Source of the DNA: Desulfonatronovibrio hydrogenovorans DSM 9292
GTDB lineage: Bacteria; Desulfobacterota; Desulfovibrionia; Desulfovibrionales; Desulfonatronovibrionaceae
Direction: 5' to 3'
Assembly (NCBI RefSeq): GCF_000686525.1
Contig: NZ_JMKT01000008.1
Coordinates: forward strand, 372,001 to 436,000
Length of the DNA: 64,000 bases
Positions 1-64,000 of the stretch are shown here, in pieces; positions within the stretch are counted from its first letter, which is position 1; every line of letters starts with the position of its first letter. The notes under the pieces were generated by a model, which was not told the origin of the DNA, ran no database searches, and saw only the letters and a list, made by a program, of their open reading frames with translations. The position numbers were made by a program, and so were the translations under genes.

Positions 1-992
1 CGGGGATGATGGAATTTTTGAATAAAAAAGAAGATTACTACAACAGCAGCCAAAGCAATATTACCTATGACTACGGTGTAAAGAACGAACTCGCTTAAAA
101 AGATGGAGATTAGGGTACCGGTTGTCAGGCCCAGACAGATGGTTCCGGCAATGGCTCCAAAGGAAAATACTGGATTTCTATGGGAGAGCATTACGGAAAA
201 CACAAATATATCCACAAAACCTTTGGATGCCTGCTTGAGGTACATGCTTGTATTGATGTGCCCAGGCTCCAGGCTGTGCAGAAATGAGAGGGAAAGCATG
301 CTCAGGGCAATGCCAAAGGCCAGGGCTACAGATGGGTTTTTTCCAGCCAGCAGGCCCCCCAGAATAACCGTAATAATATAGAAGCTCACCTCCAGTCCTG
401 TAAATATGGCAGCCTGGGCATATATCACGTCCAGGTAACCGTACATCTGTCCGCTGACTAGATAGAATACGAAAACCAGGGGAAAGTATTTGGTGATGTT
501 TTTTCCTTTTTTTCTGGCCACTGGTTCGGACTTGAAGATCAAGGGCAGAAGCAGCAGGGCTATCACCGTATAGTGGGTGTTGCCTAATGCAAGCACAGCC
601 ATGACAAACAGAAAGATGTTACCCAGGATCAGGCCCAGAGCGGAGTTTACAAAAGGCTTGGGGGAATTTTTGATCATGACCCCGGCTTTAACCATGAGCC
701 AGGCTGAACTGCTGCCAGCAATCAATGTCAGGGGAATCCAGTATTCATGAAAGTATGGAAATACCAGAGTGGCGCCCATGGTCAGGGCCAGGGCGGCTAG
801 ACTGGTTTTTTCCAGAAGCCGGCCAGGCAGAAAAAAGGCAATGGCCAGAAGAGTGCATGCGTGGGAGATCAGATAATAAAAAAAGAAGGCTGGATCTCTT
901 TCTGCACCTGGCAGGGCTCCTTCCATGGGAAAGGTCAGAAGCCAGAGCAGAAAACAGCCAAGACAGAGGCCTGGAAGATAGGTTTTAATCAT
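1..992 (-). CDS. Polytopic membrane protein, 3' end outside window
   Basis: An open frame runs from an ATG at 992-990 to the window edge without a stop, giving at least 330 residues. The translation begins MIKTYLPGLC and is almost wholly hydrophobic, with roughly ten membrane-spanning stretches separated by short polar loops such as RKKGKN. The layout resembles MFS-like sensor modules that sometimes carry a LuxR-type DNA-binding domain at the C-terminus, but that end is not in the window. No transporter signature motif is evident, so the function is unknown. It is transcribed away from the secreted-protein gene at 1164. The reading frame is firm; the family assignment is only a guess. Confidence 0.7.
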   Translation of the reverse strand, partial: MIKTYLPGLCLGCFLLWLLTFPMEGALPGAERDPAFFFYYLISHACTLLAIAFFLPGRLLEKTSLAALALTMGATLVFPYFHEYWIPLTLIAGSSSAWLMVKAGVMIKNSPKPFVNSALGLILGNIFLFVMAVLALGNTHYTVIALLLLPLIFKSEPVARKKGKNITKYFPLVFVFYLVSGQMYGYLDVIYAQAAIFTGLEVSFYIITVILGGLLAGKNPSVALAFGIALSMLSLSFLHSLEPGHINTSMYLKQASKGFVDIFVFSVMLSHRNPVFSFGAIAGTICLGLTTGTLISIFLSEFVLYTVVIGNIALAAVVVIFFFIQKFHHP

Positions 993-1163
993 ATTGAGCC
1001 TTTGAGCAACTAATTTCCATTATTATAAAAAAAACATCTCAGGTCTACATTAAAGTTGACAAAAGTTTACACGCCGGACGACTTTAACCTGGAGCAGACT
1101 TGTTTTATAAATCTTGTAAAGCTGGATTGTTGAATTGATGCAGTTTTAAGGAGGAAGGAAACG

Positions 1164-1901
1164 ATGAAACGGTCTACTGTAAAGTGTTTTATTGGAGTAA
1201 TTCTGGTAGTTGTCCTCATGATGCCTTTATCTGCCTTTGGCTATGGTGGTGGATCAAGTGGTGGCTCTGGAGGTGCCGGGGGTTCATCAGGAGGAGGTGG
1301 TGGAGGAGATGGTTTTTCCTCGCCTACTGACTATGAGGTTACTGGAATAGATCAAGCAATGGAAGGATTTGATCAGTTTGATTTTGACAAGATGCAGAAG
1401 GATCATGAAGATAAAGAACGAAGAAGGCAGCTTGAACGGGATCAATTCAGTCATGAATGGGGAAGGGATTATGCTGCCAGGGATCAGGCAATATCCGATG
1501 CGGTTTACGACGTTGCCAATATAGTTGACAAGGCTAATACTGCCTTGGGCTGGGGTGCTGGCTTTGCCTCGGGGGGCACCACTTCTATGGCTTCTGACGT
1601 AGCTCAGGGTGCGCTGAAAGGAGCAGCCGAAGCAATGGGTGACTATATGGCTGGCAACGATGCCAGGCTGGTCCAACGGGTTCTCCAGGGTGCTGGTAAG
1701 TCTGCCATACAGTCCAAGCTGCCTCATGCAGTTAATGTGATGACGGATATAGCTACTTCATTTGCCGGTGGTGGCTCGGGATCAAGTTCGGGAGGTAGAG
1801 TTCAGGGGGGGTATACAAGAACAGTTGATCAGCCCCATACCCCTGATTATGGCATGATGGATTATGCCCCTCGGCCTGTAATGACTCCGGAATACCGTTA
1901 A
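1164..1901 (+). CDS. Secreted glycine-rich protein, unknown function
   Basis: The 245-residue product has an N-terminal signal peptide: a KRSTVK basic start, a hydrophobic core and a probable cut near AFG at residues 24-26. A Gly/Ser-rich linker follows at about residues 27-52. A charged segment (about 75-100) then leads to an Ala/Gly-rich region with small-residue repeats and a second Gly/Ser patch near the C-terminus. A strong ribosome-binding site (AAGGAGG) precedes the ATG. The next gene, a lipoprotein with a peptidoglycan-binding domain, starts 32 bases after the stop, so the two are probably co-transcribed and act in the envelope. I recognise no family. Confidence 0.75.
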   Translation: MKRSTVKCFIGVILVVVLMMPLSAFGYGGGSSGGSGGAGGSSGGGGGGDGFSSPTDYEVTGIDQAMEGFDQFDFDKMQKDHEDKERRRQLERDQFSHEWGRDYAARDQAISDAVYDVANIVDKANTALGWGAGFASGGTTSMASDVAQGALKGAAEAMGDYMAGNDARLVQRVLQGAGKSAIQSKLPHAVNVMTDIATSFAGGGSGSSSGGRVQGGYTRTVDQPHTPDYGMMDYAPRPVMTPEYR

Positions 1902-1933
1902 TGGCCCTCACTATTGCTTTGCGGAGGTAGAAA

Positions 1934-3187
1934 GTGAAAGCATATAAAATCGGATTGCTCCTTCTATTCATTTTTTTTGTGTCTGGATGCAAGGTGCAGC
2001 AGCATATCCAGCAGCATCTGGATCAGTCCAGGTCTCAGTTTGAAGTGGCACCCTTTGAAGTTGTTTTGCCTGCACATAGTGTTCAATCAATTAATGAGCT
2101 GCCCGGCCATATTCGCCTGGTAACTGCAGCCATTGTTGAAAGGTTGCGCAAGGAACCTACGTTACTGAAGAATGTTAATTTTTCCCAGACAGGAAGGCAT
2201 TTTGTGGCTGAGCCATATTTTGATTATGAGGCCTTTTCAGTTACATCGGTCACTATCCAGGATTTTCAGGCAACAGAAGTATCCAGAAATAACTACTTCT
2301 GTGTCTTAGAAGGCTATCTGACCTTTGATGATCCTTTCAGCAGACGGGCCGTGAACTATTTTAAAGCGGAATACAGGCTGAATACAGACGGTATTGAGAT
2401 TGCAAGGTCAATAGTTCTTCCTACACCACCAGTATTTCCCGAAGTCCAGGCCTACATCATTTCCAGTCAAGAATTTGCCATAGCATTGAAGTCTGCCGAT
2501 GATTTCTATGCCTTTTACACCGAAGTGGCGACCAGAGCACTGAGGATGACTCCGACCCAGGAAGAGGTTCGGCAAAGAGAAGAGTTGATGAAAATGACTT
2601 TTTTTCAGCGGATTCGAAATGCCCCCAGAAGGGAGCGTAATGATCTTATCATGACTGTTTTTGTCATGGATCGGCTTACCCCGGAAGCAGAACTGGATGT
2701 TGTGGTCTCAAGAACTTTGCATGAGAGAAATTCCATGGTTGTACCTAGCTATCTCAACTATGACGGCTGGCGGGTGGCCATGTTTGGCGGCAATTTTGCC
2801 TTGGACCGGGACGTATTTTACACCAAGGTTTATTATAAACCCAATTCTTCAATTCTGCCTGACAATAAAGACCAAGTGCTAATTGGGCTTTTTAAAACGG
2901 AAAAAAATTATCAAGGCCAACTTGACCAAACTCTGGAGGCACAGCAGACTCATGAAGGTCCTTTAGCCCAAGGCAGAGTGTTCCTTGATACCTCCAACAG
3001 AAGTGATGCCACAGTGATCCAGACCAGGCTTGCGGAGCTGGGGTTTTACAACATGGCCATAGATGGGCTCTGGGGGCCAGGCTCAAGGAGTGCTTTGCAG
3101 AATTTCCAGATGGCCAGTGGACTCGGCGCCAATGGGGTATGGGATATGGGTACCCAAATGAGGTTGTTTGCAGGAACTGGAAGATAA
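1934..3187 (+). CDS. Lipoprotein with C-terminal peptidoglycan-binding domain
   Basis: This 417-residue protein starts with GTG behind a GGAGG ribosome-binding site. Its signal peptide ends in a lipobox (VSGC, Cys19), so it should be lipidated. The middle 330 residues match nothing I can name. The last 55 or so residues form a PG_binding_1-type domain: an ATVIQTRLAELGFY start, the IDGLWGPGSR core and a closing ALQNFQ helix. It is the second gene of a probable two-gene unit with the Gly-rich secreted protein upstream. A role anchoring or sensing cell-wall structures is inferred only from the domain. A terminator hairpin follows. Confidence 0.8.
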   Translation: MKAYKIGLLLLFIFFVSGCKVQQHIQQHLDQSRSQFEVAPFEVVLPAHSVQSINELPGHIRLVTAAIVERLRKEPTLLKNVNFSQTGRHFVAEPYFDYEAFSVTSVTIQDFQATEVSRNNYFCVLEGYLTFDDPFSRRAVNYFKAEYRLNTDGIEIARSIVLPTPPVFPEVQAYIISSQEFAIALKSADDFYAFYTEVATRALRMTPTQEEVRQREELMKMTFFQRIRNAPRRERNDLIMTVFVMDRLTPEAELDVVVSRTLHERNSMVVPSYLNYDGWRVAMFGGNFALDRDVFYTKVYYKPNSSILPDNKDQVLIGLFKTEKNYQGQLDQTLEAQQTHEGPLAQGRVFLDTSNRSDATVIQTRLAELGFYNMAIDGLWGPGSRSALQNFQMASGLGANGVWDMGTQMRLFAGTGR

Positions 3188-3209
3188 TTTGTTTTAGCTG
3201 CCTGGAAAA

Positions 3210-3250
3210 GACGGCCGGGGGGGGTGACATTTTTCCCGGCCGTTTCTTTA
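3210..3250. terminator. Bidirectional rho-independent terminator
   Basis: GACGGCCGGG pairs with CCCGGCCGTT around a G-rich/T-rich loop, and T-rich sequence follows on the plus strand. It lies between the convergent lipoprotein and beta-propeller genes and overlaps the stop codon of the latter. Confidence 0.75.
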
Positions 3251-4921
3251 TCTGCCGTCTATGGCCATACTTTCACCCACAGCGTCCGGCCCATAAATGA
3301 TTGACTGGGGAATCGTGGACTGTCTCGGAATGAATTCAGGTACCATGGCGGCCAGATCATTGCTGCTGAACCTGGACAAGCGAATGGCTGGGCTGGATTC
3401 TCCCTGGTCATTGATATGAGTTAGGTACAGCTCAGTAAATGCAGATCTGGCTTTGCTGGTGAAGACAAGCCATTTGGAGTTGGGTGACCAGGCATGCCAT
3501 GAGTTCATGACCGGCTGATTTCCAGCCAGAGGTCTAGCATTTCCACCCTTGGCCGGCACGATCCAGAGCTCACTGTCCGGCTGCAGGACCAGTCCGGTAG
3601 GGCTTCTGGTAAAGACGATCCATTTTCCGTCCGGCGAATATCTGGGGAAGTAATTGCTGTATCCGTTGTTGCTGGCACCTGGCAGCGGCTTAGGCGTTCC
3701 CCCCTTACCCTGATTGAAGTCCACGGTATATATGTCAAATTGAACTGGATACCTTTCATTGAGTTCAAAAATGGTCTGGTCTGAGCTTTCATCTCTAATA
3801 GTCCTGTCCATAACTTTGGAAATAAGGTCAGGATCAGTGGAAGTGGCAGAAAAAGCTATGCTCTGTCCGTCCGGACTCCATGTGGGGCCGGTCTGGACCA
3901 TATTAGGCAGATCCGCTCCGGGAAGAAGGCTGAAGTTCTGTTTTTTAGTGTTGAAAATGCCGATCTTGCCTGTTGCCGGGTAAAAGAGCTGGGAAAAGTA
4001 AATATCATCCATCATGATAAATACTGAAGTTTCACTTACTGTGCCAGCAATATGTCGGCCATCTGGGGAAAGCTGGGCAAAAAGTCCCATGCTGTAGGAG
4101 GCTGGCTGAACCGGCTCCAGCTCATTCCAGGAAAAAACAGTTCCTTCTTGAGCTATTATCTCATCATCCATGGCAGAGAAAATAAAACCACCCTTGTCAC
4201 CGCCGTAATCAGTGTCAATGGTGATATACCTGCCGTCGGCTGAGTAGGCATGGCAATTAGCACAAACTGGAGGAGGATAGAGGATGTTCTGGGGCGGTTC
4301 GTAAGAGTCAAGTCTGCCGACAAGCAGTTCGGTTTTTTCAGGTTTTTTTTGGGCTTCCAAAAAGGGAAGGGGTTTCCTCATGAACATTACCTTGGCATCC
4401 ACCGGATATTCAGAAAATTGAAAAATGATGGACCCTCTGGAAACGATCCGGTCCAGATCATTGTCACCAAGCCCAGAAATGTGCATCTTGAGCTGATCTG
4501 GACCGGCAAGTTCAATTATGTTTTCCCAGGTCTTTTGATCTGGCATCCACCAGGGATTGCCCACCAGCATCTGTAGTACTTCTTTACTGCCGTTCTCGAT
4601 GGAGATATGCCAGGCCCTGCTTTCAGTCTGGTCGGTCCATAAGAAAACCGGGGAGGCCATGTCCGGGGGGAAAACAGTGTTGGAAAGGGGTTCGGTAATG
4701 GTTATGGGCTTCGGCGCAATGGAACTGTCCAAGGAAACAAACCAGGCAGGTAGCTTATCTGGATTCAGAGAATTAATCTTCTGTTCGTTGAGCAGGATGA
4801 TGTCAGAATGGGGAGCTGGCTGGGAATTTGCCGGACAGGGAAAGAAAATTTGCCAAGCCAGAATATAAACCAAGAGCATCAGCATCTGATGATGCAAACA
4901 GAGTTTTAATTGATTTTTCAT
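3248..4921 (-). CDS. TolB/PD40-type beta-propeller protein with embedded CxxCH motif
   Basis: The 557-residue protein begins at an ATG (MKNQLKLC) just downstream of tRNA-Leu; a longer frame reads through the tRNA and is not credible. It has an N-terminal signal sequence. The C-terminal two thirds carry several WD40-like/PD40 blades: SPDGRHIAGT, SPDGQSIAFS, SPDGKWIVFT and SPNSKWLVFT. A CANCH motif at residues 220-224, placed just before SADGRY, is a possible c-type heme site. The protein should be periplasmic. TolB-like propellers usually bind proteins or glycans; the partner here is unknown. It may be co-transcribed with the tRNA, since no terminator lies between them. Confidence 0.8.
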   Translation of the reverse strand: MKNQLKLCLHHQMLMLLVYILAWQIFFPCPANSQPAPHSDIILLNEQKINSLNPDKLPAWFVSLDSSIAPKPITITEPLSNTVFPPDMASPVFLWTDQTESRAWHISIENGSKEVLQMLVGNPWWMPDQKTWENIIELAGPDQLKMHISGLGDNDLDRIVSRGSIIFQFSEYPVDAKVMFMRKPLPFLEAQKKPEKTELLVGRLDSYEPPQNILYPPPVCANCHAYSADGRYITIDTDYGGDKGGFIFSAMDDEIIAQEGTVFSWNELEPVQPASYSMGLFAQLSPDGRHIAGTVSETSVFIMMDDIYFSQLFYPATGKIGIFNTKKQNFSLLPGADLPNMVQTGPTWSPDGQSIAFSATSTDPDLISKVMDRTIRDESSDQTIFELNERYPVQFDIYTVDFNQGKGGTPKPLPGASNNGYSNYFPRYSPDGKWIVFTRSPTGLVLQPDSELWIVPAKGGNARPLAGNQPVMNSWHAWSPNSKWLVFTSKARSAFTELYLTHINDQGESSPAIRLSRFSSNDLAAMVPEFIPRQSTIPQSIIYGPDAVGESMAIDGR

Positions 4922-4956
4922 GGCAGACTCGGGGGTTAAGCTGTTGGTTGAACGCT

Positions 4957-5044
4957 TGGTGCCCGGGGCCGGAGTCGAACCGGCACGCAACAAAGTTGCA
5001 AGGGATTTTAAGTCCCTGGCGTCTACCAATTCCGCCACCCGGGC
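4957..5044 (-). tRNA. tRNA-Leu (UAA)
   Basis: The minus strand folds as a class II tRNA. The acceptor stem GCCCGGG/CCCGGGC is followed by A73 and an encoded CCA. The D arm contains AATTGGTAGAC. The anticodon stem AGGGA/TCCCT holds a CTTAAAA loop with anticodon TAA. There is a long variable arm (GCAAC/GTTGC) and a T arm with GGTTCGACTCC. Length is 88 bases including CCA. Confidence 0.97.
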
Positions 5045-5075
5045 AGGCTGGAAGGATTGATTTTCCGAAAGATGT

Positions 5076-5104
5076 AAATTAGCCTTGTCTGTTCCAAGCG
5101 TCAA
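5076..5104 (-). promoter_or_regulatory. Sigma-70-type promoter of tRNA-Leu
   Basis: On the minus strand TTGACG (-35, 5104-5099) is separated by exactly 17 bases from TAATTT (-10, 5081-5076), about 31 bases upstream of the tRNA 5' end. Position, spacing and hexamers agree with a stable-RNA promoter. Confidence 0.65.
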
Positions 5105-5149
5105 GAAATCATTTGTTCTGCACGGTTAACTCCCCATTATTCCACATTT

Positions 5150-6448
5150 ATGCATCAGCACTTCCCAAAAACACTGGTTCTGGGCATTGACGGCCTGAGC
5201 CTGGCCCTGGCCAGACAAATGGCAGACAAAGGGATCTTCACCAACCTGGCCCCAATCATTGGCTCTGCCCACACCCATGCTGTATCCTCGGAACTACCTG
5301 ATGTTTCGCCGGTGAACTGGGCTTCTTTTTTCACTGGCAGGGGTCCTGAAGAGCACGGGGTATATGGGTTTACCCAGGTAAATCCGGCAACCTACCAAAT
5401 GCATCTGGTGGACTTGAATTCGGTTCAGGCCAGCACTGTCTGGGACTGGTTTGGAAATAGAGGCATGCTCAGCAAACTGATAAACCTGCCCTGCACTTAT
5501 CCCGCTCCCAGTCTGAAGGGAATGATGATCTCCGGATTTGTGGCTTTAGACCTTGAGCAGGCAGTTTTTCCCAGGCCTTTATTACCGATGCTGGAGCGGA
5601 TTGACTACAGGCTGGAGGCTGACACTGTAAGGGGCTTGACCAGACCGGACCTGCTTTTAAAAGACCTGAGGGAGACAGTCTGCTCCAGGGTCAGGGCCTT
5701 TGACTTATTCTGGCCGGATCTGGCCTGGAGTTTATTTGTTATTGTGTTCACCGAACTTGACCGGATGAGCCATTTTCTTCAGGACGCCATCCTGGATGAA
5801 AGGCATCGGCTGCACCGGAACTGTATGACGGTGTTAAAGGATATAGACAGGGCTGCCGGCCATGTGCTGGAGCGATTCAATGACCTTGCTGGTCCCAAAA
5901 GACTGTTGGTGGTGGCTGACCACGGTTTTACAGCTCTTGAATCAGAAGTTGATGTCAACACTTTCTTGCGCAATGAAGGTTATCTAAGCTTGGGCAGGAA
6001 TCCGTTCAATGAACTGGATATGGGATGTATGGACCTGACCAGCAAAGCCTTTGCCCTGGACCCAGGCCGGATTTATATCCATTCCAGAAGCCGCTTCAGC
6101 AGGGGGTGCGTCAATAAAGTCGAATACGCCGGGATCAGAGAAAGGATCAGACAAAATTTGCTCCAGCTTGAGTATCAGGGCCGTAAGGTCATGGATTCTG
6201 TGTACTATGGAGAGGAGATTTACCCATCCGGCATTGGTCTTCCACCTGATCTCCTCTGTGTTCCCAGCAAAGGGTTCGACCTCAAGGCCAAGTTTGACCG
6301 CAGGGATGTTTTCGGCCATTACAGCCGGACAGGCACCCATTGTCCTGATGACGTGTTTTTTTATGATTCCGCAGGGACCAGGCCGGAGAAGATCAGGCAT
6401 ATACTCCCTGGGGCAGGGATCATGGGCGCAGCAGATCACAAGCAGTGA
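5150..6448 (+). CDS. Alkaline phosphatase superfamily (type I phosphodiesterase-like) hydrolase
   Basis: This 432-residue protein belongs to the alkaline phosphatase / nucleotide pyrophosphatase superfamily. Visible metal-site motifs are the N-terminal GIDGLS (Asp), a SPVNWASFFTG segment that places the nucleophile Ser/Thr, ELDRMSHF (Asp and His) and the VADHGF motif (Asp, His). There is no signal peptide, so it is probably cytoplasmic. The substrate cannot be read from the sequence; relatives are annotated as AP-superfamily phosphohydrolases. The helicase gene follows after 28 bases on the same strand, suggesting co-transcription, though no functional link is clear. No convincing ribosome-binding site precedes the ATG. 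Confidence 0.82.
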   Translation: MHQHFPKTLVLGIDGLSLALARQMADKGIFTNLAPIIGSAHTHAVSSELPDVSPVNWASFFTGRGPEEHGVYGFTQVNPATYQMHLVDLNSVQASTVWDWFGNRGMLSKLINLPCTYPAPSLKGMMISGFVALDLEQAVFPRPLLPMLERIDYRLEADTVRGLTRPDLLLKDLRETVCSRVRAFDLFWPDLAWSLFVIVFTELDRMSHFLQDAILDERHRLHRNCMTVLKDIDRAAGHVLERFNDLAGPKRLLVVADHGFTALESEVDVNTFLRNEGYLSLGRNPFNELDMGCMDLTSKAFALDPGRIYIHSRSRFSRGCVNKVEYAGIRERIRQNLLQLEYQGRKVMDSVYYGEEIYPSGIGLPPDLLCVPSKGFDLKAKFDRRDVFGHYSRTGTHCPDDVFFYDSAGTRPEKIRHILPGAGIMGAADHKQ

Positions 6449-6476
6449 TCAAGTCTCATAGGAGAATCAACAGATT

Positions 6477-8585
6477 ATGATAGATTATGAAAAAAGCCTT
6501 AATTCAGGCCAGCTGGAAGCAGTAACCTGTACCCAGGGTCCGGTCCTGGTCATAGCCGGGGCCGGAAGCGGCAAAACCAGGACCATTGTCTACCGTTTGG
6601 CTTATCTGGTGGAGCAGGGGATTGTTCCGGAGCATATTCTTCTTCTTACCTTTACCCGCAAGGCCGCCAACCAGATGCTCTTCCGGGCGGGTCATCTCCT
6701 GGGACAGGAGCTGGGCAGCGTCAGCGGTGGAACTTTCCACGGTTTCAGCTATCTCATGCTTCGCAAGTTCGCCAATGTCCTGGGCTTTAACAATGGTTTT
6801 CAGATTATGGATTCAGGGGATTGCGAGGAGATAATCAAAGGTATCAGAAATGAACTCAAACTGGGAAAAGGGGACCGTTCCTTTCCCAGGAACAGGACGA
6901 TACTTTCGCTGATGAGCAAGGCCAGGAACAAGGAGGTATCTCTGGAAAATCTGGTTGAAAGAGACGCTTTTCATCTCCGGACTTACCTGGAGGACTTTGA
7001 GCGCATCGAACAGGCCTATGTCATTGAAAAACAGCGCCTGGGCCTGGTGGACTACGATGACCTGCTTTTTTTCCTGGAGAGACTGCTCTCCGGACACAGG
7101 GAAGTCCTTGAGTTCGCCAGAGCTGTGTACAAATATGTCATGGTGGACGAGTACCAGGATACCAATCTGGTCCAGGCCAGACTGGCCAGGCTCATTGCTT
7201 CGGAAGAGGGAAATATCATGGTGGTGGGTGATGATGCCCAGTCCATTTACGGATTCAGGGGTGCAGATGTGGGCAATATCCTGGACTTCCCCAATCTTTA
7301 TCCCCGAACCCGGGTCATCAGGCTGGAGCAGAACTATCGCTCAACCCAGCCGATCCTGCATCTGACCAATGATATCCTTTCGCACATGGATCAGAAGTTT
7401 GACAAAAAGCTATTTTCTGATCGAACCCAGGGTTTGAAACCCGAGCTGATCCGTCCGGTGAGCGACATGAGCCAGGCCAGGACCATGCTGGTCAAGATAG
7501 AAGAGCTGAGCAGAAAATATCCTCTTCATGAAATTGCAGTTCTGTTCAGGGCTGGATATCATTCCTATCCTTTGGAGGTGGAGTTGAACAAGGCTTCAAT
7601 TCCTTACCAGAAATTTGGGGGCATCAAGTTTTCTGAGGCCTCCCACATCAAGGATGTTCTGTCTTTGGTCAGGATGGTGGGCTCAATTCCGGATCTTCTG
7701 TCCTGGAAACGGGGACTGGGACTGCTCCCCGGGGTTGGTCCCAAAACAGCCGAGCGTTTGTTCAGGGCCTATGAGTCAGGCAGTCATGAGGACCTGCTCA
7801 AGTTTGCTTCTAAAAACAAAGACTTTGCTCAGCTAAGGGATCTGCTGGCCAGCCTGGCCGGACAGGAACACGAACCGTCCCGGATTGTGGCTTCCATAAT
7901 CGAATTTTACAGGCCCATTCTGGAAAAAAAACATGCCGAGGACTTGCCCAAGAGACTGAGCGGACTTGACCAGCTGGAACAGATTGTGGCTGGATACAGC
8001 GACCTGGAAGTATTCCTGGCAGACATGGTCCTGGAAAATTCCGATCCCCTGGGAACTGCAGCCAGAGAAGGCGCCCTGGTATTGTCCACCATTCATTCAG
8101 CCAAGGGCCTGGAATGGCCGGCAGTAATGGTCATCGACCTTGTGGAGGACCGGTTTCCATCCAGGCAGGCCATGCAGGATCCCCGGGACATGGATGAGGA
8201 AAGAAGGCTGCTCTATGTTGCCTGTACCAGGTCCAGGGATTATCTCGGACTTTTTGTGCCAGCCAGTGTTTATCACCGGGGAAGCGGCTTTAACCAGCCT
8301 GTTCTGGAAAGTCCCTTTATCCGGGAACTTTCCCAGGACAGCTTCCAGGAACTCAAGGAGAATCATCTGGGCAGCCTCAAACCCAGGGAAGAAGTGAAAG
8401 CAAAGCAGTGGCCCGGACGAATGGTTGAGCAAACCGCCAATGTACCGGCCAGTGCCTACTGCAAGCACAAAATATTTGGCCGGGGCAAGATTGTCATGGC
8501 CATGCCCCCTAATAAGTATAAGGTCAATTTCCCCGGATTCGGCCTCAAGGTGATCAGTGGAGACTACCTGGAGATAGAGGATTAG
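6477..8585 (+). CDS. UvrD/Rep-family ATP-dependent DNA helicase
   Basis: The 702-residue protein carries the full set of superfamily 1A helicase motifs in order: the Q-motif region (LNSGQLEAV), Walker A GAGSGKT near residue 28, motif Ia TFTRKAA, Walker B VDEYQDTN, motif III GDDAQSIYGFRGAD, motif IV EQNYRST, motif V STIHSAKGLEWP and motif VI LLYVACTRSRDYL. The length fits UvrD/PcrA. These enzymes unwind DNA 3' to 5' in repair and replication restart. AGGAGA sits 11 bases before the ATG. The C-terminus ends in a short Tudor-like segment (FGRGKIV...YKVNFPGFG), as PcrA/UvrD proteins often do. thiL follows closely. Confidence 0.93.
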   Translation: MIDYEKSLNSGQLEAVTCTQGPVLVIAGAGSGKTRTIVYRLAYLVEQGIVPEHILLLTFTRKAANQMLFRAGHLLGQELGSVSGGTFHGFSYLMLRKFANVLGFNNGFQIMDSGDCEEIIKGIRNELKLGKGDRSFPRNRTILSLMSKARNKEVSLENLVERDAFHLRTYLEDFERIEQAYVIEKQRLGLVDYDDLLFFLERLLSGHREVLEFARAVYKYVMVDEYQDTNLVQARLARLIASEEGNIMVVGDDAQSIYGFRGADVGNILDFPNLYPRTRVIRLEQNYRSTQPILHLTNDILSHMDQKFDKKLFSDRTQGLKPELIRPVSDMSQARTMLVKIEELSRKYPLHEIAVLFRAGYHSYPLEVELNKASIPYQKFGGIKFSEASHIKDVLSLVRMVGSIPDLLSWKRGLGLLPGVGPKTAERLFRAYESGSHEDLLKFASKNKDFAQLRDLLASLAGQEHEPSRIVASIIEFYRPILEKKHAEDLPKRLSGLDQLEQIVAGYSDLEVFLADMVLENSDPLGTAAREGALVLSTIHSAKGLEWPAVMVIDLVEDRFPSRQAMQDPRDMDEERRLLYVACTRSRDYLGLFVPASVYHRGSGFNQPVLESPFIRELSQDSFQELKENHLGSLKPREEVKAKQWPGRMVEQTANVPASAYCKHKIFGRGKIVMAMPPNKYKVNFPGFGLKVISGDYLEIED

Positions 8586-8610
8586 CTCGGCTATCCAGCA
8601 GAGATTTAAA

Positions 8611-9561
8611 ATGATAAGATCTGAAGACCAGTTTCTGGCCCTGATCGACCAGGCATTCCCCAATTCCCATCCCCATATGGTGGTGGGCAGGGGGGATGAT
8701 TGCGCAGTTTTGAGTTGTCCGGACAGGATCTGCCTGACCAGTGATCTTTTTCTGGAGAATATTCATTTCCGACTTGATTATTTCCAGCCTGCAGACATCG
8801 GACACAAAGCCCTGGCTGTAAATTTGAGCGATCTGGCTGCCCATGGGGCCATGCCTCTGGGGTTTAATTTGAACCTTGTCTGGCCAGCGTATCTGGATGA
8901 AGATTTCTGCAGGTCCATGCTGGCGGGAATGGCTGATCTGGCTCAAGAGCATCAGCTGGCCCTGACTGGAGGGGATTTAAGTTTTGGACCGTACCTGGGT
9001 CTGGGCATAACCATTTGGGGAAAAAGCCCTGATAACTTTATGCTGAGAAAGAGATGTTTTCCTGGCGATCTTTTGTTTGTAGTTGGTGAAATTGGTCTGG
9101 CCAGGTGCGGGTTGCATATACTGGAAGAGCAAGACCCTGATTCGGCCAGATTCCCAAAGTCGGTTCAGAGCCATCTGCGGCCCAGGCCTTTGAACAGGGA
9201 GGGCATAATCCTGGCTGAATCAGGGCTGGCCTGTGGAATGATGGACGTATCAGACGGTCTGGCTGCTGATCTGCCCAGATTTTTGGCTGAGGGGAATGGA
9301 GTAGCTCTGGATATGGATATCAGGTTTCATTCTGAGGTCCTTGAATACTGTCAAGAGTATGATCATGATCCTTTGATTTTTTCCCTGCAGGGCGGGGAGG
9401 ACTATGCTTTGCTGGCTGGATGCAGGGAACAGGACTGGCCTTTGGTCAAGTTAAAGCTGGAAAGAGCCTGGAAGCTGGGCAGAATTGTTCCAGGGCCTGG
9501 CCTTTACTCTGATGGTCACAGGCTTTCCATTAAAGGTTTTGACCATTTTAAAAAGGACTGA
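8611..9561 (+). CDS. thiL: Thiamine-monophosphate kinase
   Basis: ThiL phosphorylates thiamine monophosphate to thiamine diphosphate, the last step of cofactor synthesis. The 316-residue product has the family's N-terminal GRGDDCAVL and TSDLFLENIHF segments, the KALAVNLSDLAAHGA core, a TGGDLSFG glycine motif and the C-terminal MMDVSDGLAADL and GGEDYALL motifs. It is the last gene of a plus-strand run and is followed by a strong terminator. The other thiamine gene in the window, thiM, is about 9 kb away at the end of the cobalamin cluster. No TPP riboswitch is visible upstream. Confidence 0.93.
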   Translation: MIRSEDQFLALIDQAFPNSHPHMVVGRGDDCAVLSCPDRICLTSDLFLENIHFRLDYFQPADIGHKALAVNLSDLAAHGAMPLGFNLNLVWPAYLDEDFCRSMLAGMADLAQEHQLALTGGDLSFGPYLGLGITIWGKSPDNFMLRKRCFPGDLLFVVGEIGLARCGLHILEEQDPDSARFPKSVQSHLRPRPLNREGIILAESGLACGMMDVSDGLAADLPRFLAEGNGVALDMDIRFHSEVLEYCQEYDHDPLIFSLQGGEDYALLAGCREQDWPLVKLKLERAWKLGRIVPGPGLYSDGHRLSIKGFDHFKKD

Positions 9562-9600
9562 CTGACTTTTAAAAGTCGGTCCAGGGTTATTGCTGTCAAT

Positions 9601-9643
9601 AAAAAAGGCTTGCCTCCAGTTTATAGGAAGCAAGCCTTTTTTC
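9601..9643. terminator. Bidirectional rho-independent terminator
   Basis: AAAAAAGGCTTGC pairs with GCAAGCCTTTTTT around a 16-base loop, with A and T tracts on both flanks. It separates convergent thiL and the selenoprotein gene. Confidence 0.92.
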
Positions 9644-9669
9644 TATTTTATTTTCCAGCCTAAAATCAG

Positions 9670-11001
9670 CTAGTACTCATCATCGTCAAGATCAATCCCG
9701 TCCCTTTCAAACTGGGCGTCGCGCAGGGCATGGGCTTCCTTGACCTCCTGTTCGCTCCAGGGTTCGATAATCAAGGCCTGGGCAACCATTTCCCAGAGGT
9801 ACAGGGTTTCTTTGCAGTTACCCATGTCAAATTTGGGAGTCAGACCCTTCATGATCTGGTCGCGACAGTTATGGCAGGGAGCAACAACGATTTCAGCGCC
9901 TGTAGCCTTTATCTGATCAGCCTTGACTTTACCGTAAGTCAGCCTTTCGTCTGAATATGGGCTAGCCCAGGCACCACCGCCGGCACCGCAGCAATGATTG
10001 TTCAAGGCATTGGGATGCATGTCAATGATGTTTTTCTTATCAAAGATTTGCTCGACAATGTACCGATACTCTTCGGTGTATTCCTTGTCAAAGGCAGCCT
10101 TGGACTTGCGGAAGTAGTTGCACGGATGATGCAGGGTAACAGTGTGGTTGGCGAATTTTTCCTTGTTTATCTTGATCCGGCCGGTCTTGATGTAATCAAC
10201 CAAAACTTCATAGATGCTGACAATGTTGAATTCTTCGTATGCTTCAGGAAACCAGGTTCTCAACCCTAACTGGGTTGCAAAGTAGGCATGGCCTCACTCA
10301 GGGTAGAGGATGGTTTTGGCCTTCAACCTCCTGGCATTTTCCAGGACGCGTTCCACCTGGATTTTCATGTTTTCATCGTCACCAGTAAAAAGGCCCCAGT
10401 TGACCCCTTCCCAGTTTACTGAGGACACGGTCCAGTCTTCTTTGGCAGCATAAAAGATCTTCCACCAGAAAGCCATGTCTTCTGGCTCGCCGAAAGGTTC
10501 CTTGGAGTTGATGGTCACAATGATGTTGGCGTTTTCCTTGTCCACAGGCACATAAAAGCCTGGACAGGGCTGCTCTTCATCTTCTTCCATGAGTTCTACA
10601 CCCAGCTCTGCCAGCAAAAAGAGGAAATCAAACTTGGGAATACCCAGGTTGTTGCCCCTTTCATAGTTCATTATGGTTCCCTTGTGCAGAGGCCCGGGCA
10701 CCTTGTCACGCTCCCTCAGGCTGCGCAGTCCGCGAAAGGTCTTCTGGAGCTGGACTCCCTGTGGACAAGCGTACTGGCATCGGCCACACAGAGTACACAC
10801 CCAGGGGAACTTGGAGTCAACAACCTCCTGTTCCAAGCCCATGGCTATAGAACGAATGGCTTTCCTGGCATCCCAACCAGGGACGACACCGCTTATGGGA
10901 CAGCCACTGGAGCAGGTAGTGCAGGTGTAGCACACATCCGCCATTTCAGGCGTCAGGTCCAGCTTCCCCTCTTTTCGTTCGCCTAATTTGAGAGCTTCCA
11001 T
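9670..11001 (-). CDS. HdrD/DsrK-like Fe-S oxidoreductase, selenoprotein (Sec236 from in-frame UGA)
   Basis: Reading UGA at 10296-10294 as selenocysteine joins two in-frame segments into one 443-residue protein. The N-terminal half has two [4Fe-4S] motifs, C24-x2-C27-x2-C30-x3-CP and C69-x2-C72-x2-C75-x3-CP. The C-terminal half is a CCG domain: HPC (C294), CCG (C337, C338) and PCHNC (C376, C379). U236 lies in PE-U-GHAY, where HdrD/DsrK relatives have Cys in a PECGHA motif. Such proteins move electrons to or from disulfides or membrane carriers. It has no signal peptide and no membrane segment. GGAGG precedes the ATG, and the gene stands alone between a terminator and an AT-rich upstream region. 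A true stop codon is unlikely because homology-like motifs continue in the same frame. Confidence 0.88.
10261..10277 (-). promoter_or_regulatory. Bacterial SECIS-like hairpin
   Basis: Starting 17 bases after the UGA, CAACCC pairs with GGGTTG around the five-base loop AGTTA. The loop GU lies 24-25 bases after the UGA. A perfect stem within the coding sequence, at this distance and with GU in the loop, is what SelB recognises in known bacterial SECIS elements. Confidence 0.78.
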
Positions 11002-11583
11002 TTAACTTTCCTCCAAAGGAATGAGGTTTGCGATAACAAATTAAAAACTCTAAAAGACTATTACCTATTGATATTGGCTATAATTTTTCCTTTTGAATAT
11101 TTCATATTAAAATAATGTGGTTAAAAAAAAATAGCAATAGTTAATTTTATTTTTTGGACAAGAAGATTTCAGCAGATTAAGCATCTGGAGCCGGCCTGGT
11201 CGGGATAAAAGGGATTATTATGGACTAATCCTATCCAAAAAAAGAAGGCCCTGCTGGCCAAAATAAAAAAACCGGCCGTTCTCAGCGCAGACAAGGCTTT
11301 GCCTGAGGATGCTATTAAGAATTCCGCTATTTTTTTGCAAGAAATATTAATTTTAATAATTGCATACTTGCAGAAAAATGGCAACCGGAATTTTGATAAT
11401 TATTGTGCCCCGGGCTTGCAAAAAAAAAGATTTGCAGGCTAAAGACAGAAGTTTTAAGTTTTTTAGTGTGTTGACCGGGAGCAGGAAAGTTGCTTTGAAC
11501 ATGTCCGGATTATTGAAGGTGCCCTGGATTTTAAGCTGAAACAGCATGATGAAGATTTTGGCAGAAAAAAAGGAGTGCCCTGC
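11002..11583. other. AT-rich intergenic region, divergent control region
   Basis: This 580-base gap separates divergent transcription of the selenoprotein and the cobalamin cluster. It is much richer in A and T than its surroundings and has many A and T tracts. Short open frames exist on both strands but lack ribosome-binding sites and convincing composition. I looked for the conserved cobalamin-riboswitch core upstream of cobB and did not see it. Confidence 0.5.
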
Positions 11584-12951
11584 TTGAAATTGATTGTTGG
11601 TGCTGTGGCCAGTGGTACGGGTAAGACCAGCGTCTGTCTGGCCCTGGCTGCCGGGTTGATCAAAAAAGGAATTCAGGTAAACGGGTTCAAGGTGGGGCCG
11701 GATTATATTGACCCCATGTACATGGAACTTGTTACTGGGAAGACCTGCTATAACCTTGATCCATGGATGAGCAGCCAGGAGCATGTCCAGGAGCTGGTAT
11801 CTGGACTACCGGGGCTGTCCTTGATCGAAGGGGTTATGGGTTATTATGATGGCCCGGATATTTCCAGTTCTACTGGCTCTACAGCCCATCTGACCGGGAT
11901 CCTGGGAAGCCCGGCTGTCCTGGTGGTTGATGCCAGGGCCATGGCCAGGAGTTTCGGCGCTCTGGTCCGGGGTTTTGTGGACTTTGAGGATTTAGGAAAG
12001 AATATCAAGGCGATCATTGCCAATGGTTGCGGCTCCCAGAGACATGCTGACCTTCTGGCTAAGGCACTTAACGGGTCAGGTCTGCCCCCTCTGGTTGGGG
12101 CAATACCTAAGAAGGCCTTGCCGGAACTTGCTTCCAGGCATCTGGGTCTGCAGACCCCTGACAGCCGGGAAGTAGATCCTGATATTGAGGATTTGTTTGC
12201 CCGGGCAGCTGAGCAGTACCTTGACCTGGATGGTATTATCAGCCTGGCCGGCCAGACATCAGACCCTGGATTGATTCCGGGCTTCCGGTTTCAGGAGCAG
12301 TCAGGCCAAAAAAAGATCAGGGTCGCTGTTGCCAGAGACAGGGCTTTTAATTTTTACTACCAGGCCAACCTTGATGTTCTGGTCCGGGCCGGAGCTGATC
12401 TGATACAATTCTCTCCGACAAAAGACAGACATCTCCCTCAGGACATTCAAATGATTTATTTTGGAGGGGGTTATCCTGAGCTTTATGCCTATGAACTGAG
12501 CCAGAACAAGTCCCTGCGTAAAGATATCCTCAGTTATGCCGGTTCAGGCGGCCATATTTATGCTGAGTGCGGCGGGCTTGTCTATCTGTGCCGGGATTTG
12601 AAAATACTGAACGGCCAGGTTTTTCCCATGGCTGGAGTACTCCCGTTCAGGGCTTCAATGCTGGGCAGACGCAAAAGTCTGGGATATGTTCGGGTCAGCT
12701 TTGAGAATGACTGCCTCCTGGGAGATAAAGGTGCTGAGATCAGGGGACATGAATACCACTACTCCGAGATAGAGCCCATTAAACCTGGGCAGAAGTGGAA
12801 AAACGTCTATCAGGTTGAAAACTCCAGGCAGGAACCCAAAGACACTCTGGGTATAAGTTTGGGAAATGTTCTGGCCAGTTATGTTCATGTCTACTTCGGG
12901 CACAGGCCGGACGTGGCTCAAAGAATTGTGGAGTGGATCAGGGGCGAGTGA
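11584..12951 (+). CDS. cobB: Cobyrinate a,c-diamide synthase
   Basis: CobB/CbiA amidates the a and c side chains of the corrin ring using glutamine and ATP. The N-terminal dethiobiotin-synthetase-like domain has the P-loop GAVASGTGKTS followed by GFKVGPDYIDP. The C-terminal glutamine amidotransferase domain has YFGGGYPEL and the nucleophile Cys in AECGGLVYLC. About 455 residues is the normal length. I chose a TTG at 11584 because AGGAG lies eight bases before it and the protein then begins like its family (LKLIVGA); a GTG at 11575 is in frame but overlaps the ribosome-binding site. It is the first gene of the cobalamin run. Confidence 0.92.
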   Translation: MKLIVGAVASGTGKTSVCLALAAGLIKKGIQVNGFKVGPDYIDPMYMELVTGKTCYNLDPWMSSQEHVQELVSGLPGLSLIEGVMGYYDGPDISSSTGSTAHLTGILGSPAVLVVDARAMARSFGALVRGFVDFEDLGKNIKAIIANGCGSQRHADLLAKALNGSGLPPLVGAIPKKALPELASRHLGLQTPDSREVDPDIEDLFARAAEQYLDLDGIISLAGQTSDPGLIPGFRFQEQSGQKKIRVAVARDRAFNFYYQANLDVLVRAGADLIQFSPTKDRHLPQDIQMIYFGGGYPELYAYELSQNKSLRKDILSYAGSGGHIYAECGGLVYLCRDLKILNGQVFPMAGVLPFRASMLGRRKSLGYVRVSFENDCLLGDKGAEIRGHEYHYSEIEPIKPGQKWKNVYQVENSRQEPKDTLGISLGNVLASYVHVYFGHRPDVAQRIVEWIRGE

Positions 12952-13014
12952 CTGACAAAAGAAGACCCTTTAAATGGTGGAAACCAGTTCATTGATCTGA
13001 ATCAAGAAACATAC

Positions 13015-13992
13015 ATGGATTATGGCGAAATGAATAAAAAGGCAGTAATAATCCTGGCCCATGGCAGCAGAAACCATCAGGCCAGGGAAAGCTTTTTGAA
13101 CATGGTGGAGGTTGTTGGAAAGAGGGCCAAAGGCTGCAGTATAACTCCAGCTTTTTTTTCCCTGGGAGGTCCGAGCCTGGAAAGCGTGGTCCAGGAACTG
13201 GTCTCAACTAAATATTCGGAGATTACTATCTTTCCGTATTTTCTTTTTGACGGCAACCATGTTCTCAAGGATATTCCGGCCCTGGTCAACGGTCTTCAAG
13301 CAGCACATCCAGATGTGGTTTTTCGGCTGCTGGACTCCCTGGAACATGAGCCCTTGATGCCTGAGATGATTTTTGAAAGGATATGGGAGTGTTGTGGACA
13401 GGAAAAGTATCTGCCTGGAATGGAGATTGAAAGAGCCAGCCTGGACTTTATCCAGGACATGCTGGACAATATCTTTATCGGAGCAGAGCAAAAGATTGCT
13501 GCCAGAGTGGTCCATTCTTCAGCTGACTTTTCCCTGGGCCACAGCCTCAGGTTTCACCCCCAGGCAGTTAAGGCCGGGCTTGAATGCCTGGGCAGGAAAA
13601 AAAAGATCATCTGCGACGTGAACATGGTCCGGTCTGCTTTGACCAGCTGCCAGGATGTACTGTGCGCCATTGATCAGCCCGGGGCCGGACAAAAGGCCCT
13701 GACCATGAATGTCACCAGGTCGGCTGCTGGTATGGAAATGCTGGCCCCCCACCTGGACGGGGCCATGGTGGTCATCGGCAATGCTCCCACAGCCCTGTGG
13801 AAGGTACTTGATCTGGCTGAAAGGAAAAATATTATTCCCGGCCTGGTGGTGGGAGTTCCGGTAGGTTTTGTGGGTGCGGCCCAGTCCAAGGAGGCCTTGA
13901 TAAAGAGCGGACTGGTCTATATTTCCAATCTTGGTCCCAAAGGAGGAAGCCCGGTAGCAGGGGCTATAGTCAATGCCATGTTGAAACTGTAG
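13015..13992 (+). CDS. cbiX-cbiC: Fused sirohydrochlorin cobaltochelatase (CbiX) and precorrin-8X methylmutase (CbiC)
   Basis: Residues 8-125 form a short CbiX domain, with LAHGSRN (His16) and DGNHVLKDI (His82) as likely cobalt-binding histidines. Residues 133-325 form a CbiC/CobH domain: the MEIERASLDFI start, the ARVVHSSADF active-site segment (His167), NMVRSAL, the GNAPTAL motif and the C-terminal GPKGGSPVA. The first inserts cobalt into sirohydrochlorin; the second moves the C11 methyl to C12 to give cobyrinate. These are early and late steps of the same pathway, so the fusion does not join consecutive reactions. An internal ATG at 13030 is an alternative start. Confidence 0.9.
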   Translation: MDYGEMNKKAVIILAHGSRNHQARESFLNMVEVVGKRAKGCSITPAFFSLGGPSLESVVQELVSTKYSEITIFPYFLFDGNHVLKDIPALVNGLQAAHPDVVFRLLDSLEHEPLMPEMIFERIWECCGQEKYLPGMEIERASLDFIQDMLDNIFIGAEQKIAARVVHSSADFSLGHSLRFHPQAVKAGLECLGRKKKIICDVNMVRSALTSCQDVLCAIDQPGAGQKALTMNVTRSAAGMEMLAPHLDGAMVVIGNAPTALWKVLDLAERKNIIPGLVVGVPVGFVGAAQSKEALIKSGLVYISNLGPKGGSPVAGAIVNAMLKL

Positions 13993-14057
13993 GCAGAAGT
14001 CAGATGCAGTTTTGGATTGACATGGATGTGCTCATGGTCCCATGAATTAAATAAGCA

Positions 14058-14807
14058 ATGAAAAGTAATTCATTTCAAGTAAAAAAAGGACATTTCTACG
14101 CTGTGGGTGTGGGCCCGGGAAGTTCGGATCTGCTCACTCTCCGGGCTGTGGAGGTTATCAGGGGTTCTCAGGTGATCATCTGCCCCAGATCAGCTGCCTC
14201 CAGGAACAGTCTGGCCTTGGAGATCATCAGTGGTTTCATTCTGGATCAGGAAGTCATTGAACACGTTTATCCCATGAGCCGCAACCAGGAGGAAGTGATG
14301 GACTCCTGGAATCAGGCAGCAATGCTTATTTCCAGCCTGTGCAGACAGGGTAAATCTGTCAGCCAGGTCACATTGGGGGACCCCCATGTCTACAGTACCT
14401 GTGGCTATGTATTGCCCAGGCTTGAAGAGAATCTTGGGCTGGACAGGATCCATGTCATCCCTGGTGTGACCGCTTTCCAGGCTTCAGCCGCAAATTTTGC
14501 CCAGTCCCTGGTCATCCAGGAGGACCGGCTTACTCTGATGCCCGCAACAGACATGGAGGAAGTTGAAAAGGCCCTTGACTGCTGTGAGACCCTGGTCCTT
14601 TATAAGATCGGGAAAAATCTGACAGCTCTATGTAAGCTTCTGCAAACAAAGGGGCTGGAAAATAAAGCCAGGATGGTACTGAATGCAGAAATGCCTGGTA
14701 AAGAAAAGGTTTACCCGGATATGGACAGGACTCTGGAAAGAGAACCGGGGTACCTGGCCTGCGTAATTGTCCATGTCGGCCATAGAAGCTGGAAAAACAC
14801 TGATTGA
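14058..14807 (+). CDS. cbiL: Cobalt-factor II C20-methyltransferase
   Basis: CbiL methylates C20 of cobalt-factor II (precorrin-2 in the aerobic route) with S-adenosylmethionine. The 249-residue protein shows the tetrapyrrole methylase motifs: GHFYAVGVGPGSSDLLTLRA at the N-terminus, the VTLGDPHVYST loop and the VIPGVTAFQASAA segment. CbiL rather than another methylase of the family is supported by the GDPxxYST form and by VLYKIGKN. It lies between the cbiX-cbiC fusion and cbiD on the same strand. Confidence 0.9.
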   Translation: MKSNSFQVKKGHFYAVGVGPGSSDLLTLRAVEVIRGSQVIICPRSAASRNSLALEIISGFILDQEVIEHVYPMSRNQEEVMDSWNQAAMLISSLCRQGKSVSQVTLGDPHVYSTCGYVLPRLEENLGLDRIHVIPGVTAFQASAANFAQSLVIQEDRLTLMPATDMEEVEKALDCCETLVLYKIGKNLTALCKLLQTKGLENKARMVLNAEMPGKEKVYPDMDRTLEREPGYLACVIVHVGHRSWKNTD

Positions 14808-14931
14808 GTTTACATTATGGATGACTGAAGAAGTGCTTATGTTCATCTTAAAGGGCCGTATGAGTTGAGATAGACTTGGAGCGTTAGTTGATTGGTGCAC
14901 TTTTTTAATAACTGGAGTTCTGATGGTCAGG

Positions 14932-14960
14932 GCAGCTGAAGCCCAAGCTGGGCTAGCTGC
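14932..14960. other. Extended hairpin between cbiL and cbiD
   Basis: GCAGCT pairs with AGCTGC, enclosing AGCCCA paired with TGGGCT around an AGC loop. There is no T tract, so it is not a standard terminator. It might affect mRNA processing or translation within the cobalamin run. Significance is uncertain. Confidence 0.35.
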
Positions 14961-15024
14961 AGCTGAAGGACCGAGAGGTATTCTTGAGTTCAGGTTCAGG
15001 TAAGCCTGGGGAAGCTAGACACAG

Positions 15025-16062
15025 TTGAACGAAAGTAAAAGGCTGCGGACTGGAATAAGCACGGGAACATGTGCTGCAGCAGCAGCCAAGGCTGCTGCCA
15101 TACTGCTTATGGGGGCAGAGCTGGGTACTCAGGTTGAAGTCCGGCTGCCGTCGGGAAAGGGTGTTGCAGTCAGAGTTGTTCAGGCAGGTCTTGAAAACGG
15201 CCAGGCCACTGCCCTGGTCCGCAAGGATGCAGGTGATGATCCGGATGAAACTCACGGACTGCTTATTGGAGCCAGGGTAGAGCCTGCTCAGGGGGGCATC
15301 TCCATAACTGGAGGAAAGGGAGTGGGCAGGGTAACAAAGCCCGGTCTGGCCATTGCTCCTGGAAATCCGGCCATTAATCCTGTTCCCCTGAAAATGATCA
15401 AAACAAACCTGGCCCTGATCACTGACCTTGGCCTTGCAGTAGAGATATTCGTGCCTGATGGTGAAAAGATTGCAGCCAAGACCTTTAATGAACGGCTGGG
15501 AATTATAGGCGGCATTTCTATCCTGGGAACATCGGGAATTGTCCGGCCCTTCTCTCTGGAAGCCATCAAGGAGACTATTTCCCTGCATATCAACATGGTT
15601 CTGGAGTCCGGGTACACCAGACCGGTTCTGGTGCCGGGGCGGATTGGCTGCAGGACTGCCCTGGACTCTGGGTTCAGCAGGGAAGAGATTGTCGAGGTCA
15701 GCAATGAATGGAAGTTCGCCTTTGAAAAATGCCATGAAGCCGGGATCATGGGTCTGGTCATTGTGGGCCATCCAGGAAAGCTATTGAAATTTATCAACAA
15801 AGATTTTCAGACCCACAGTAAAAAGTCGGGATCTGCAGTTCCTGTCCTGGTTAAGGCCATCCAGGAGTGTCTGGGATTTGATCCTCCAGAGCTAAATACT
15901 GTAGAGCATGGAATATGTCTGTTAAGTGTTGAACAGAGGAATGAGCTGGGCAGGCATCTGGCGGAAAAAGTCCGGCAGTCTGTTCTGCCCCGGCTTGCAC
16001 CAGACTGTCAGGTCCAGGTGATACTTAACGATCTGCAAGGAGAAGTCATTGGCAGGGCATGA
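15025..16062 (+). CDS. cbiD: Cobalt-precorrin-5B C1-methyltransferase
   Basis: CbiD methylates C1 of cobalt-precorrin-5B in the anaerobic cobalamin route. The N-terminal LRTGISTGTCAAAAAKAA signature is diagnostic, followed by DDPDETHG, GGKGVGRVTKPGL and NPVPLKMI. The 345-residue length is typical. The start is TTG because an in-frame stop lies six bases upstream and no ATG follows before the signature. Its end overlaps cbiG by 14 bases. Confidence 0.94.
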   Translation: MNESKRLRTGISTGTCAAAAAKAAAILLMGAELGTQVEVRLPSGKGVAVRVVQAGLENGQATALVRKDAGDDPDETHGLLIGARVEPAQGGISITGGKGVGRVTKPGLAIAPGNPAINPVPLKMIKTNLALITDLGLAVEIFVPDGEKIAAKTFNERLGIIGGISILGTSGIVRPFSLEAIKETISLHINMVLESGYTRPVLVPGRIGCRTALDSGFSREEIVEVSNEWKFAFEKCHEAGIMGLVIVGHPGKLLKFINKDFQTHSKKSGSAVPVLVKAIQECLGFDPPELNTVEHGICLLSVEQRNELGRHLAEKVRQSVLPRLAPDCQVQVILNDLQGEVIGRA

Positions 16063-16834
16063 CAATAAACCGGCCCTGGTCACCCTGTCGGTCAGGGGGC
16101 TTAATCTGGCCAGAAAACTGTCCAGAGTCTTGGGCGGGGATATTTATGTCCATAGTGAGGCACCCCCGGGCAAAGGGGTCATGGTTTTTGACCGGATCAT
16201 GGATCTGGCTGGGAAGTTGTTTGCCGGGTACAAAAGAATAATCTTTATCCTGCCTGTGGGCGTGGCAGTCAGGGCCATAGCCGGGCATACCGGCCACAAG
16301 ACAATAGACCCGGCTGTGGTGGTCGTGGATGTGGGGGGCAGGTGGGCCATCAGCCTGTTGTCCGGACATGAGGGCGGGGCCAATAAGCTGGCCCTGGAAG
16401 CAGCCAATATCCTCGGCTGCGAACCGGTCATCACTACTTCCACTGAGGCGGAAAAAGATATTGTGGTGGGCGTGGGCTGCCGGAAAGGAGTGCAGGCCGG
16501 GGATGTCATGCATGCTCTTCACCACTGCCTGGATAAGACCGGCGTTAATGTGAGCCGGGTCCGTCTTCTGGTCAGTGTGGACATTAAAAAGAATGAACCA
16601 GGCCTGGTCCTGGCAGCGGAGAAATTGGACATTCCCCTGTATTTTCTTGCCTCAGCAATGATCAGAAACATCCCCCTGAACACGGCTGAATCAAAGTTTG
16701 TCATGGATAAGGTGGGCCTGCCGGGTGTGGCTGAGCCCTGTGCCCTGTTATCTGCCCGAAACCCTGAGCTTATATTGGGAAAAACCGTATGCAACAGTGT
16801 GACCATAGCCATTGCCAGGGAAAACTGTTTGTAG
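16049..16834 (+). CDS. cbiG: Cobalt-precorrin-5A hydrolase
   Basis: CbiG opens the delta-lactone of cobalt-precorrin-5A and releases acetaldehyde. Visible motifs are FILPVGVAVRAIAGH, VVDVGGRWAISLLSGHEGGANKLA in the central region, and the VGVGCRKG start of the C-terminal domain, ending in GVAEPCALL. At 261 residues it is on the short side. The TTG start has AAGGAG five bases before it and overlaps the end of cbiD; cbiH in turn starts inside the last 46 bases of this gene, so translation is probably coupled. Confidence 0.92.
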   Translation: MAGHDNKPALVTLSVRGLNLARKLSRVLGGDIYVHSEAPPGKGVMVFDRIMDLAGKLFAGYKRIIFILPVGVAVRAIAGHTGHKTIDPAVVVVDVGGRWAISLLSGHEGGANKLALEAANILGCEPVITTSTEAEKDIVVGVGCRKGVQAGDVMHALHHCLDKTGVNVSRVRLLVSVDIKKNEPGLVLAAEKLDIPLYFLASAMIRNIPLNTAESKFVMDKVGLPGVAEPCALLSARNPELILGKTVCNSVTIAIARENCL

Positions 16835-17556
16835 TGGGCATAGGGCCCGGCAATGCCCTGGATCGGACCATCAGAGCAGAAAAAACCATCAGGGGTTCTG
16901 AGGTGGTGGCGGGCTATGACCGGTATCTGGGGTTTATTGCAGATCTTTTGCAGGACAAGGAGGTCATTTCTTCTGGCATGACCCGGGAAAGGGAAAGGTG
17001 TGCAAAGGCCATTCAAGCTGCCCTGCAGGGCAGGCAGGTCAGCCTGGTTTCATCAGGCGATGCCGGGATTTACGGAATGGCTGGTCTGGCCCTGGAAATG
17101 ATCAGGGAGCTGGATGTGGACCTGGAGATTGAGATTATTCCAGGGGTGAGCGCAGCCCAGGCCGGGGCTGCAGCCCTGGGTGCACCGCTCATGCTTGATT
17201 TTGCCTGTGTCAGCCTGTCCGATCTGCTGGTCAGCTGGCAGGAGATAGAAAGAAGAATCAAGGCTCTGGCAGAGGCAGACATGGTCACGGTTCTGTATAA
17301 TCCCCAAAGCAAAAAAAGGGTCCGTCAGATCCAGCGGACCAGAGAGATATTTCTGGACCACAGACCCGGCAGCACCCTGGTGGGCCTGGTCCGCAACGCT
17401 TCCCTGCAGGATCAGGTTCTGACCCTGACCGACCTTGAGCATATGCTGGATAAGGACATGGACATGCGCACCGTGGTCATTATCGGCAACTCAAGGACCA
17501 GCAAGGCTGGTCCCTGGCTGGTCACCACCAGGGGTTATTTTGATGACAAAAAATAG
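16789..17556 (+). CDS. cbiH: Cobalt-precorrin-3 C17-methyltransferase (ring contraction)
   Basis: CbiH/CobJ methylates C17 and brings about ring contraction. The 255-residue product begins with KLFVVGIGPGN and contains VVAGYDRYLGF, the SSGDAGIYGMAG loop typical of CbiH/CobJ, IIPGVSAAQAGAAALGAPL and the C-terminal TVVIIGNSRT. It overlaps cbiG at its start and cbiJ at its end by 14 bases. Confidence 0.92.
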   Translation: MQQCDHSHCQGKLFVVGIGPGNALDRTIRAEKTIRGSEVVAGYDRYLGFIADLLQDKEVISSGMTRERERCAKAIQAALQGRQVSLVSSGDAGIYGMAGLALEMIRELDVDLEIEIIPGVSAAQAGAAALGAPLMLDFACVSLSDLLVSWQEIERRIKALAEADMVTVLYNPQSKKRVRQIQRTREIFLDHRPGSTLVGLVRNASLQDQVLTLTDLEHMLDKDMDMRTVVIIGNSRTSKAGPWLVTTRGYFDDKK

Positions 17557-18373
17557 GGTGCTTTTGCTGGGAGGGATTTCCGAAGCCCTGGAGCTGGCAG
17601 CGGGATTATCTGAAAAGGGATTTGAGGTGCTGGTAAGCCGGGCTACCAGGATTGTCCAGATCGAGCCGGTTCTGTCTGGAGTGAGTTACCGGCACGGCAG
17701 GCTTGACAAAGATGGTCTGGTCCAGCTTGCTGGTAAGGAAAATATCGTTGCCATGATTGACTGCACCCATCCGTATGCATCAGAGATATCCTGGAACGGG
17801 TTCAGGGCGGCCCAGGATCTTGGCCTGCCCTTTTTTGTCTATGACCGACCAGGTCTTGATCCAGCATATCCGGGAATTTTAAGGGCCCGGGACCACTTTC
17901 ATGCTGCGGATCTGGCCTTTAATGGAAAGGGGGTTGTTTTTCTGAGCATTGGCTCCAAGAATATCCAGATCTATTCAAAACGGGCAGGGCAAAGGATATC
18001 CTCTCTGGCGGCCAGGGTCCTGCCCGGTCAGGAGATTCTGCATGGCTGCCTGGACGCCGGTCTTTGCTTCAGCATGATCATCCAGGCCAGGGGGTCATTC
18101 AGTGTAGAGGAAAATCTGACTCACCTGAAAATGGTCAAAGCTGAATGCCTGGTGACCAAAGACAGTGGTTTTGCAGGTGGAGTCCCGGCTAAATTTGAAG
18201 CTGCCAGCCAGCTCGGAATAAGGGTGATAGTGGTTGAACGTCCTTCCAGGCCGGGCAGGCTCAGATTCAAATCTATAGACAAACTGCTTGCCTGTTTAAG
18301 CAGTACTTTTTTCAAGGATCTGGCAGGATTTGCAGACCCACCAGAATCATGTCCGGGACATGGATGTGTTTAA
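17543..18373 (+). CDS. cbiJ: Cobalt-precorrin-6A reductase
   Basis: CbiJ/CobK reduces precorrin-6A with a nicotinamide cofactor. From ATG 17543 the 276-residue protein starts TKNRVLLLGGISEALELA, a nucleotide-binding glycine loop typical of the family. It has the DCTHPYASEIS motif, FLSIGSKN, and VTKDSGFAGGVPAKFEAA near the C-terminus. A longer frame from 17435 would read cbiH in another frame and is rejected. AGGGG lies before the ATG. The last 30 residues are Cys/Pro-containing and weakly conserved. Confidence 0.9.
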   Translation: MTKNRVLLLGGISEALELAAGLSEKGFEVLVSRATRIVQIEPVLSGVSYRHGRLDKDGLVQLAGKENIVAMIDCTHPYASEISWNGFRAAQDLGLPFFVYDRPGLDPAYPGILRARDHFHAADLAFNGKGVVFLSIGSKNIQIYSKRAGQRISSLAARVLPGQEILHGCLDAGLCFSMIIQARGSFSVEENLTHLKMVKAECLVTKDSGFAGGVPAKFEAASQLGIRVIVVERPSRPGRLRFKSIDKLLACLSSTFFKDLAGFADPPESCPGHGCV

Positions 18374-18399
18374 CAGCCAAGAAGGAATAAAGGTTTACT

Positions 18400-19194
18400 A
18401 TGATCAGGATGGATGAAACATGGAAGAGGCTTGAGCAGATAAGGATCAAAAAACCACTGGTTTTGAATATTACCAATGTGGTGGTGACCAATATTACGGC
18501 CAATGTGTTGCTGGCCCTGGGAGCTTCACCAGCCATGTCAGTTTCTGAGGATGAAATTGAAGAGCTTGTTTCCCTGGCCGGAGCTCTGGTCCTTAACCTG
18601 GGAACTCCCAGCAGAAGTCAGGTCAGGACCATGGATCTGGCTGGGAAAAAGGCCAGGGAGCTGGGAGTGCCGGTGGTGCTGGATCCTGTGGGAGCAGGAG
18701 CCAGCAAGACCAGAACCGAAACCCCCCTTGAATTTCTGGAAAAGGGCTTTGTGGATGTCCTCAGGGGTAATGCCTCGGAAATAATGGCTCTGGCTGGATC
18801 AACTGAAAAACCCAGGGGAGTGGACAGCCTGCACAAATCAGATCAGGCCGTGGAAGCGGCTTTTGGGCTTTCCCAGAAGTATGGATGCGTGGTCTGTGTG
18901 AGCGGTGAAAAGGATGTGGTGGTTTCTGGGCAGAATATCTGCAGAGTGCTGAACGGACAGGCCTTGATGACCCTGATCACGGGCATGGGCTGTTCCAGCA
19001 CCTGTCTGGTGGCCGCTTTTGCAGCTGTGGAAAAGGATCTGCTCAAGGCTACGGCCATGGGCATGGCCGTGATGGGCCTTTGCGGTGAGCTGGCGGCAAA
19101 AGAAGCCCAGGGTCCGGGAACACTGGAAACCATATTTCTGGATAAGCTTTACAGCCTGGAGGAGAAAGTTCTCCAGGGGATAAGGGTGGAGTAG
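18400..19194 (+). CDS. thiM: Hydroxyethylthiazole kinase
   Basis: ThiM phosphorylates the thiazole moiety for thiamine salvage. Family motifs are clear: PLVLNITNVVVTNITANVLLALGASPAMS at the N-terminus, VVLDPVGAGAS, LRGNASEI, and the TGMGCSSTC motif with the catalytic Cys. Length (264) is normal. It lies 26 bases after cbiJ, so it is likely carried on the cobalamin transcript although it belongs to another pathway. AAGGA precedes the ATG. Confidence 0.93.
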   Translation: MIRMDETWKRLEQIRIKKPLVLNITNVVVTNITANVLLALGASPAMSVSEDEIEELVSLAGALVLNLGTPSRSQVRTMDLAGKKARELGVPVVLDPVGAGASKTRTETPLEFLEKGFVDVLRGNASEIMALAGSTEKPRGVDSLHKSDQAVEAAFGLSQKYGCVVCVSGEKDVVVSGQNICRVLNGQALMTLITGMGCSSTCLVAAFAAVEKDLLKATAMGMAVMGLCGELAAKEAQGPGTLETIFLDKLYSLEEKVLQGIRVE

Positions 19195-19337
19195 TGGCAG
19201 GATGCGGTGCCCTGGCCTGCAGGTCCACCTTCAGGTCTTGATTTAGCCAGTCCTTAAGCCAGATCTGGACGATCACTTTTAAATCACGGATAGTGTTGAT
19301 AGGAGTTCGGGACATAATAACCTTAAGGAGGATGATT

Positions 19338-19454
19338 ATGGCAGAATTCAAATGTGAAAAGTGCGGCGCCACCAAGGAAGGAAGATGCAAACCCAAGAAA
19401 TGCCCCAAGTGCGGCGAACAGGGCTGCATGCACAAGGTTGAAGAAAAGAAGTAG
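19338..19454 (+). CDS. RCKP-type rubredoxin-like miniprotein
   Basis: A 38-residue protein starts at ATG 19338 behind an ideal ribosome-binding site (AAGGAGG). It has two CxxC pairs, C6-E-K-C9 and C22-P-K-C25, a Cys in RCKP at residue 17 and another at residue 30. The paired CxxC motifs would hold one Fe or Zn as in rubredoxin knuckles. The RCKP signature matches the family of tiny rubredoxin-like proteins seen in sulfate reducers. It stands alone with its own terminator just downstream. Role unknown; electron carrier or zinc protein are both possible. Confidence 0.85.
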   Translation: MAEFKCEKCGATKEGRCKPKKCPKCGEQGCMHKVEEKK

Positions 19455-19465
19455 GCAGCCCGATA

Positions 19466-19505
19466 CCTAGAGGGGTCGGCTGAAAGCCGGCCATTCTAGG
19501 TTTTT
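19466..19505 (+). terminator. Rho-independent terminator
   Basis: CCTAGA pairs with TCTAGG, with an inner stem GTCGGCT/AGCCGGC around GAA, followed by TTTTT. It ends the rubredoxin-like gene. Confidence 0.88.
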
Positions 19506-19546
19506 CAGCAATTCATTTCGAATTTGTAGTAATTGAGAGAGTAATC

Positions 19547-20326
19547 ATGGAAACACTTTCCGTAGGTGTGTGCCAAACCCCTGTATTCAATAAACTGGAA
19601 GAGATAAGTCCATGGCTGGATAAGATATCCAATGATTCCCCCGGAACCCTCTGGATCTTTCCAGAGCTGTTCCTGGGCGGATTCGACTATGAGAACAAGG
19701 AGGCCTGGGCTGAAAAAAGTCTTGAGCTTCAGGAAGTCATGACCAGGTTTGCTGCTGATACCGGGAACATCCTGGGTGGAAGCCTCTGGGACAGGCAGGA
19801 TGAGAAGTATTACAACACTTTTTATCTGTTTACTCCGGATCGTGGCGCTCTCAAGGTCTACAGCAAACTGCATCTTTTTTTGCCAGGCAAAGAGAATCAG
19901 TATTTCACAGCTGGTTCTGCTTGTCCTGATCCATTTGTACATCACGGCATAAAAATAGGATTCGCCATCTGTCACGACCTGCGCTATCCAGAACTGTTCC
20001 TGCACCAGCAGGGTAATGAACCGGATATTTTTATAGTCAACGCCCAGTGGCCTCTGGCCAGGATTGAGCACTGGCTGACTCTTTTAAGGGCCAGAGCCAT
20101 TGAAAACCAGTGTTACGTGCTGGCCTGTAACGGCATGGGCAATTCGGCCCTGGGCAGGCTGGCCGGACATTCCTGTCTGATCACCTCCTGGGGCAGAACC
20201 AGGTTCATCATCAATGAAGAGCCGGGTATGAAAAAGGCAGAGCTGGAAGAAGAGGTGATTGTAAAGGACAGGGAGATGTTTGACAGCAGACGCTCACCGT
20301 TTTTTGAGCTGAGGCTCAAGATCTGA
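19547..20326 (+). CDS. Nitrilase-superfamily amidohydrolase
   Basis: This 259-residue carbon-nitrogen hydrolase has the catalytic triad of the family: Glu40 in FPELFLGG, Lys107 in YSKLHLF and Cys142 in FAICHDLRYPE. Its length and the KLHLF and CHDLRYPE motifs are close to omega-amidase/YafV-type enzymes, which remove ammonia from alpha-ketoglutaramate or related amides. It is monocistronic, after the terminator of the miniprotein, and its last 11 bases overlap the convergent asparaginase gene. The substrate is an inference from motif resemblance. Confidence 0.88.
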   Translation: METLSVGVCQTPVFNKLEEISPWLDKISNDSPGTLWIFPELFLGGFDYENKEAWAEKSLELQEVMTRFAADTGNILGGSLWDRQDEKYYNTFYLFTPDRGALKVYSKLHLFLPGKENQYFTAGSACPDPFVHHGIKIGFAICHDLRYPELFLHQQGNEPDIFIVNAQWPLARIEHWLTLLRARAIENQCYVLACNGMGNSALGRLAGHSCLITSWGRTRFIINEEPGMKKAELEEEVIVKDREMFDSRRSPFFELRLKI

Positions 20327-20804
20327 TCTTTTCAAATTCACCAGATTCTTTGTTTTTGCGGACATTATCCCAGGCAAATATCCGGGCGTTCATGGCGATG
20401 TAAATACCGGGTTTCAGGATCTGAACCGCTGCCAGGGCAAATCCCAGGTTGAAAACTGCATCTGAGTCCCTGAAGGTAAAGGGAATCATGGCCCCGACCA
20501 GGACAACGGTCTTATCCTTGATGACCGGACCCAGAACCCGGGCAGTTTCAGCCATTGTATCAGTGCCGTGGGTGATGACGATTTGTTTTTCAGGGCAGCC
20601 AAGGCACTTTTCCAGAATTATCTTCCGGTCCTGCTCCTCCATAAACAGGCTGTCCTTGAGCATGATTATTTCCAGGCCAGTTTCCAGGGTGCAATTGCCC
20701 TGTCCCAGGATTTCATTGACGTGGGTCTTGGAAAGGATCAGCTCCCCATCGGTCTGCCTGTACTCCTTATCCAGAGTGCCTCCGGTTATGAATATTTTGA
20801 GCAT
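20316..20804 (-). CDS. Short asparaginase-family protein (N-terminal domain only)
   Basis: The 162-residue protein matches the N-terminal domain of L-asparaginases: the first catalytic Thr region ITGGTLDKEY and the second, THGTDTMAETA. The C-terminal domain of the usual 330-residue enzyme is absent, and the frame closes cleanly with no sign of a frameshift, so it resembles the stand-alone asparaginase-domain proteins of some bacteria. It starts two bases after the stop of the amino-acid permease, so the two are translationally coupled. That points to deamidation of imported asparagine or glutamine, or another amide. Confidence 0.82.
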   Translation of the reverse strand: MLKIFITGGTLDKEYRQTDGELILSKTHVNEILGQGNCTLETGLEIIMLKDSLFMEEQDRKIILEKCLGCPEKQIVITHGTDTMAETARVLGPVIKDKTVVLVGAMIPFTFRDSDAVFNLGFALAAVQILKPGIYIAMNARIFAWDNVRKNKESGEFEKIRS

Positions 20805-20806
20805 GG

Positions 20807-22588
20807 CTACATCCTCAGCCTGACTTTGTCCGGGGAGAGTTTTCTTTCCAGGCGGGCCGCCAGAATGCTCATGGCATAACAGCAGACGAAATAGAGCACT
20901 GCAATGGAAGTATAGATCTCAAAGGGATAGATCATGAGCCGGTTATTCAGGATCTGGGCCACATAGGTGAGTTCCATGACCCCGATGACAAAGGCCAGGG
21001 ACGTGTCCTTGAAGATGGCTATGAACTGGCCCACAATGGCTGGGATCATTTGTTTCAGGGCCTGGGGCAGGATGATCTTGCGCATGGTCTGAAAGTAGGT
21101 CAGCCCGGTACTGTAGGCGGCTTCAAACTGTCCCCTGGGAATGTTCTGGATACCTCCGCGGACAATTTCCGCTATATATGCCCCGGTGAAGATGGTCAGG
21201 GCTATGGTGGCACTCCAGAACACACTGATAAAAGTATTGAAGAATACCGGAATAAAGAAGTAGACCCAAAAAATGACTATGATCAGTGGGTTGCCCCGGA
21301 TGAATTCAATATACATCATGCACGGGATGCGCAGGATATTGTTCCTGGACATCCGGCCGAGCCCCACGATGAGTCCAATGAAAAAGCTGATGGAGATGGC
21401 GATTACCGACATGATGATGGAGAAGCTGAGGCCTCCAAGGCCCATGAACATGTCATCGGCCCGGCCATCGGGGAAACGCCAGATGAGCAGGGTTCTCAGG
21501 TTGTCCCAGATGACCTGCCAGTTGAATGAATAGAGTCCTTTGGCTCCCAGGTACAGTCCGTAGATGAACAGAGCCAGGAAAAAGGCTTTGACCAGAAAGA
21601 CCAGTCCTGTCCAGACTGACTGGGAGGCCTGCTTGTACAGGGTCTGGGCTCTGGTCAGCTTCAGACTCTCATCCCGGTCCGGGGTGAGCCTGAAAATCAG
21701 TCGTTCAGCGGTTAGAAATAACTTGACCACGGGCCAGGAAACAAAATTGTATCCGTAGGATATGATGTCGGCCTTTTTTTGAGTGGTCCGTCTGAGCCTG
21801 ACATTGATGGTATTGAGTATCCCGGAAATGGACAGGGAAAGGCTCAGATAAATCACGGTGGCGGCTGTGGTGGCCTCAAATCCCCTGAAAGTCAATGATT
21901 CGATCTGCTGGGACTGCCAGGTCAGGTCCGCCACCCCAACGACCATGGCCAGGGACGAGTTTTTCATGTTGTTCAGGAATTCGCTGCCCAAGGGAGGAAT
22001 GATGGCCCGGAAAGCCAGGGGCAGGATGATCTTGCGCATGATTTGAAAGTAACTGAGTCCGCTGGAATAAGAGGCTTCCAAAAGCCCCTTGTCAATGGAC
22101 TGGATTCCGGCCCTGATGACTTCGGCCATGAATGCCCCGGTATAAATGGCCAGACCGATGGTGGCACACCAGAATTCATAGTTTAGTCCGAACAGCCATT
22201 GTCTTGCTCCCATGGGCAGGGCCTGGGGCATGGCAAAGTACCAGAAAAAGAGCTGAACCAGAAGGGGAGTGTTGCGGAAAAATTCCACGTAGGCCGTAGA
22301 GACCCAGTAAAACGGCTTAAAGGTGGACAAACGGCCCAAGCCGAAAAAGGTGCCCAGGGCCAGGGCGACCACAGAGCTGATCAGGGTGATCTGCAGGGTG
22401 ACCTTCAGGCCGTATAACAGATAAAATCCGAAATTTTCCCCATAGGTGGGGTTGACTGTATAAAGTACGCTCCAGTTGAAGTTGTAGCCGAATTCAAAGA
22501 AAAAACCCCAATATATGAACGCAGCCCCAAAAATGGCCAGGAGTATGGAGTTTTGAACCCAGTTTTTGGACATCCAGGGTCTATGCAT
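20807..22588 (-). CDS. Amino-acid ABC transporter permease, two permease units fused
   Basis: A single polypeptide of about 593 residues holds two His/Glu/Gln/Arg-type permease domains, at roughly 55-285 and 385-585. Each carries the EAA loop that contacts the ATPase: LEASYSSGLSYFQIMRKIILP and FEAAYSTGLTYFQTMRKIILP. The usual arrangement is two separate proteins, as in GltJ/GltK or AapQ/AapM. I use the ATG at 22588 (MHRPWM); a TTG at 22606 lies inside a terminator-like hairpin and is less likely. The partners are the binding protein upstream and the ATPase before it. Confidence 0.9.
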   Translation of the reverse strand: MHRPWMSKNWVQNSILLAIFGAAFIYWGFFFEFGYNFNWSVLYTVNPTYGENFGFYLLYGLKVTLQITLISSVVALALGTFFGLGRLSTFKPFYWVSTAYVEFFRNTPLLVQLFFWYFAMPQALPMGARQWLFGLNYEFWCATIGLAIYTGAFMAEVIRAGIQSIDKGLLEASYSSGLSYFQIMRKIILPLAFRAIIPPLGSEFLNNMKNSSLAMVVGVADLTWQSQQIESLTFRGFEATTAATVIYLSLSLSISGILNTINVRLRRTTQKKADIISYGYNFVSWPVVKLFLTAERLIFRLTPDRDESLKLTRAQTLYKQASQSVWTGLVFLVKAFFLALFIYGLYLGAKGLYSFNWQVIWDNLRTLLIWRFPDGRADDMFMGLGGLSFSIIMSVIAISISFFIGLIVGLGRMSRNNILRIPCMMYIEFIRGNPLIIVIFWVYFFIPVFFNTFISVFWSATIALTIFTGAYIAEIVRGGIQNIPRGQFEAAYSTGLTYFQTMRKIILPQALKQMIPAIVGQFIAIFKDTSLAFVIGVMELTYVAQILNNRLMIYPFEIYTSIAVLYFVCCYAMSILAARLERKLSPDKVRLRM

Positions 22589-22604
22589 CTGGTAAACTAT
22601 CCAC

Positions 22605-22640
22605 AAAAAGGCCCGGAAATCATCTTTCCGGGCCTTTAGT
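22605..22640 (-). terminator. Intra-operon terminator/attenuator
   Basis: On the minus strand AAAGGCCCGGAAA pairs perfectly (13 bp) with TTTCCGGGCCTTT around a five-base loop, and a T run follows. It sits between the binding-protein and permease genes. Partial termination would give more binding protein than permease, as is common in ABC operons. Confidence 0.88.
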
Positions 22641-22658
22641 TGATTAAATCAGGCAGTT

Positions 22659-23486
22659 TTAGGGCCAGACTTCAATCTGACGGGTCATGGGGAAATAATA
22701 AGGGGTGTCAGGACCATACCATTTATTGTAGATTTCCATGTAGGTTCCGTCCAGCCACATGTCCTGCAGAGCAAAGTTGATGGCATCACGCCAGGCAGAG
22801 TCATTCTCTGGAACACCGATACCGTAAGGTTCGTCACTGATGAAGTCGCCAACCAGTTCCCATTTACCGGGTTCCTGAGCTGCATAGCCCAGAAGGATGG
22901 TGCTGTCAGTGGACCATCCGGCGACCCGGCCCAGCTTCAAAGCCTGGAAGGCTTCTGATTCTCTCTGAAAAGAGATCACGTTCTGTTCGTAGTTGGGATC
23001 GCCCATCTCCCGGAGCAGATTTTTGATGTTGATCTCGGAAGTAGTGCCCTGCATGGTGGCAATCCTTTTACCCACAAAGTCCTGGTGGTCAGTGTACTGG
23101 CCGACCGGGGCAAGGATTTTCTGACCGTCAAAAAAATAGGTAATGGAGAAGTCGATGACCCGGTCTCTTTCCCTGGTATGGGTCATATTGGCCACAGACA
23201 TGTCAATGCGGCCCTGCTGAACAAAGGTGATCCTGGTCCGGTTGGTAACAGCCACCCGTTCAATGTCCACACCCAGACGTTTGGCCACTTCTTCAGCGAT
23301 ATCCACGTCAAATCCGACCCACTCATTCTTTTCGTTGTAAAAAGCACCAGGAATAGAGTCAGTCATGATTCCTACCCGGACAACCCCGGATTCCATGACC
23401 CGGTCATAGGTGGGACCAGCCATTGTCATCTGGGCCGAGAACATGACCATGGCCAGGGCCAGGGCGAAGACTTTCCACATACGCAT
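22659..23486 (-). CDS. Amino-acid ABC transporter periplasmic binding protein
   Basis: A 275-residue SBP_bac_3-family protein with a clear signal peptide (MRMWK start, cleavage near MAGP). Typical motifs are VVRVGIMTDSIPGAFYNEKNEWVGFDVDIAEEVAKRLG, RIDMSVANMTHTRERDRVIDFS and GTTSEINIK. It should bind a polar or acidic amino acid in the periplasm. CAGGAGG precedes the ATG. The gene lies between the ATPase and permease genes of the same transporter. Confidence 0.92.
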   Translation of the reverse strand: MRMWKVFALALAMVMFSAQMTMAGPTYDRVMESGVVRVGIMTDSIPGAFYNEKNEWVGFDVDIAEEVAKRLGVDIERVAVTNRTRITFVQQGRIDMSVANMTHTRERDRVIDFSITYFFDGQKILAPVGQYTDHQDFVGKRIATMQGTTSEINIKNLLREMGDPNYEQNVISFQRESEAFQALKLGRVAGWSTDSTILLGYAAQEPGKWELVGDFISDEPYGIGVPENDSAWRDAINFALQDMWLDGTYMEIYNKWYGPDTPYYFPMTRQIEVWP

Positions 23487-23551
23487 TTTGCTACCTCCTG
23501 AAAATAGTTATGAAATGATCAAGCCAAGGAACATCCAAAAGCAAAGTTAAG

Positions 23552-23577
23552 CCGGCTTTATTAAAGACTGAAGCCGG
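23552..23577 (-). other. Hairpin between ATPase and binding-protein genes
   Basis: CCGGCTT and AAGCCGG pair around a 12-base loop in the 158-base gap. It lacks a strong T tract. It may be a weak terminator or an RNA-processing site within the transporter operon. Confidence 0.4.
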
Positions 23578-23644
23578 GGAAGGGCAAGAATCCAAGCCTG
23601 GTGCAGAATTCAAGGAACATGGGTCGTTTACACTGCACAATGAA

Positions 23645-24373
23645 TCAGTGGGACAGTATTTTGCTCAAAAAACCCTTGGCCCGATCTGTCTGGGGCTGGG
23701 TGAAAAAGAGGCTGGGAGTATTCTGTTCAACCAGCCTGCCTTCGTCCATGAAGATTACCCTGTCGGCCACTTCTCTGGCAAAGCCCATTTCATGAGTAAC
23801 TACCACCATGGTCATCCCTTCCAGAGCCAGGGCTTTCATTACATCAAGAACTTCATTGATCATTTCCGGGTCAAGGGCAGAAGTGGGTTCGTCAAAAAGC
23901 ATGATCTTTGGACTCATGGCCAGCCCCCTGGCAATGGCCACCCGCTGCTGCTGGCCACCTGAAAGCTGGGAGGGATAATGGTGGGCCTTGTCCGGGATAT
24001 TGACCTTATCCAGCAGGGCCATGCCCTTTTTCTGGGCCTCCTTGTCACTCATCCTGCGCACCAGAGAGGGGGCCAGGGTGATGTTCTGGAGTACGGTCAT
24101 GTGGGGATACAGGTTGAACTGCTGGAAGACAAAGCCGATTTCAGCCCTGAGCCTGGTCAGGTTGACGTTGGGGGCATAAAGGTTCAGCCCGTCCACAATG
24201 ATTTCGCCTTTCTGGATGGGCTCCAGTCTGTTGATGCAGCGGATCAGGGTGCTTTTGCCGGAACCGGAAGGGCCGCAGACTACTACTACCTCACCCTTTT
24301 CAATATGCAGGTCAATGTCATCGAGCACATGGAGGTTGTCGAACCATTTGTGGACATGTTTGAACTGGATCAA
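23645..24373 (-). CDS. Amino-acid ABC transporter ATP-binding protein
   Basis: A 242-residue GlnQ/GltL-type ATPase. The Walker A motif GPSGSGKST, the Q-loop [12 protein letters not shown], the LSGGQQQR signature, Walker [13 protein letters not shown] and the H-loop VVTHEMGFA are all present. It begins with TTG, preceded by CCGGAG at a suitable distance. It is the first gene of the transporter operon (ATPase, binding protein, fused permease, asparaginase-like). Confidence 0.93.
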
Positions 24374-24473
24374 AATATACTCCGGAAAATGGACTCTGGA
24401 AAAGGAAAACCTTAGAATGGACGAATGTAGCTAACAAAGACATGGGCTGGAGGTCAAGAAAAAAACAGAGGAA

Positions 24474-25409
24474 TCAGGGCATGTATTGCCTGTAAAGATA
24501 AGGGTAAACATAGGGAGTGTCTGGCGGGGGGACTTCTTTAATCTCCAGAGCCCTGATCATGAGCATGTTCTGGCCAAAAACCAGGTCCTGATCAATCAGG
24601 CCTGTGACTGTGACCCAGGAATCCTGCTCAAAACTGTCAATCCCGTTACCCCGGACCAGGATTCCATAGAAAGTGGCATCTGCCAGACAGCAGGTGATGG
24701 CGGTTCTGGTTACAGCCAGCTCGTTTTCATTCATGGAAAGATCCCGGTACACAAAGCCAGTCAGCTGAATCTCCCTGTCTTGAAAATAGTGCTGGTAGGC
24801 TGAGATGACCAGCATGATATCCAGAAAACCCCTGTCCTGGACAATGATCCTGTTTTGAGTCAGCAGTTCACCGGCCAACCGGGAGTAGTACTCCTGATCG
24901 TACCAGAGCCCAAGCTCTTCCTTGAGGATCTGCTGTTCCTCGGGAAGTCCCTCGGCCCTGGAAGCCTGAATTTCAAACTCGTATTCCTCCCACCACTGAT
25001 GGTCAATCTCCCCGTTCCGGGCATATGGATCAGGCTGGGGGTCAGGGGTCTTTCTTGCCGGGACCTGGTGGAAGATGATCCCTTTTTTTGCAGCCAGGGT
25101 GCTGTCCAGCAGTTTTGGAGGAAGCAGAAAGCCCAGCACCAGGGGAAAGCTGAACAAAGCGTACATAATCTTTTGCCCAGATTTGGATTCGTGACCTTCA
25201 ATGCATCCACAGCCCATGGCGTGTTCATGGTTCGGTCGCTGTTCAGCCAGAATGGTCAGGGATTTGAAAGCGGCCAGAAAGAGGAGGCTGAAGGTAGAAA
25301 AATAAAAAAACGAAAGCATCTGGGGGGCCAGATAAAAAAGGATGTCTCCAGTATAAATGAGTCTGACCTGGAGGATGGCCAGAAAAAGAAGAATCAGGGC
25401 TTTTAGCAT
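24474..25409 (-). CDS. DUF1980/TIGR03943-family protein (putative permease partner)
   Basis: The 311-residue protein has N-terminal membrane segments (about residues 1-20, 28-50 and 80-100), a Cys-containing GCGCIEGHE loop, and a soluble C-terminal part ending in an OB-like region (EIQLTGFVYRD...ADATFYGILVRG...SWVTVTGLI). This is the pattern of the YcgQ family, which is normally encoded beside an ArsP/DUF318-type permease, as here. The substrate is not known. It closes the nine-gene minus-strand unit that starts at 35469. Confidence 0.8.
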   Translation of the reverse strand: MLKALILLFLAILQVRLIYTGDILFYLAPQMLSFFYFSTFSLLFLAAFKSLTILAEQRPNHEHAMGCGCIEGHESKSGQKIMYALFSFPLVLGFLLPPKLLDSTLAAKKGIIFHQVPARKTPDPQPDPYARNGEIDHQWWEEYEFEIQASRAEGLPEEQQILKEELGLWYDQEYYSRLAGELLTQNRIIVQDRGFLDIMLVISAYQHYFQDREIQLTGFVYRDLSMNENELAVTRTAITCCLADATFYGILVRGNGIDSFEQDSWVTVTGLIDQDLVFGQNMLMIRALEIKEVPPPDTPYVYPYLYRQYMP

Positions 25410-25482
25410 GTCTAATGATTGTCAGTAGGTTTTTATGGATCCAGGTCCCCGACAGTTGCCAGGGGGCCAATTGCTGGAAGTT

Positions 25483-26379
25483 TTAAAAGATCATCTGCAT
25501 TATCACAACGGAAACATAAACCGTCAGAACGACTGAGGCAATAAATACAGCCACGAAACGGACCGGAAAATAACCCAGGAGCATGGCCGTATTTTTTATG
25601 TCCAGCATAGGGCCGAAGACCAGAAAGGCTACGATGGACATGGTGGGGAATGTTGCTGCAAACGAGGCGGCCACAAAGGCGTCGGCAGTTGAGCACAACG
25701 ACAGGACATAGGCCATGAACATCATGATCAGGGGAGAAACATAGGCAGACTCAGCCAGATTAAATACCGCCTGCTGACTTAAGAAAACCTGAAAGAGAGA
25801 GGCAATGCCAGCGCCCAGGATAAAGTATTTTCCCACAGTAAAGAATTCATCAACAGTATGGTCAAATATTTTTTTCCATGATCCCCAACTGAAAAGCCTG
25901 TTTTTAGGTTCGGTCTCAAAAGACATGGTAAGTTCCCTGGGTATAAACCTCTCTTTTCTGGATTCCAGGAAAAAGTAGACCAGCAGACCCACTATCAGGG
26001 CCACAAAGGCGGCCAGACCAAACCTGAGAGCCACCACCTGCAGGTCGGATCTGAAGGCGTAAAAAGTGGAGGCCAAAACAATTGGATTCAGAATGGGTGC
26101 AGCCACCAGGAATACGGCTCCTGCGCATAAAGGCATTCCTTTACGGACCAGCCCCCGGATGACTGGAATGATGGCGCATTCGCATACAGGAAAGACTGCG
26201 CTGAGGATCAGAGCCGGAGGAATGGACAAAAGCGGGTTTGCCGGGAGGTATTTCTTAAAGAATTCTTTGGGAATAAATATCAGGACCAGGGAAGAGAAAA
26301 AAGCCCCCATCAGGATGAATGGGGCTGATTCAAAAATGATGCTCAGGAAGACCATCCCGGCAGTATGCAATGCTTCCAA
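25483..26379 (-). CDS. ArsP_1/DUF318-family permease
   Basis: This 298-residue integral membrane protein has eight or so hydrophobic segments and the family's FPVCECAIIPVIRGLVRKGMPL stretch with the paired Cys of a CxC motif, plus the C-terminal CSTADAFVAASFA segment. ArsP relatives export methylated or aromatic arsenicals; many DUF318 members paired with a DUF1980 protein have unknown cargo. It starts 11 bases after the phosphatase-fusion gene and is followed by the DUF1980 partner. Confidence 0.87.
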   Translation of the reverse strand: MEALHTAGMVFLSIIFESAPFILMGAFFSSLVLIFIPKEFFKKYLPANPLLSIPPALILSAVFPVCECAIIPVIRGLVRKGMPLCAGAVFLVAAPILNPIVLASTFYAFRSDLQVVALRFGLAAFVALIVGLLVYFFLESRKERFIPRELTMSFETEPKNRLFSWGSWKKIFDHTVDEFFTVGKYFILGAGIASLFQVFLSQQAVFNLAESAYVSPLIMMFMAYVLSLCSTADAFVAASFAATFPTMSIVAFLVFGPMLDIKNTAMLLGYFPVRFVAVFIASVVLTVYVSVVIMQMIF

Positions 26380-26390
26380 AACTCCCCCGG

Positions 26391-27437
26391 TTACTTATCC
26401 TTGCCGTCATCCATGAGGGCGTAGAAAAATTTCTGAACGTACTTGCCGGATATGACCTCATTCAAATCGAAAACCATTTCCTGCTTCAGAAAACTCCCGC
26501 TGAAAGCCAGAAACAGGTTTTCAGAAATGGTCCTGACGTCGCTGAGCAGCTTTTTTCTTTCTTTCCTGCCAAGGCCTTTGTAATCGTAAAGTCTGCAGGC
26601 CAGGGGGCGCTGGTCATAAAAAAAACATTTCCTGTTCATGTTCAGCGGACAAAGGGTCTTGTCTTCCTGGACAATGGTGCCTTTACCCGAGGCTTCTCTT
26701 GTCCCGAGAACGTCCACGGCCAGGCTGATGAGTTGATGCCTTTTTTCCCTGGAAAGCATTGTATTCATTTTATGGGAGAGATAGACAGCCTCCACAAAGC
26801 TGACCTCCACTTTTTCCCGGCAGCAAAGCATGTGTTCCCGGCCACATAATCTGCCGGTTGCGGAGATTTCGCGTTCTATCCTGTTCAGCAGTACCTCCAG
26901 ATCGTTGAAAAAAGGATTCAGATCAACGATGTTCCTGTGTTCCAGGCTTGGCTCCCGGGTCTTTAGAGGGCACTGGCTGCGTCCGTATTTTCTGAGTAAT
27001 TGCCACTGGCAGTAACTGGCAGGTTTTGAGCGGAATTTTTTCAGCTTTTTCTGGACCAGTTTGGCACTCAGTCCTTTGCGCAGGAGATAGGCTGAAACTA
27101 TGGTTCCGGTTCGGCCTATGCCATGTCTGCAATGAACCAGGACTTTTTTACCCAGGTATATGGATTCATCGATCCATTCCAGGGCGTCGTCCATGGTTTC
27201 CATTTCTGGAATTTCCTCATCTTCTATGGGCAGATAGTAAACATCAAATCCTGCTTTTTGTTCAATCAAAGGCAAGTCCGGAAATTCTGCGCACAAATTG
27301 ATTATGGAGTCTATTCCGGCTTTTTTCAGGCGGTCCAGATGGTCATAGGACATGGGTGCGTGACCAACGGCCAGACTGGGTGTGACCCAGCTGAGAAAGT
27401 CATCTTGAGGTGATTTTTTAATTGCCCAGAACTTCAT
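26391..27437 (-). CDS. Dual-specificity phosphatase fused to YkgJ-like Cys cluster domain
   Basis: From the ATG at 27437 (GGAGGAG four bases upstream) the protein has 348 residues. The N-terminal 150 form a dual-specificity/tyrosine phosphatase domain with the P-loop HCRHGIGRTG (Cys103, Arg109) and a general-acid candidate in IEDEEIP. The C-terminal part has a YkgJ/UPF0153-like arrangement: C198, C205-C206, then LCPLNMNRKCFFYDQRPLACRLYD, a Zn or Fe-S binding fold. I do not know a described protein with this fusion. It overlaps the PEP-synthase-like gene by 20 bases, so the two are coupled. Confidence 0.85.
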   Translation of the reverse strand: MKFWAIKKSPQDDFLSWVTPSLAVGHAPMSYDHLDRLKKAGIDSIINLCAEFPDLPLIEQKAGFDVYYLPIEDEEIPEMETMDDALEWIDESIYLGKKVLVHCRHGIGRTGTIVSAYLLRKGLSAKLVQKKLKKFRSKPASYCQWQLLRKYGRSQCPLKTREPSLEHRNIVDLNPFFNDLEVLLNRIEREISATGRLCGREHMLCCREKVEVSFVEAVYLSHKMNTMLSREKRHQLISLAVDVLGTREASGKGTIVQEDKTLCPLNMNRKCFFYDQRPLACRLYDYKGLGRKERKKLLSDVRTISENLFLAFSGSFLKQEMVFDLNEVISGKYVQKFFYALMDDGKDK

Positions 27438-29811
27438 TAATCTCCTCCAGGAATTCCCTGGCCATTTTTTCAATCTTTTCCTGGTTCATGCTCATGTCCT
27501 TGAGTCTGGTCCTGCCGAGGATGAATCCGACAACCTTCAGTCTTTTTTCGGTTTCCTCATAGCTTTCCCGGTTGAACTCAGCCTTGAGCAGGTCTCCGCG
27601 TACTTCGATGCTGAATCCGAATTTTTCCAGGACCAGCCTGATGGTCTCCAGGCGCATCACCTTCTGGGATTCCTCTGCCCCGCCACCTTTAAAGCTGAAC
27701 TGGATATAGTTCTGCTCCTTTTCCTGCCCGAGCAGGGAATCAACCACCACAAAATGGTAGCCGAACCGGATCAGGGAGTGCATGTAGTCTCTGGCCAGCA
27801 AGCCGTAGCTGCTTAAAAGGGAAGACTTGGTGGGATCAAACACACCAGCGCTGACTTTGTCAAACTCCTCCCAGTCAAAGTGTTTTATGTTTTCATCCCA
27901 TTTGATCTTTTCGTGGCTGAGTCCCTGGAACATGGCCAGAAAAGGTTTGCAGGTCACATCACTCATGGAGACTGAGGTCTGGGAATCCCCTTGTTCGGTC
28001 AATCCTTGCTCCAGGTTCAGGACCCTGAAGACCAGAGGGATTTCCAGCTCCAGGACCTTGGACTGATAAAGCCCCCTGCCTTTGCGGTCAGCCAGAGCAA
28101 ACATCTCCCTGACTCCCATTTCATGGGTGAACCGGATAAGATCATGCATGGAGCGGCAGTTCTGGGGAGTAAAGTCTTCTGATTCAGCATCCTTGAGGTT
28201 CAGGGTGGAGACGTTGTCCAGGACCTTTTTCATCCTTTGGGTGAGCCAGGTCTTTTTTTTGGCCGAAAAGAGCATTCTTGGCTCAGCCTTGCCATCATGC
28301 ACAATGCCCCTGTTTCCATCCAGGGTGACCAGCTGACCGTTTTTGAAAATGTCCAGGGATTTGGCAATATTTATGATGACCGGGACCGATCCTTCCCTGG
28401 CAATGGTGGCAAAATGGCTGGCAGCACTTCCTTCCCTGGCAATTACTCCCCCAAGGATGTTCAGAGCGGCTGTGAGTTCAGGATAAAGTCCGCCGGCAAC
28501 CACAATACTGCCTTCAGGAATCCTGGAGATATCTTCCTTTGAATCCAGAATAAAGATCTTTCCGCTGACCAGTCCCGGACTGGCCCATTCCCCTTTGGCC
28601 AGCACAGGAAGGTCCAGACTGGGAGAATCATTGTCAGGCTTGATGGCGTGGAGTGGTCGGGTCTGCAGTAGGAGCAGAGTGTCATCCTTGGCCACCACCC
28701 ACTCTATGTCCTGAGGTTTATTGAAGAGTTTCTCCAGATTCAGGGCATGCTTGTAAAGGTCTTTCAGATAAAAGGGCAGGTCCCTGGAAAAATCAAAATC
28801 CTGGTTTTTTCTGATGAAATATTCCCTGGCCTTGATTTCACCACTGACCAGCTTGTCTCCCAGACCGGAGACAATATAGATCCCCATTTCATCACTGTCT
28901 TTGACTCCAGAGGAGTACACTACTCCGCTTTCCCTGGCATCCACCATTTCCAGGACCAGGACAGCCATTGGCAAAAGTTCGTCGGGAAGGCCGGCGTGAA
29001 CCCGGTAGGTTATGGCCCTGGGTGAGTATTTACTGGCCAGGACCTGCTTGTAAGCGTCGGCAAATGCCTCGGGCTCAACCTTGAGCAGGCTTTTGTACTG
29101 CCCGGCAAAACTCAGGTCACTGTCTTCACCAAAGGCACTGGAGCGGACTGCCAGACGGGATTCCCTGAACCTTTCCAGCTGGTCATCCAGTTCTTTCCAA
29201 ACATGGTCGGGAATGACAGCTTCCATGACCAGCCCCTGGATGTCCCGGCATCTTTTTTCAAAGTCTTCTATGGAGTCGAGACAGACCCTGCTCAGGACCT
29301 CGTTGATTTTGGGCCGGAGCACATTGGCTGAGACAATGGAGTTAAAGGCACTGGTGGTAACGCAAAAGCCTCTGGGCGTAGGAAAGCCCTGGTTTTTGAT
29401 GATACCCAGATTCAGGGCTTTTCCTCCGACAAGCTCTTCCTTGAGGTCCTGATCCAGGCCGATAACATATGGCGATTCAATTTCCGGAGAATTTATGCTC
29501 AGGGCAAGGTCCAGATAAAAGGAAACCTTGCGGTGGTAGTCCTTTAAGGTCCGGTAGCGGAGGGGATTCAGGGCGATGATGCTTTTAATCAGCTTGCCAA
29601 CACCCTGATCAAGTTCATGACAAAGCCTGACCACCCTGGCATAGTCACAGGGCAGACTCCTGTAATGGATCTCCTCTATCTCGGCCATCTTTTCCAGACA
29701 GTAGCGGTCCAGGGCCAGGAGATCCCTGAAATACTGGTATTTCATGCGCAACAGGGTCCCTGGAGCAAATACCTGTCTTGACCAGTAACTTAAGAGCTGG
29801 GTAACCCACAT
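27418..29811 (-). CDS. PEP-synthase-like protein with ATP-grasp and phospho-His domains but unusual C-terminus
   Basis: The 797-residue protein has a helical N-terminal region (1-110), a PPDK_N-type ATP-grasp domain (about 115-390; VGGKALNLG, RSSAFGEDSDLSFAGQYKS, QDIEWVVA, LLLQTRPLH) and a swivelling phosphohistidine domain (about 405-495; GGVIAREGSAASHFATIAREG, His466). The PEP/pyruvate TIM barrel expected next is not visible; the last 300 residues (500-797) look different and match nothing I know. It may therefore phosphorylate something other than pyruvate, as rifampicin phosphotransferase does. It starts three bases after the response regulator gene. Confidence 0.85.
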   Translation of the reverse strand: MWVTQLLSYWSRQVFAPGTLLRMKYQYFRDLLALDRYCLEKMAEIEEIHYRSLPCDYARVVRLCHELDQGVGKLIKSIIALNPLRYRTLKDYHRKVSFYLDLALSINSPEIESPYVIGLDQDLKEELVGGKALNLGIIKNQGFPTPRGFCVTTSAFNSIVSANVLRPKINEVLSRVCLDSIEDFEKRCRDIQGLVMEAVIPDHVWKELDDQLERFRESRLAVRSSAFGEDSDLSFAGQYKSLLKVEPEAFADAYKQVLASKYSPRAITYRVHAGLPDELLPMAVLVLEMVDARESGVVYSSGVKDSDEMGIYIVSGLGDKLVSGEIKAREYFIRKNQDFDFSRDLPFYLKDLYKHALNLEKLFNKPQDIEWVVAKDDTLLLLQTRPLHAIKPDNDSPSLDLPVLAKGEWASPGLVSGKIFILDSKEDISRIPEGSIVVAGGLYPELTAALNILGGVIAREGSAASHFATIAREGSVPVIINIAKSLDIFKNGQLVTLDGNRGIVHDGKAEPRMLFSAKKKTWLTQRMKKVLDNVSTLNLKDAESEDFTPQNCRSMHDLIRFTHEMGVREMFALADRKGRGLYQSKVLELEIPLVFRVLNLEQGLTEQGDSQTSVSMSDVTCKPFLAMFQGLSHEKIKWDENIKHFDWEEFDKVSAGVFDPTKSSLLSSYGLLARDYMHSLIRFGYHFVVVDSLLGQEKEQNYIQFSFKGGGAEESQKVMRLETIRLVLEKFGFSIEVRGDLLKAEFNRESYEETEKRLKVVGFILGRTRLKDMSMNQEKIEKMAREFLEEINEVLGN

Positions 29812-29814
29812 TTT

Positions 29815-30186
29815 TTAACCGGATTGCTTTTCGTTCAGGACCTTTTCAACCTTTTCCTCCAGTTCATGTTTGTCAATGGGCTTGACCAGGTATTCATCAG
29901 CTCCCAACTGGAGGCACCTCTGGGCTGTTTCAATGGTGGGGAATCCAGTCAGCATGATCACTTTGGTTTGGGGGGAGATCTTTTTGCTCTCCTCAAGGAC
30001 TTCAACCCCGCTCAGTTTTTTTAGTTTTATGTCCAAAATGGCCAGTTCCACCGGCTCCTGACCAATGAATGACAGATAATCCTGTTCTTCGGTAAAGGGA
30101 TGGACTGTATGTCCTTTTCTTTTCAGAATTCTTTTTACAAGGATTCCAGCATCATATACGTCGTCAAGTACGGCAATGTTCGCCAT
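29815..30186 (-). CDS. Stand-alone response regulator receiver
   Basis: A 123-residue receiver domain with no output domain. Asp52 (LAILDIKL) is the phosphorylation site, with the acidic pair in VLDD, Thr80 (IMLTGFP) and Lys102 (YLVKPID). The ATG at 30186 has GGAGG before it; a longer frame in the track of the kinase gene is not used. It overlaps the kinase gene by 23 bases, so it is almost surely the kinase's partner. Output must be through protein contact, possibly with the PEP-synthase-like protein or the phosphatase that follow. Confidence 0.93.
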   Translation of the reverse strand: MANIAVLDDVYDAGILVKRILKRKGHTVHPFTEEQDYLSFIGQEPVELAILDIKLKKLSGVEVLEESKKISPQTKVIMLTGFPTIETAQRCLQLGADEYLVKPIDKHELEEKVEKVLNEKQSG

Positions 30187-32248
30187 TTTTATCCTCCGTG
30201 TCTGTTTCTTGATCATGGTCCAGGGGCAGTTCAATGATGAAGACTGTGCCAGGACCAAAGTGTTCGGATCTGGGAAAGTCGTCCGGGAGGTATTCAACCG
30301 GGGGAGGGCTGAGGGCGGATATCTTTCCTCCGTGATCCTTGATTATTCCAAAGGAGACTGAAAGTCCAAGGCCGGTTCCTTTGCCCACTTGCTTGGTGGT
30401 GAAAAAGGGATCAAATATCTTGCTTAAATTTTCATCCTCAATGCCCTTGCCGGTGTCAGCGATGCTGACCACCAGTCTCTGTCTGTGGGCACAGAGCTTG
30501 GATTTGATGTAGATGGCACCATCCTGTCCTATGGCATCGGCTGCATTATTGAGCATGTTGAGCCAGACCTGCTTGAGACGTTCCTTGTCTCCGGTCAGGG
30601 GGGGGATGTGTCTGTCCAGGTCGTTAAGGATTTTGATATGGTTGAGGGAAAAGATGTGTTCCACCAGCTTTATGACTTCCTGGATGGATTCATTGACATC
30701 CACGGTTTCTGTGGCTGACTGGGAATATCTGGAAAAGCCAAGGAGATCAGCCACGATCTTGCGGCAGACCTTGGTCTGTTTTTCAATTATTTTCAGGTCA
30801 TCCAAAAGGTCTTCATCTTCAATGTCTTCCATGAGCAGCTGGGCGTAGCCGAGGATGATTCCAAGGGGAGTATTGATTTCGTGGGCCACACCCCCGGCCA
30901 GACGGCCCAGGTCCTCCATCTTCTGGGACTGGATGAGCTGTTCCTGATATTTTTTAAGCATGGTTATGTCCCGGGCAGTCAGCAGCAGCCCGATAATGCT
31001 CTCATCCTGATCATATACCGGGACCTTGATCACATGCAGCCATTTCCGGCCTTCGGGACGATCAAAGGTTATTTCTTTGGACAGGGCCTGTCCGGTAATG
31101 AGGATCTGCATATCCTCATGATAGTTGAGGTCAGCCTGTTGTCCGGAAAAGATATCAAAATCGGTCTTGCCCACCACCTCGTTTTCCTTGAGGTGAAAAT
31201 AATCGCAAAAGGCCTTGCTGGCGAACTTGTACCTCAAGTCTTTGTCCTGCAGGGTGATAAAATCCGGGGTTACATTCATGATGGTCTTTAAAAGCCCCTG
31301 CTGCCTGGCAATGGTCTTTTCCCGCTCAGTCAACTCCTCAATATGGGTTTTTATGGTGATGGCCATTACGTCAAAGGCCTCGGCCAGATCCTGGATCTCA
31401 TCTCCAAAATTATGCTTGTACACTGGACAGGACCTGCACGAATCCATCTTATACGGGTATTCACGGTCCTTGCAGTCCGGGCAAAGGGTCCCGGCCAGAT
31501 ACCAGCAGCGGCGCTTGACATCTCCATAGGCCGGACATTCTTTGCGCTGGCAATTCATGATTTGCCAGCAGTTTTGATCAAGATTGAACCCGGCCTGGAC
31601 ATCAAGGTTGCCCATGACCACTTCTTCGGCCGACTCCCTCAGTCTGTTCAGACGATAAGTAACTGTGCGGGAAAACCAGGAAGCCAGAAGAACTCCAAGG
31701 CCCACCACTCCCAGGGTGCTGAACAGGCTGGTAAGTCTTTGACGGTGGATCTGGGCGTCCATTTCACTCCTGGACAGGCCCAGCCGGACCGTACCAAGGT
31801 TCCTCTCTCCCAAGGCCACTTTGGCGTTAAAGTCATAAATCAGCCCCTGTTCAGTGGACAAAAGAACCGGCTGGGTCTCGTTACCGTCCAGGTTGACAGT
31901 GAGCAGATCAGTGGGAAACCCACCGGAAAAAGTGTGAGACAGGATGTTGTCGCTGGCATCGGTCAGAAATACGTAAACAACGTCCTCATACTGGCCATGG
32001 ACATTGTCGATGAGATTCTTCATCTGCAGGAAGTCCATGGCCAGTATGGGTTCAGCCATGCGGAAGGCCAGCCCGGAAGTCAGGGCCATGCCTCTTTTTC
32101 TGCCTTCCTCCAGAAGGGCTTTAGAAGACATGTTGGACAGGATGATACCAATGCCCAGTCCGCAGAAAACCAGCATGCCTGCCACACCCAGGGTAATTTT
32201 GGTCCTGAATTTCAGACCATGCAGAAAGTCGGGCAATAGTCTAGTCAA
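30164..32248 (-). CDS. Membrane sensor histidine kinase with Cys-rich insert
   Basis: The 694-residue kinase has a transmembrane helix at 19-38, a periplasmic sensor region to about 172, a second helix (174-193), a HAMP-like linker and a Cys-rich insert at 227-274 with CW and CPxC patterns like the two-CW domain. A PAS domain (322-430), HisKA (His456 in GGVAHEINTPLG) and an HATPase domain with TGKGI and GTGLGLS follow. The insert could bind a metal or a redox cluster. The C-terminus overlaps the receiver gene. The PhnD-like lipoprotein encoded just upstream, overlapping by eight bases, may present the signal. Confidence 0.92.
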   Translation of the reverse strand: MTRLLPDFLHGLKFRTKITLGVAGMLVFCGLGIGIILSNMSSKALLEEGRKRGMALTSGLAFRMAEPILAMDFLQMKNLIDNVHGQYEDVVYVFLTDASDNILSHTFSGGFPTDLLTVNLDGNETQPVLLSTEQGLIYDFNAKVALGERNLGTVRLGLSRSEMDAQIHRQRLTSLFSTLGVVGLGVLLASWFSRTVTYRLNRLRESAEEVVMGNLDVQAGFNLDQNCWQIMNCQRKECPAYGDVKRRCWYLAGTLCPDCKDREYPYKMDSCRSCPVYKHNFGDEIQDLAEAFDVMAITIKTHIEELTEREKTIARQQGLLKTIMNVTPDFITLQDKDLRYKFASKAFCDYFHLKENEVVGKTDFDIFSGQQADLNYHEDMQILITGQALSKEITFDRPEGRKWLHVIKVPVYDQDESIIGLLLTARDITMLKKYQEQLIQSQKMEDLGRLAGGVAHEINTPLGIILGYAQLLMEDIEDEDLLDDLKIIEKQTKVCRKIVADLLGFSRYSQSATETVDVNESIQEVIKLVEHIFSLNHIKILNDLDRHIPPLTGDKERLKQVWLNMLNNAADAIGQDGAIYIKSKLCAHRQRLVVSIADTGKGIEDENLSKIFDPFFTTKQVGKGTGLGLSVSFGIIKDHGGKISALSPPPVEYLPDDFPRSEHFGPGTVFIIELPLDHDQETDTEDKNGEHCRT

Positions 32249-33173
32249 GTTCCAGTCCTACTTTTTGGCTCAGTTCTCTGACCGGATCAAAATCCTGATC
32301 ATCAGAGGGAATAAAGCCGATAAATCTGGCAGCCTCCAGAATGGCTCTGTGTTCGTGGTCATGCTCGTAGTCCAGGTTGAGCATGGCGTCCCTGATCTGC
32401 TGGACAATCTCTTCAGGAAGCCAGGGACTGTAGGCGTAGACCCATCCGGGGTAAGACCTGGTGTTGTCGATGATTTTAATCTGGTTGATGTCAATTTTAT
32501 CCTCAACAACGCTCAAGGAACCTTCCCTGATGGACCCAATATCGTGGAGTCCGGCCAGTACGCCCAGGATCACATTTTCCTGCCTTCCACCTGCAAAGAC
32601 TACTTCTCTGAAATCATTTAGTTCTATGCCGTGGTCCACAAAATGCCCTAGAGGGAACAGATAGCCGCCTGCTGACGAAGGATCAACAGCAACCCATGAT
32701 TTACCCCGGCAGTCTTCAATGGTGTTGATGTCATGGTTGTCAGCCCGGGCAATAATCTGCCCCCGGAATTCCGCCTGTCCGTCTTCTTCGATGATTCTGG
32801 TCATGGCTCTGGCTCCGAACCGGTTGGCCAGCTTGACGTAAATAAATGGGTTGGAATAGGAGATATCGATCTTTCCCTGACCGAACATATTGATATGATC
32901 GTCAAAGGTGTCTGGAAAAACCTGCCTGATGGGCAGCCCGGTCTGTTCTGACAGGTATTCCACCAGCCGGTGATGGCGCTGAAAGGATTCGGTATGGGAG
33001 TACTGGGGGAGATAGGCATAGGTCAGAGCCGGGAGTTGGGGCCTGAAAGTAATCTCCTCTCTTTTTTCCAGAGACACCTTGGTTGCCTCTTCCCTGTCCG
33101 TGCAGGAAGAAAAGATGAAGACAGACAGGAGGATAAAAAAATACGGCAGCTTGCCGGGCATGGTGATCCCCAT
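32241..33173 (-). CDS. PhnD-like periplasmic binding lipoprotein
   Basis: The 310-residue protein has a lipoprotein signal ending in FSSC and the fold of phosphate/phosphite/phosphonate-type binding proteins: TYAYLPQYS start, RHHRLVEYLSEQTG, QGKIDISYSNPFIYVKL, WVAVDPSSAGGYLFPLG and GSIREGSL. No ABC permease or ATPase lies next to it; instead its gene overlaps that of the histidine kinase. It therefore more likely feeds a sensor than a transporter. The ligand is unknown. Confidence 0.88.
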   Translation of the reverse strand: MGITMPGKLPYFFILLSVFIFSSCTDREEATKVSLEKREEITFRPQLPALTYAYLPQYSHTESFQRHHRLVEYLSEQTGLPIRQVFPDTFDDHINMFGQGKIDISYSNPFIYVKLANRFGARAMTRIIEEDGQAEFRGQIIARADNHDINTIEDCRGKSWVAVDPSSAGGYLFPLGHFVDHGIELNDFREVVFAGGRQENVILGVLAGLHDIGSIREGSLSVVEDKIDINQIKIIDNTRSYPGWVYAYSPWLPEEIVQQIRDAMLNLDYEHDHEHRAILEAARFIGFIPSDDQDFDPVRELSQKVGLELD

Positions 33174-33203
33174 CTGGGTTTTGAGTTTTTCCCTGGTTTA
33201 GAC

Positions 33204-34823
33204 CTATTTTCCGAACGGACACTTGGGGTATGTGCAGGACTTGCAGGCCAGGCACAGTCCACCGTCCGCCATCTGAGCCAGATCCAGCCTGGTTAATTTG
33301 ATTCCGGCCAATATCCTGGGCAAAAGCAGGTCAAAGCTGGTCGTCTTGAAATAAAGGGCACAGGCCGGAACCCCAATGACAGGCACAGAGTCTATCCTGG
33401 TAAGCATGGTCATGGCTCCGGGCAGGATGGGCGCACCGTAAAGGATATCCTGGGCTCCTGCATCTTCAATCCCTTTCCTGGTCACGTCATCAGGGTCCAC
33501 TGACAGGCCGGCTGTGGTGACAATGAGTTCAGATCCAAAAGCAAGAAGATCCTTGATGGAATCTTTGATCTTTTCCCGGTTGTCAGGGCAGATGACGGTT
33601 TTGATTACTTCTGAACCCAGCTTCTGGACCTTGTCTGTGATGATGGGTTCAAACCGGTCCTTGATGATGCCTTCATATACTTCTGTCCCGGTTATGAGCA
33701 GCCCAGCCTTGACTGAGGGCAGGGGCAGGACCTGAAGCAGGGGCCCGGCTTCAAGGACCTGCATTGCCTTTTCATAGCTGGATCTGGAAAGATACAAGGG
33801 AATTGCCCTGGTCCCTGCAATGACAGTATCCTTATTGACCATGACATGGTTTTGTCTTGAAGCGCAGATGACCTGAGGAACCAGGTTAAAGGCCAGGAGG
33901 TTGTCCTTATTTATAACCAGCAGTCCGTTCTTTTCTGCCTTGAAATCAATCTTGCCTTCCCTGGGAGGCAGATCATAGACAACACCGGGTCCAGCCATGG
34001 CCCGGGCAAACCCCATGGCTGCCTGGTCTTCATGAATCCATTTTTCCTGGTCTGGAGGAGGGCCGGAGAATATGTTCTGCCTGCCAATCTGCTGCAGCCT
34101 GCACATGTCGCCGATACTTATCTCCTGTCCTCTCTTGATGACCGGCCCTTTAAAGTCTGCTTCCGGATCAATGCCGGTCATGTCATGGACTGCTTCCCGG
34201 CCGACAGCCTTTTCCAGGGGGATTTTTTCCAGGTCAGGCTCGGGAGGGCATTCCATCTGCTCCAGGTAGGGACTGTCTCCGTGGCATCCTCTGCAGGCGG
34301 CACCATCGTTGCCGGGAAAGGGCTCTTGGCAGATGGGGCAGATGACGATACCAGCCATCTTCTTCCTGGAAAGCTGGTCTAGGTCCACCTGGACGGGGCT
34401 GGCTGAAAACATGCCCTGACCAGCCTCTTTGATCTGAGACATGAGCTGGTCAAAGTCCTGATCTTTCTTGGGCTTCAATTTCAGGAGCCAGGCATGTATT
34501 TCAGGCCATTTTTTCAGTTTTTCCAGGTCAATGTAAACCCGGATCCCTTTTCCATTGTACTTGTCGTAAAAAGTCAGGGCGTATCTTCCCAGATTGATGA
34601 TCTTCAGCCAGCCGTTGCCGATGGTGCACAGGGTCAAAATCTGGATGGCGTCGGGCAGACATTTGGGGGTCTCGGCAATGGCATCGAAAATGGTGTCCGG
34701 GGGGAGGTTTTCCCGGGCCATGTCCACCATCATCCCGCCAATGATTATCCCTGGAGCCGGGCTTCCGTGAAAGTTTCTGACAACCTCAATAAATTCATCA
34801 AAATTATAAGTTCCGATCTGCAT
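33204..34823 (-). CDS. FmdE-family protein fused to molybdopterin-binding (MoCF/MoeA-like) domain
   Basis: A 539-residue multidomain protein. Residues 1-150 form an FmdE domain (FHGSPAPGIIIGG, CTIGNGWLKIINLGRYAL). Residues 162-183 form a zinc-finger-like CPIC...CRGCHG. The C-terminal part resembles MoeA/MogA molybdopterin-binding domains: KAGLLITGTEVYEG, VICPDNREKI, ELIVTTAGLSVDPDDVTRKGI, and the PVIGVPACALY segment. It ends in a Cys cluster, CLACKSCTYPKCP. Probable role: molybdenum or tungsten cofactor handling. It starts four bases after the upstream membrane-protein gene. Confidence 0.86.
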   Translation of the reverse strand: MQIGTYNFDEFIEVVRNFHGSPAPGIIIGGMMVDMARENLPPDTIFDAIAETPKCLPDAIQILTLCTIGNGWLKIINLGRYALTFYDKYNGKGIRVYIDLEKLKKWPEIHAWLLKLKPKKDQDFDQLMSQIKEAGQGMFSASPVQVDLDQLSRKKMAGIVICPICQEPFPGNDGAACRGCHGDSPYLEQMECPPEPDLEKIPLEKAVGREAVHDMTGIDPEADFKGPVIKRGQEISIGDMCRLQQIGRQNIFSGPPPDQEKWIHEDQAAMGFARAMAGPGVVYDLPPREGKIDFKAEKNGLLVINKDNLLAFNLVPQVICASRQNHVMVNKDTVIAGTRAIPLYLSRSSYEKAMQVLEAGPLLQVLPLPSVKAGLLITGTEVYEGIIKDRFEPIITDKVQKLGSEVIKTVICPDNREKIKDSIKDLLAFGSELIVTTAGLSVDPDDVTRKGIEDAGAQDILYGAPILPGAMTMLTRIDSVPVIGVPACALYFKTTSFDLLLPRILAGIKLTRLDLAQMADGGLCLACKSCTYPKCPFGK

Positions 34824-34827
34824 CTGG

Positions 34828-35469
34828 TTACCTTTTGTTTAGTTCGGGTTTATCCTGATTCTGCCAGAATCTTTCAGGCAGGCCCCGGTATTTATTAATG
34901 TCTTCCCACTTGATCATTTCTTCTTCGCCCTGATCCAGACCTATTCCCGGGTCCTTGTTGAAAAAGAACAGATGCGGCTTGAGCTTGCCCCAGAATATCC
35001 GGCACAGGATATACATGGGAATAAGTACAGCAGCGAAACCAACTGTGTTTCCAATAAGAGGAAGGCTGAAGAGCAGTTCGAATTCAACCCCGGTAAACCT
35101 GGTGGCCATCCAGCCCAGGGCAAAGGGGACCGGCCATAAGAAAGCCGCTCCCTGGGTAATCATGTTAAAGAAATATTTGCCAAATGCTTCATTGGCTTCC
35201 TTGTTGCAAGCTCGGAAATTATCCTTGTCCTTGAGGACGATGGCCTTGATGGACAGGTTGTGCATTCTGACGGCCTGAGCACGCAGCCTGTTCATATAAG
35301 AACTGTTGACCAAGGCTGCCAGTCTAAAGGTCAGCTCTCCAAGGAGGATGCACCAGATGCAGAGGATCAAGGTTCCGAAATAAAAACCCAATATCGGGAT
35401 CTCAAAGACCCTGAACGGGGCAATGAGCATGGAGTCGATCCAGACGTAGAGCTGATTCCAAATGTCCAT
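34828..35469 (-). CDS. Conserved-looking membrane protein, unknown
   Basis: The 213-residue protein has three or four membrane segments (about 25-55, 105-125 and 130-155) around a charged cytoplasmic-type loop (NRLRAQAVRMHN...LKDKDNFRACNKEANEAFGKYFF). This resembles the core of EMC3/TMCO1/DUF106 or Oxa1-like insertases, but the match is weak. The tail from residue 170 is soluble and charged. It is the first gene of the nine-gene minus-strand unit, separated from tauE-like genes upstream by a terminator. I do not assign a function. Confidence 0.65.
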   Translation of the reverse strand: MDIWNQLYVWIDSMLIAPFRVFEIPILGFYFGTLILCIWCILLGELTFRLAALVNSSYMNRLRAQAVRMHNLSIKAIVLKDKDNFRACNKEANEAFGKYFFNMITQGAAFLWPVPFALGWMATRFTGVEFELLFSLPLIGNTVGFAAVLIPMYILCRIFWGKLKPHLFFFNKDPGIGLDQGEEEMIKWEDINKYRGLPERFWQNQDKPELNKR

Positions 35470-35562
35470 ATCTGTTCCCTGTAAAAAAAGGTTTTGGTCC
35501 CTGAAGCAGCAGGTGGCTGATCATTTCTGAATTATTTTATTATAATTGATAGTCTCTCAAAT

Positions 35563-35600
35563 TAAAAGGGGCAACCCCACAGTTTGTGGAGTCGCCCCTG
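35563..35600 (-). terminator. Rho-independent terminator after TauE/SafE gene
   Basis: On the minus strand GGGGCGACTCCACA pairs with TGTGGGGTTGCCCC around a short loop (AAAC), followed by TTTTAATTT. It lies after the gene ending at 35623 and before the membrane-protein gene. Confidence 0.85.
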
Positions 35601-35622
35601 ATTGATCAGGGATCAGGCTGAC

Positions 35623-36786
35623 TCAGCCGAAGATGAGGCCGATGATATCTTTACCCAGAAAGCCTCTGGCCATGTAGTTCAGGCCGACATAAAAGGCCAG
35701 AATTATAAAGATTCTGGTCAGGATTTTGTCTGGAATGTATTGGGATGTCCTGGGTCCGACCATGGAGCCTGCAACAATGCCCACCAGCTGAGTTCCGATA
35801 AGGGGCCAATGGACCATCACTCCCTGCAGCATGTAGCTGGTGATGCTGGTCAGCATGCCAATGAGAACGGCCATGGCTGATGTACCTGCAGCCAGATACA
35901 TGGGCAGGCCTGCTACACTGGTTAAAAAAGGCACCAGGATGAAACCTCCGCCCACTCCGAGAAAAGCTGCAATGGAGGCAATGGCAAAGCCTCCCATTAC
36001 CGGAAGCAGCGGATTAAAGGAAAATTCAACTCCAAAGAAAGTAAAGACAATCTTTTTCAGGTTCATGCTCATGACCTTGACTCCTAGTTCTTTGGTGTCA
36101 ATGGTCTGACCGGATCTTTTCTTTTTCATGGTTGCTTCAAAGGCCTGGGCAGCCTGTTTGGCCTTTTTCTTTCTCTTCTGACCGGAAGGAGTTGTTTCGT
36201 AAAGCATCCAGCAACCGAGAAGAAGGACAAAAAGTCCGAAATATCCTATATAGTCCCTGAAGGACACTTTGCCTGCAGTCAGGGTGGGCACAAGGTAGCT
36301 TCCGAGGATGGAGCCCAGGGCCAGAGCCAGGCCAACCGGCCAGACCAGCCTTCCCAGCTTTAGGTAATTTATGGTTGAGACCAAAGCTGACAATCCTCCC
36401 ATGAATTGGTTTGAGACCCTGATGGAATCGGTGATGGTTCTGTTCAGGCCGGGAGATGTATTTCTGAAGCTGTCAGCATAGTTGCCAAGCCCATATATGG
36501 TTATATGCCCTATGCCGGCCATGATTCCGCCAAAGGCTCCCACCGTGGAAAATATCCAGCCAACCCAGATGGCCCAGAAAAAAGCCAGAATCAGGTTGAC
36601 CTGAGGCCCACCGGGAATCCCAAGATAACCTGGCTCTGCTTTTGGATCAATCTGTCCTGGCCCGGTTCCAGATGGTGTCTCCAGTATGGCCTGGGTTAGT
36701 GCATCGGCATTAACCATGTCCGGAACAGCAATAATAGATAAAGCCATTAGAATAACAGCAGCTGCAGTTGCTGAAAGTAAGCGCAT
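35623..36786 (-). CDS. TauE/SafE-family sulfite/organosulfonate exporter, copy 2
   Basis: A 387-residue membrane protein with a signal-like N-terminus, then about eight membrane segments. The TauE/SafE repeats are visible: FSTVGAFGGIMAGIGHI near residue 85 and AAFLGVGGGFILVPFLTSVAGLPMYLAAGTS in the second half. A basic loop (GQKRKKKAKQAAQAF) separates the halves. By eye it is about three-quarters identical to the next gene upstream. GGAGG precedes the ATG. TauE proteins export sulfite, sulfoacetate or similar anions; which one is moved here is unknown. Confidence 0.88.
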   Translation of the reverse strand: MRLLSATAAAVILMALSIIAVPDMVNADALTQAILETPSGTGPGQIDPKAEPGYLGIPGGPQVNLILAFFWAIWVGWIFSTVGAFGGIMAGIGHITIYGLGNYADSFRNTSPGLNRTITDSIRVSNQFMGGLSALVSTINYLKLGRLVWPVGLALALGSILGSYLVPTLTAGKVSFRDYIGYFGLFVLLLGCWMLYETTPSGQKRKKKAKQAAQAFEATMKKKRSGQTIDTKELGVKVMSMNLKKIVFTFFGVEFSFNPLLPVMGGFAIASIAAFLGVGGGFILVPFLTSVAGLPMYLAAGTSAMAVLIGMLTSITSYMLQGVMVHWPLIGTQLVGIVAGSMVGPRTSQYIPDKILTRIFIILAFYVGLNYMARGFLGKDIIGLIFG

Positions 36787-37250
36787 GAGTCCTCCAGAGT
36801 TGGCTATAATTTTTTAAAAATAAAGTACTTACTAATTTGAGTTGTCCAGGACTTCCTGGAAATGTCACAGGAAGGGATTTTTCCGATTCGTTATTTGAGA
36901 CATTCCTTGAAGGTGGTAATAACAATTACAATCAGACTATGCCATTAACTTTCCTGTGCTAAGTGATTACTGAGTGATCACAAAGGATATCAGGAAGGCC
37001 TTCTCAGTGAAGGCTGACGGAAGATTGCCATTTAAACTTATAAAAAAAGACTTGACCGTCACCTTGACTGGGGAGTCATGCTTTGCCAGAGGTAGCGGCC
37101 AAGTCCATTTTTATTTAAGCATTTATTTAGTATAATTTTCAAAAAAAAGGACTGTTGTCCATTTTGGGCTGGGGCGGCCAAATGGTCGCCCCAGCCTTGA
37201 TTATAAGTTAAGATACCCTTGTAAAGACAGTTTTTTTACTAGGGGCTTTG
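36787..37250. other. Intergenic region between tandem TauE/SafE genes
   Basis: 464 bases with no credible gene. It is AT-rich towards the downstream gene and includes a short palindrome (TCCAGGACTTCCTGGA at about 36845-36860) some 60 bases upstream of the ATG at 36786, and a GC-rich hairpin at 37167-37196. Its length suggests the two paralogues have separate promoters. Confidence 0.5.
37167..37196. terminator. GC-rich hairpin after first TauE/SafE gene
   Basis: GGCTGGGGCG pairs with CGCCCCAGCC around a ten-base loop, about 55 bases past the stop codon at 37251. There is no T tract on the minus strand, so if it terminates it does so weakly; it may protect the mRNA end. Confidence 0.5.
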
Positions 37251-38405
37251 TTAGCCTCCGGTAATGAGCTGGATAAGGTCCTTGCCGATGAAACCTCTGG
37301 CCATGAAGTTAAGACCTACGTAAAAGGCCAGAACTATGAAGATCCTGGTCAGGACCTTGTCAGGGATATACTGAGAGGTCCTGGGGCCAATCATGGACCC
37401 GACCACAATGCCCACCAGCTGGGTTCCGATTAGGGGCCAGTGAACCAGAACCCCGGCCACCATATAGCTCAGGATACTGGTTATCATGCCGATGAGAACG
37501 GCCATGGCTGATGTGCCTGCAGCCAGATACATGGGCAGACCGGCAATGCTGGTCAGAAACGGCACCAGCATGAACCCGCCGCCGACACCCAGAAAGGCTG
37601 CAATGGCAGCGATGATAAATCCGCCCACAATGGGAAAAATAGGATTAAAAGAGAATTCAACACCGTAAAAGGTGAAGGCGACCTTTTTCAGGTTCATGGA
37701 AATTACTTTCACGCCGAGTTCAGTGGTATCTACGGCTTCGCCGGCCCTCTTTTTCTTCATTGTGGCTTCAAAGGCCTGGGCTGCTTCCTTGGCTTTTTTC
37801 TTTCTCTTCTGACCGGCCGGAGTGGTTTCATAAAGCATATAGATACCAAGGACCAGGACAAAAATACCGAAGTACCCGACGTACTCTCTGAAGGAAATTC
37901 TGCCAGCAGTAAGGGTGGGGATCAGCCAGCTGCCCAGGATTGACCCGGCTGCCAGAAAGATACCCACAGGCCAGACCAGCCGGCCGAGTTTGAGGTAGTT
38001 AAAAGTGGAAACCAGGGCGCTCAAGCCCACCATGAACTGGTTGGAAACCCGGATGGAGTCTGTAACCGACCTGTTAAGGGTGGGAGCGGTTTCTCTGAAG
38101 CCCTGAGCATAGTTGCCCAGTCCGTAAATGGTGATGTGTCCGATACCGGCCATGATTCCGCCAAAGGCTCCCACAGTGGAGAATATCCAGCCAACCCAGA
38201 TGGCCCACAAAAAAGCCAGAATCAGGTTGATCTGGGGACCTCCAGGGATACCCAGATAGCCGGGTTCATCCCCTGGGTTGACAACACCAGAGGCAATTCC
38301 CTGGTTGATGCCTTCAGTCAGCCGGTCGGCCAGGGCTGTTCCACCCAAGGCCAGGGTAAGCATTACGAGCACGAGAAAGCTGATTAAAAAAAGTTTTTTG
38401 GGCAT
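37251..38405 (-). CDS. TauE/SafE-family sulfite/organosulfonate exporter, copy 1
   Basis: From ATG 38405 (AAGGAGG upstream) the product has 384 residues: a cleavable-looking N-terminus, the GIPGGPQINLILAF segment, then TauE/SafE membrane segments with FSTVGAFGGIMAGIGHI and AAFLGVGGGFMLVPFLTSIAGLPMYLAAGTS. It is a tandem paralogue of the gene at 35623. It starts 28 bases after the ferredoxin gene and is probably on the same transcript. A link to sulfur-oxyanion efflux is inferred from the family only. Confidence 0.88.
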   Translation of the reverse strand: MPKKLFLISFLVLVMLTLALGGTALADRLTEGINQGIASGVVNPGDEPGYLGIPGGPQINLILAFLWAIWVGWIFSTVGAFGGIMAGIGHITIYGLGNYAQGFRETAPTLNRSVTDSIRVSNQFMVGLSALVSTFNYLKLGRLVWPVGIFLAAGSILGSWLIPTLTAGRISFREYVGYFGIFVLVLGIYMLYETTPAGQKRKKKAKEAAQAFEATMKKKRAGEAVDTTELGVKVISMNLKKVAFTFYGVEFSFNPIFPIVGGFIIAAIAAFLGVGGGFMLVPFLTSIAGLPMYLAAGTSAMAVLIGMITSILSYMVAGVLVHWPLIGTQLVGIVVGSMIGPRTSQYIPDKVLTRIFIVLAFYVGLNFMARGFIGKDLIQLITGG

Positions 38406-38433
38406 GACTCCCTCCTTAATAAGATGTGAATGA

Positions 38434-38949
38434 TTAACCTCTTTCCTGTTCAGACAAAAGAATCTGGGTGGCATAATCCAGTCGGGTCTGGGACGATGCC
38501 TCATTGGGCTTGATAAAAGAAAGGGCGTGAGTGGTGCAGCCGGTTACGCATGCAGGCTTTAACCCCTGGTCCACCCGGTCCCGGCAGTAGTCGCACTTGA
38601 TGGCCCGGCCGTTGACCTCGTCCCATTGAGGTATTTTCCAGGGACAGGCTACTATACAGGCCTTGCAGCCCACGCAGAGCTCCTGGTTGACAAAAACAAT
38701 TCCGTCCTGTTCTCGCTTGGTCATAGCGCCGGTGGGGCAGGCAGATACGCACCAGGGGTTCTCACAATGAAAACAGGGCATGAACAGGGTCAGATACCTG
38801 GGCTGATCCTTTTTTTTGACCGGACCTACTGAAATCAACTGGCCAAACCTTGCTCCTGCAGGAACCTTGTTCTTGGCCTTGCAGTGCACTTCACAGGCCT
38901 TGCAGCTGATGCACCTTTTCTGATCGATTTTAATGAAATAGTTACTCAT
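38434..38949 (-). CDS. Multi-cluster 4Fe-4S ferredoxin (DmsB/NrfC type)
   Basis: This 171-residue protein has four Cys groups typical of the electron-transfer subunits of molybdopterin oxidoreductases: CISCKACEVHCKAKN, CFHCENPWCVSACP, CVGCKACIVACP and CDYCRDRVDQGLKPACVTGC. It has no signal peptide, so it is cytoplasmic. No catalytic or NrfD-type membrane subunit is adjacent; its neighbours are nuoN and the TauE/SafE gene. The molybdopterin oxidoreductase at 50766 also lacks partners and is a possible mate, an inference only. Confidence 0.9.
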   Translation of the reverse strand: MSNYFIKIDQKRCISCKACEVHCKAKNKVPAGARFGQLISVGPVKKKDQPRYLTLFMPCFHCENPWCVSACPTGAMTKREQDGIVFVNQELCVGCKACIVACPWKIPQWDEVNGRAIKCDYCRDRVDQGLKPACVTGCTTHALSFIKPNEASSQTRLDYATQILLSEQERG

Positions 38950-39022
38950 GGTTACCTCCTGATTACCCCTCTTTTATGTAAAGATCAATTAGCATCACAA
39001 AAAAATGCACTCCCTGGGCAGG

Positions 39023-40438
39023 TCAATAAAGAAGAAAATTGCCGGCCCGTAAAAGCAGGTTAAAGATGTTCTGGGGGAGCAGACCCAGGTACAGAACTCC
39101 AAGGGCCAGAGCCATGGCAATGGAGGTTCCGGCCGGAGAAATGTTTATTTTTGCTGGTACAACCTGATCCAGGGTGTAGGCGTGACGGACCAGATTGAGA
39201 TAATAGTATATGGCCAATGCAGTATTGATGGCTGCCACAATGACCAGCCAGTAAAAACCTTCGCCCCAGGCTGAATTAAGCAGGAAGAGTTTGCCGGTAA
39301 ACCCAGCAGTAGGCGGCAGGCCTACCAGGGCAAAGGCAGCCACTGCCAGAACAAAGGCCAGGACCGGTGAACTTTTATACAGTCCCCTGAGATCGTTGAC
39401 ATATACGTTGCGTCCATTGTCCGAAAGTCTGGTTATGACCCAGAAAATGGTCAGATTCATTATCATGTAGACCAGGGCGTAATAAGAGGCCGCAGCCAGG
39501 CCGTAACTCCCTCCGGCCACCAGGCCCATCATGACGAAACCGGCGTGGGACACACTGGAATAGCCGAGAAGTCTTTTGATGTCCCTCTGGTTCAGGGCGG
39601 CCAGGTTGCCAATGGTCATGGAAAGAGCTGCAAAGATGGCCAGCATTGTCTTGACTTCCATTCCAGGGTTAAAGGCCATGAGCCTGACCAGGACAATAAT
39701 GGCCCCCAGTTTGGGCAGGGTGGCGGCAAAAGCAGCGGTTTCATTGCTGGCACCCTGGTAGACGTCGGCAGCCCAGAAATGAAAGGGGAAAAGGGCCAGT
39801 TTATACACAAAGGCCAGCAGAAACATTCCCAGTCCGATCAAAGCCATGGGCTGTTCAGAAAAGGACCAGCTCATGGTGGCCAAAGCATGAATGTAAGTGG
39901 TGTGCTGTCCGGCAATGATATAGGAGATTCCGTAAAGTCCTATGGCTGTAGCAACGGCTCCGAAAAGGGCGTATTTTATGGTGCCTTCCACTGCTCTGGG
40001 ATCGCTGTTGCGTAAAGGCAGAAGAATATACAGGCTGAATGAAGCCAGTTCCAGAGAAATGTATATGGTGAAAAGTTCAACAGTGCTGGAAAGGAGAAGC
40101 AGGCCAAAGGAGCTCATGAACATGAAAAAGAAGTAGTCGGCCCGGTTGGCCTTGCCCATGGACTGGTTTTTTATGGCGTTGGCACTGCAGATGGCTAGGC
40201 CCAGAAAAATCATGAACTTGAAGAACTGGGAAAGACCGTCAATTTTATAGGAGTGATAGAACATGAAGTCTGACTGGCCAAAGGAGAACAAGGCAATGAA
40301 CGCACCTGCAAAAGCTGCATAGGGCACCCACTCGGTCTTGTCCTTTAGTCTTTGGCTTATACTCTGCACAAACAGGATGCTCAGCAGCCCGACCATGTAC
40401 AGTTCTGGAATTATGAGTTGGGGGTTGAAATTCAGCAA
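39023..40438 (-). CDS. nuoN: NADH-quinone oxidoreductase-type subunit N
   Basis: A 471-residue antiporter-like complex I subunit with about 14 membrane helices. Family features include YISLELASFSLYILLP, the ALFGAVATAIGLYG helix, FHFWAADVYQGASNETAAFAATLPKLG and the DIKRLLGYSSVSHAGF segment. It is the last nuo gene of the operon, 72 bases after nuoM. It takes part in proton (or sodium) pumping in the membrane arm. Confidence 0.93.
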   Translation of the reverse strand: MLNFNPQLIIPELYMVGLLSILFVQSISQRLKDKTEWVPYAAFAGAFIALFSFGQSDFMFYHSYKIDGLSQFFKFMIFLGLAICSANAIKNQSMGKANRADYFFFMFMSSFGLLLLSSTVELFTIYISLELASFSLYILLPLRNSDPRAVEGTIKYALFGAVATAIGLYGISYIIAGQHTTYIHALATMSWSFSEQPMALIGLGMFLLAFVYKLALFPFHFWAADVYQGASNETAAFAATLPKLGAIIVLVRLMAFNPGMEVKTMLAIFAALSMTIGNLAALNQRDIKRLLGYSSVSHAGFVMMGLVAGGSYGLAAASYYALVYMIMNLTIFWVITRLSDNGRNVYVNDLRGLYKSSPVLAFVLAVAAFALVGLPPTAGFTGKLFLLNSAWGEGFYWLVIVAAINTALAIYYYLNLVRHAYTLDQVVPAKINISPAGTSIAMALALGVLYLGLLPQNIFNLLLRAGNFLLY

Positions 40439-40510
40439 GGTCTTTCTCCTTTTATCCTTCTGAGATCATTATATTCCCTGTGTCTTTAAGGCGGATTCGG
40501 CCCAAAGAGT

Positions 40511-42055
40511 TCACTCTTTTAGGCTCAAGTTTTTTTCCTCCAGCAATCCGGCCAGACTTGTCTGATGCTCTGCTTCCAAGGTAATATTATCATTGCTGGC
40601 CTGGATGTAGCCCAGGACTTTTTCAATGGACGGAGTCATAGTCTTGAGGGCCAGGGTCGGAGCCAGACCGATGTACAGGACCAGTACACCCAGGGGAAGC
40701 AGATAGGCCCACTCCCTGAAGTTCAGGTCTTTCCATTGTCTGGCTTTTTCCACCACTGGTTCTCCATAAGCCAGTTTTTGCAGTAGCCTCAGCATGTAGG
40801 CTGCAGCCAGAAGGGCTCCAGGCACCGCTAAAAGCCCAATGATCAGGCTGTGTTCAAAGGCTCCAATCAGGACCAATGCTTCACCTACGAAGCTGTTGGT
40901 TCCTGGAAAGGCCAGGGAGGACAGGGAAAACAATCCAAAAAAGAAGATATAGGCTGGCAGAAACCTGGCTATGCCCATGTTATCCTTTATCTCCCGGCTG
41001 TGGCTGCGTTCGTATATGGCTCCCACCAGCATGAACAGTGCTCCGGTGGTAATGCCATGGTTGATCATCTGGATAACCGCGCCTTCCAGCCCGCGGACGT
41101 TGAGGACAAATATGCCTAGAGTTACGAACCCCATATGGGCGACTGATGAATAAGCAATGAGCTTTTTCATGTCGTTCTGTCCCAGGGCCACCAAGCCGCC
41201 GTAAATAATGGAGGCAATGGAGATCCCGATCATGAGGGGGGCAAAGTAGACGCTGGCATCAGGGGTCATGGACAGACAGAACCTGATGAATCCATAGGTT
41301 CCCATTTTCAGCAGAACAGAGGCCAGAAGGACTGAGCCGGCTGTGGGAGCCTGGACGTGAGCTGCCGGCAGCCAGGTGTGGAATGGAAACATGGGTACTT
41401 TGATGGCAAAGGCCAGGGCCATGGCCAGAAAGGTCCAGGCCTGAAACCTGAATGAAAAGTCCTTGGCAATTAGTTCAGGAATGGAGAAGGTGCCTCCTGC
41501 CACGTAAAAGGCGACAATGGCTACCAGCAGAAGAGTACTTCCGGCCAGGGTGTAGATGAAGAATTTCAGAGAAGCGTATTTCTTTTCCGGGCCGCCCCAC
41601 ACTGCTATCAGCAGGAACATGGGGACCAGCATCACTTCCCAAAAGATGTAGAACAGGACAAAATCCAGGGCAACAAAGACTCCGATACAGGCTGCAGTCA
41701 TGAGCAGCATGCAGATGTGGAATTCTTTGACCCGCTGTCCAATGTAAGTCCAGGAGCAGAGTACACAAAAGGGCAAAAGCAGGACGGTCAGCAGGACCAT
41801 AAGGAAGCTTATGCCGTCAATCCCGATATGGTAGTTTATATTCCAATGGGGTATCCAGGAATATAGCTCCACAAACTGGAAGTCTGCATATCCCAGCCTG
41901 AATTTCAATAGTGGCAGGGCCAGGAGAATTTGCACAAAGGCCACTGCCAGCGACACCTGGCGGACTGCCAGTTCCCTGCGGATGAACACCAGAAGAACTG
42001 ATGCAGCCAGGGGGAAGAAAATCAAGGTGCTGAGTACCGGCCAGCTTGAATTCAT
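40511..42055 (-). CDS. nuoM: NADH-quinone oxidoreductase-type subunit M
   Basis: About 514 residues from ATG 42055, with GGAG at a good distance; a TTG 15 bases upstream is less likely. NuoM features are SWIPHWNINYHIGIDGISFLMVLLT, FYIFWEVMLVPMFLLIAVWGG, VPMFPFHTWLPAAHVQAPTAGSV and NDMKKLIAYSSVAHMGFV. It is a proton-pumping antiporter-like subunit of the membrane arm, placed between the second extra antiporter-like gene and nuoN. Confidence 0.94.
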   Translation of the reverse strand: MNSSWPVLSTLIFFPLAASVLLVFIRRELAVRQVSLAVAFVQILLALPLLKFRLGYADFQFVELYSWIPHWNINYHIGIDGISFLMVLLTVLLLPFCVLCSWTYIGQRVKEFHICMLLMTAACIGVFVALDFVLFYIFWEVMLVPMFLLIAVWGGPEKKYASLKFFIYTLAGSTLLLVAIVAFYVAGGTFSIPELIAKDFSFRFQAWTFLAMALAFAIKVPMFPFHTWLPAAHVQAPTAGSVLLASVLLKMGTYGFIRFCLSMTPDASVYFAPLMIGISIASIIYGGLVALGQNDMKKLIAYSSVAHMGFVTLGIFVLNVRGLEGAVIQMINHGITTGALFMLVGAIYERSHSREIKDNMGIARFLPAYIFFFGLFSLSSLAFPGTNSFVGEALVLIGAFEHSLIIGLLAVPGALLAAAYMLRLLQKLAYGEPVVEKARQWKDLNFREWAYLLPLGVLVLYIGLAPTLALKTMTPSIEKVLGYIQASNDNITLEAEHQTSLAGLLEEKNLSLKE

Positions 42056-42114
42056 TGGTAACGGCTCCAAGTTTAAGGTATGTTGATCAGTCCATTAAAC
42101 ATTGATCATGATTG

Positions 42115-43893
42115 TTATAAAAAGAAAACAAAGGCAGCCACAATAAGGGCCAGAAATACGGCAATGCCTAGATATTCCTGAATATATCCGGTCTGGGTCC
42201 TGTTAATGTTTTTCCCTATCCTCAAAACTCCATAAGCGGTCCCGTCAACAACCCGGTCAATATCATCCCGGTCAAACTGGGATGAACCTTTGGCCAGGCC
42301 CATAAGGCCAGCCAGCCCGATCTTTCTATATACCTCTGACCAGACAGAGTCGGTGGAAGCTACCGGCTTGTTGGCCAACCCTATGAACTTTCTGGAACCG
42401 ATCCTGTAGAACCAGTCCAGGTCAATGCTGATGGTTGGTTCAGGGGCCAGTTTTTTGATGAGCAGGAAAAATCCCAGGGCCGTGAAAAGCAGGATCTGCA
42501 TCACTTCCATGAAGTGGTACATGGTGTACGGCTGGAAATCGATCCCGTAGGGAAGCATGTTATAGAGATAAGGGGTGTAAATACCGATGAAAATGCAGAG
42601 CACTGAGGCGATAGCCATGGCTGCGTTCATGTTCCATGATGGATCCTTGGCTTTTTCCCAGGTTTCCTTGCTGCAATTGTTTTTACCGAACCAGATGAAA
42701 TAAGGAACCTTGAGTCCGGTATGCAGGAAGGTCCCAGCCGAGGCCAGGGTCAGCAGAAATGCAGCCCAGTAGATGTGTTCATCAAAACTTGCAGCAACGA
42801 TTATGGATTTGCTGACAAACCCGCTGAACAGTGGAAATGCGGATATGGACAGCCCGCCGATCAGGGTGAAGACAAAGGTCCAGGGCATCTTTTTGTACAG
42901 ACCGCCCAGGTCAGAGAATTTGCTCTTGCCTGTCATGTGCAGGACCGCGCCGCAACCCATGAACAGAAGTCCTTTGTACAGGATATGGGCAAAGGCGTGG
43001 GCTACGGTTCCATTGATGGCCAGCTGGGTCCCTATTCCCACTCCTGCGACCATGTACCCCACCTGGCTGATTACATGGTAAGCCAGCAGCCGGCGGCAGT
43101 CATTTTCCAGAACAGCATAAACAACTCCGTACAAGGCCATGATTACGCCCAGAGGAATCAGAATTTCCATGCCAGCAAAACCTCTGGCCAGGGCGTAGAC
43201 CGCAGTTTTGGTGGTGAAGGCGCACATGAAAACCGATCCCATCACAGTGGCTTCGCCGTAGGCGTCAGGCAGCCAGGCATGCAAGGGGGGAACAGCAGCG
43301 TTGAGGATGAATCCGATCATGATCAGATAAATGGCCAGGTTGGGTTCAGCCACGTTGAGATGAACAAAGGAGAGGTCTCCGGTGTTCTGATAGTGGATGA
43401 CTATCCCGGCCAGAAGGACCACGCCGCCGAATCCGTGAACCAGCAGATACCTGAATCCTGAAGCCAGAGCAGAATCGGTTTTTCGGTACCAGACCAGGAA
43501 GACCGAAGAAAAAGCCATGACTTCCCAGAACAGGAACAGGCTCAAAAAATCGCCGCAGAAAATCACCCCAAGGGAACCTGCCACGTAAAGCCAGGCAGTT
43601 ATATGCTGACCGTTGTCTTTGACATGCAGCCCGTACAGGGTGCCGATGATACACATGAGGGTCATGATATAGCCAAAGACCAGGCTGAGCCGATCCACCC
43701 GGCCAAACACGACTTCCCATTGCATGTAGTGAAATATGCCGTAAGTTCCCTGGCTCATGGAGAGGACTGCGCCAAAGGCCAGGATGGGAACGGCCAGCAG
43801 AAACACTGATCTGGCCTGGCCTTTGAACAGAGGGAGGAGCAGAGCACCCAGGCCGAGGATCACAGCCGGGTGAACAAAGATCTCACTTGTCAT
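42115..43893 (-). CDS. Antiporter-like proton/sodium-pumping subunit (NuoL/MrpD-like), second copy
   Basis: A 592-residue membrane protein of the proton-conducting transporter family. Motifs include FLFWEVMAFSSVFLVWY, NAAVPPLHAWLPDAYGEATVMGSVF, NDCRRLLAYHVISQVGYMVAG and HILYKGLLFMGCGAVL. The C-terminal 120 residues contain a lone amphipathic stretch and a final helix, reminiscent of NuoL's lateral helix but shorter. In Desulfovibrionales such genes are labelled Na+/H+ antiporter subunit D. It overlaps the 84-residue gene by 11 bases. Confidence 0.88.
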   Translation of the reverse strand: MTSEIFVHPAVILGLGALLLPLFKGQARSVFLLAVPILAFGAVLSMSQGTYGIFHYMQWEVVFGRVDRLSLVFGYIMTLMCIIGTLYGLHVKDNGQHITAWLYVAGSLGVIFCGDFLSLFLFWEVMAFSSVFLVWYRKTDSALASGFRYLLVHGFGGVVLLAGIVIHYQNTGDLSFVHLNVAEPNLAIYLIMIGFILNAAVPPLHAWLPDAYGEATVMGSVFMCAFTTKTAVYALARGFAGMEILIPLGVIMALYGVVYAVLENDCRRLLAYHVISQVGYMVAGVGIGTQLAINGTVAHAFAHILYKGLLFMGCGAVLHMTGKSKFSDLGGLYKKMPWTFVFTLIGGLSISAFPLFSGFVSKSIIVAASFDEHIYWAAFLLTLASAGTFLHTGLKVPYFIWFGKNNCSKETWEKAKDPSWNMNAAMAIASVLCIFIGIYTPYLYNMLPYGIDFQPYTMYHFMEVMQILLFTALGFFLLIKKLAPEPTISIDLDWFYRIGSRKFIGLANKPVASTDSVWSEVYRKIGLAGLMGLAKGSSQFDRDDIDRVVDGTAYGVLRIGKNINRTQTGYIQEYLGIAVFLALIVAAFVFFL

Positions 43894-44137
43894 AGTAGTC
43901 CTCCCTGGTCATGATCCCCAGATGACCGTACCATTTGGAAAGAATTATTATCAGCACACAGGCAACAAAACCAAAAATCGACCAGAAGCCGGGCAGCTTT
44001 TCCATCCATGTGTGCGCCTTGGCCTTGTCCAGGAACAAGGCGTCAAAAACCACCAGCAACCCCAGTACTGCATAGGATATTCTGATCAGGGTTTTTTGCC
44101 TGTCTCTCAGATAGTCGATCAGTTTGACCAGATCCAT
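43883..44137 (-). CDS. Small two-helix membrane protein of the nuo operon
   Basis: An 84-residue protein with two hydrophobic stretches (about 18-35 and 50-68) and a charged tail ending REDYYDK. It begins 36 bases after the first antiporter-like gene and overlaps the second by 11 bases, which supports real translation. It might stabilise the extra antiporter-like subunits. I recognise no family. Confidence 0.72.
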   Translation of the reverse strand: MDLVKLIDYLRDRQKTLIRISYAVLGLLVVFDALFLDKAKAHTWMEKLPGFWSIFGFVACVLIIILSKWYGHLGIMTREDYYDK

Positions 44138-44173
44138 GTCATTAAACTCCCTTGTGAATTTTCTTTCCAGAGT

Positions 44174-45655
44174 CTAGCCGCCCAGCAAAGCGATAAACTG
44201 GTGAAATATTTGTGGGTAGACACCCAGGATGACTGAGATAGTCGCAGTCAGACAAAGGGGAACCACCATGGTCATGGGGGCTTCACGATATTCATCCAGG
44301 TTGACCCCAGACACCGGCTTTTCAAAGAAAGCCTTATAGATGATGGGCCCGAAATAAGCAGCATTAAGAACAGTGCTGGCCATCAGGGCAAAAACGATAA
44401 TGATCTGTCCTGCTCCCATGGCTCCTGTGATCAGGTACCATTTTGAGGCAAATCCAGCCACAGGCGGGACCCCGATCATGCTAAGGGCGGCTATGCCAAA
44501 GGCACCGAAAGTCCATGGCATTTTCCTGCCAAGTCCCGACATCATGCTGATTTTTTTATGATGGGTAGCTACATATATGGCCCCAGCTCCAAAAAAGAGG
44601 GTGATCTTGCTGAATGCGTGGTGGGCAATGTGCATGGTTCCACCGGCAACAGCCAGGGGAGTGAGAAGGGCAACCCCCAAAACCACATAGGAGAGCTGAC
44701 TGACGGTTGAATAGGCAAGCCTGGCTTTAAGGTCATCCTTGGTTAAGGCTATGATGGATGCGACCACAATGGTGAATGCAGCCACGTATGCAGTGGGAAT
44801 GCCCAGGTACAAGGAATCCATGGTTTCCAGACCGAAGCCGGAAAGGATGACCCTGCAGATGGAGAAGACACCAGCCTTGACAACTGCTACAGCGTGCAGC
44901 AGGGCGGATACTGGAGTAGGTGCAACCATGGCCGAGGGAAGCCAGTTGTGCAGGGGAATGATGGCAGCCTTGGCCAGTCCTGCTATGTAGAGGATATAGG
45001 TCAGGACGACCCAATGAGCAGGAGCGTCATCAGGGAAAATACCCTGCACCATATCGCCCAGGTGGAAATCCAGTGTTCCGCACAGGACATAAGTCATAAT
45101 CATGGCCGGCAACAGGAAAAGCTTGGAGGTACCCATGAGATAGACCAGATATTTTCTGGCCCCACTGTAAGCCTCTTTATCCTGATGATGGGCGACCAGG
45201 GGGTAGGTGAAGACAGTGATGATTTCGTAGAAAAGATAAAGGGTGAAGATGTTGGCACTGAAGGCCACGCCCATGGCGCCGAAAATGGCCACAGCAAAAC
45301 AGAAATAATATCTGGTCTGGGCGTGTTCGTTCAGGGAGCGCATGTATCCGATGTTGTAGCTTGTGGCAAATATCCACAAAAAGGAAGCAACCAGGGCGAA
45401 AATCAGGGCCAGTCCGTCAGCTGCAAAGGATACGGTTATCCCTGGAAGAATGGTGAACAGGGTGTAGGTATATATGTTTCCGGCCAGAACCTTGGGGACA
45501 AGATACAGAACAGAAAGAAAAGTTGCTGCACCGGCAATGAAGGATACCGACTCCCTGTGGTTGATGTTCGTTCTGAAGTACCAGACGGCAAAAGGAGCAA
45601 TCAGGGTGATCAGCAGCGGGAGAAGCACATAGGAAGATGAGCTAATCTCAGTCAT
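44174..45655 (-). CDS. Antiporter-like proton/sodium-pumping subunit (NuoL/MrpD-like), first copy
   Basis: A 493-residue member of the same transporter family. It shows FAADGLALIFALVASFLWIFATSYNIGYM, FYEIITVFTYPLVAHHQDKEA, IIPLHNWLPSAMVAPTPVSALLHAVAVVKAG and DDLKARLAYSTVSQLSYV with the key Lys residues of antiporter subunits. It lies where nuoL would be, two bases after nuoK, and is shorter than a true NuoL (about 610). Called NuoL-like or MrpD-like. Confidence 0.9.
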   Translation of the reverse strand: MTEISSSSYVLLPLLITLIAPFAVWYFRTNINHRESVSFIAGAATFLSVLYLVPKVLAGNIYTYTLFTILPGITVSFAADGLALIFALVASFLWIFATSYNIGYMRSLNEHAQTRYYFCFAVAIFGAMGVAFSANIFTLYLFYEIITVFTYPLVAHHQDKEAYSGARKYLVYLMGTSKLFLLPAMIMTYVLCGTLDFHLGDMVQGIFPDDAPAHWVVLTYILYIAGLAKAAIIPLHNWLPSAMVAPTPVSALLHAVAVVKAGVFSICRVILSGFGLETMDSLYLGIPTAYVAAFTIVVASIIALTKDDLKARLAYSTVSQLSYVVLGVALLTPLAVAGGTMHIAHHAFSKITLFFGAGAIYVATHHKKISMMSGLGRKMPWTFGAFGIAALSMIGVPPVAGFASKWYLITGAMGAGQIIIVFALMASTVLNAAYFGPIIYKAFFEKPVSGVNLDEYREAPMTMVVPLCLTATISVILGVYPQIFHQFIALLGG

Positions 45656-45657
45656 TA

Positions 45658-45966
45658 CTATCCTCTCATGGTGGTTAGTTTTGCAGCCTCGACACTCTTG
45701 AACCGTTTGGAAACCACCAGCAGTATGGCCAGGAGCAGGGTGGCCTCTGCAGCTGCTATACCCATTACCAGAAGGGTTCCGATCTGACCGATTTCATTTG
45801 GTGTTGGGGTGAGCTGGGCAGAAGCCATGATGCTTAAGCCTGCTCCGTTGAGCATAAGTTCAATTCCCAGGATCATGCCCACCAGAGTCCTTCTGTACAT
45901 TATTCCGAACAGTCCCAGGCAAAGCAGGAAAATCGCAACAAGGTGATAGATGGTCATGGGGCTCAT
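45658..45966 (-). CDS. nuoK: NADH-quinone oxidoreductase-type subunit K
   Basis: The 102-residue, three-helix protein has the conserved MILGIELMLNGAGLSIMA segment with the membrane Glu, and VMGIAAAEATLLLAILLVVSKRF with the second Glu. It overlaps nuoJ by four bases (ATGA). Confidence 0.93.
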   Translation of the reverse strand: MSPMTIYHLVAIFLLCLGLFGIMYRRTLVGMILGIELMLNGAGLSIMASAQLTPTPNEIGQIGTLLVMGIAAAEATLLLAILLVVSKRFKSVEAAKLTTMRG

Positions 45967-46472
45967 CTTTGTTTCCTCCTCTCAAAGCCGAGGATGACTG
46001 CGCCGGCCATGGCCACTGTTAGAAGCAGGGAAATAAGCTCAAAGGGCAGGATATAGGGTTCCAAGAGAAAGCGTCCCAGTAATTTTACATCGGTTTCTTC
46101 AGGAGTAAAAATTGATGGCGGAGATGTCCTAAGAACTGCCATGCCCAGAAATACGGCAGGAGCTATGGCCCCCATCAGGGCGTAGACAAAAGTCTTTCTG
46201 GATTTTGGTTTGGCTTCGTCTCCGCCTGACCAGGCCTGGGTGAGCATGATGGCAAAGAAAATCAGGACACTGACTGCCCCCACATAGATAAGTATCTGCA
46301 TGAGTCCGATAAACGGGGCGGCCATGAGGAAGTAAAGTCCGGCAACACCAAACAAAGTCATGATAAGCCCCAGCAGGGCCCGGACAAGACTCTGGGCCAG
46401 CACCGTCATAAACCCGCCGACAACAATGAATGTTATGTGTCCGAAAAGGACTATGTAGGCCAGGTTTTCCAT
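45963..46472 (-). CDS. nuoJ: NADH-quinone oxidoreductase-type subunit J
   Basis: A 169-residue membrane protein with five helices. It contains GLIMTLFGVAGLYFLM and the conserved MQILIYVGAVSVLIFFAIML helix that carries the complex I pi-bulge. It lies directly after nuoI and overlaps nuoK by four bases. Confidence 0.92.
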   Translation of the reverse strand: MENLAYIVLFGHITFIVVGGFMTVLAQSLVRALLGLIMTLFGVAGLYFLMAAPFIGLMQILIYVGAVSVLIFFAIMLTQAWSGGDEAKPKSRKTFVYALMGAIAPAVFLGMAVLRTSPPSIFTPEETDVKLLGRFLLEPYILPFELISLLLTVAMAGAVILGFERRKQR

Positions 46473-47012
46473 TTAATTCTCCTTTTTTTGGGCCTGATAC
46501 CGTAATCTGGCCAGAAGATCGTATTCAAATTCCTGCCTGCTGTATCCGGCCAGGTAGACGTCACTGGAAAAACGCAGGGCATTGGCCGGGCAGTTCTGGA
46601 CACACAGGCCGCACAGACTGCAGTAGTTGTAATCCAGGTGAAAGGACTCCGGTTCCCGGACCACTTCATGGGGATGGATGAATTTCTGCTTTAGTTCCAG
46701 AGGCAGAAAAGCCATGTCCGGGTGAGGAGGAAGCATCTGCTTTGATCCTGAAGGCTGCTGCCTGGTTCGCAGGTTGATGCAGCTTGAAGGACAAAGCTGG
46801 TAGCAGGTCCCGCAGGCAATGCATTTAGTGGCAGCGGGATCATCATCTTTAGGAACCAGTTCAATGTGTCCCCTGTATCCTTCAAGAGATTCAACAGTTT
46901 TTCTTGGATAGTGAACTGTGATCTGGGGCTGAAAGAAGTTTTTTCCGGTGATCTTGAGTCCTACCAGCATGCTCCAAACGCCGGTCAGGGCCTCACGCAG
47001 AGTTTTGATCAT
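46473..47012 (-). CDS. nuoI: NADH-quinone oxidoreductase-type subunit I
   Basis: A 179-residue ferredoxin-like subunit starting at ATG 47012, which overlaps the nuoH stop by four bases; the longer frame is discounted. Two [4Fe-4S] motifs are present, CIACGTCYQLCP and CSLCGLCVQNCP, which hold clusters N6a and N6b. It passes electrons towards NuoB. Confidence 0.93.
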   Translation of the reverse strand: MIKTLREALTGVWSMLVGLKITGKNFFQPQITVHYPRKTVESLEGYRGHIELVPKDDDPAATKCIACGTCYQLCPSSCINLRTRQQPSGSKQMLPPHPDMAFLPLELKQKFIHPHEVVREPESFHLDYNYCSLCGLCVQNCPANALRFSSDVYLAGYSRQEFEYDLLARLRYQAQKKEN

Positions 47013-47983
47013 AAAGCCACCACCAGGGCTGTAATTAGAAGGTTGATGACTGTCAGGGGGATCAGCCATTTCCAGCAGAGATTCAGAAGCTGGTCAAAGC
47101 GGACCCTGGGATAGGTCCATCTGAACCACATCATGACCAGGAGCAGCAGGTAAACCTTGGCCAGGAACCACCACCATCCCGAGATTACCGGTCCGTTCCA
47201 CCCACCCAGAAAAAGGGCGGTTGCCAGGCTGCAGGCGATGATCATATATGCATATTCAGCCAGAAAGAATACTCCAAATCCCATTCCCGAGTATTCAGTA
47301 TGAAATCCGGCTGTAAGCTCACTTTCAGCCTCGGGCAGATCAAAGGGAGCCCTGTTGGTTTCTGCTAAGGCACAGATGAAAAAGATCACAAAGGCCAGAG
47401 GCTGGGTGAAGACGTGCCATTGCCAGGGCCATGAACCCTGTCCGGCTGATATTTCGTACAGATTGAATGTGCCGGTCATAAAAACAATGGGCAGGACTGA
47501 AAGAAGGAGCGGGATTTCATAAGCAACGGACTGTGAAATATCCCTGGCCGCGCCGAGCAGGGCGTATTTGTTCTGGGAGGCCCATCCGGCCAGACAAAGG
47601 GCCAGGACATTTATGCCGGTAAAGGCCAGGATCAGGATCAGTCCGACGTTGAGATCACTGAAAATGGCCAGGTGCGGACCAAAGGGAATGGCCAGAAAGC
47701 AGACCAATACCGGGGCCATGGACAGCATGGGTGCCAGCCAGTAAAGGAAGCTGTCCGCTCCAGAGGGAGTGAACATCTGTTTGCCCACCAGTTTGAGACC
47801 GTCTGCCAGGGGTTGAAGAAGGCCGTATGGTCCTACCTCGTATGGTCCTGGCCTTCGTTGGATGAATCCGGCGACCTTTCTTTCCAGGTAGACCAGGACC
47901 AGCCCGTTGAGCCCGATGAAGGCCATGATGGCGGCCAGACCTACAGCAATGATAATCAGCTGGGTTGGAATTAACTCAATCAT
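47009..47983 (-). CDS. nuoH: NADH-quinone oxidoreductase-type subunit H
   Basis: A 324-residue membrane subunit at the quinone entry site. Conserved stretches are YLERKVAGFIQRRPGPYEVGPYGLLQPLADGLKL, the PFDLPEAESELTAGFHTEYSGMGFGVFFLAEYA acidic region and FRWTYPRVRFDQL. It overlaps nuoD at its start and nuoI at its end by four bases each. Confidence 0.95.
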   Translation of the reverse strand: MIELIPTQLIIIAVGLAAIMAFIGLNGLVLVYLERKVAGFIQRRPGPYEVGPYGLLQPLADGLKLVGKQMFTPSGADSFLYWLAPMLSMAPVLVCFLAIPFGPHLAIFSDLNVGLILILAFTGINVLALCLAGWASQNKYALLGAARDISQSVAYEIPLLLSVLPIVFMTGTFNLYEISAGQGSWPWQWHVFTQPLAFVIFFICALAETNRAPFDLPEAESELTAGFHTEYSGMGFGVFFLAEYAYMIIACSLATALFLGGWNGPVISGWWWFLAKVYLLLLVMMWFRWTYPRVRFDQLLNLCWKWLIPLTVINLLITALVVAL

Positions 47984-49140
47984 CTGTCTATCTCCGGGAT
48001 GACCAAATCCAGGCTTCCGAGTATGGACACGGCATCCGACAGAAGGGTGCCTGCAGACACCTCGGCAAAGAGGCTCAAATTGGAAAAGCTCGGAGCCCGG
48101 AGTTTCAGGCGATAAGGTGATTCGCCGCCATGGCTGACCAGGTGGATTCCCACCTTGCCTCGTCCGCTTTCAACTGCAAAATATATATCCCCTTTTGGTG
48201 GACAGGGTCTTCTGGGGGCCAGAGGGTTGATGTGCTGGCCCTGGGGCAGGGCGTCCAGAGCTTGGGTAATGATGTTGATGCTTTCCTCTATCTCTTCCAT
48301 CCGGACCATGTATCTGGCCATGGCATCGCCTTCATCGTAAGTCGGTACTTTGAAGTCAAAACGGTGGTAAACCGAATAGGGTTCGGCTCTCCTGATGTCG
48401 TATTCAATACCAGACCCTCGAAGGACCGGACCTGTTGCTCCGTATAGTCTGCAGGTCTCAGCATCGATGTGGCCGATATCCTCCACCCGTTTACGCAGAA
48501 TGATGTTGTCAGTGACCAGGGATTTGAAAAGTTTGAGCCTTTCTTCCATATCCAGACAGAATTCCCGGACCTCGGTAATAAACCGGTCATCAATGTCGGC
48601 TGAGACCCCTCCGAACCTGTAGTAACAGTATGTTAGTCTGGCTCCGGTAATCCGCTGAAGGATATCCATGACCCTTTCCCGGTCGGCAAAGGCATACATG
48701 ATGGGGGTGAAGGCCCCCAGATCCAGAAGGTAGGCTCCCCACCACAGCAGATGAGAGTTGATTCGGTTAAGTTCACAGGTAATGACCCTGATGAACTCGG
48801 CCCGTTCCGGGACATCGATCCCCATAAGTCTTTCCACGGCCCCTACATAGGCCCAGTTCCAGGCCAGGGCGTGGAGGTAGTCAGCCCGGCCCATGTTGGG
48901 CAGATACTGGACATATGTCCGGACCTCGGCCATTTTTTCGTGCATGCGGTGGATATATCCCAGTACAGGCTCGGCCCGGACAATGTACTCACCGTCAATT
49001 TCCAGCAGTACCCGCAGAACTCCGTGGGTGGATGGGTGTTGAGGGCCCATGTTCAGGATGAGGGTGTCCTCTCGCTGAGTGGGCTGAAATTTTCTTGCGT
49101 AGTAATCTCCGCTGGTGTTTAAACGCAGATCCAGATTCAT
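47980..49140 (-). CDS. nuoD: NADH-quinone oxidoreductase-type subunit D
   Basis: The 386-residue 49-kDa-type subunit has NMGPQHPSTHGVLR near the start, EPVLGYIHRMHEKMAE, the HLLWWGAYLLDLGA region, and RVEDIGHIDAETCRLYGATGPVLRGSG. The Ni-binding Cys of hydrogenases are absent, as expected for complex I rather than an Ech-type hydrogenase. It forms the quinone pocket with NuoB. Confidence 0.95.
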   Translation of the reverse strand: MNLDLRLNTSGDYYARKFQPTQREDTLILNMGPQHPSTHGVLRVLLEIDGEYIVRAEPVLGYIHRMHEKMAEVRTYVQYLPNMGRADYLHALAWNWAYVGAVERLMGIDVPERAEFIRVITCELNRINSHLLWWGAYLLDLGAFTPIMYAFADRERVMDILQRITGARLTYCYYRFGGVSADIDDRFITEVREFCLDMEERLKLFKSLVTDNIILRKRVEDIGHIDAETCRLYGATGPVLRGSGIEYDIRRAEPYSVYHRFDFKVPTYDEGDAMARYMVRMEEIEESINIITQALDALPQGQHINPLAPRRPCPPKGDIYFAVESGRGKVGIHLVSHGGESPYRLKLRAPSFSNLSLFAEVSAGTLLSDAVSILGSLDLVIPEIDR

Positions 49141-49154
49141 TACACTATCCTGTT

Positions 49155-49679
49155 TTAGGGCGTTGTTGAAGTTTTGCTTATGGCCTGGGCGAACTCCTCA
49201 CTGTCCGGCTGCACAGGGGTTCCTGTCCATCCAGGGAAGAGCTGAAACATATCCTTTCTTTTGGCTTCAGTTTTTATCAGGGGGGGAGGACCGTCGTGAT
49301 CCGGATCCAGCAGCAGGGGGATCAGATTTGGGTGGCCTTTAAAGGTGATCCCAAAAAAATCATAACACTCCCGTTCATGCCAGTCAGCACCAGGAAAAAT
49401 CGATGCAATGGATGAGATTTCCGGGTTACTCCGGCTGATCATGACCCTCAGGCAGATCCTGCCTGGCTTGTCGTAGCGGTCAAAATGATAGACCACCTGA
49501 AACCCTTCCTTCATGTCCAGACAGGAAACATCCTCCAGAAAAAAGCCTGAGTCTCTTATCTTTGCTGCGGCATCAGTCAGGTCGTCAGGGGCCAGAAAGA
49601 GATTTTCCCTGTATCCTGTGTTGCTCTGGCCGCCAAGTCCGCAACATGCTTCCATAAGATCCGGATTAACAGCTGCCAT
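49155..49679 (-). CDS. nuoC: NADH-quinone oxidoreductase-type subunit C
   Basis: From ATG 49679 (GGAGGAG upstream) 174 residues. The 30-kDa-subunit signature WHERECYDFFGITFKGHPNL...LLLDPD is complete, followed by a Lys-rich tail. The gene starts two bases after the nuoB stop and precedes nuoD; C and D are separate, not fused. Confidence 0.9.
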   Translation of the reverse strand: MAAVNPDLMEACCGLGGQSNTGYRENLFLAPDDLTDAAAKIRDSGFFLEDVSCLDMKEGFQVVYHFDRYDKPGRICLRVMISRSNPEISSIASIFPGADWHERECYDFFGITFKGHPNLIPLLLDPDHDGPPPLIKTEAKRKDMFQLFPGWTGTPVQPDSEEFAQAISKTSTTP

Positions 49680-49681
49680 GC

Positions 49682-50218
49682 CTATGACTCTCCTCCCTGG
49701 GGCAAGGGCCACCAGCGTTTATTGGTAATCTTTTTCTGGAGTTGAAAGAGTCCTTCCAGAAGACCTTCGGGTCTTGGCGGGCAGCCTGGAACATAGACAT
49801 CAACAGGTATAAGCCTGTCGATGCCTTCCACGATACCATACTGGTCCTTGTACCGGAAAGGTCCCCCGGATATGGCACAGTTGCCCATGGCGATGACCCA
49901 CTTGGGAGCAGGCATCTGTTCATAAAGTCGGACAATCATGGGGGCCATTTTTCTGGACACAGTGCCGGCAACAATCATGAGGTCGGACTGTCTGGGGGAA
50001 GGTCGGAAAACTTCAGCACCAAATCTGGCCACATCAAACCTGGCCATGCCAATGGCCATCATTTCTATGGCGCAACAGGCAAGACCAAAGGTCATGGGCC
50101 ATAAGGACATTGATCGGCAGAGGTCAACATACTTCCGGACCAGCGTCATGTTGACTATGGGCTGGTCTATTTCTGTGTCAGCCGGTTTAAGTCCTAGAAT
50201 TTGATTCTCTTGGGCCAT
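49682..50218 (-). CDS. nuoB: NADH-quinone oxidoreductase-type subunit B
   Basis: A 178-residue subunit carrying the terminal cluster N2. The tandem Cys in [24 protein letters not shown] and the [15 protein letters not shown] motif are all present. It overlaps nuoA by 25 bases. Confidence 0.95.
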
Positions 50219-50574
50219 GAAAAAACTCCTTTCTTCCAGAAATAGATAACAGATGCAAAGAGTATTACAATAAAGATTAAGAGCTTGATAAAAGGCACCA
50301 TGCCTGAACTGTCTGCATAATATGTCGCTACAGGAAACAGATACAGTACATCAACATCAAATGCTAAGAACAGTAATGCGTAAAAGTAATAATTTATTCC
50401 AAACTTGACCCAGGCCGAACCATATGGCGACATTCCACATTCATACGGCATGGCTAGTTCTTTAGATTTAACTCTTGGAGATACAAGAATAGACAGTATG
50501 AATGGTGCAGCAGCAAAGATAATACCATGAATAAAGAAAAGGATTATCGCAAAGTGCAGCCAGGACAAGCTCAT
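50194..50574 (-). CDS. nuoA: NADH-quinone oxidoreductase-type subunit A
   Basis: From ATG 50574 the protein has 126 residues and three helices, with the conserved loop [49 protein letters not shown] precedes the start. It is the first gene of the nuo operon, read away from the molybdopterin oxidoreductase gene. Confidence 0.93.
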
Positions 50575-50639
50575 GACGGACCACTTCCTTAGAAATAGGT
50601 TTAGCAACATGAAATAAAAGGATATTTAAATTGTGTAGG

Positions 50640-50670
50640 AGTATAAACCCTATTTGCAAGTTTATGTCAA
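50640..50670 (-). promoter_or_regulatory. Candidate nuo operon promoter
   Basis: On the minus strand TTGACA (50670-50665) and TATACT (50645-50640) lie 19 bases apart, about 65 bases upstream of the nuoA ATG. The hexamers are good but the spacer is longer than the ideal 17. Confidence 0.4.
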
Positions 50671-50765
50671 GAAGAAAAATGCTTGATATTTTTTTCCCAA
50701 ATAATTTTTTTGCTTGTCATAAAAATTTAGCTTTGGTAACAGGAAAAAAAAATCGGGAGGAATCT

Positions 50766-52850
50766 ATGGCCACCAAAAGTATTTTCAGTGTCTGCGGAAT
50801 GTGTACGGTCAGATGTCCCATCCAGGTGGATCTGGATGGAGATGATCTGAAATTTATACAAGGCAACCCGCACTCCCCGCTCAAGGGAGCCCTGTGCGCC
50901 AGGGGTGCGGCAGGACCGGGCCTGTTAAAGGATTCCGACCGGATTCGCCATCCTCTCATCAGGGAAGGAGAAAGGGGGGAAGGCAAATGGCGCAAGGTCA
51001 CCTGGGACGAGGCTTTTGACTATGTTGCTGAAAGACTGCAGGCCATTACCCAGGAGTACGGAGCCAAATCAATTCTCTGGTCGGACCGGTCGGGTCCCTT
51101 TGCTGATCTGCATAAGGCCTTTGTAAAAGGAATGGGCTCAGTCAATTACTGCAACCATGACGTAACCTGCGGTCGAAACGTCCATCACGCTGCCCAGTCC
51201 CTCATGGGCCTGGGTCGGAAGGGAACTGTATATGACTATAAGAATGCCAAGCATGTTATCCTTCAAACAAGAAATATTTTTGAAGCCATCAATGTCAAGG
51301 AAGTCAATGATCTGCTTGATGGAATGGCTGCCGGGACAAAGCTGACCGTCATCGATATCAGGGCGACAATAACAGCTGGTAAGGCTGACCGGTTTTTCCA
51401 GATCAGGCCGGGAACTGATTATGCTTTTAACCTGGCAGTGATAAATGAGCTGATTAATAAGAATCTGTATGACTCAGAATATGTAAAAAAATACGTGGAC
51501 GGTTTTGACAAACTCAAGAGTTTTGTCAGCGATTACACTCCAGAATGGGCAGAGGAAAAGACCGGAGCCAGGGCCAGAGACATAAGGGCTTTTGTGGCTG
51601 AGCTGGGTAAGGCTGCTCCTGGTGTTATCTGGCATCCTGGATGGATGTCCGCCAGGTATGATGATTCGTTTTACGTTGCCAGGACAGCCTATATCATCAA
51701 TGCCCTCCTGGGCAGTATCGGCACCAAAGGCGGACTGCCTCTTTTGGCCAAGCCCGGTGATTGTGATCGCAAGGGCTTGAACTCTCTGGCCGGGCAGTTT
51801 CCAAAACCCGAGGACAAGAGGGCCGACGGAGTGGGATGGAAATACCCTCATCTTGATGCAGGCCCGGGTTTGCTGAATCTGGCCTTTAAGGCCATTGAGA
51901 CCGGAGACCCTTATCCGGTCAAAGCCTATATTGTTCACCGCCATGACCCTATGATGGCCCTGCCTGATCCTGAAGCCATGAAAAAGATTTTTGCCAACCT
52001 GGATCTCATGGTCTCAATTACTTTTTCGTGGTCCACCACGGCCTGGAATTCCGATGTGGTCCTGCCCATGTCGCCCTATCTTGAAAGGGAGAGCATCATG
52101 GCCTGTAAGAATGGTCTTAAGCCCTTCTTTTTCGTACGCAAAAGGGCAATGGAACCATCCCTGGATACCAAGGCCGACTGGGAAATCCTGACCGGGATCG
52201 CCAAAAAGATGGGCATAGATAAACTGGCTTTTGATTCGATTGAAGATATCTGGAAATTCCAATTGGAAGGCACTGGAGTAAGCCCAGAAGATTTTGATGC
52301 CACCGGAATGGTCGGACTTACGGACAAGCCCATTTACTTTGACCGGGATAATCTCAAATTCAAGACCCCTTCAGGCAAGATTGAGATTATTTCCGCCAAA
52401 TGGGAGGAAAATGGCATTCCATCTCTGAAGCCTTATGAGGATAAGCCGGTCCCTGAGGAAGGAAAGTTCCGGATCGCCTTTGGCAGATGTGGAGTCCACA
52501 CCCAGGGTCATACCATGAATAATCCGATCTTGCATGAGCAGATGCCGGAAAATGTGGTCTGGATCAACAAGGACAAGGCTCAGGAGCTGGGTATTCAAAA
52601 TGGGGATACAGTTGTGGTGTCCGGTACAAACGGCTATTCTGGAAAGACCAGGGCCTTTGTGACGGAGTTCATTCATCCTGAAGCCGCCTTCATGGTCCAT
52701 GGCTTTAATAGCGGTGTACCTGCTGAAACCAGGGCCAGGGAAAAAGGAGTGGCCGACCACAGACTCATGGTGGGAGGACTGGAGAAGTGGAGCAAAGCTG
52801 GAGGAGGCCTTTCTCTGCAGGAACATTTTGTGACAATTGAAAAGGTCTGA
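50766..52850 (+). CDS. Molybdopterin oxidoreductase, PhsA/PsrA-like, no Tat signal
   Basis: A 694-residue bis-MGD enzyme from ATG 50766 (GGGAGGA upstream). An N-terminal [4Fe-4S] motif has C10, C13, C17 and C44 (CGMCTVRCP...CARG). Cys135 in HDVTCGRNVHH is the probable Mo/W ligand, as in thiosulfate/polysulfide reductases. The C-terminal MGD domain shows FGRCGVHTQGHT and INKDKAQELGIQNGDTVVV. No twin-arginine signal precedes the first Cys, so it should stay in the cytoplasm, unlike PhsA/PsrA. No electron-transfer or membrane subunit gene is adjacent. The substrate is unresolved; a role in polysulfide, thiosulfate or formate-like chemistry is possible. Confidence 0.87.
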   Translation: MATKSIFSVCGMCTVRCPIQVDLDGDDLKFIQGNPHSPLKGALCARGAAGPGLLKDSDRIRHPLIREGERGEGKWRKVTWDEAFDYVAERLQAITQEYGAKSILWSDRSGPFADLHKAFVKGMGSVNYCNHDVTCGRNVHHAAQSLMGLGRKGTVYDYKNAKHVILQTRNIFEAINVKEVNDLLDGMAAGTKLTVIDIRATITAGKADRFFQIRPGTDYAFNLAVINELINKNLYDSEYVKKYVDGFDKLKSFVSDYTPEWAEEKTGARARDIRAFVAELGKAAPGVIWHPGWMSARYDDSFYVARTAYIINALLGSIGTKGGLPLLAKPGDCDRKGLNSLAGQFPKPEDKRADGVGWKYPHLDAGPGLLNLAFKAIETGDPYPVKAYIVHRHDPMMALPDPEAMKKIFANLDLMVSITFSWSTTAWNSDVVLPMSPYLERESIMACKNGLKPFFFVRKRAMEPSLDTKADWEILTGIAKKMGIDKLAFDSIEDIWKFQLEGTGVSPEDFDATGMVGLTDKPIYFDRDNLKFKTPSGKIEIISAKWEENGIPSLKPYEDKPVPEEGKFRIAFGRCGVHTQGHTMNNPILHEQMPENVVWINKDKAQELGIQNGDTVVVSGTNGYSGKTRAFVTEFIHPEAAFMVHGFNSGVPAETRAREKGVADHRLMVGGLEKWSKAGGGLSLQEHFVTIEKV

Positions 52851-52910
52851 CAGGACAGGAACGAAAATAAAACTTAATAAGAGCAGACAGCCAGCATGCC
52901 ATGCTGATCA

Positions 52911-52945
52911 AAAAGGCCGGTCAGATTGTTGACCGGCCTTTGCTT
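52911..52945. terminator. Bidirectional rho-independent terminator
   Basis: AAAGGCCGGTCA pairs with TGACCGGCCTTT around GATTGT, followed by GCTTTT on the plus strand and an A-tract reading as T on the minus strand. It separates the convergent oxidoreductase and tamB genes. Confidence 0.9.
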
Positions 52946-52983
52946 TTGGTTTCAGGATCCCTGGGATTAAAAGAGATCAATGG

Positions 52984-55900
52984 TCAATAGTCATGTTTCC
53001 AGAAAATGCCGATGCCTCCTTCACTGTCCGAGTCAACATTGCTTTCCAGACTGATGCGCGGGGAAAGTTCCACTTCCACTGATACGGAATCAGTCCCAGG
53101 TGCAGTTCCTTTTTTTACCTGGACATAGACCCTTTCATGGACATATTTTCCCAGGCCGAACTGGGTATAGCCCTCTTCCGGGTCCCTGGTGATGTCGATG
53201 TCATCCACTCCAATGATAGTCCTGACTTCGCCCATCAGGTCCGGACCGGTCTGGCCCAGGGCTAGAACCCTGGCTGCATTGGCCAGCTGGATGGCCTGAA
53301 AAGGAGTCAGGGTACTGAGGTCTCTGCCAAACAGTGTCCAGGCCAGGATTTCATCCTGGGGCATTGGGGGATCTGAGGAGAGCAGGAGTTCGGGATTAAG
53401 GGCCGGCCCGAACACCCGGACATTGATGATCCGGTCCCGTTGCCGGTATTCAGCGCTGATGTCAATATTGGGATCCGGCGGAAAAGAACCGTCGAGGTTG
53501 ACATAGGATTCCCGGACCAGATTGAACCGGCGGTCCAGGAGCATGAGCCTGCCCCGGACAACATTCAGGCTGCCCCGGACGGATGGAGAAGAGGTCTGAC
53601 CGGTGATCCTCAGATTGCCTTCCCATTCAGAATCCAGGCCCCGTCCCCGGACAAATACTCTGGAAGGAAAGATCAGGTCCAGGTCCAGGCTGATGGGATA
53701 GCCAGGCTGAACTGCACTCCTGGTAACAGGGTGTTCCTGGTCAGGAAGATTGATTTCAGTCACGTCCAGATCCACCACCCCCGGAGGGGCCTGGTCTGGC
53801 AGGGAAGCTTCCACACTGCTGAAAACGATCCTTCCGGCCAGGTCGGCCTCTGACTTGTCCCCGGATATTTTCAGGGCAGCGCTGGACACCGTCACTACAG
53901 CCAGGCTGTGGTTGGCAACCCTGGCATTCTCAACGGCCAGTTCCATCTGCCAGGGCATGTTTCCTTCAGGAGCGAACTCCAGGTAGCCGGAACCATTGAT
54001 CCGTCCGCCTGCACCGTCAGATCCCCTTAGAATGTCCAGGTCGATCCGGTTTTGATGGGTTTCAGCCCGGATGTCCAGGTCGGTCAGGAAGAGTCCGGTA
54101 TCAATATGCTCAAAGGAGGCACTGGTAATGTTTAGCATACCCTTTAACTCCGGAGCCTGGAGAGAGCCGGCAATGCTCAGGTCGGCTGTTAGTTCTCCGG
54201 TCAGGATCTGATCAGGAGGCAAGGCAATGGCAGAGACACTTTCCAGGTCCAGACCGGCTGTAAAGCTGCCGGACAATGGAACAGGCTGGTCCAGACTTAA
54301 GCTCAGCGGGACAATTGAAAACGAAACAGGCAGCTCAAGATTAAGCACTGCCAGACTGGCAGGTTCCTGTTCCAGGTCCGCCTGGAGTTGAAGCCGGCCA
54401 GATGAGGAAAGAACAGAGGCTGTTAAAATCATTGGGTCAAAATATTCCAGATCAGGCCCGACAGGAGTCAGTCCGTTCAGCTGCAGCCGGGCTTCCAAAG
54501 CCGGTTCATCAGATCTTCCAGAGATTTCCAGGTCCATACTGACCGTCCCCTTGATTCTCTCTGAAACGGCCAGTGGAATTTCCCTGGCTGAAACATTATC
54601 AAGGTTGAAGTTCATCTGAACCAGATCCTGGTTCAGATGAACACTGGTCCGGAGAGTACCAGAGCCAACTGAGAGCTCCAGCTGGTCAAGGAAAAGAAGA
54701 TCAGGAGCATACTCAAGGCTTGCAGGCTTGTTAAGCAGGAATTCTTCATAGGCATAGAAGCCGGAAAAAGTATTAAGACTGAGGATGTGCGTCAGGTCCT
54801 GCCGAGTGTACTCTCCTTCCAGGACCACCTCAACAGGATGGACAGCCTTACCCTTAAGGTCGCTTTTGAACTGCACATGGTCTGGAGTTCCCAGGATGTC
54901 CATTCTGGCTGTTTGCAGAACAGCCCCGGGTGTCCTGACCCCGGACAGTTCCAGGGAACCCTGGAAAGAAGGGCTGGTAAAAGCCTGATCCACCTCTCCA
55001 GATATGTTCAATCCGGCCACGGTCAAATCCTGGATGACAAGATCCCGGCCGGACAGATAAGCCTCTACATACTGCTGGCCCGCATGGGGTCGGAGATGGA
55101 TCCGGGAAGAGATTGAGCCGGAAAGGTCAAGATCAAAAAGTTTCCCCAGTCTGTCCAGTTCATTAAGGTCGGTTTTAATTTCTCCCTGAATGATATTCTG
55201 GGCAAAACGGTAATCCATTTCTCCGGCCATGGTCAGGCCGGGACCTGCTGCCCTCAGCTCTTTGACCAGAATTTTTTCGGAATCAACAGCAAAGTCCGAG
55301 GTCAGGTTCAGGTGGATGCCGTTCCGGACTACTGCCAGATCAAGATCACCAGTGGGAAGCCCCTGTTCCAGAACAGCCTCTGCTCTGAGGTGGGCGCTCA
55401 AAGCGTTAATGCCTTCCCACTGTAACTCTGGGATCTGGGCAACCAGATAAATTTGCGGAGCTTTCAAATCCCCATGAGCTTCAAAGTCCACTGAGGCAGT
55501 CCCGGATATTTTCTGGCCAACGGCCAGACCGGCATTGACTAGGCCATGAATGTCCAGCAGAGCTTCAGCATCCAGGTCCCCGGTCCTCAGACCTATGCGG
55601 CCTGAGCCATCCAGATTGAATTCACCGGCCACGACCTCTGCCTCAAGGATCTGCAGATCAAGGTGTTCATCAAGGCTGATTTTGGCATTCAGCCGGGGAT
55701 TTGGTCCAAGCAAAACAGCCACAATTTCCTGATTAGAATTCAGCTCGGACAGGGAGATATTTGCCTTGGCAAAATGCGAGTGATGCTGGACACTCCCATG
55801 GGCTTCAATGTGTGCTGCAAGATGGGACTTGAAAAAAGGATCTTCCGGTCCAGGGATGAAGTTCTGGACGTCATTAACACTTATTTCCAGTTCTGCAGCG

Positions 55901-57336
55901 TAGTCGAGGGTCTCTGGGTCAAAATAACCCTGCAGGTCTGCATTTAGGTCCTGGCTGGTCAGAGTGGCTACATCAGCCAGGAGGATTTTTTCAGATGTAT
56001 AGGAAAGGTTAAGATCGATCCCGAATTCCTGAGGCAGCTCCTGGTATTGTTCCAGTTCAGCACCGCGTACTTTCAGACTGGCCAGAAGACTGGCCGGAAG
56101 GCTTGATTCATGACCCAGGCTGAGATGACTTGTAAGGTCTAATTCATCCAGGGACAGGCCGTGTCCGGAAATTCCACCCAGACGGGCCTGGGTATTGACG
56201 GCCAAACGGGTTGCCGGTCCTTTAGCAGCTGCAGAAAGGACCAGGGGCTGAGAAGAAGTGAAGTCGGTATGCTGAAGAAAAGGATTTATGTCCTGTAACT
56301 CCAGGTCAAGGTCGGCCCGAAGCTCCATGTCGGATATGGCAAGATCAGCCGAAGCTGCCAGCTTGATGGCAGGAGAGGTTATGTCCAGCCGGTCCAGGAT
56401 GATGCGTTCACCAGATTTAAATCCAGTCTTGAAGTCCAGCTTCATTGCATTCCCTGTTAAATCAAAGCCATGCATTGGAACGAGTTCCGGGTTGACATAG
56501 ACCTCGCCCAGGCCGGTGAGGAAATAGAGATCTTCTTTTTCCAGGCTGAGCCCCAGATCAGCATGAAAGGCATCTTGCCCGTCCAGGAAAAGATGAGCTT
56601 CCCATGTATCCACAGGACCTGATCCCGCCAGGGTCAGCTCCACTTGATGGGGCCATCCCGGGATGTCCAAAAAAGAATTCAGGGTTCCAGCATCAAAAAT
56701 ATGCAGATCAAGGTCCAGGTAGTAAGGATCCCTTGTCAGGGCAGCCTTGAGCTTTACCAGGGTGACAGGCTGATCTGTTCTGTTCAGCTCAAGACCGGCC
56801 AGGGAGAATCCCTGACTGTCGGCCACAAGCTCAGCCTCAAGGTTGAGGGACATTTGTTCATCCAGAATGCTGTCTGAAATCAGTATTTCTTCCAGGTAAA
56901 GCCTTTCCATGGTCAGAGGGGGCAGAGGCCAGGTCCACCTGGGTATTTCCGGAGACCAAGGCTCTCTTTCCCTTTCCACAGGAGAAGGTGATCTTTTCAG
57001 GTCGATCCAGGCGGCCCCTGCCTCATGGATATGAATGCTACCCTTGAGCAGCTGCCAAAGGGACCATCTGAGACGGGTCTGGCTGATGGAAAGCCAGGTA
57101 CCCTGGTCGTCTTTGACCTCGATTTTGTCAACAGAAAGGTCAAATGGTATCCGTCCGGAGATCCCAGTGACAACCACCTGGACCGGCTCCCGGTCCAGAG
57201 CCCTGTTCAGGGTATTCTCCAGAATCTTCTGACCTGGTCCGGTCTGGATCAGGATGAGCACAAGGCAAAACAGGGTCACCAGCAGGGCGACTCCTGTTGC
57301 AAAGAAGATAAGAATGGGGCGGATGGATCTGATCAT
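52984..57336 (-). CDS. tamB: Translocation and assembly module protein TamB
   Basis: The 1450-residue protein has an N-terminal membrane anchor (about 8-32) and a very long beta-rich region, probably a beta-taco bridging the periplasm. The C-terminal DUF490 domain holds GSLNVVRGRLMLLDRRFNL and the FGLGKYVHERVYVQVKKG segment near the end. It acts with TamA in outer-membrane assembly or lipid transport. It starts five bases after tamA on the same strand. Length is similar to other TamB proteins. Confidence 0.93.
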   Translation of the reverse strand: MIRSIRPILIFFATGVALLVTLFCLVLILIQTGPGQKILENTLNRALDREPVQVVVTGISGRIPFDLSVDKIEVKDDQGTWLSISQTRLRWSLWQLLKGSIHIHEAGAAWIDLKRSPSPVEREREPWSPEIPRWTWPLPPLTMERLYLEEILISDSILDEQMSLNLEAELVADSQGFSLAGLELNRTDQPVTLVKLKAALTRDPYYLDLDLHIFDAGTLNSFLDIPGWPHQVELTLAGSGPVDTWEAHLFLDGQDAFHADLGLSLEKEDLYFLTGLGEVYVNPELVPMHGFDLTGNAMKLDFKTGFKSGERIILDRLDITSPAIKLAASADLAISDMELRADLDLELQDINPFLQHTDFTSSQPLVLSAAAKGPATRLAVNTQARLGGISGHGLSLDELDLTSHLSLGHESSLPASLLASLKVRGAELEQYQELPQEFGIDLNLSYTSEKILLADVATLTSQDLNADLQGYFDPETLDYAAELEISVNDVQNFIPGPEDPFFKSHLAAHIEAHGSVQHHSHFAKANISLSELNSNQEIVAVLLGPNPRLNAKISLDEHLDLQILEAEVVAGEFNLDGSGRIGLRTGDLDAEALLDIHGLVNAGLAVGQKISGTASVDFEAHGDLKAPQIYLVAQIPELQWEGINALSAHLRAEAVLEQGLPTGDLDLAVVRNGIHLNLTSDFAVDSEKILVKELRAAGPGLTMAGEMDYRFAQNIIQGEIKTDLNELDRLGKLFDLDLSGSISSRIHLRPHAGQQYVEAYLSGRDLVIQDLTVAGLNISGEVDQAFTSPSFQGSLELSGVRTPGAVLQTARMDILGTPDHVQFKSDLKGKAVHPVEVVLEGEYTRQDLTHILSLNTFSGFYAYEEFLLNKPASLEYAPDLLFLDQLELSVGSGTLRTSVHLNQDLVQMNFNLDNVSAREIPLAVSERIKGTVSMDLEISGRSDEPALEARLQLNGLTPVGPDLEYFDPMILTASVLSSSGRLQLQADLEQEPASLAVLNLELPVSFSIVPLSLSLDQPVPLSGSFTAGLDLESVSAIALPPDQILTGELTADLSIAGSLQAPELKGMLNITSASFEHIDTGLFLTDLDIRAETHQNRIDLDILRGSDGAGGRINGSGYLEFAPEGNMPWQMELAVENARVANHSLAVVTVSSAALKISGDKSEADLAGRIVFSSVEASLPDQAPPGVVDLDVTEINLPDQEHPVTRSAVQPGYPISLDLDLIFPSRVFVRGRGLDSEWEGNLRITGQTSSPSVRGSLNVVRGRLMLLDRRFNLVRESYVNLDGSFPPDPNIDISAEYRQRDRIINVRVFGPALNPELLLSSDPPMPQDEILAWTLFGRDLSTLTPFQAIQLANAARVLALGQTGPDLMGEVRTIIGVDDIDITRDPEEGYTQFGLGKYVHERVYVQVKKGTAPGTDSVSVEVELSPRISLESNVDSDSEGGIGIFWKHDY

Positions 57337-57341
57337 GGCCT

Positions 57342-59147
57342 TTAAAATGCCTGTCCAAGACTGATATATATTTGAAAGCTGTCGTCAATGCCTTTTCTTC
57401 GGTTCAAGGGAAAAGCCACATCAGCCCGGATAGGGCCGAAATCGGTATAAAACCTGTAGCCAAGCCCCCAGCCCCAGTAAAACCTTTCGTCAAAGTCGGG
57501 ATAAGTACTTTCGTAGGCCCGTCCACCATCCAAAAAAGCTACCAGTCCGGATCTTCTGGTCATTTTAAGCCTCAATTCACTGTTTATCTCTGCCATGGAC
57601 AACCCTCCCACAGGATTGTCGTCTTCCAGAGGACCAACGGATTGATAGGAATATCCCCGGATCGAGCCTCCTCCTCCTGTATAGTATCTTTCATCAGGAG
57701 GGACTTTTGATTTGCTTTCAGCATTTATGGTGCCTATTGCCGCCCTGTTGGCCAGGACCACCCTTTTGTCCGGAACGAGTTCAAGGTAGGTGTTAAGGGA
57801 GGCATAGGTTTTCAAAAACCTGGTTTCAGTGTCAAGGGTGTCAAAAAAAGGAATGAGTCTTACATTCAGCCTGATTCCTGTACCCGGATCAAGGATATCG
57901 TCCCGTCCGTCCCAGGTTAGATCGGTGGGGAAAAAAAGCAGTCCCAGGTCGCTTTTTTTATCCAGCTGTTCCACCCTGGCCAGACGATATCCTACTCCGG
58001 CGGCCACGGAAAGTTCGTTGGTAAGGATACGTTCAAGCATGGCCGTTGTGAAAAGACTCTTGGAATCATAAGCATCCTGTTCTTCCTGGACAAGCCCGGC
58101 CTTTAAGCGAAGGTTTTGATCAGGCCGGATGAAGCCGGGAATAGTGTAGCTTCCTTCAAGGGACTTTAAAGTGTCGGACAGGCCAAGATCAAACTCCAGG
58201 GTTTCTCCCTTTCCAAGCAGATTTCGATGGGTCCAGCCCAGTTTCAGTTCCGGCCCGATATCGGTCTGGTATCCCAGGCCGGCCCGGACTGTCCGGGGCT
58301 TTCTTTCGGTGACCACAACCTGCATGGGCAGAAAATCTTCATCCAGAATCTCGTGCCCGTGGTTGACTTCAACCACAGAAAAGAGTCCGCCAGCTGTCAG
58401 ACTTCTTCGCAGGTCATCCATAAGAGGGGCCTTAAAGGGGTCACCTTTTTCCCAGGTCAGACGGTCCAGTACATATTCTGGCCTGACCCTTGAAAGGCCG
58501 GATATTTCTGTGTCTCCAAACCGGGCCGATGGACCAGGATCTACTGCATAGCTGATGGAAGCAGAATGGTCCTGGTGGTCGATTATTACCTGGCTTATTT
58601 CCACCAATGGAAATGGATAACCCTTGGCCCGCATGTCTCTGACAATGGTCTGGCGGGCTTCCAGGACCCGGGCAGAACGAATTCTTTGGCCTGGCTCAAG
58701 GTTAAGGTCTGCCGGCTCCGGCATGGCCACCCGTTGTTGAGACACAGGGCAAATATTTACAACTGAAACCTCCCGGATCAGGTAGGCAGGGCCGGTGTTC
58801 ACGGTAAAGGTCACCCTGATGGGGGTGATGTCCTGATCAATGGCATAGCTGATGTTCGGAGAATAGTAGCCAAAGGACCTCAGGGCTCTGCTGAACTCTG
58901 CCGTGTCAGACCTTATCCTCCGAACCAGCTGAGCCATGGTCATGGGAGGGCGGTTTTGCAGACTCACAGTATCGGACATGGCAATCAGGGTCTGGCGAAG
59001 ATTTGTGTCCAGATCTCCGGTGACTGTAGTCTGGTAGACCATGGCAGAGCTGGTTCCGGCCTGTTCACCTTCCTGTCCGGGGACCTGATCGGGGAAGGCA
59101 AGGACCAGAATAATTAGGATGAAAAATATATATAAATTTGAGCGCAT
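57342..59147 (-). CDS. tamA: Translocation and assembly module protein TamA (BamA-like outer-membrane protein)
   Basis: From ATG 59147 the protein has 601 residues with a signal peptide (cleavage near VPGQ). POTRA domains fill about 45-270 (FTVNTGPAYLIREVSV, SYAVDPGPSARFGDTEISG), then a beta-barrel ending in a Phe (LGQAF). The VRGF-like motif SIRGYSY is present in loop 6 and GLGYRFYTDFGPIRADVAFPL near the end. The longer frame lacks a signal peptide and is not used. It precedes tamB in one unit. Confidence 0.92.
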   Translation of the reverse strand: MRSNLYIFFILIILVLAFPDQVPGQEGEQAGTSSAMVYQTTVTGDLDTNLRQTLIAMSDTVSLQNRPPMTMAQLVRRIRSDTAEFSRALRSFGYYSPNISYAIDQDITPIRVTFTVNTGPAYLIREVSVVNICPVSQQRVAMPEPADLNLEPGQRIRSARVLEARQTIVRDMRAKGYPFPLVEISQVIIDHQDHSASISYAVDPGPSARFGDTEISGLSRVRPEYVLDRLTWEKGDPFKAPLMDDLRRSLTAGGLFSVVEVNHGHEILDEDFLPMQVVVTERKPRTVRAGLGYQTDIGPELKLGWTHRNLLGKGETLEFDLGLSDTLKSLEGSYTIPGFIRPDQNLRLKAGLVQEEQDAYDSKSLFTTAMLERILTNELSVAAGVGYRLARVEQLDKKSDLGLLFFPTDLTWDGRDDILDPGTGIRLNVRLIPFFDTLDTETRFLKTYASLNTYLELVPDKRVVLANRAAIGTINAESKSKVPPDERYYTGGGGSIRGYSYQSVGPLEDDNPVGGLSMAEINSELRLKMTRRSGLVAFLDGGRAYESTYPDFDERFYWGWGLGYRFYTDFGPIRADVAFPLNRRKGIDDSFQIYISLGQAF

Positions 59148-59484
59148 AACAGGTCTTTTTTGGAGATGACTATTAATCTTTTGTTGCAGATTATTCTGAT
59201 GGTCACTGGGAACAAATGCAAATTGGTGCACCAGACCAAAGTTAATGCCTGGATTAGCGCTTTAAAGACAGATAAAGACTTGGGCCAGAATTTCCACTTT
59301 GGTATTGCAGGGACAAGCCCTGCCTGACGAATTGGGTTGCGGACAAAGGAATGTGCTCATCCGGATCAGGCCCGGTCTGGTTCGAACCTTAGTCCGCCCT
59401 CAAGGCAGTTCTCTTTACCTGCAGGTGCAAAAAAGTTATAAATTTTTTTTTAACTGCCAACAATCAGTTTATAAAGGAGAACAT
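59148..59484. other. Divergent intergenic region between tamA and FmdE-family gene
   Basis: 337 bases without a supported gene. An open plus-strand frame extends from the FmdE gene back to 59299, but its composition is unlike a protein and the ribosome-binding site is at 59475. A GCAGGG/CCCTGC hairpin lies near 59308-59324. No known riboswitch was recognised. Confidence 0.4.
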
Positions 59485-60096
59485 ATGTCCTGCTCAATTG
59501 ATCCCCATGTTATTGAAGATACTATCTTATTTCATGGCCATAACTGCCCCGGGCTGAGTATCGGGATCAGGGCTTCAGAAATGGCTCTGCAGAGCCTTGG
59601 ACGCCAAAAGGGCGACCAGCTGACTGTGGTGGCTGAAACAGACATGTGCGCCGTCGATGCCATTCAGTTTTTAACCGGATGCACCTTGGGCAAAGGCAAT
59701 CTCATTCACAGGGATTATGGAAAAGTTGCCTTTTCTTTTTTTGATCCTCTTGGCCAGCGGGCAGTCAGGCTGACTCTCAAGGCCGGCTGCTTCGGACCTG
59801 GTCGAGAAGAAATGCGTTCGCTTATGAAAAAGTCCCAGGCTGCCATGTTTTCTGCACAGGAGAAGGAAAGGCTGGTAACCCTCAGGCAGGATCAGATCAG
59901 AGAAATTATGACCAAAGAGCTTACAGATCTTTTTGAATTGACCGAACTGGACCAGTCCCCCCCGAAAGGTGCAAAAATCCTGGACAGCCATGAGTGCTCA
60001 TCCTGCAAGGAGTCGACCATGGAGTCAAGGGTGAGGCTTTATGACGGACAAACCTACTGCATCCCGTGCTTTGAATTGATTGATCAGAAAAAATAA
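59485..60096 (+). CDS. FmdE-family protein with C-terminal zinc finger
   Basis: A 203-residue protein that starts at ATG 59485 behind AAAGGAG. It has the FmdE-type FHGHNCPGLSIGIRASEMAL motif, AETDMCAVDAIQFLTGCTLGKGNL and FSFFDPLGQRAVRL. The C-terminal CSSCKE...CIPCF is a likely zinc ribbon. FmdE proteins accompany molybdenum/tungsten formylmethanofuran dehydrogenases and related enzymes, with metal-site chemistry still unclear. It lies 14 bases before cbiK, suggesting coupling to cobalt or tetrapyrrole metabolism or to a shared metal supply. Confidence 0.88.
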   Translation: MSCSIDPHVIEDTILFHGHNCPGLSIGIRASEMALQSLGRQKGDQLTVVAETDMCAVDAIQFLTGCTLGKGNLIHRDYGKVAFSFFDPLGQRAVRLTLKAGCFGPGREEMRSLMKKSQAAMFSAQEKERLVTLRQDQIREIMTKELTDLFELTELDQSPPKGAKILDSHECSSCKESTMESRVRLYDGQTYCIPCFELIDQKK

Positions 60097-60110
60097 ACAT
60101 TAAACGGAGT

Positions 60111-60914
60111 ATGAATGTGAATAAGGACGGAAATTCAGCTATTCTTCTGGCTGCATTCGGGACCTCTGTGCCTGGAGCAGACCAGGTTTATGCAGACATG
60201 GAGAAAAAGGTCCGGGCCGATTTCCCCGGATTAGAAATATACTGGGCGTATACTTCCAAAGTCATTCGGGAAAAGCTGGCCAGACAGGGTAGGACCTTTC
60301 TTTCTCCTGTCCAGGCCCTTGGTCTGATGGCTGAGCATGGCTTGGCCAGGGTGGCCATGCAGTCCCTGCTGATAATCCCCGGTCTTGAACATCATGACCT
60401 GATCAGGACCAGGGCCTCGCTGCAGGGCCTTCCCAAGGGTATTGAGAAGATCAGCCTTGGTGCTCCGCTTTTGAATTCAAGTCTTGATATCCAAAGATTC
60501 ACCCGGGCAATGCTGGACAATGTTCAAAGCCAAAGGAGTCCTGAGGAAGCAGTCATCTTCATGGGACACGGCAGTACCCATCCGGCCAATGTGTTTTATG
60601 CAGGTCTTCAGTATCAATTCTGGCTTCATGATGAAAATATTTTTGTTGGAGCAGTTGAAGGCACTCCAGCCCTTGAAGACATTCTGCCCCTGCTCAAAAA
60701 AAGAGGAGTGTCAAAAGCTCTGCTGTTGCCCCTGATGGTGGTGGCCGGAGATCACGCCATTAATGACATGGCTGGAAAGCAGACCGGATCCTGGATGTCT
60801 ACTTTGGAAGACAATGGCGTTGAAGCCCGGGTCCTGATGCAGGGCCTGGGGTCTTTCGACAATGTCGTGGACATCTGGATGGACCATTTAAAGGAAGCAG
60901 TGGCTTCCCTCTGA
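60111..60914 (+). CDS. cbiK: Sirohydrochlorin cobaltochelatase CbiK
   Basis: A 267-residue class II chelatase that inserts Co2+ into sirohydrochlorin. It has LLAAFGTSVPGA at the start, EIYWAYTSKVIREKL, and the metal ligands His153 (FMGHGSTHPAN), Glu183 (VGAVEGTP) and His215 (VAGDHAINDM). No signal peptide is present, so it is the cytoplasmic form; sulfate reducers may have an additional periplasmic one. This duplicates the activity of the CbiX domain at 13015. Confidence 0.93.
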   Translation: MNVNKDGNSAILLAAFGTSVPGADQVYADMEKKVRADFPGLEIYWAYTSKVIREKLARQGRTFLSPVQALGLMAEHGLARVAMQSLLIIPGLEHHDLIRTRASLQGLPKGIEKISLGAPLLNSSLDIQRFTRAMLDNVQSQRSPEEAVIFMGHGSTHPANVFYAGLQYQFWLHDENIFVGAVEGTPALEDILPLLKKRGVSKALLLPLMVVAGDHAINDMAGKQTGSWMSTLEDNGVEARVLMQGLGSFDNVVDIWMDHLKEAVASL

Positions 60915-60927
60915 CCCCGGACAGACC

Positions 60928-61197
60928 CTACCCGATATAGTTGGGAAGGTTTATGAATATCTGGGTGGTGAAGTTGATCATTTTGTTCATGATCCAGGGG
61001 AAGGCAAAAAGCAGGACCAGGAAAATGGAGATGATCTTGGGCACAATGGTCAGGGTCATTTCCTGAATCTGAGTTGCTGCCTGGATGATACTGACAGTCA
61101 CCCCGACCAGCATTCCAACTCCAAGCATGGGCAGTGCAATCATCAGGGTGGTCTCAATGGCCTGTCTGGCAAATCCGATGACAAAGTCGGGGGTCAT
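60928..61197 (-). CDS. fliQ: Flagellar export apparatus protein FliQ
   Basis: An 89-residue protein with two membrane helices: FARQAIETTLMIALPMLGVGMLVGVTVSIIQAATQIQE and LTIVPKIISIFLVLLFAFPWIMNKM. This matches FliQ of the flagellar type III export gate. AGGAG precedes the ATG. Its stop is 13 bases from the convergent cbiK stop. Confidence 0.94.
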   Translation of the reverse strand: MTPDFVIGFARQAIETTLMIALPMLGVGMLVGVTVSIIQAATQIQEMTLTIVPKIISIFLVLLFAFPWIMNKMINFTTQIFINLPNYIG

Positions 61198-61293
61198 GTT
61201 TTCTCCTGGTCAAACTATCGATTTATCTTGATGAACTGGTCCTGGTAAGGGGCATCATCAGTATTAACTGCCGGCAGTGTTCCCGGGCCTGGG

Positions 61294-62082
61294 TCAGGCA
61301 AAACTGTTTACCAGGGACCCCACCAACAGATTCCAGCCGTCAACCATTACAAACAGCAGCACCTTGAAAGGCATCGAGATCATGACCGGTGGAAGCATCA
61401 TCATGCCCATGGACAAAAGGATGCTGGCTACCACCATATCCAGGATAAGAAACGGAATATAGATCATGAATCCGATTTGAAAGGCAGTCTTGAGTTCACT
61501 GATCACAAAGGCCGGGATCAAGAGCATGGTTGGGACGTCCTCCCGGGTTTCAGGACGGTCTTTGCCAGTAATGGAATAAAAGATGGACAGGTCTTTTTCC
61601 CTGGTGTGCTTGAAGAGGAATTCACGCATGGGTTCTTCAGCATTGGCCAGGGCTTCCCGGTAGTCAATATCCTCGTTGAGGTAAGGCTGCAGGGCTTCGT
61701 CATTTATCTGTTTGCCTATGGGAGCCATAATGGCCACAGTCAGAAAAATGGCTAGGGCGGCAAGGACCTGGTTTGGAGGCATCTGCTGGGTGCCCATGGC
61801 GTGGCGGATGAATGAAAAAACTATAATGAGCCTGGTAAAACAGGTTGCTGTCAAAACTATGGCCGGGGCTACCGACAGCACTGTCAAGAGAAAGATGATT
61901 TCCAGGGTCACAGCCACCTTTTCAGGTTCAGCCTGACTTCCTGAGAATTGCATGGAAAGGGTGGGAATTATTGGTTCCTGGGCCAGGACGATTCCCGGGA
62001 TCAGAACAACAAGGCTAGGAACTGCTGTCCATATCAGCTTTTTTAGCCAGGACCCGGGCAAATTTCTGGTCGCTTTCTTCAT
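61294..62082 (-). CDS. fliP: Flagellar export apparatus protein FliP
   Basis: A 262-residue FliP with a signal peptide (cleavage near VLAQ), then LSVAPAIVLTATCFTRLIIVFSFIRHAMGTQQMPPNQVL and FVISELKTAFQIGFMIYIPFLILDMVVASILLSMGMMMLPP. I use ATG 62082 with GGAG upstream, though a TTG is directly before it. The start overlaps fliO by about 68 bases. Confidence 0.93.
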   Translation of the reverse strand: MKKATRNLPGSWLKKLIWTAVPSLVVLIPGIVLAQEPIIPTLSMQFSGSQAEPEKVAVTLEIIFLLTVLSVAPAIVLTATCFTRLIIVFSFIRHAMGTQQMPPNQVLAALAIFLTVAIMAPIGKQINDEALQPYLNEDIDYREALANAEEPMREFLFKHTREKDLSIFYSITGKDRPETREDVPTMLLIPAFVISELKTAFQIGFMIYIPFLILDMVVASILLSMGMMMLPPVMISMPFKVLLFVMVDGWNLLVGSLVNSFA

Positions 62083-62365
62083 CAACCTGTATCTCCGTCA
62101 AGAGGTTTATCCGGGAGTCGGTGACCCCCAGTACCAGGTCTTTATTCAAAAAGCGGACCACTACGATGCTCTTTTTGGGACCAATACCCAGGGTGGCCAC
62201 GATCTTGAGCATGTTTCCCGAGCCCATTCCCAGGCCAGCCTTATGGCCGAAGCGCTTGAGCAGATAAAAGCCTAAGAAGATAAGGCCCAGGATAATGAGC
62301 AGGGCAGAGGCCATCTTGACCCCGGCCAGGCCCATATCCAGGGAACTGTTGACTGCGTTATCCAA
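62015..62365 (-). CDS. fliO: Flagellar biosynthesis protein FliO
   Basis: About 116 residues with one transmembrane helix (SALLIILGLIFLGFYLLKRF) and a C-terminal domain (LGIGPKKSIVVVRFLNKDLVLGVT). A TTG at 62365 behind AGAGGA, overlapping the fliN stop by eight bases, is the most plausible start; another TTG at 62383 is possible. It aids assembly of the FliPQR gate. Confidence 0.86.
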   Translation of the reverse strand: MDNAVNSSLDMGLAGVKMASALLIILGLIFLGFYLLKRFGHKAGLGMGSGNMLKIVATLGIGPKKSIVVVRFLNKDLVLGVTDSRINLLTEIQVDEESDQKFARVLAKKADMDSSS

Positions 62366-62912
62366 GCTGCTTGATCCTCTCAATGGGGCTGATGATGTCT
62401 GTTAATCTGACCCCGAATTTTTCATTTATGACAACAGCTTCTCCCCTGGCCACCAGTTTTCCGTTGACATGAATCTCCAGGGGCTCTCCAGCCAGCTTGT
62501 TGAGTTCAATGACCGAACCCTGGCCCAGTTGCAAAAGCTCATTGATCAAAAGCTGAGTGCTTCCCAACTGGGCAGTGACAGTCAGCGGGATATCCAGAAT
62601 GAACTCCAGGTCTCTTTTGGTTCCTTCTGGTTTTTTCTTAGCCTCAGCTGTCATGTCTTTGAACTGGGGCTCTTTGCTTTGGGCGGAAATGGACTGCTGG
62701 GTCTTTTCATCCTTGATCTTTTCTTCTTCCTCAGCTGCCAAGGCTTTGGCCCATTCATCGGCAAGATTGTCGTCCTCGGCCTCTTCTTCTGACTGCTGGT
62801 CAACCTCGGCCAAGTCCTCCTGGGGGTCTTCCTGATCGCCGAGGGCAGCAGCCCATTCTTCAGCCAGCTTATCCTGATCTTCAGTTTCTTTTTTTTCGCG
62901 TTCTTGGTTCAT
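62358..62912 (-). CDS. fliN: Flagellar motor switch protein FliN
   Basis: A 184-residue protein. The SpoA domain at about 105-180 has ILDIPLTVTAQLGSTQLLINELLQLGQGSVIELNKLAGEPLEIHVNGKLVARGEAVVINEKFGVRLTDII, a clear FliN. The acidic N-terminus has two copies of an L-A-(E/D)-E-W-A-x-A-L motif (residues 16-24 and 50-58) linked by Glu/Asp-rich spacers; such a motif is likely to bind an export or chemotaxis partner. Confidence 0.93.
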   Translation of the reverse strand: MNQEREKKETEDQDKLAEEWAAALGDQEDPQEDLAEVDQQSEEEAEDDNLADEWAKALAAEEEEKIKDEKTQQSISAQSKEPQFKDMTAEAKKKPEGTKRDLEFILDIPLTVTAQLGSTQLLINELLQLGQGSVIELNKLAGEPLEIHVNGKLVARGEAVVINEKFGVRLTDIISPIERIKQLG

Positions 62913-62925
62913 GTCAGCATCCTTG

Positions 62926-63903
62926 CTAAAAATTTGTTTCTTCTTCCTTGATCACCTGAAAGGCCTTATTTCCTTTTACAAATCCTGGAATTCCATGAAA
63001 TTTGACCACACCCTGGACCTGGGCCTTGAGTAGATCTTCTTCGTCTGTGTCCAGAACCAGGATATCCCCTACCTCGAGGTTTAAAAGCTGGCGTCCGGTT
63101 ATCTGGCTGTGTCCAAGGGTTATATTGACGTCAACAGGTATCTCCATGAGTCGCTCCTTGAACCTGGTCAGCCAGGCGTGGTCTACTTCCAGCCTTTCTG
63201 ACTGGTAGGCTGCGTAAAGTTTAGAGCGGATGGGTTCAATGGTGGCGTATGGGAGGCAGATGACCAGGGAGCCAATGGCATTTTCCAGTTCCACCTCAAA
63301 ACTGACCACAACTACAACATCGCTGGGCGGGACTATGGTGGCGAACTGGGGATTAACCTCGGAACGACTGAGTTCTATTCCCACCTCATGAACCGGCCGC
63401 CACGCATCTTCCAGGTTGTCCAGAAGCATCTTGGCCACCTTGGTAACAATGCTTTGCTCTATGGGGGTGAAATCCCGGCCCTCGATTTTGGGCTGGGAGC
63501 CGGCACCACCGAAAAAATTTTCCACCAGTGCAAAAACCAGTCTGGTGTCGATGATCATCAGGGCGTTCCCCCTGAGAGGGTCAATTTTAAAAATATTGAT
63601 GCTGGTGGGTACTGGAAGTGACCGCATGAAATCGCCAAACTTGGACATGTCAATGGAAATGGGATTGACATCCACTCTTTTGCGCATGGAATTGGCCATG
63701 GCATTGGTGGAAAGCCTGGCAAAACGGTCATTGATGATTTCCAGGACCGGCATTCGACCCCGGATGATCCGGTCCTGGTTGGAGATGTCGAAGTCAACCA
63801 CACCGGAGTCATCCTCCATGATGTCGGTTTCAGTTTCGATCTCCCCACCGGTGAGTCCCCGAAGCAGGGCATCAACTTCGTTCTGGTCGAGTATTTTGTT
63901 CAT
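62926..63903 (-). CDS. fliM: Flagellar motor switch protein FliM
   Basis: A 325-residue switch protein. The N-terminal LDQNEVDALLRGL is the CheY-binding motif. The middle domain shows GGAGSQPKIEGRDFTPIEQSIV, and the C-terminal SpoA domain ends near GVVKFHGIPGFVKGNKAFQV. It lies between fliL and fliN, with 13 bases to fliN. Confidence 0.95.
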   Translation of the reverse strand: MNKILDQNEVDALLRGLTGGEIETETDIMEDDSGVVDFDISNQDRIIRGRMPVLEIINDRFARLSTNAMANSMRKRVDVNPISIDMSKFGDFMRSLPVPTSINIFKIDPLRGNALMIIDTRLVFALVENFFGGAGSQPKIEGRDFTPIEQSIVTKVAKMLLDNLEDAWRPVHEVGIELSRSEVNPQFATIVPPSDVVVVVSFEVELENAIGSLVICLPYATIEPIRSKLYAAYQSERLEVDHAWLTRFKERLMEIPVDVNITLGHSQITGRQLLNLEVGDILVLDTDEEDLLKAQVQGVVKFHGIPGFVKGNKAFQVIKEEETNF

Positions 63904-63940
63904 ATCTGCCTGGTGATGGTTTTTGTGGTCTTAAATATGC

Positions 63941-64000
63941 TTACTGGACCACGAATTCGGAAAAATAAACCTTAACCACCCTGCCGGGTCCGATAATCTG
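63941..64000 (-). CDS. fliL: FliL, C-terminal fragment at window edge
   Basis: The last 19 codons read QIIGPGRVVKVYFSEFVVQ and stop with TAA. The VYF-(T/S)-EFVVQ ending is the usual FliL C-terminus, and the place before fliM agrees. The rest of the gene lies beyond the window. FliL is a stator-associated membrane protein. Confidence 0.8.
   Translation of the reverse strand, partial: QIIGPGRVVKVYFSEFVVQ

Follow-up and report, generated by a model that had tools for sequence, protein, structure and literature searches.

The locus

The window analyzed here, a 64,000-nucleotide stretch of the genome of Desulfonatronovibrio hydrogenovorans DSM 9292, carries on its minus strand a gene that an ORF listing shows as two segments in the same frame, 10294-11001 (235 aa) and 9670-10263 (listed from a TTG). 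The sole stop between them is a TGA at 10296-10294. If this codon is read as selenocysteine (Sec, U236), 11001-9670 forms one frame of 443 aa that terminates at the TAG 9672-9670, with the motif ILYPEUGHAYFATQLGL running across the TGA. The first-pass annotation, which described two segments split by the TGA alone and a PE-U-GHA motif at their join, was right on both points; it gave no strand.

The gene (Table 1) forms a unit of its own, flanked by thiL (8611-9561) and cobB (11575-12951). The inverted repeat toward thiL is probably a bidirectional terminator of both the selenoprotein gene and thiL, judging by its sequence and fold; it is absent from the listing of a consensus terminator scan. 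A promoter scan returned no promoter worth claiming.

Elsewhere in the window, two adjacent and very similar predicted membrane transporter genes lie on the minus strand (35623-36786 and 37251-38504), and the pair adjoins a 4Fe-4S ferredoxin-type gene (38434-38949). A long Nuo-like gene cluster follows on the minus strand (39023-50218); its NADH-oxidising part (NuoEFG) is not obvious in the ORF list.

Table 1. Features at the selenoprotein locus, in window coordinates.
Feature	Position	Strand	Basis
Predicted selenoprotein gene (GlpC/HdrD-type), 443 aa, ATG 11001-10999, TAG 9672-9670	9670..11001	-	reading frame; orthologues 58-76% identical with the same TGA
In-frame TGA, predicted Sec codon of U236	10294..10296	-	reading frame and alignment column in homologues
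Predicted bacterial SECIS hairpin, 6-bp stem CAACCC/GGGTTG, loop AGTTA	10261..10277	-	covariation in TGA copies, absent in Cys copies; fold
N-terminal 4Fe-4S dicluster domain (HdrC-like), residues 21-83	10753..10941	-	PF13183, E 1.8e-08; HdrC chains in PDB
C-terminal CCG domain (HdrB-like), residues 288-383, Cys 294/337/338/376/379	9853..10140	-	PF02754, E 1.1e-11; invariant columns
Shine-Dalgarno-like GGAGGAAAG upstream of ATG	11006..11014	-	sequence
Inverted repeat with T-run on both strands, toward convergent thiL	9601..9642	.	sequence and fold

Selenocysteine machinery and the TGA column

The Sec machinery that the first-pass annotation called for is complete in this genome: selA (E 1.7e-163), selB (403 bits against a cut-off of 242), tRNA-Sec (selC, 82 bits against a gathering score of 47) and selD (377 bits against a cut-off of 125) are all present. 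The selD gene (G000:C8:543155-544081, L018) itself contains one in-frame TGA, and its product is probably a selenoprotein too. Across the class, selA occurs in 280 of 348 genomes, so a test of correlation between Sec machinery and the TGA has little power.

Orthologues 58-76% identical to the window protein, from many families of the phylum, have one TGA each, and it lies at the U236 column wherever the column was extracted. Homologues in the same class that are 41-48% identical have Cys there, as had been proposed, and more distant relatives have either Cys or TGA, leaving column 236 invariantly C/U in the alignment. Homologues do not end at this position but run through it, with Cys or TGA. 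Recurrence of a TGA at a single column in close orthologues from other genomes is far beyond chance, as are the Cys of Cys-type homologues at that column and the compensatory stem conservation confined to TGA copies (below). A sequencing error (TGC or TGT misread as TGA) is ruled out because the TGA is conserved across orthologues. Dual coding of Sec and Pyl was also considered and set aside; the extra in-frame TAG or TAA seen in several matches in the phylum proved, in the cases inspected, to be the natural C-terminal end.

The SECIS element

The hairpin CAACCC-AGTTA-GGGTTG begins 17 bases past the TGA, as first noted, and spans +17 to +33 (10277-10261). Folding alone says little about it: a 45-nt segment folds at -12.5 kcal/mol against -10.95 +/- 2.67 for shuffled sequences (z -0.58), which is not above chance, and no statistical case can be made from the single hairpin.

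A comparison of 132 distinct copies is far more informative. A stem was scored as kept when no more than one of its 6 pairs was missing or, where a U at +32 is bulged out, when all 5 pairs formed; on this count it is kept in 74 of 81 TGA copies vs 6 of 51 Cys copies. The mean folding energy of a 25-nt segment is -10.5 kcal/mol in TGA copies vs -4.7 in Cys copies, and loop positions 23-24 are GG in 78 of the 81 TGA copies. The 3' arm mostly codes for Gly-Leu, and its codons (GGG TTG, GGA CTG, GGT CTG) switch to pair with the 5' arm, giving stems such as CAACCC/GGGTTG, CAGTCC/GGACTG, CATTCC/GGAATG and GAACTA/AGTTTC. When 3' arms are shuffled among copies encoding the same two amino acids, pairing falls to 0.875 +/- 0.008 from the observed 0.947, a value reached in 0 of 2000 shuffles (not a true probability, as related sequences are not independent). 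Mapped on the tree, positions +19/+31 switch from one pair type to another 9 times or more, and two alternating stem architectures, one with the bulged U and one lacking it, require 3 or more switches. Both registers occur within this one gene family (L151, L154, L156 and others), the bulged U at +32 belonging to one of them.

We regard this comparison across copies as decisive, with compensatory, synonymous-codon changes seen only in TGA copies. The first-pass reading of the hairpin as a bacterial SECIS element is thereby supported, through stem conservation and not through the fold alone. The UGA is almost certainly decoded as Sec with the help of this hairpin 17 bases downstream.

At five loci (L167, L166, L173, L067 and L081) a Cys copy branches from within the Sec copies and its SECIS stem has decayed; these are probable Sec to Cys reversions. 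The copy at L167 still has 5 of 6 pairs, the kind of residual stem expected of a reversion.

Domain architecture and the position of U236

Pfam finds a 4Fe-4S dicluster domain (PF13183) and a single CCG domain (PF02754), both scoring over their cut-offs. Eight cysteines in the N-terminal part (C24, 27, 30, 34, 69, 72, 75 and 79, enough for two clusters) and the five of the CCG domain are invariant or nearly so. In HdrB, five CCG cysteines hold a noncubane cluster, and the conserved cysteines here would suffice for two cubane clusters plus a noncubane one. U236 is the sole invariant thiol or selenol in the alignment columns beyond those of the Fe-S clusters, and the alignment has no other invariant Cys between residues 140 and 235.

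In an AlphaFold2 model (pLDDT 83.5), U236 sits between a strand (230-233) and a helix (237-250), mirroring the strand (371-374) and helix (377-387) around C376. By secondary structure, U236 would thus lie in a degenerate first CCG half, in the place of the first Cys of the second-half CxxC. This active-site placement comes from secondary structure and not from superposition; a profile comparison with HdrB aligned the second CCG half only, and so does not place U236. The best Foldseek match in the PDB is EtfD (9ojn, E 1.6e-12), with HdrB and HdrC chains also matched.

Gene order and a selenium Hdr-Mvh complex

About 146 kb from the selenoprotein gene, the same genome has an operon (G000:C8:528.5-535 kb; L177:5504-12153) encoding HdrA (U), MvhD (U), MvhG, MvhA and a maturation protease. 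The MvhA has the C-terminal sequence DPUMSCATH, and the operon encodes three further selenoproteins (HdrA, MvhD and MvhA). It encodes no HdrB, HdrC or GlpC. A second operon, on contig C9, is of the Cys type and reads HdrA-HdrC-HdrB-MvhD-MvhG-MvhA.

Relatives have the operon GlpC-HdrA(U)-MvhD(U)-MvhG-MvhA(U). The leading GlpC is a Sec-containing paralogue, B, in four genomes (G289, G029, G281, G288) and a Cys-containing paralogue, C, in two (G061, G089). The selenium operon is found without GlpC in other members of the class (G018, G020, G092, G094) and in the window's own family (G039, G038, G047, G032, G035). In the members of that family examined, a GlpC occupies the thiL-cobB/cbiX slot: B in G039, G038, G032 and G033, both A and B in tandem in G037, and A alone in the window; in G047, B lies beside cobB. 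G039, of the same genus, has HdrA, MvhD, MvhG and MvhA 87-96% identical to those of the window's genome, and its slot holds B, only about 33% identical to A. In the tandem of G037 (L053:2716-5746), which lies between cbiX and thiL, both A and B are Sec-GlpC paralogues and their identity is about 33%. The arrangement is an apparent intermediate in the displacement of B by A.

On a tree that requires 5 Sec/Cys changes, the window copy of A is sister to that of L053 (G037) with an SH-aLRT of 100, and a supported clade of Sec copies from other parts of the phylum encloses the two. Outside the window's family, their nearest neighbors on the tree belong to other families of the phylum, which suggests horizontal transfer into the window's lineage.

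Clade A copies lie beside a hydrogenase maturation protease, HdrA, MvhG and MvhA at three loci (L147, L164, L165), a neighborhood that resembles the glpC-hdrA-frhD-frhG-frhA operon described previously (PMC1794560). At five others (L154, L156, L160, L162, L163) they lie beside HdrA and an AsrA/AsrB-like (Flx-like) module, and in several genomes they stand alone; for these reasons the partners of clade A may differ. In a sample of the phylum, with kinship ignored, an A-like GlpC occurs in 30 of 50 genomes with this MvhA vs 37 of 345 others.

On balance, the gene order of relatives favors the window protein being a detached HdrBC-like subunit of the selenium HdrA-MvhD-MvhG-MvhA complex, with that complex as its likeliest electron partner. 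We propose this because the selenium operon is without HdrB, HdrC or GlpC while the Cys operon has both HdrB and HdrC, and because relatives keep a paralogous Sec-GlpC in the same slot, with a tandem in one genome. A more tentative extension, which we put forward as a conjecture, is that the U236 selenol replaces the lost first noncubane cluster of HdrB, that A, B and C are exchangeable on the complex, and that in the window's lineage A displaced B at the same locus by way of a tandem. Disulfide chemistry would then be carried out by one noncubane [4Fe-4S] cluster and one selenol, and the selenium HdrA-Mvh complex would take A (Sec), B (Sec) or C (Cys) depending on the genome. The genomes with a Cys-type subunit in the same operon (G061 and G089) offer a natural comparison of Sec and Cys within one enzyme.

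Proposed mechanism and alternatives

The product would be a soluble selenoprotein of about 50 kDa, with an HdrC-like ferredoxin part (two [4Fe-4S]) fused to an HdrB-like part that keeps the five cluster cysteines in its second CCG half only. The U236 selenol and the single noncubane [4Fe-4S] cluster would reduce or form a disulfide, with electrons relayed via the two ferredoxin clusters. We consider this mechanism likely, with a DsrC-type protein or another thiol as substrate. DsrC itself is a guess made from the family; direct interaction of DsrC with FlxABCD-HdrABC is cited elsewhere (PMC10553843). Taken as a whole, a Sec protein that uses a selenol with a noncubane cluster and partners the selenium HdrA-Mvh complex is the best explanation, with a probability of roughly three in four.

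That the TGA is a true stop, whether through gene breakage, a sequencing error or the presence of two distinct proteins, would fit the two ORFs of the mechanical listing, but it is very improbable given the same TGA in dozens of genomes with both flanks conserved, the conservation of the stem and the full Sec machinery. Instead of acting as a catalytic selenol, U236 might be a ligand, for example of a rearranged iron-sulfur cluster: by secondary structure it matches the first Cys of the CxxC that in the other half holds the noncubane cluster. The other ligands of the first half are missing, however, the stretch 140-235 supplies no invariant Cys, and selenocysteine is usually catalytic, all of which makes a ligand role improbable.

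A different partner deserves more weight. The protein could be a selenoprotein of the UGH family whose work as a soluble disulfide reductase needs no partner or draws on ferredoxin, an NADH (Flx-like) module or some other donor, as a stand-alone gene with its own ribosome site and terminator might suggest, and as do the many genomes in which clade A lies beside HdrA and an AsrA/AsrB-like module or by itself. We nevertheless hold this rather unlikely, since of the two operons here only the Cys one has an HdrBC-type subunit, the selenium HdrA-Mvh operon being without, and since in relatives GlpC is part of the operon or a paralogue occupies the same thiL-cobB/cbiX slot.

Comparison with known systems

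By every computational test the window protein is a selenoprotein, and it is a member of an already predicted family. The Fe-S oxidoreductase-like (GlpC) selenoprotein family was predicted by 2006 (PMC1794560); it has been entered as Fe-S oxidoreductase-like, UGH (PMC13188914), and corresponds to COG0247 GlpC (PMC9312934). The window protein shares with this family (COG0247/PTHR43551) the in-frame TGA in a UGH motif (PEUGHA), Cys homologues, the dicluster and CCG domains, a genome with Sec machinery, and, just after the TGA, a bacterial SECIS (stem +17 to +33) whose loop, AGTTA, has a G among its first two positions. The operon of relatives, with HdrA, FrhD/MvhD and FrhA/MvhA, is as described for Syntrophobacter and Desulfotalea. 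Membership in a glpC-hdrA-frhD-frhG-frhA operon holds for some family members only; the window copy, in contrast, is detached and placed between thiL and cobB. We found no separate description of its clade in the literature. For a family known from sequence for about 20 years, gene order offers a testable function, that of HdrBC in a hydrogenase complex in which as many as four subunits are selenoproteins.

The earlier label "HdrD/DsrK-like" is sound for the superfamily; the family, however, is GlpC UGH, and the protein is not DsrK, HmcF or TmcB: it scores 144 bits against a cut-off of 400 for DsrK (NF045796), 201 against 750 for HmcF (NF045711) and 154 against 735 for TmcB (NF045724), all far below the curated cut-offs, as was found for related clades tested likewise. 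Those three proteins share its domain order, and DsrK and HmcF copies have a CGH-type motif, but they carry Cys where the window protein has Sec. DsrK, HmcF and TmcB belong to membrane complexes. The fold of both halves is shared with HdrB and HdrC of methanogens (5odc, 8rvu). HdrB has two complete CCG halves, whereas in the window protein only 288-383 matches CCG, the first half being degenerate and bearing the Sec. EtfD (9ojn) is just 17% identical and has a larger chain (742 residues resolved).

The first-pass annotation suggested that a soluble, stand-alone form might be new, but a soluble Sec-HdrD (HdrD4) had already been reported in Desulfobacterium autotrophicum (PMC2702500). Likened by that description and not by sequence, HdrD4 is a counterpart in form: a soluble fusion of HdrC and HdrB with no membrane part, containing Sec.
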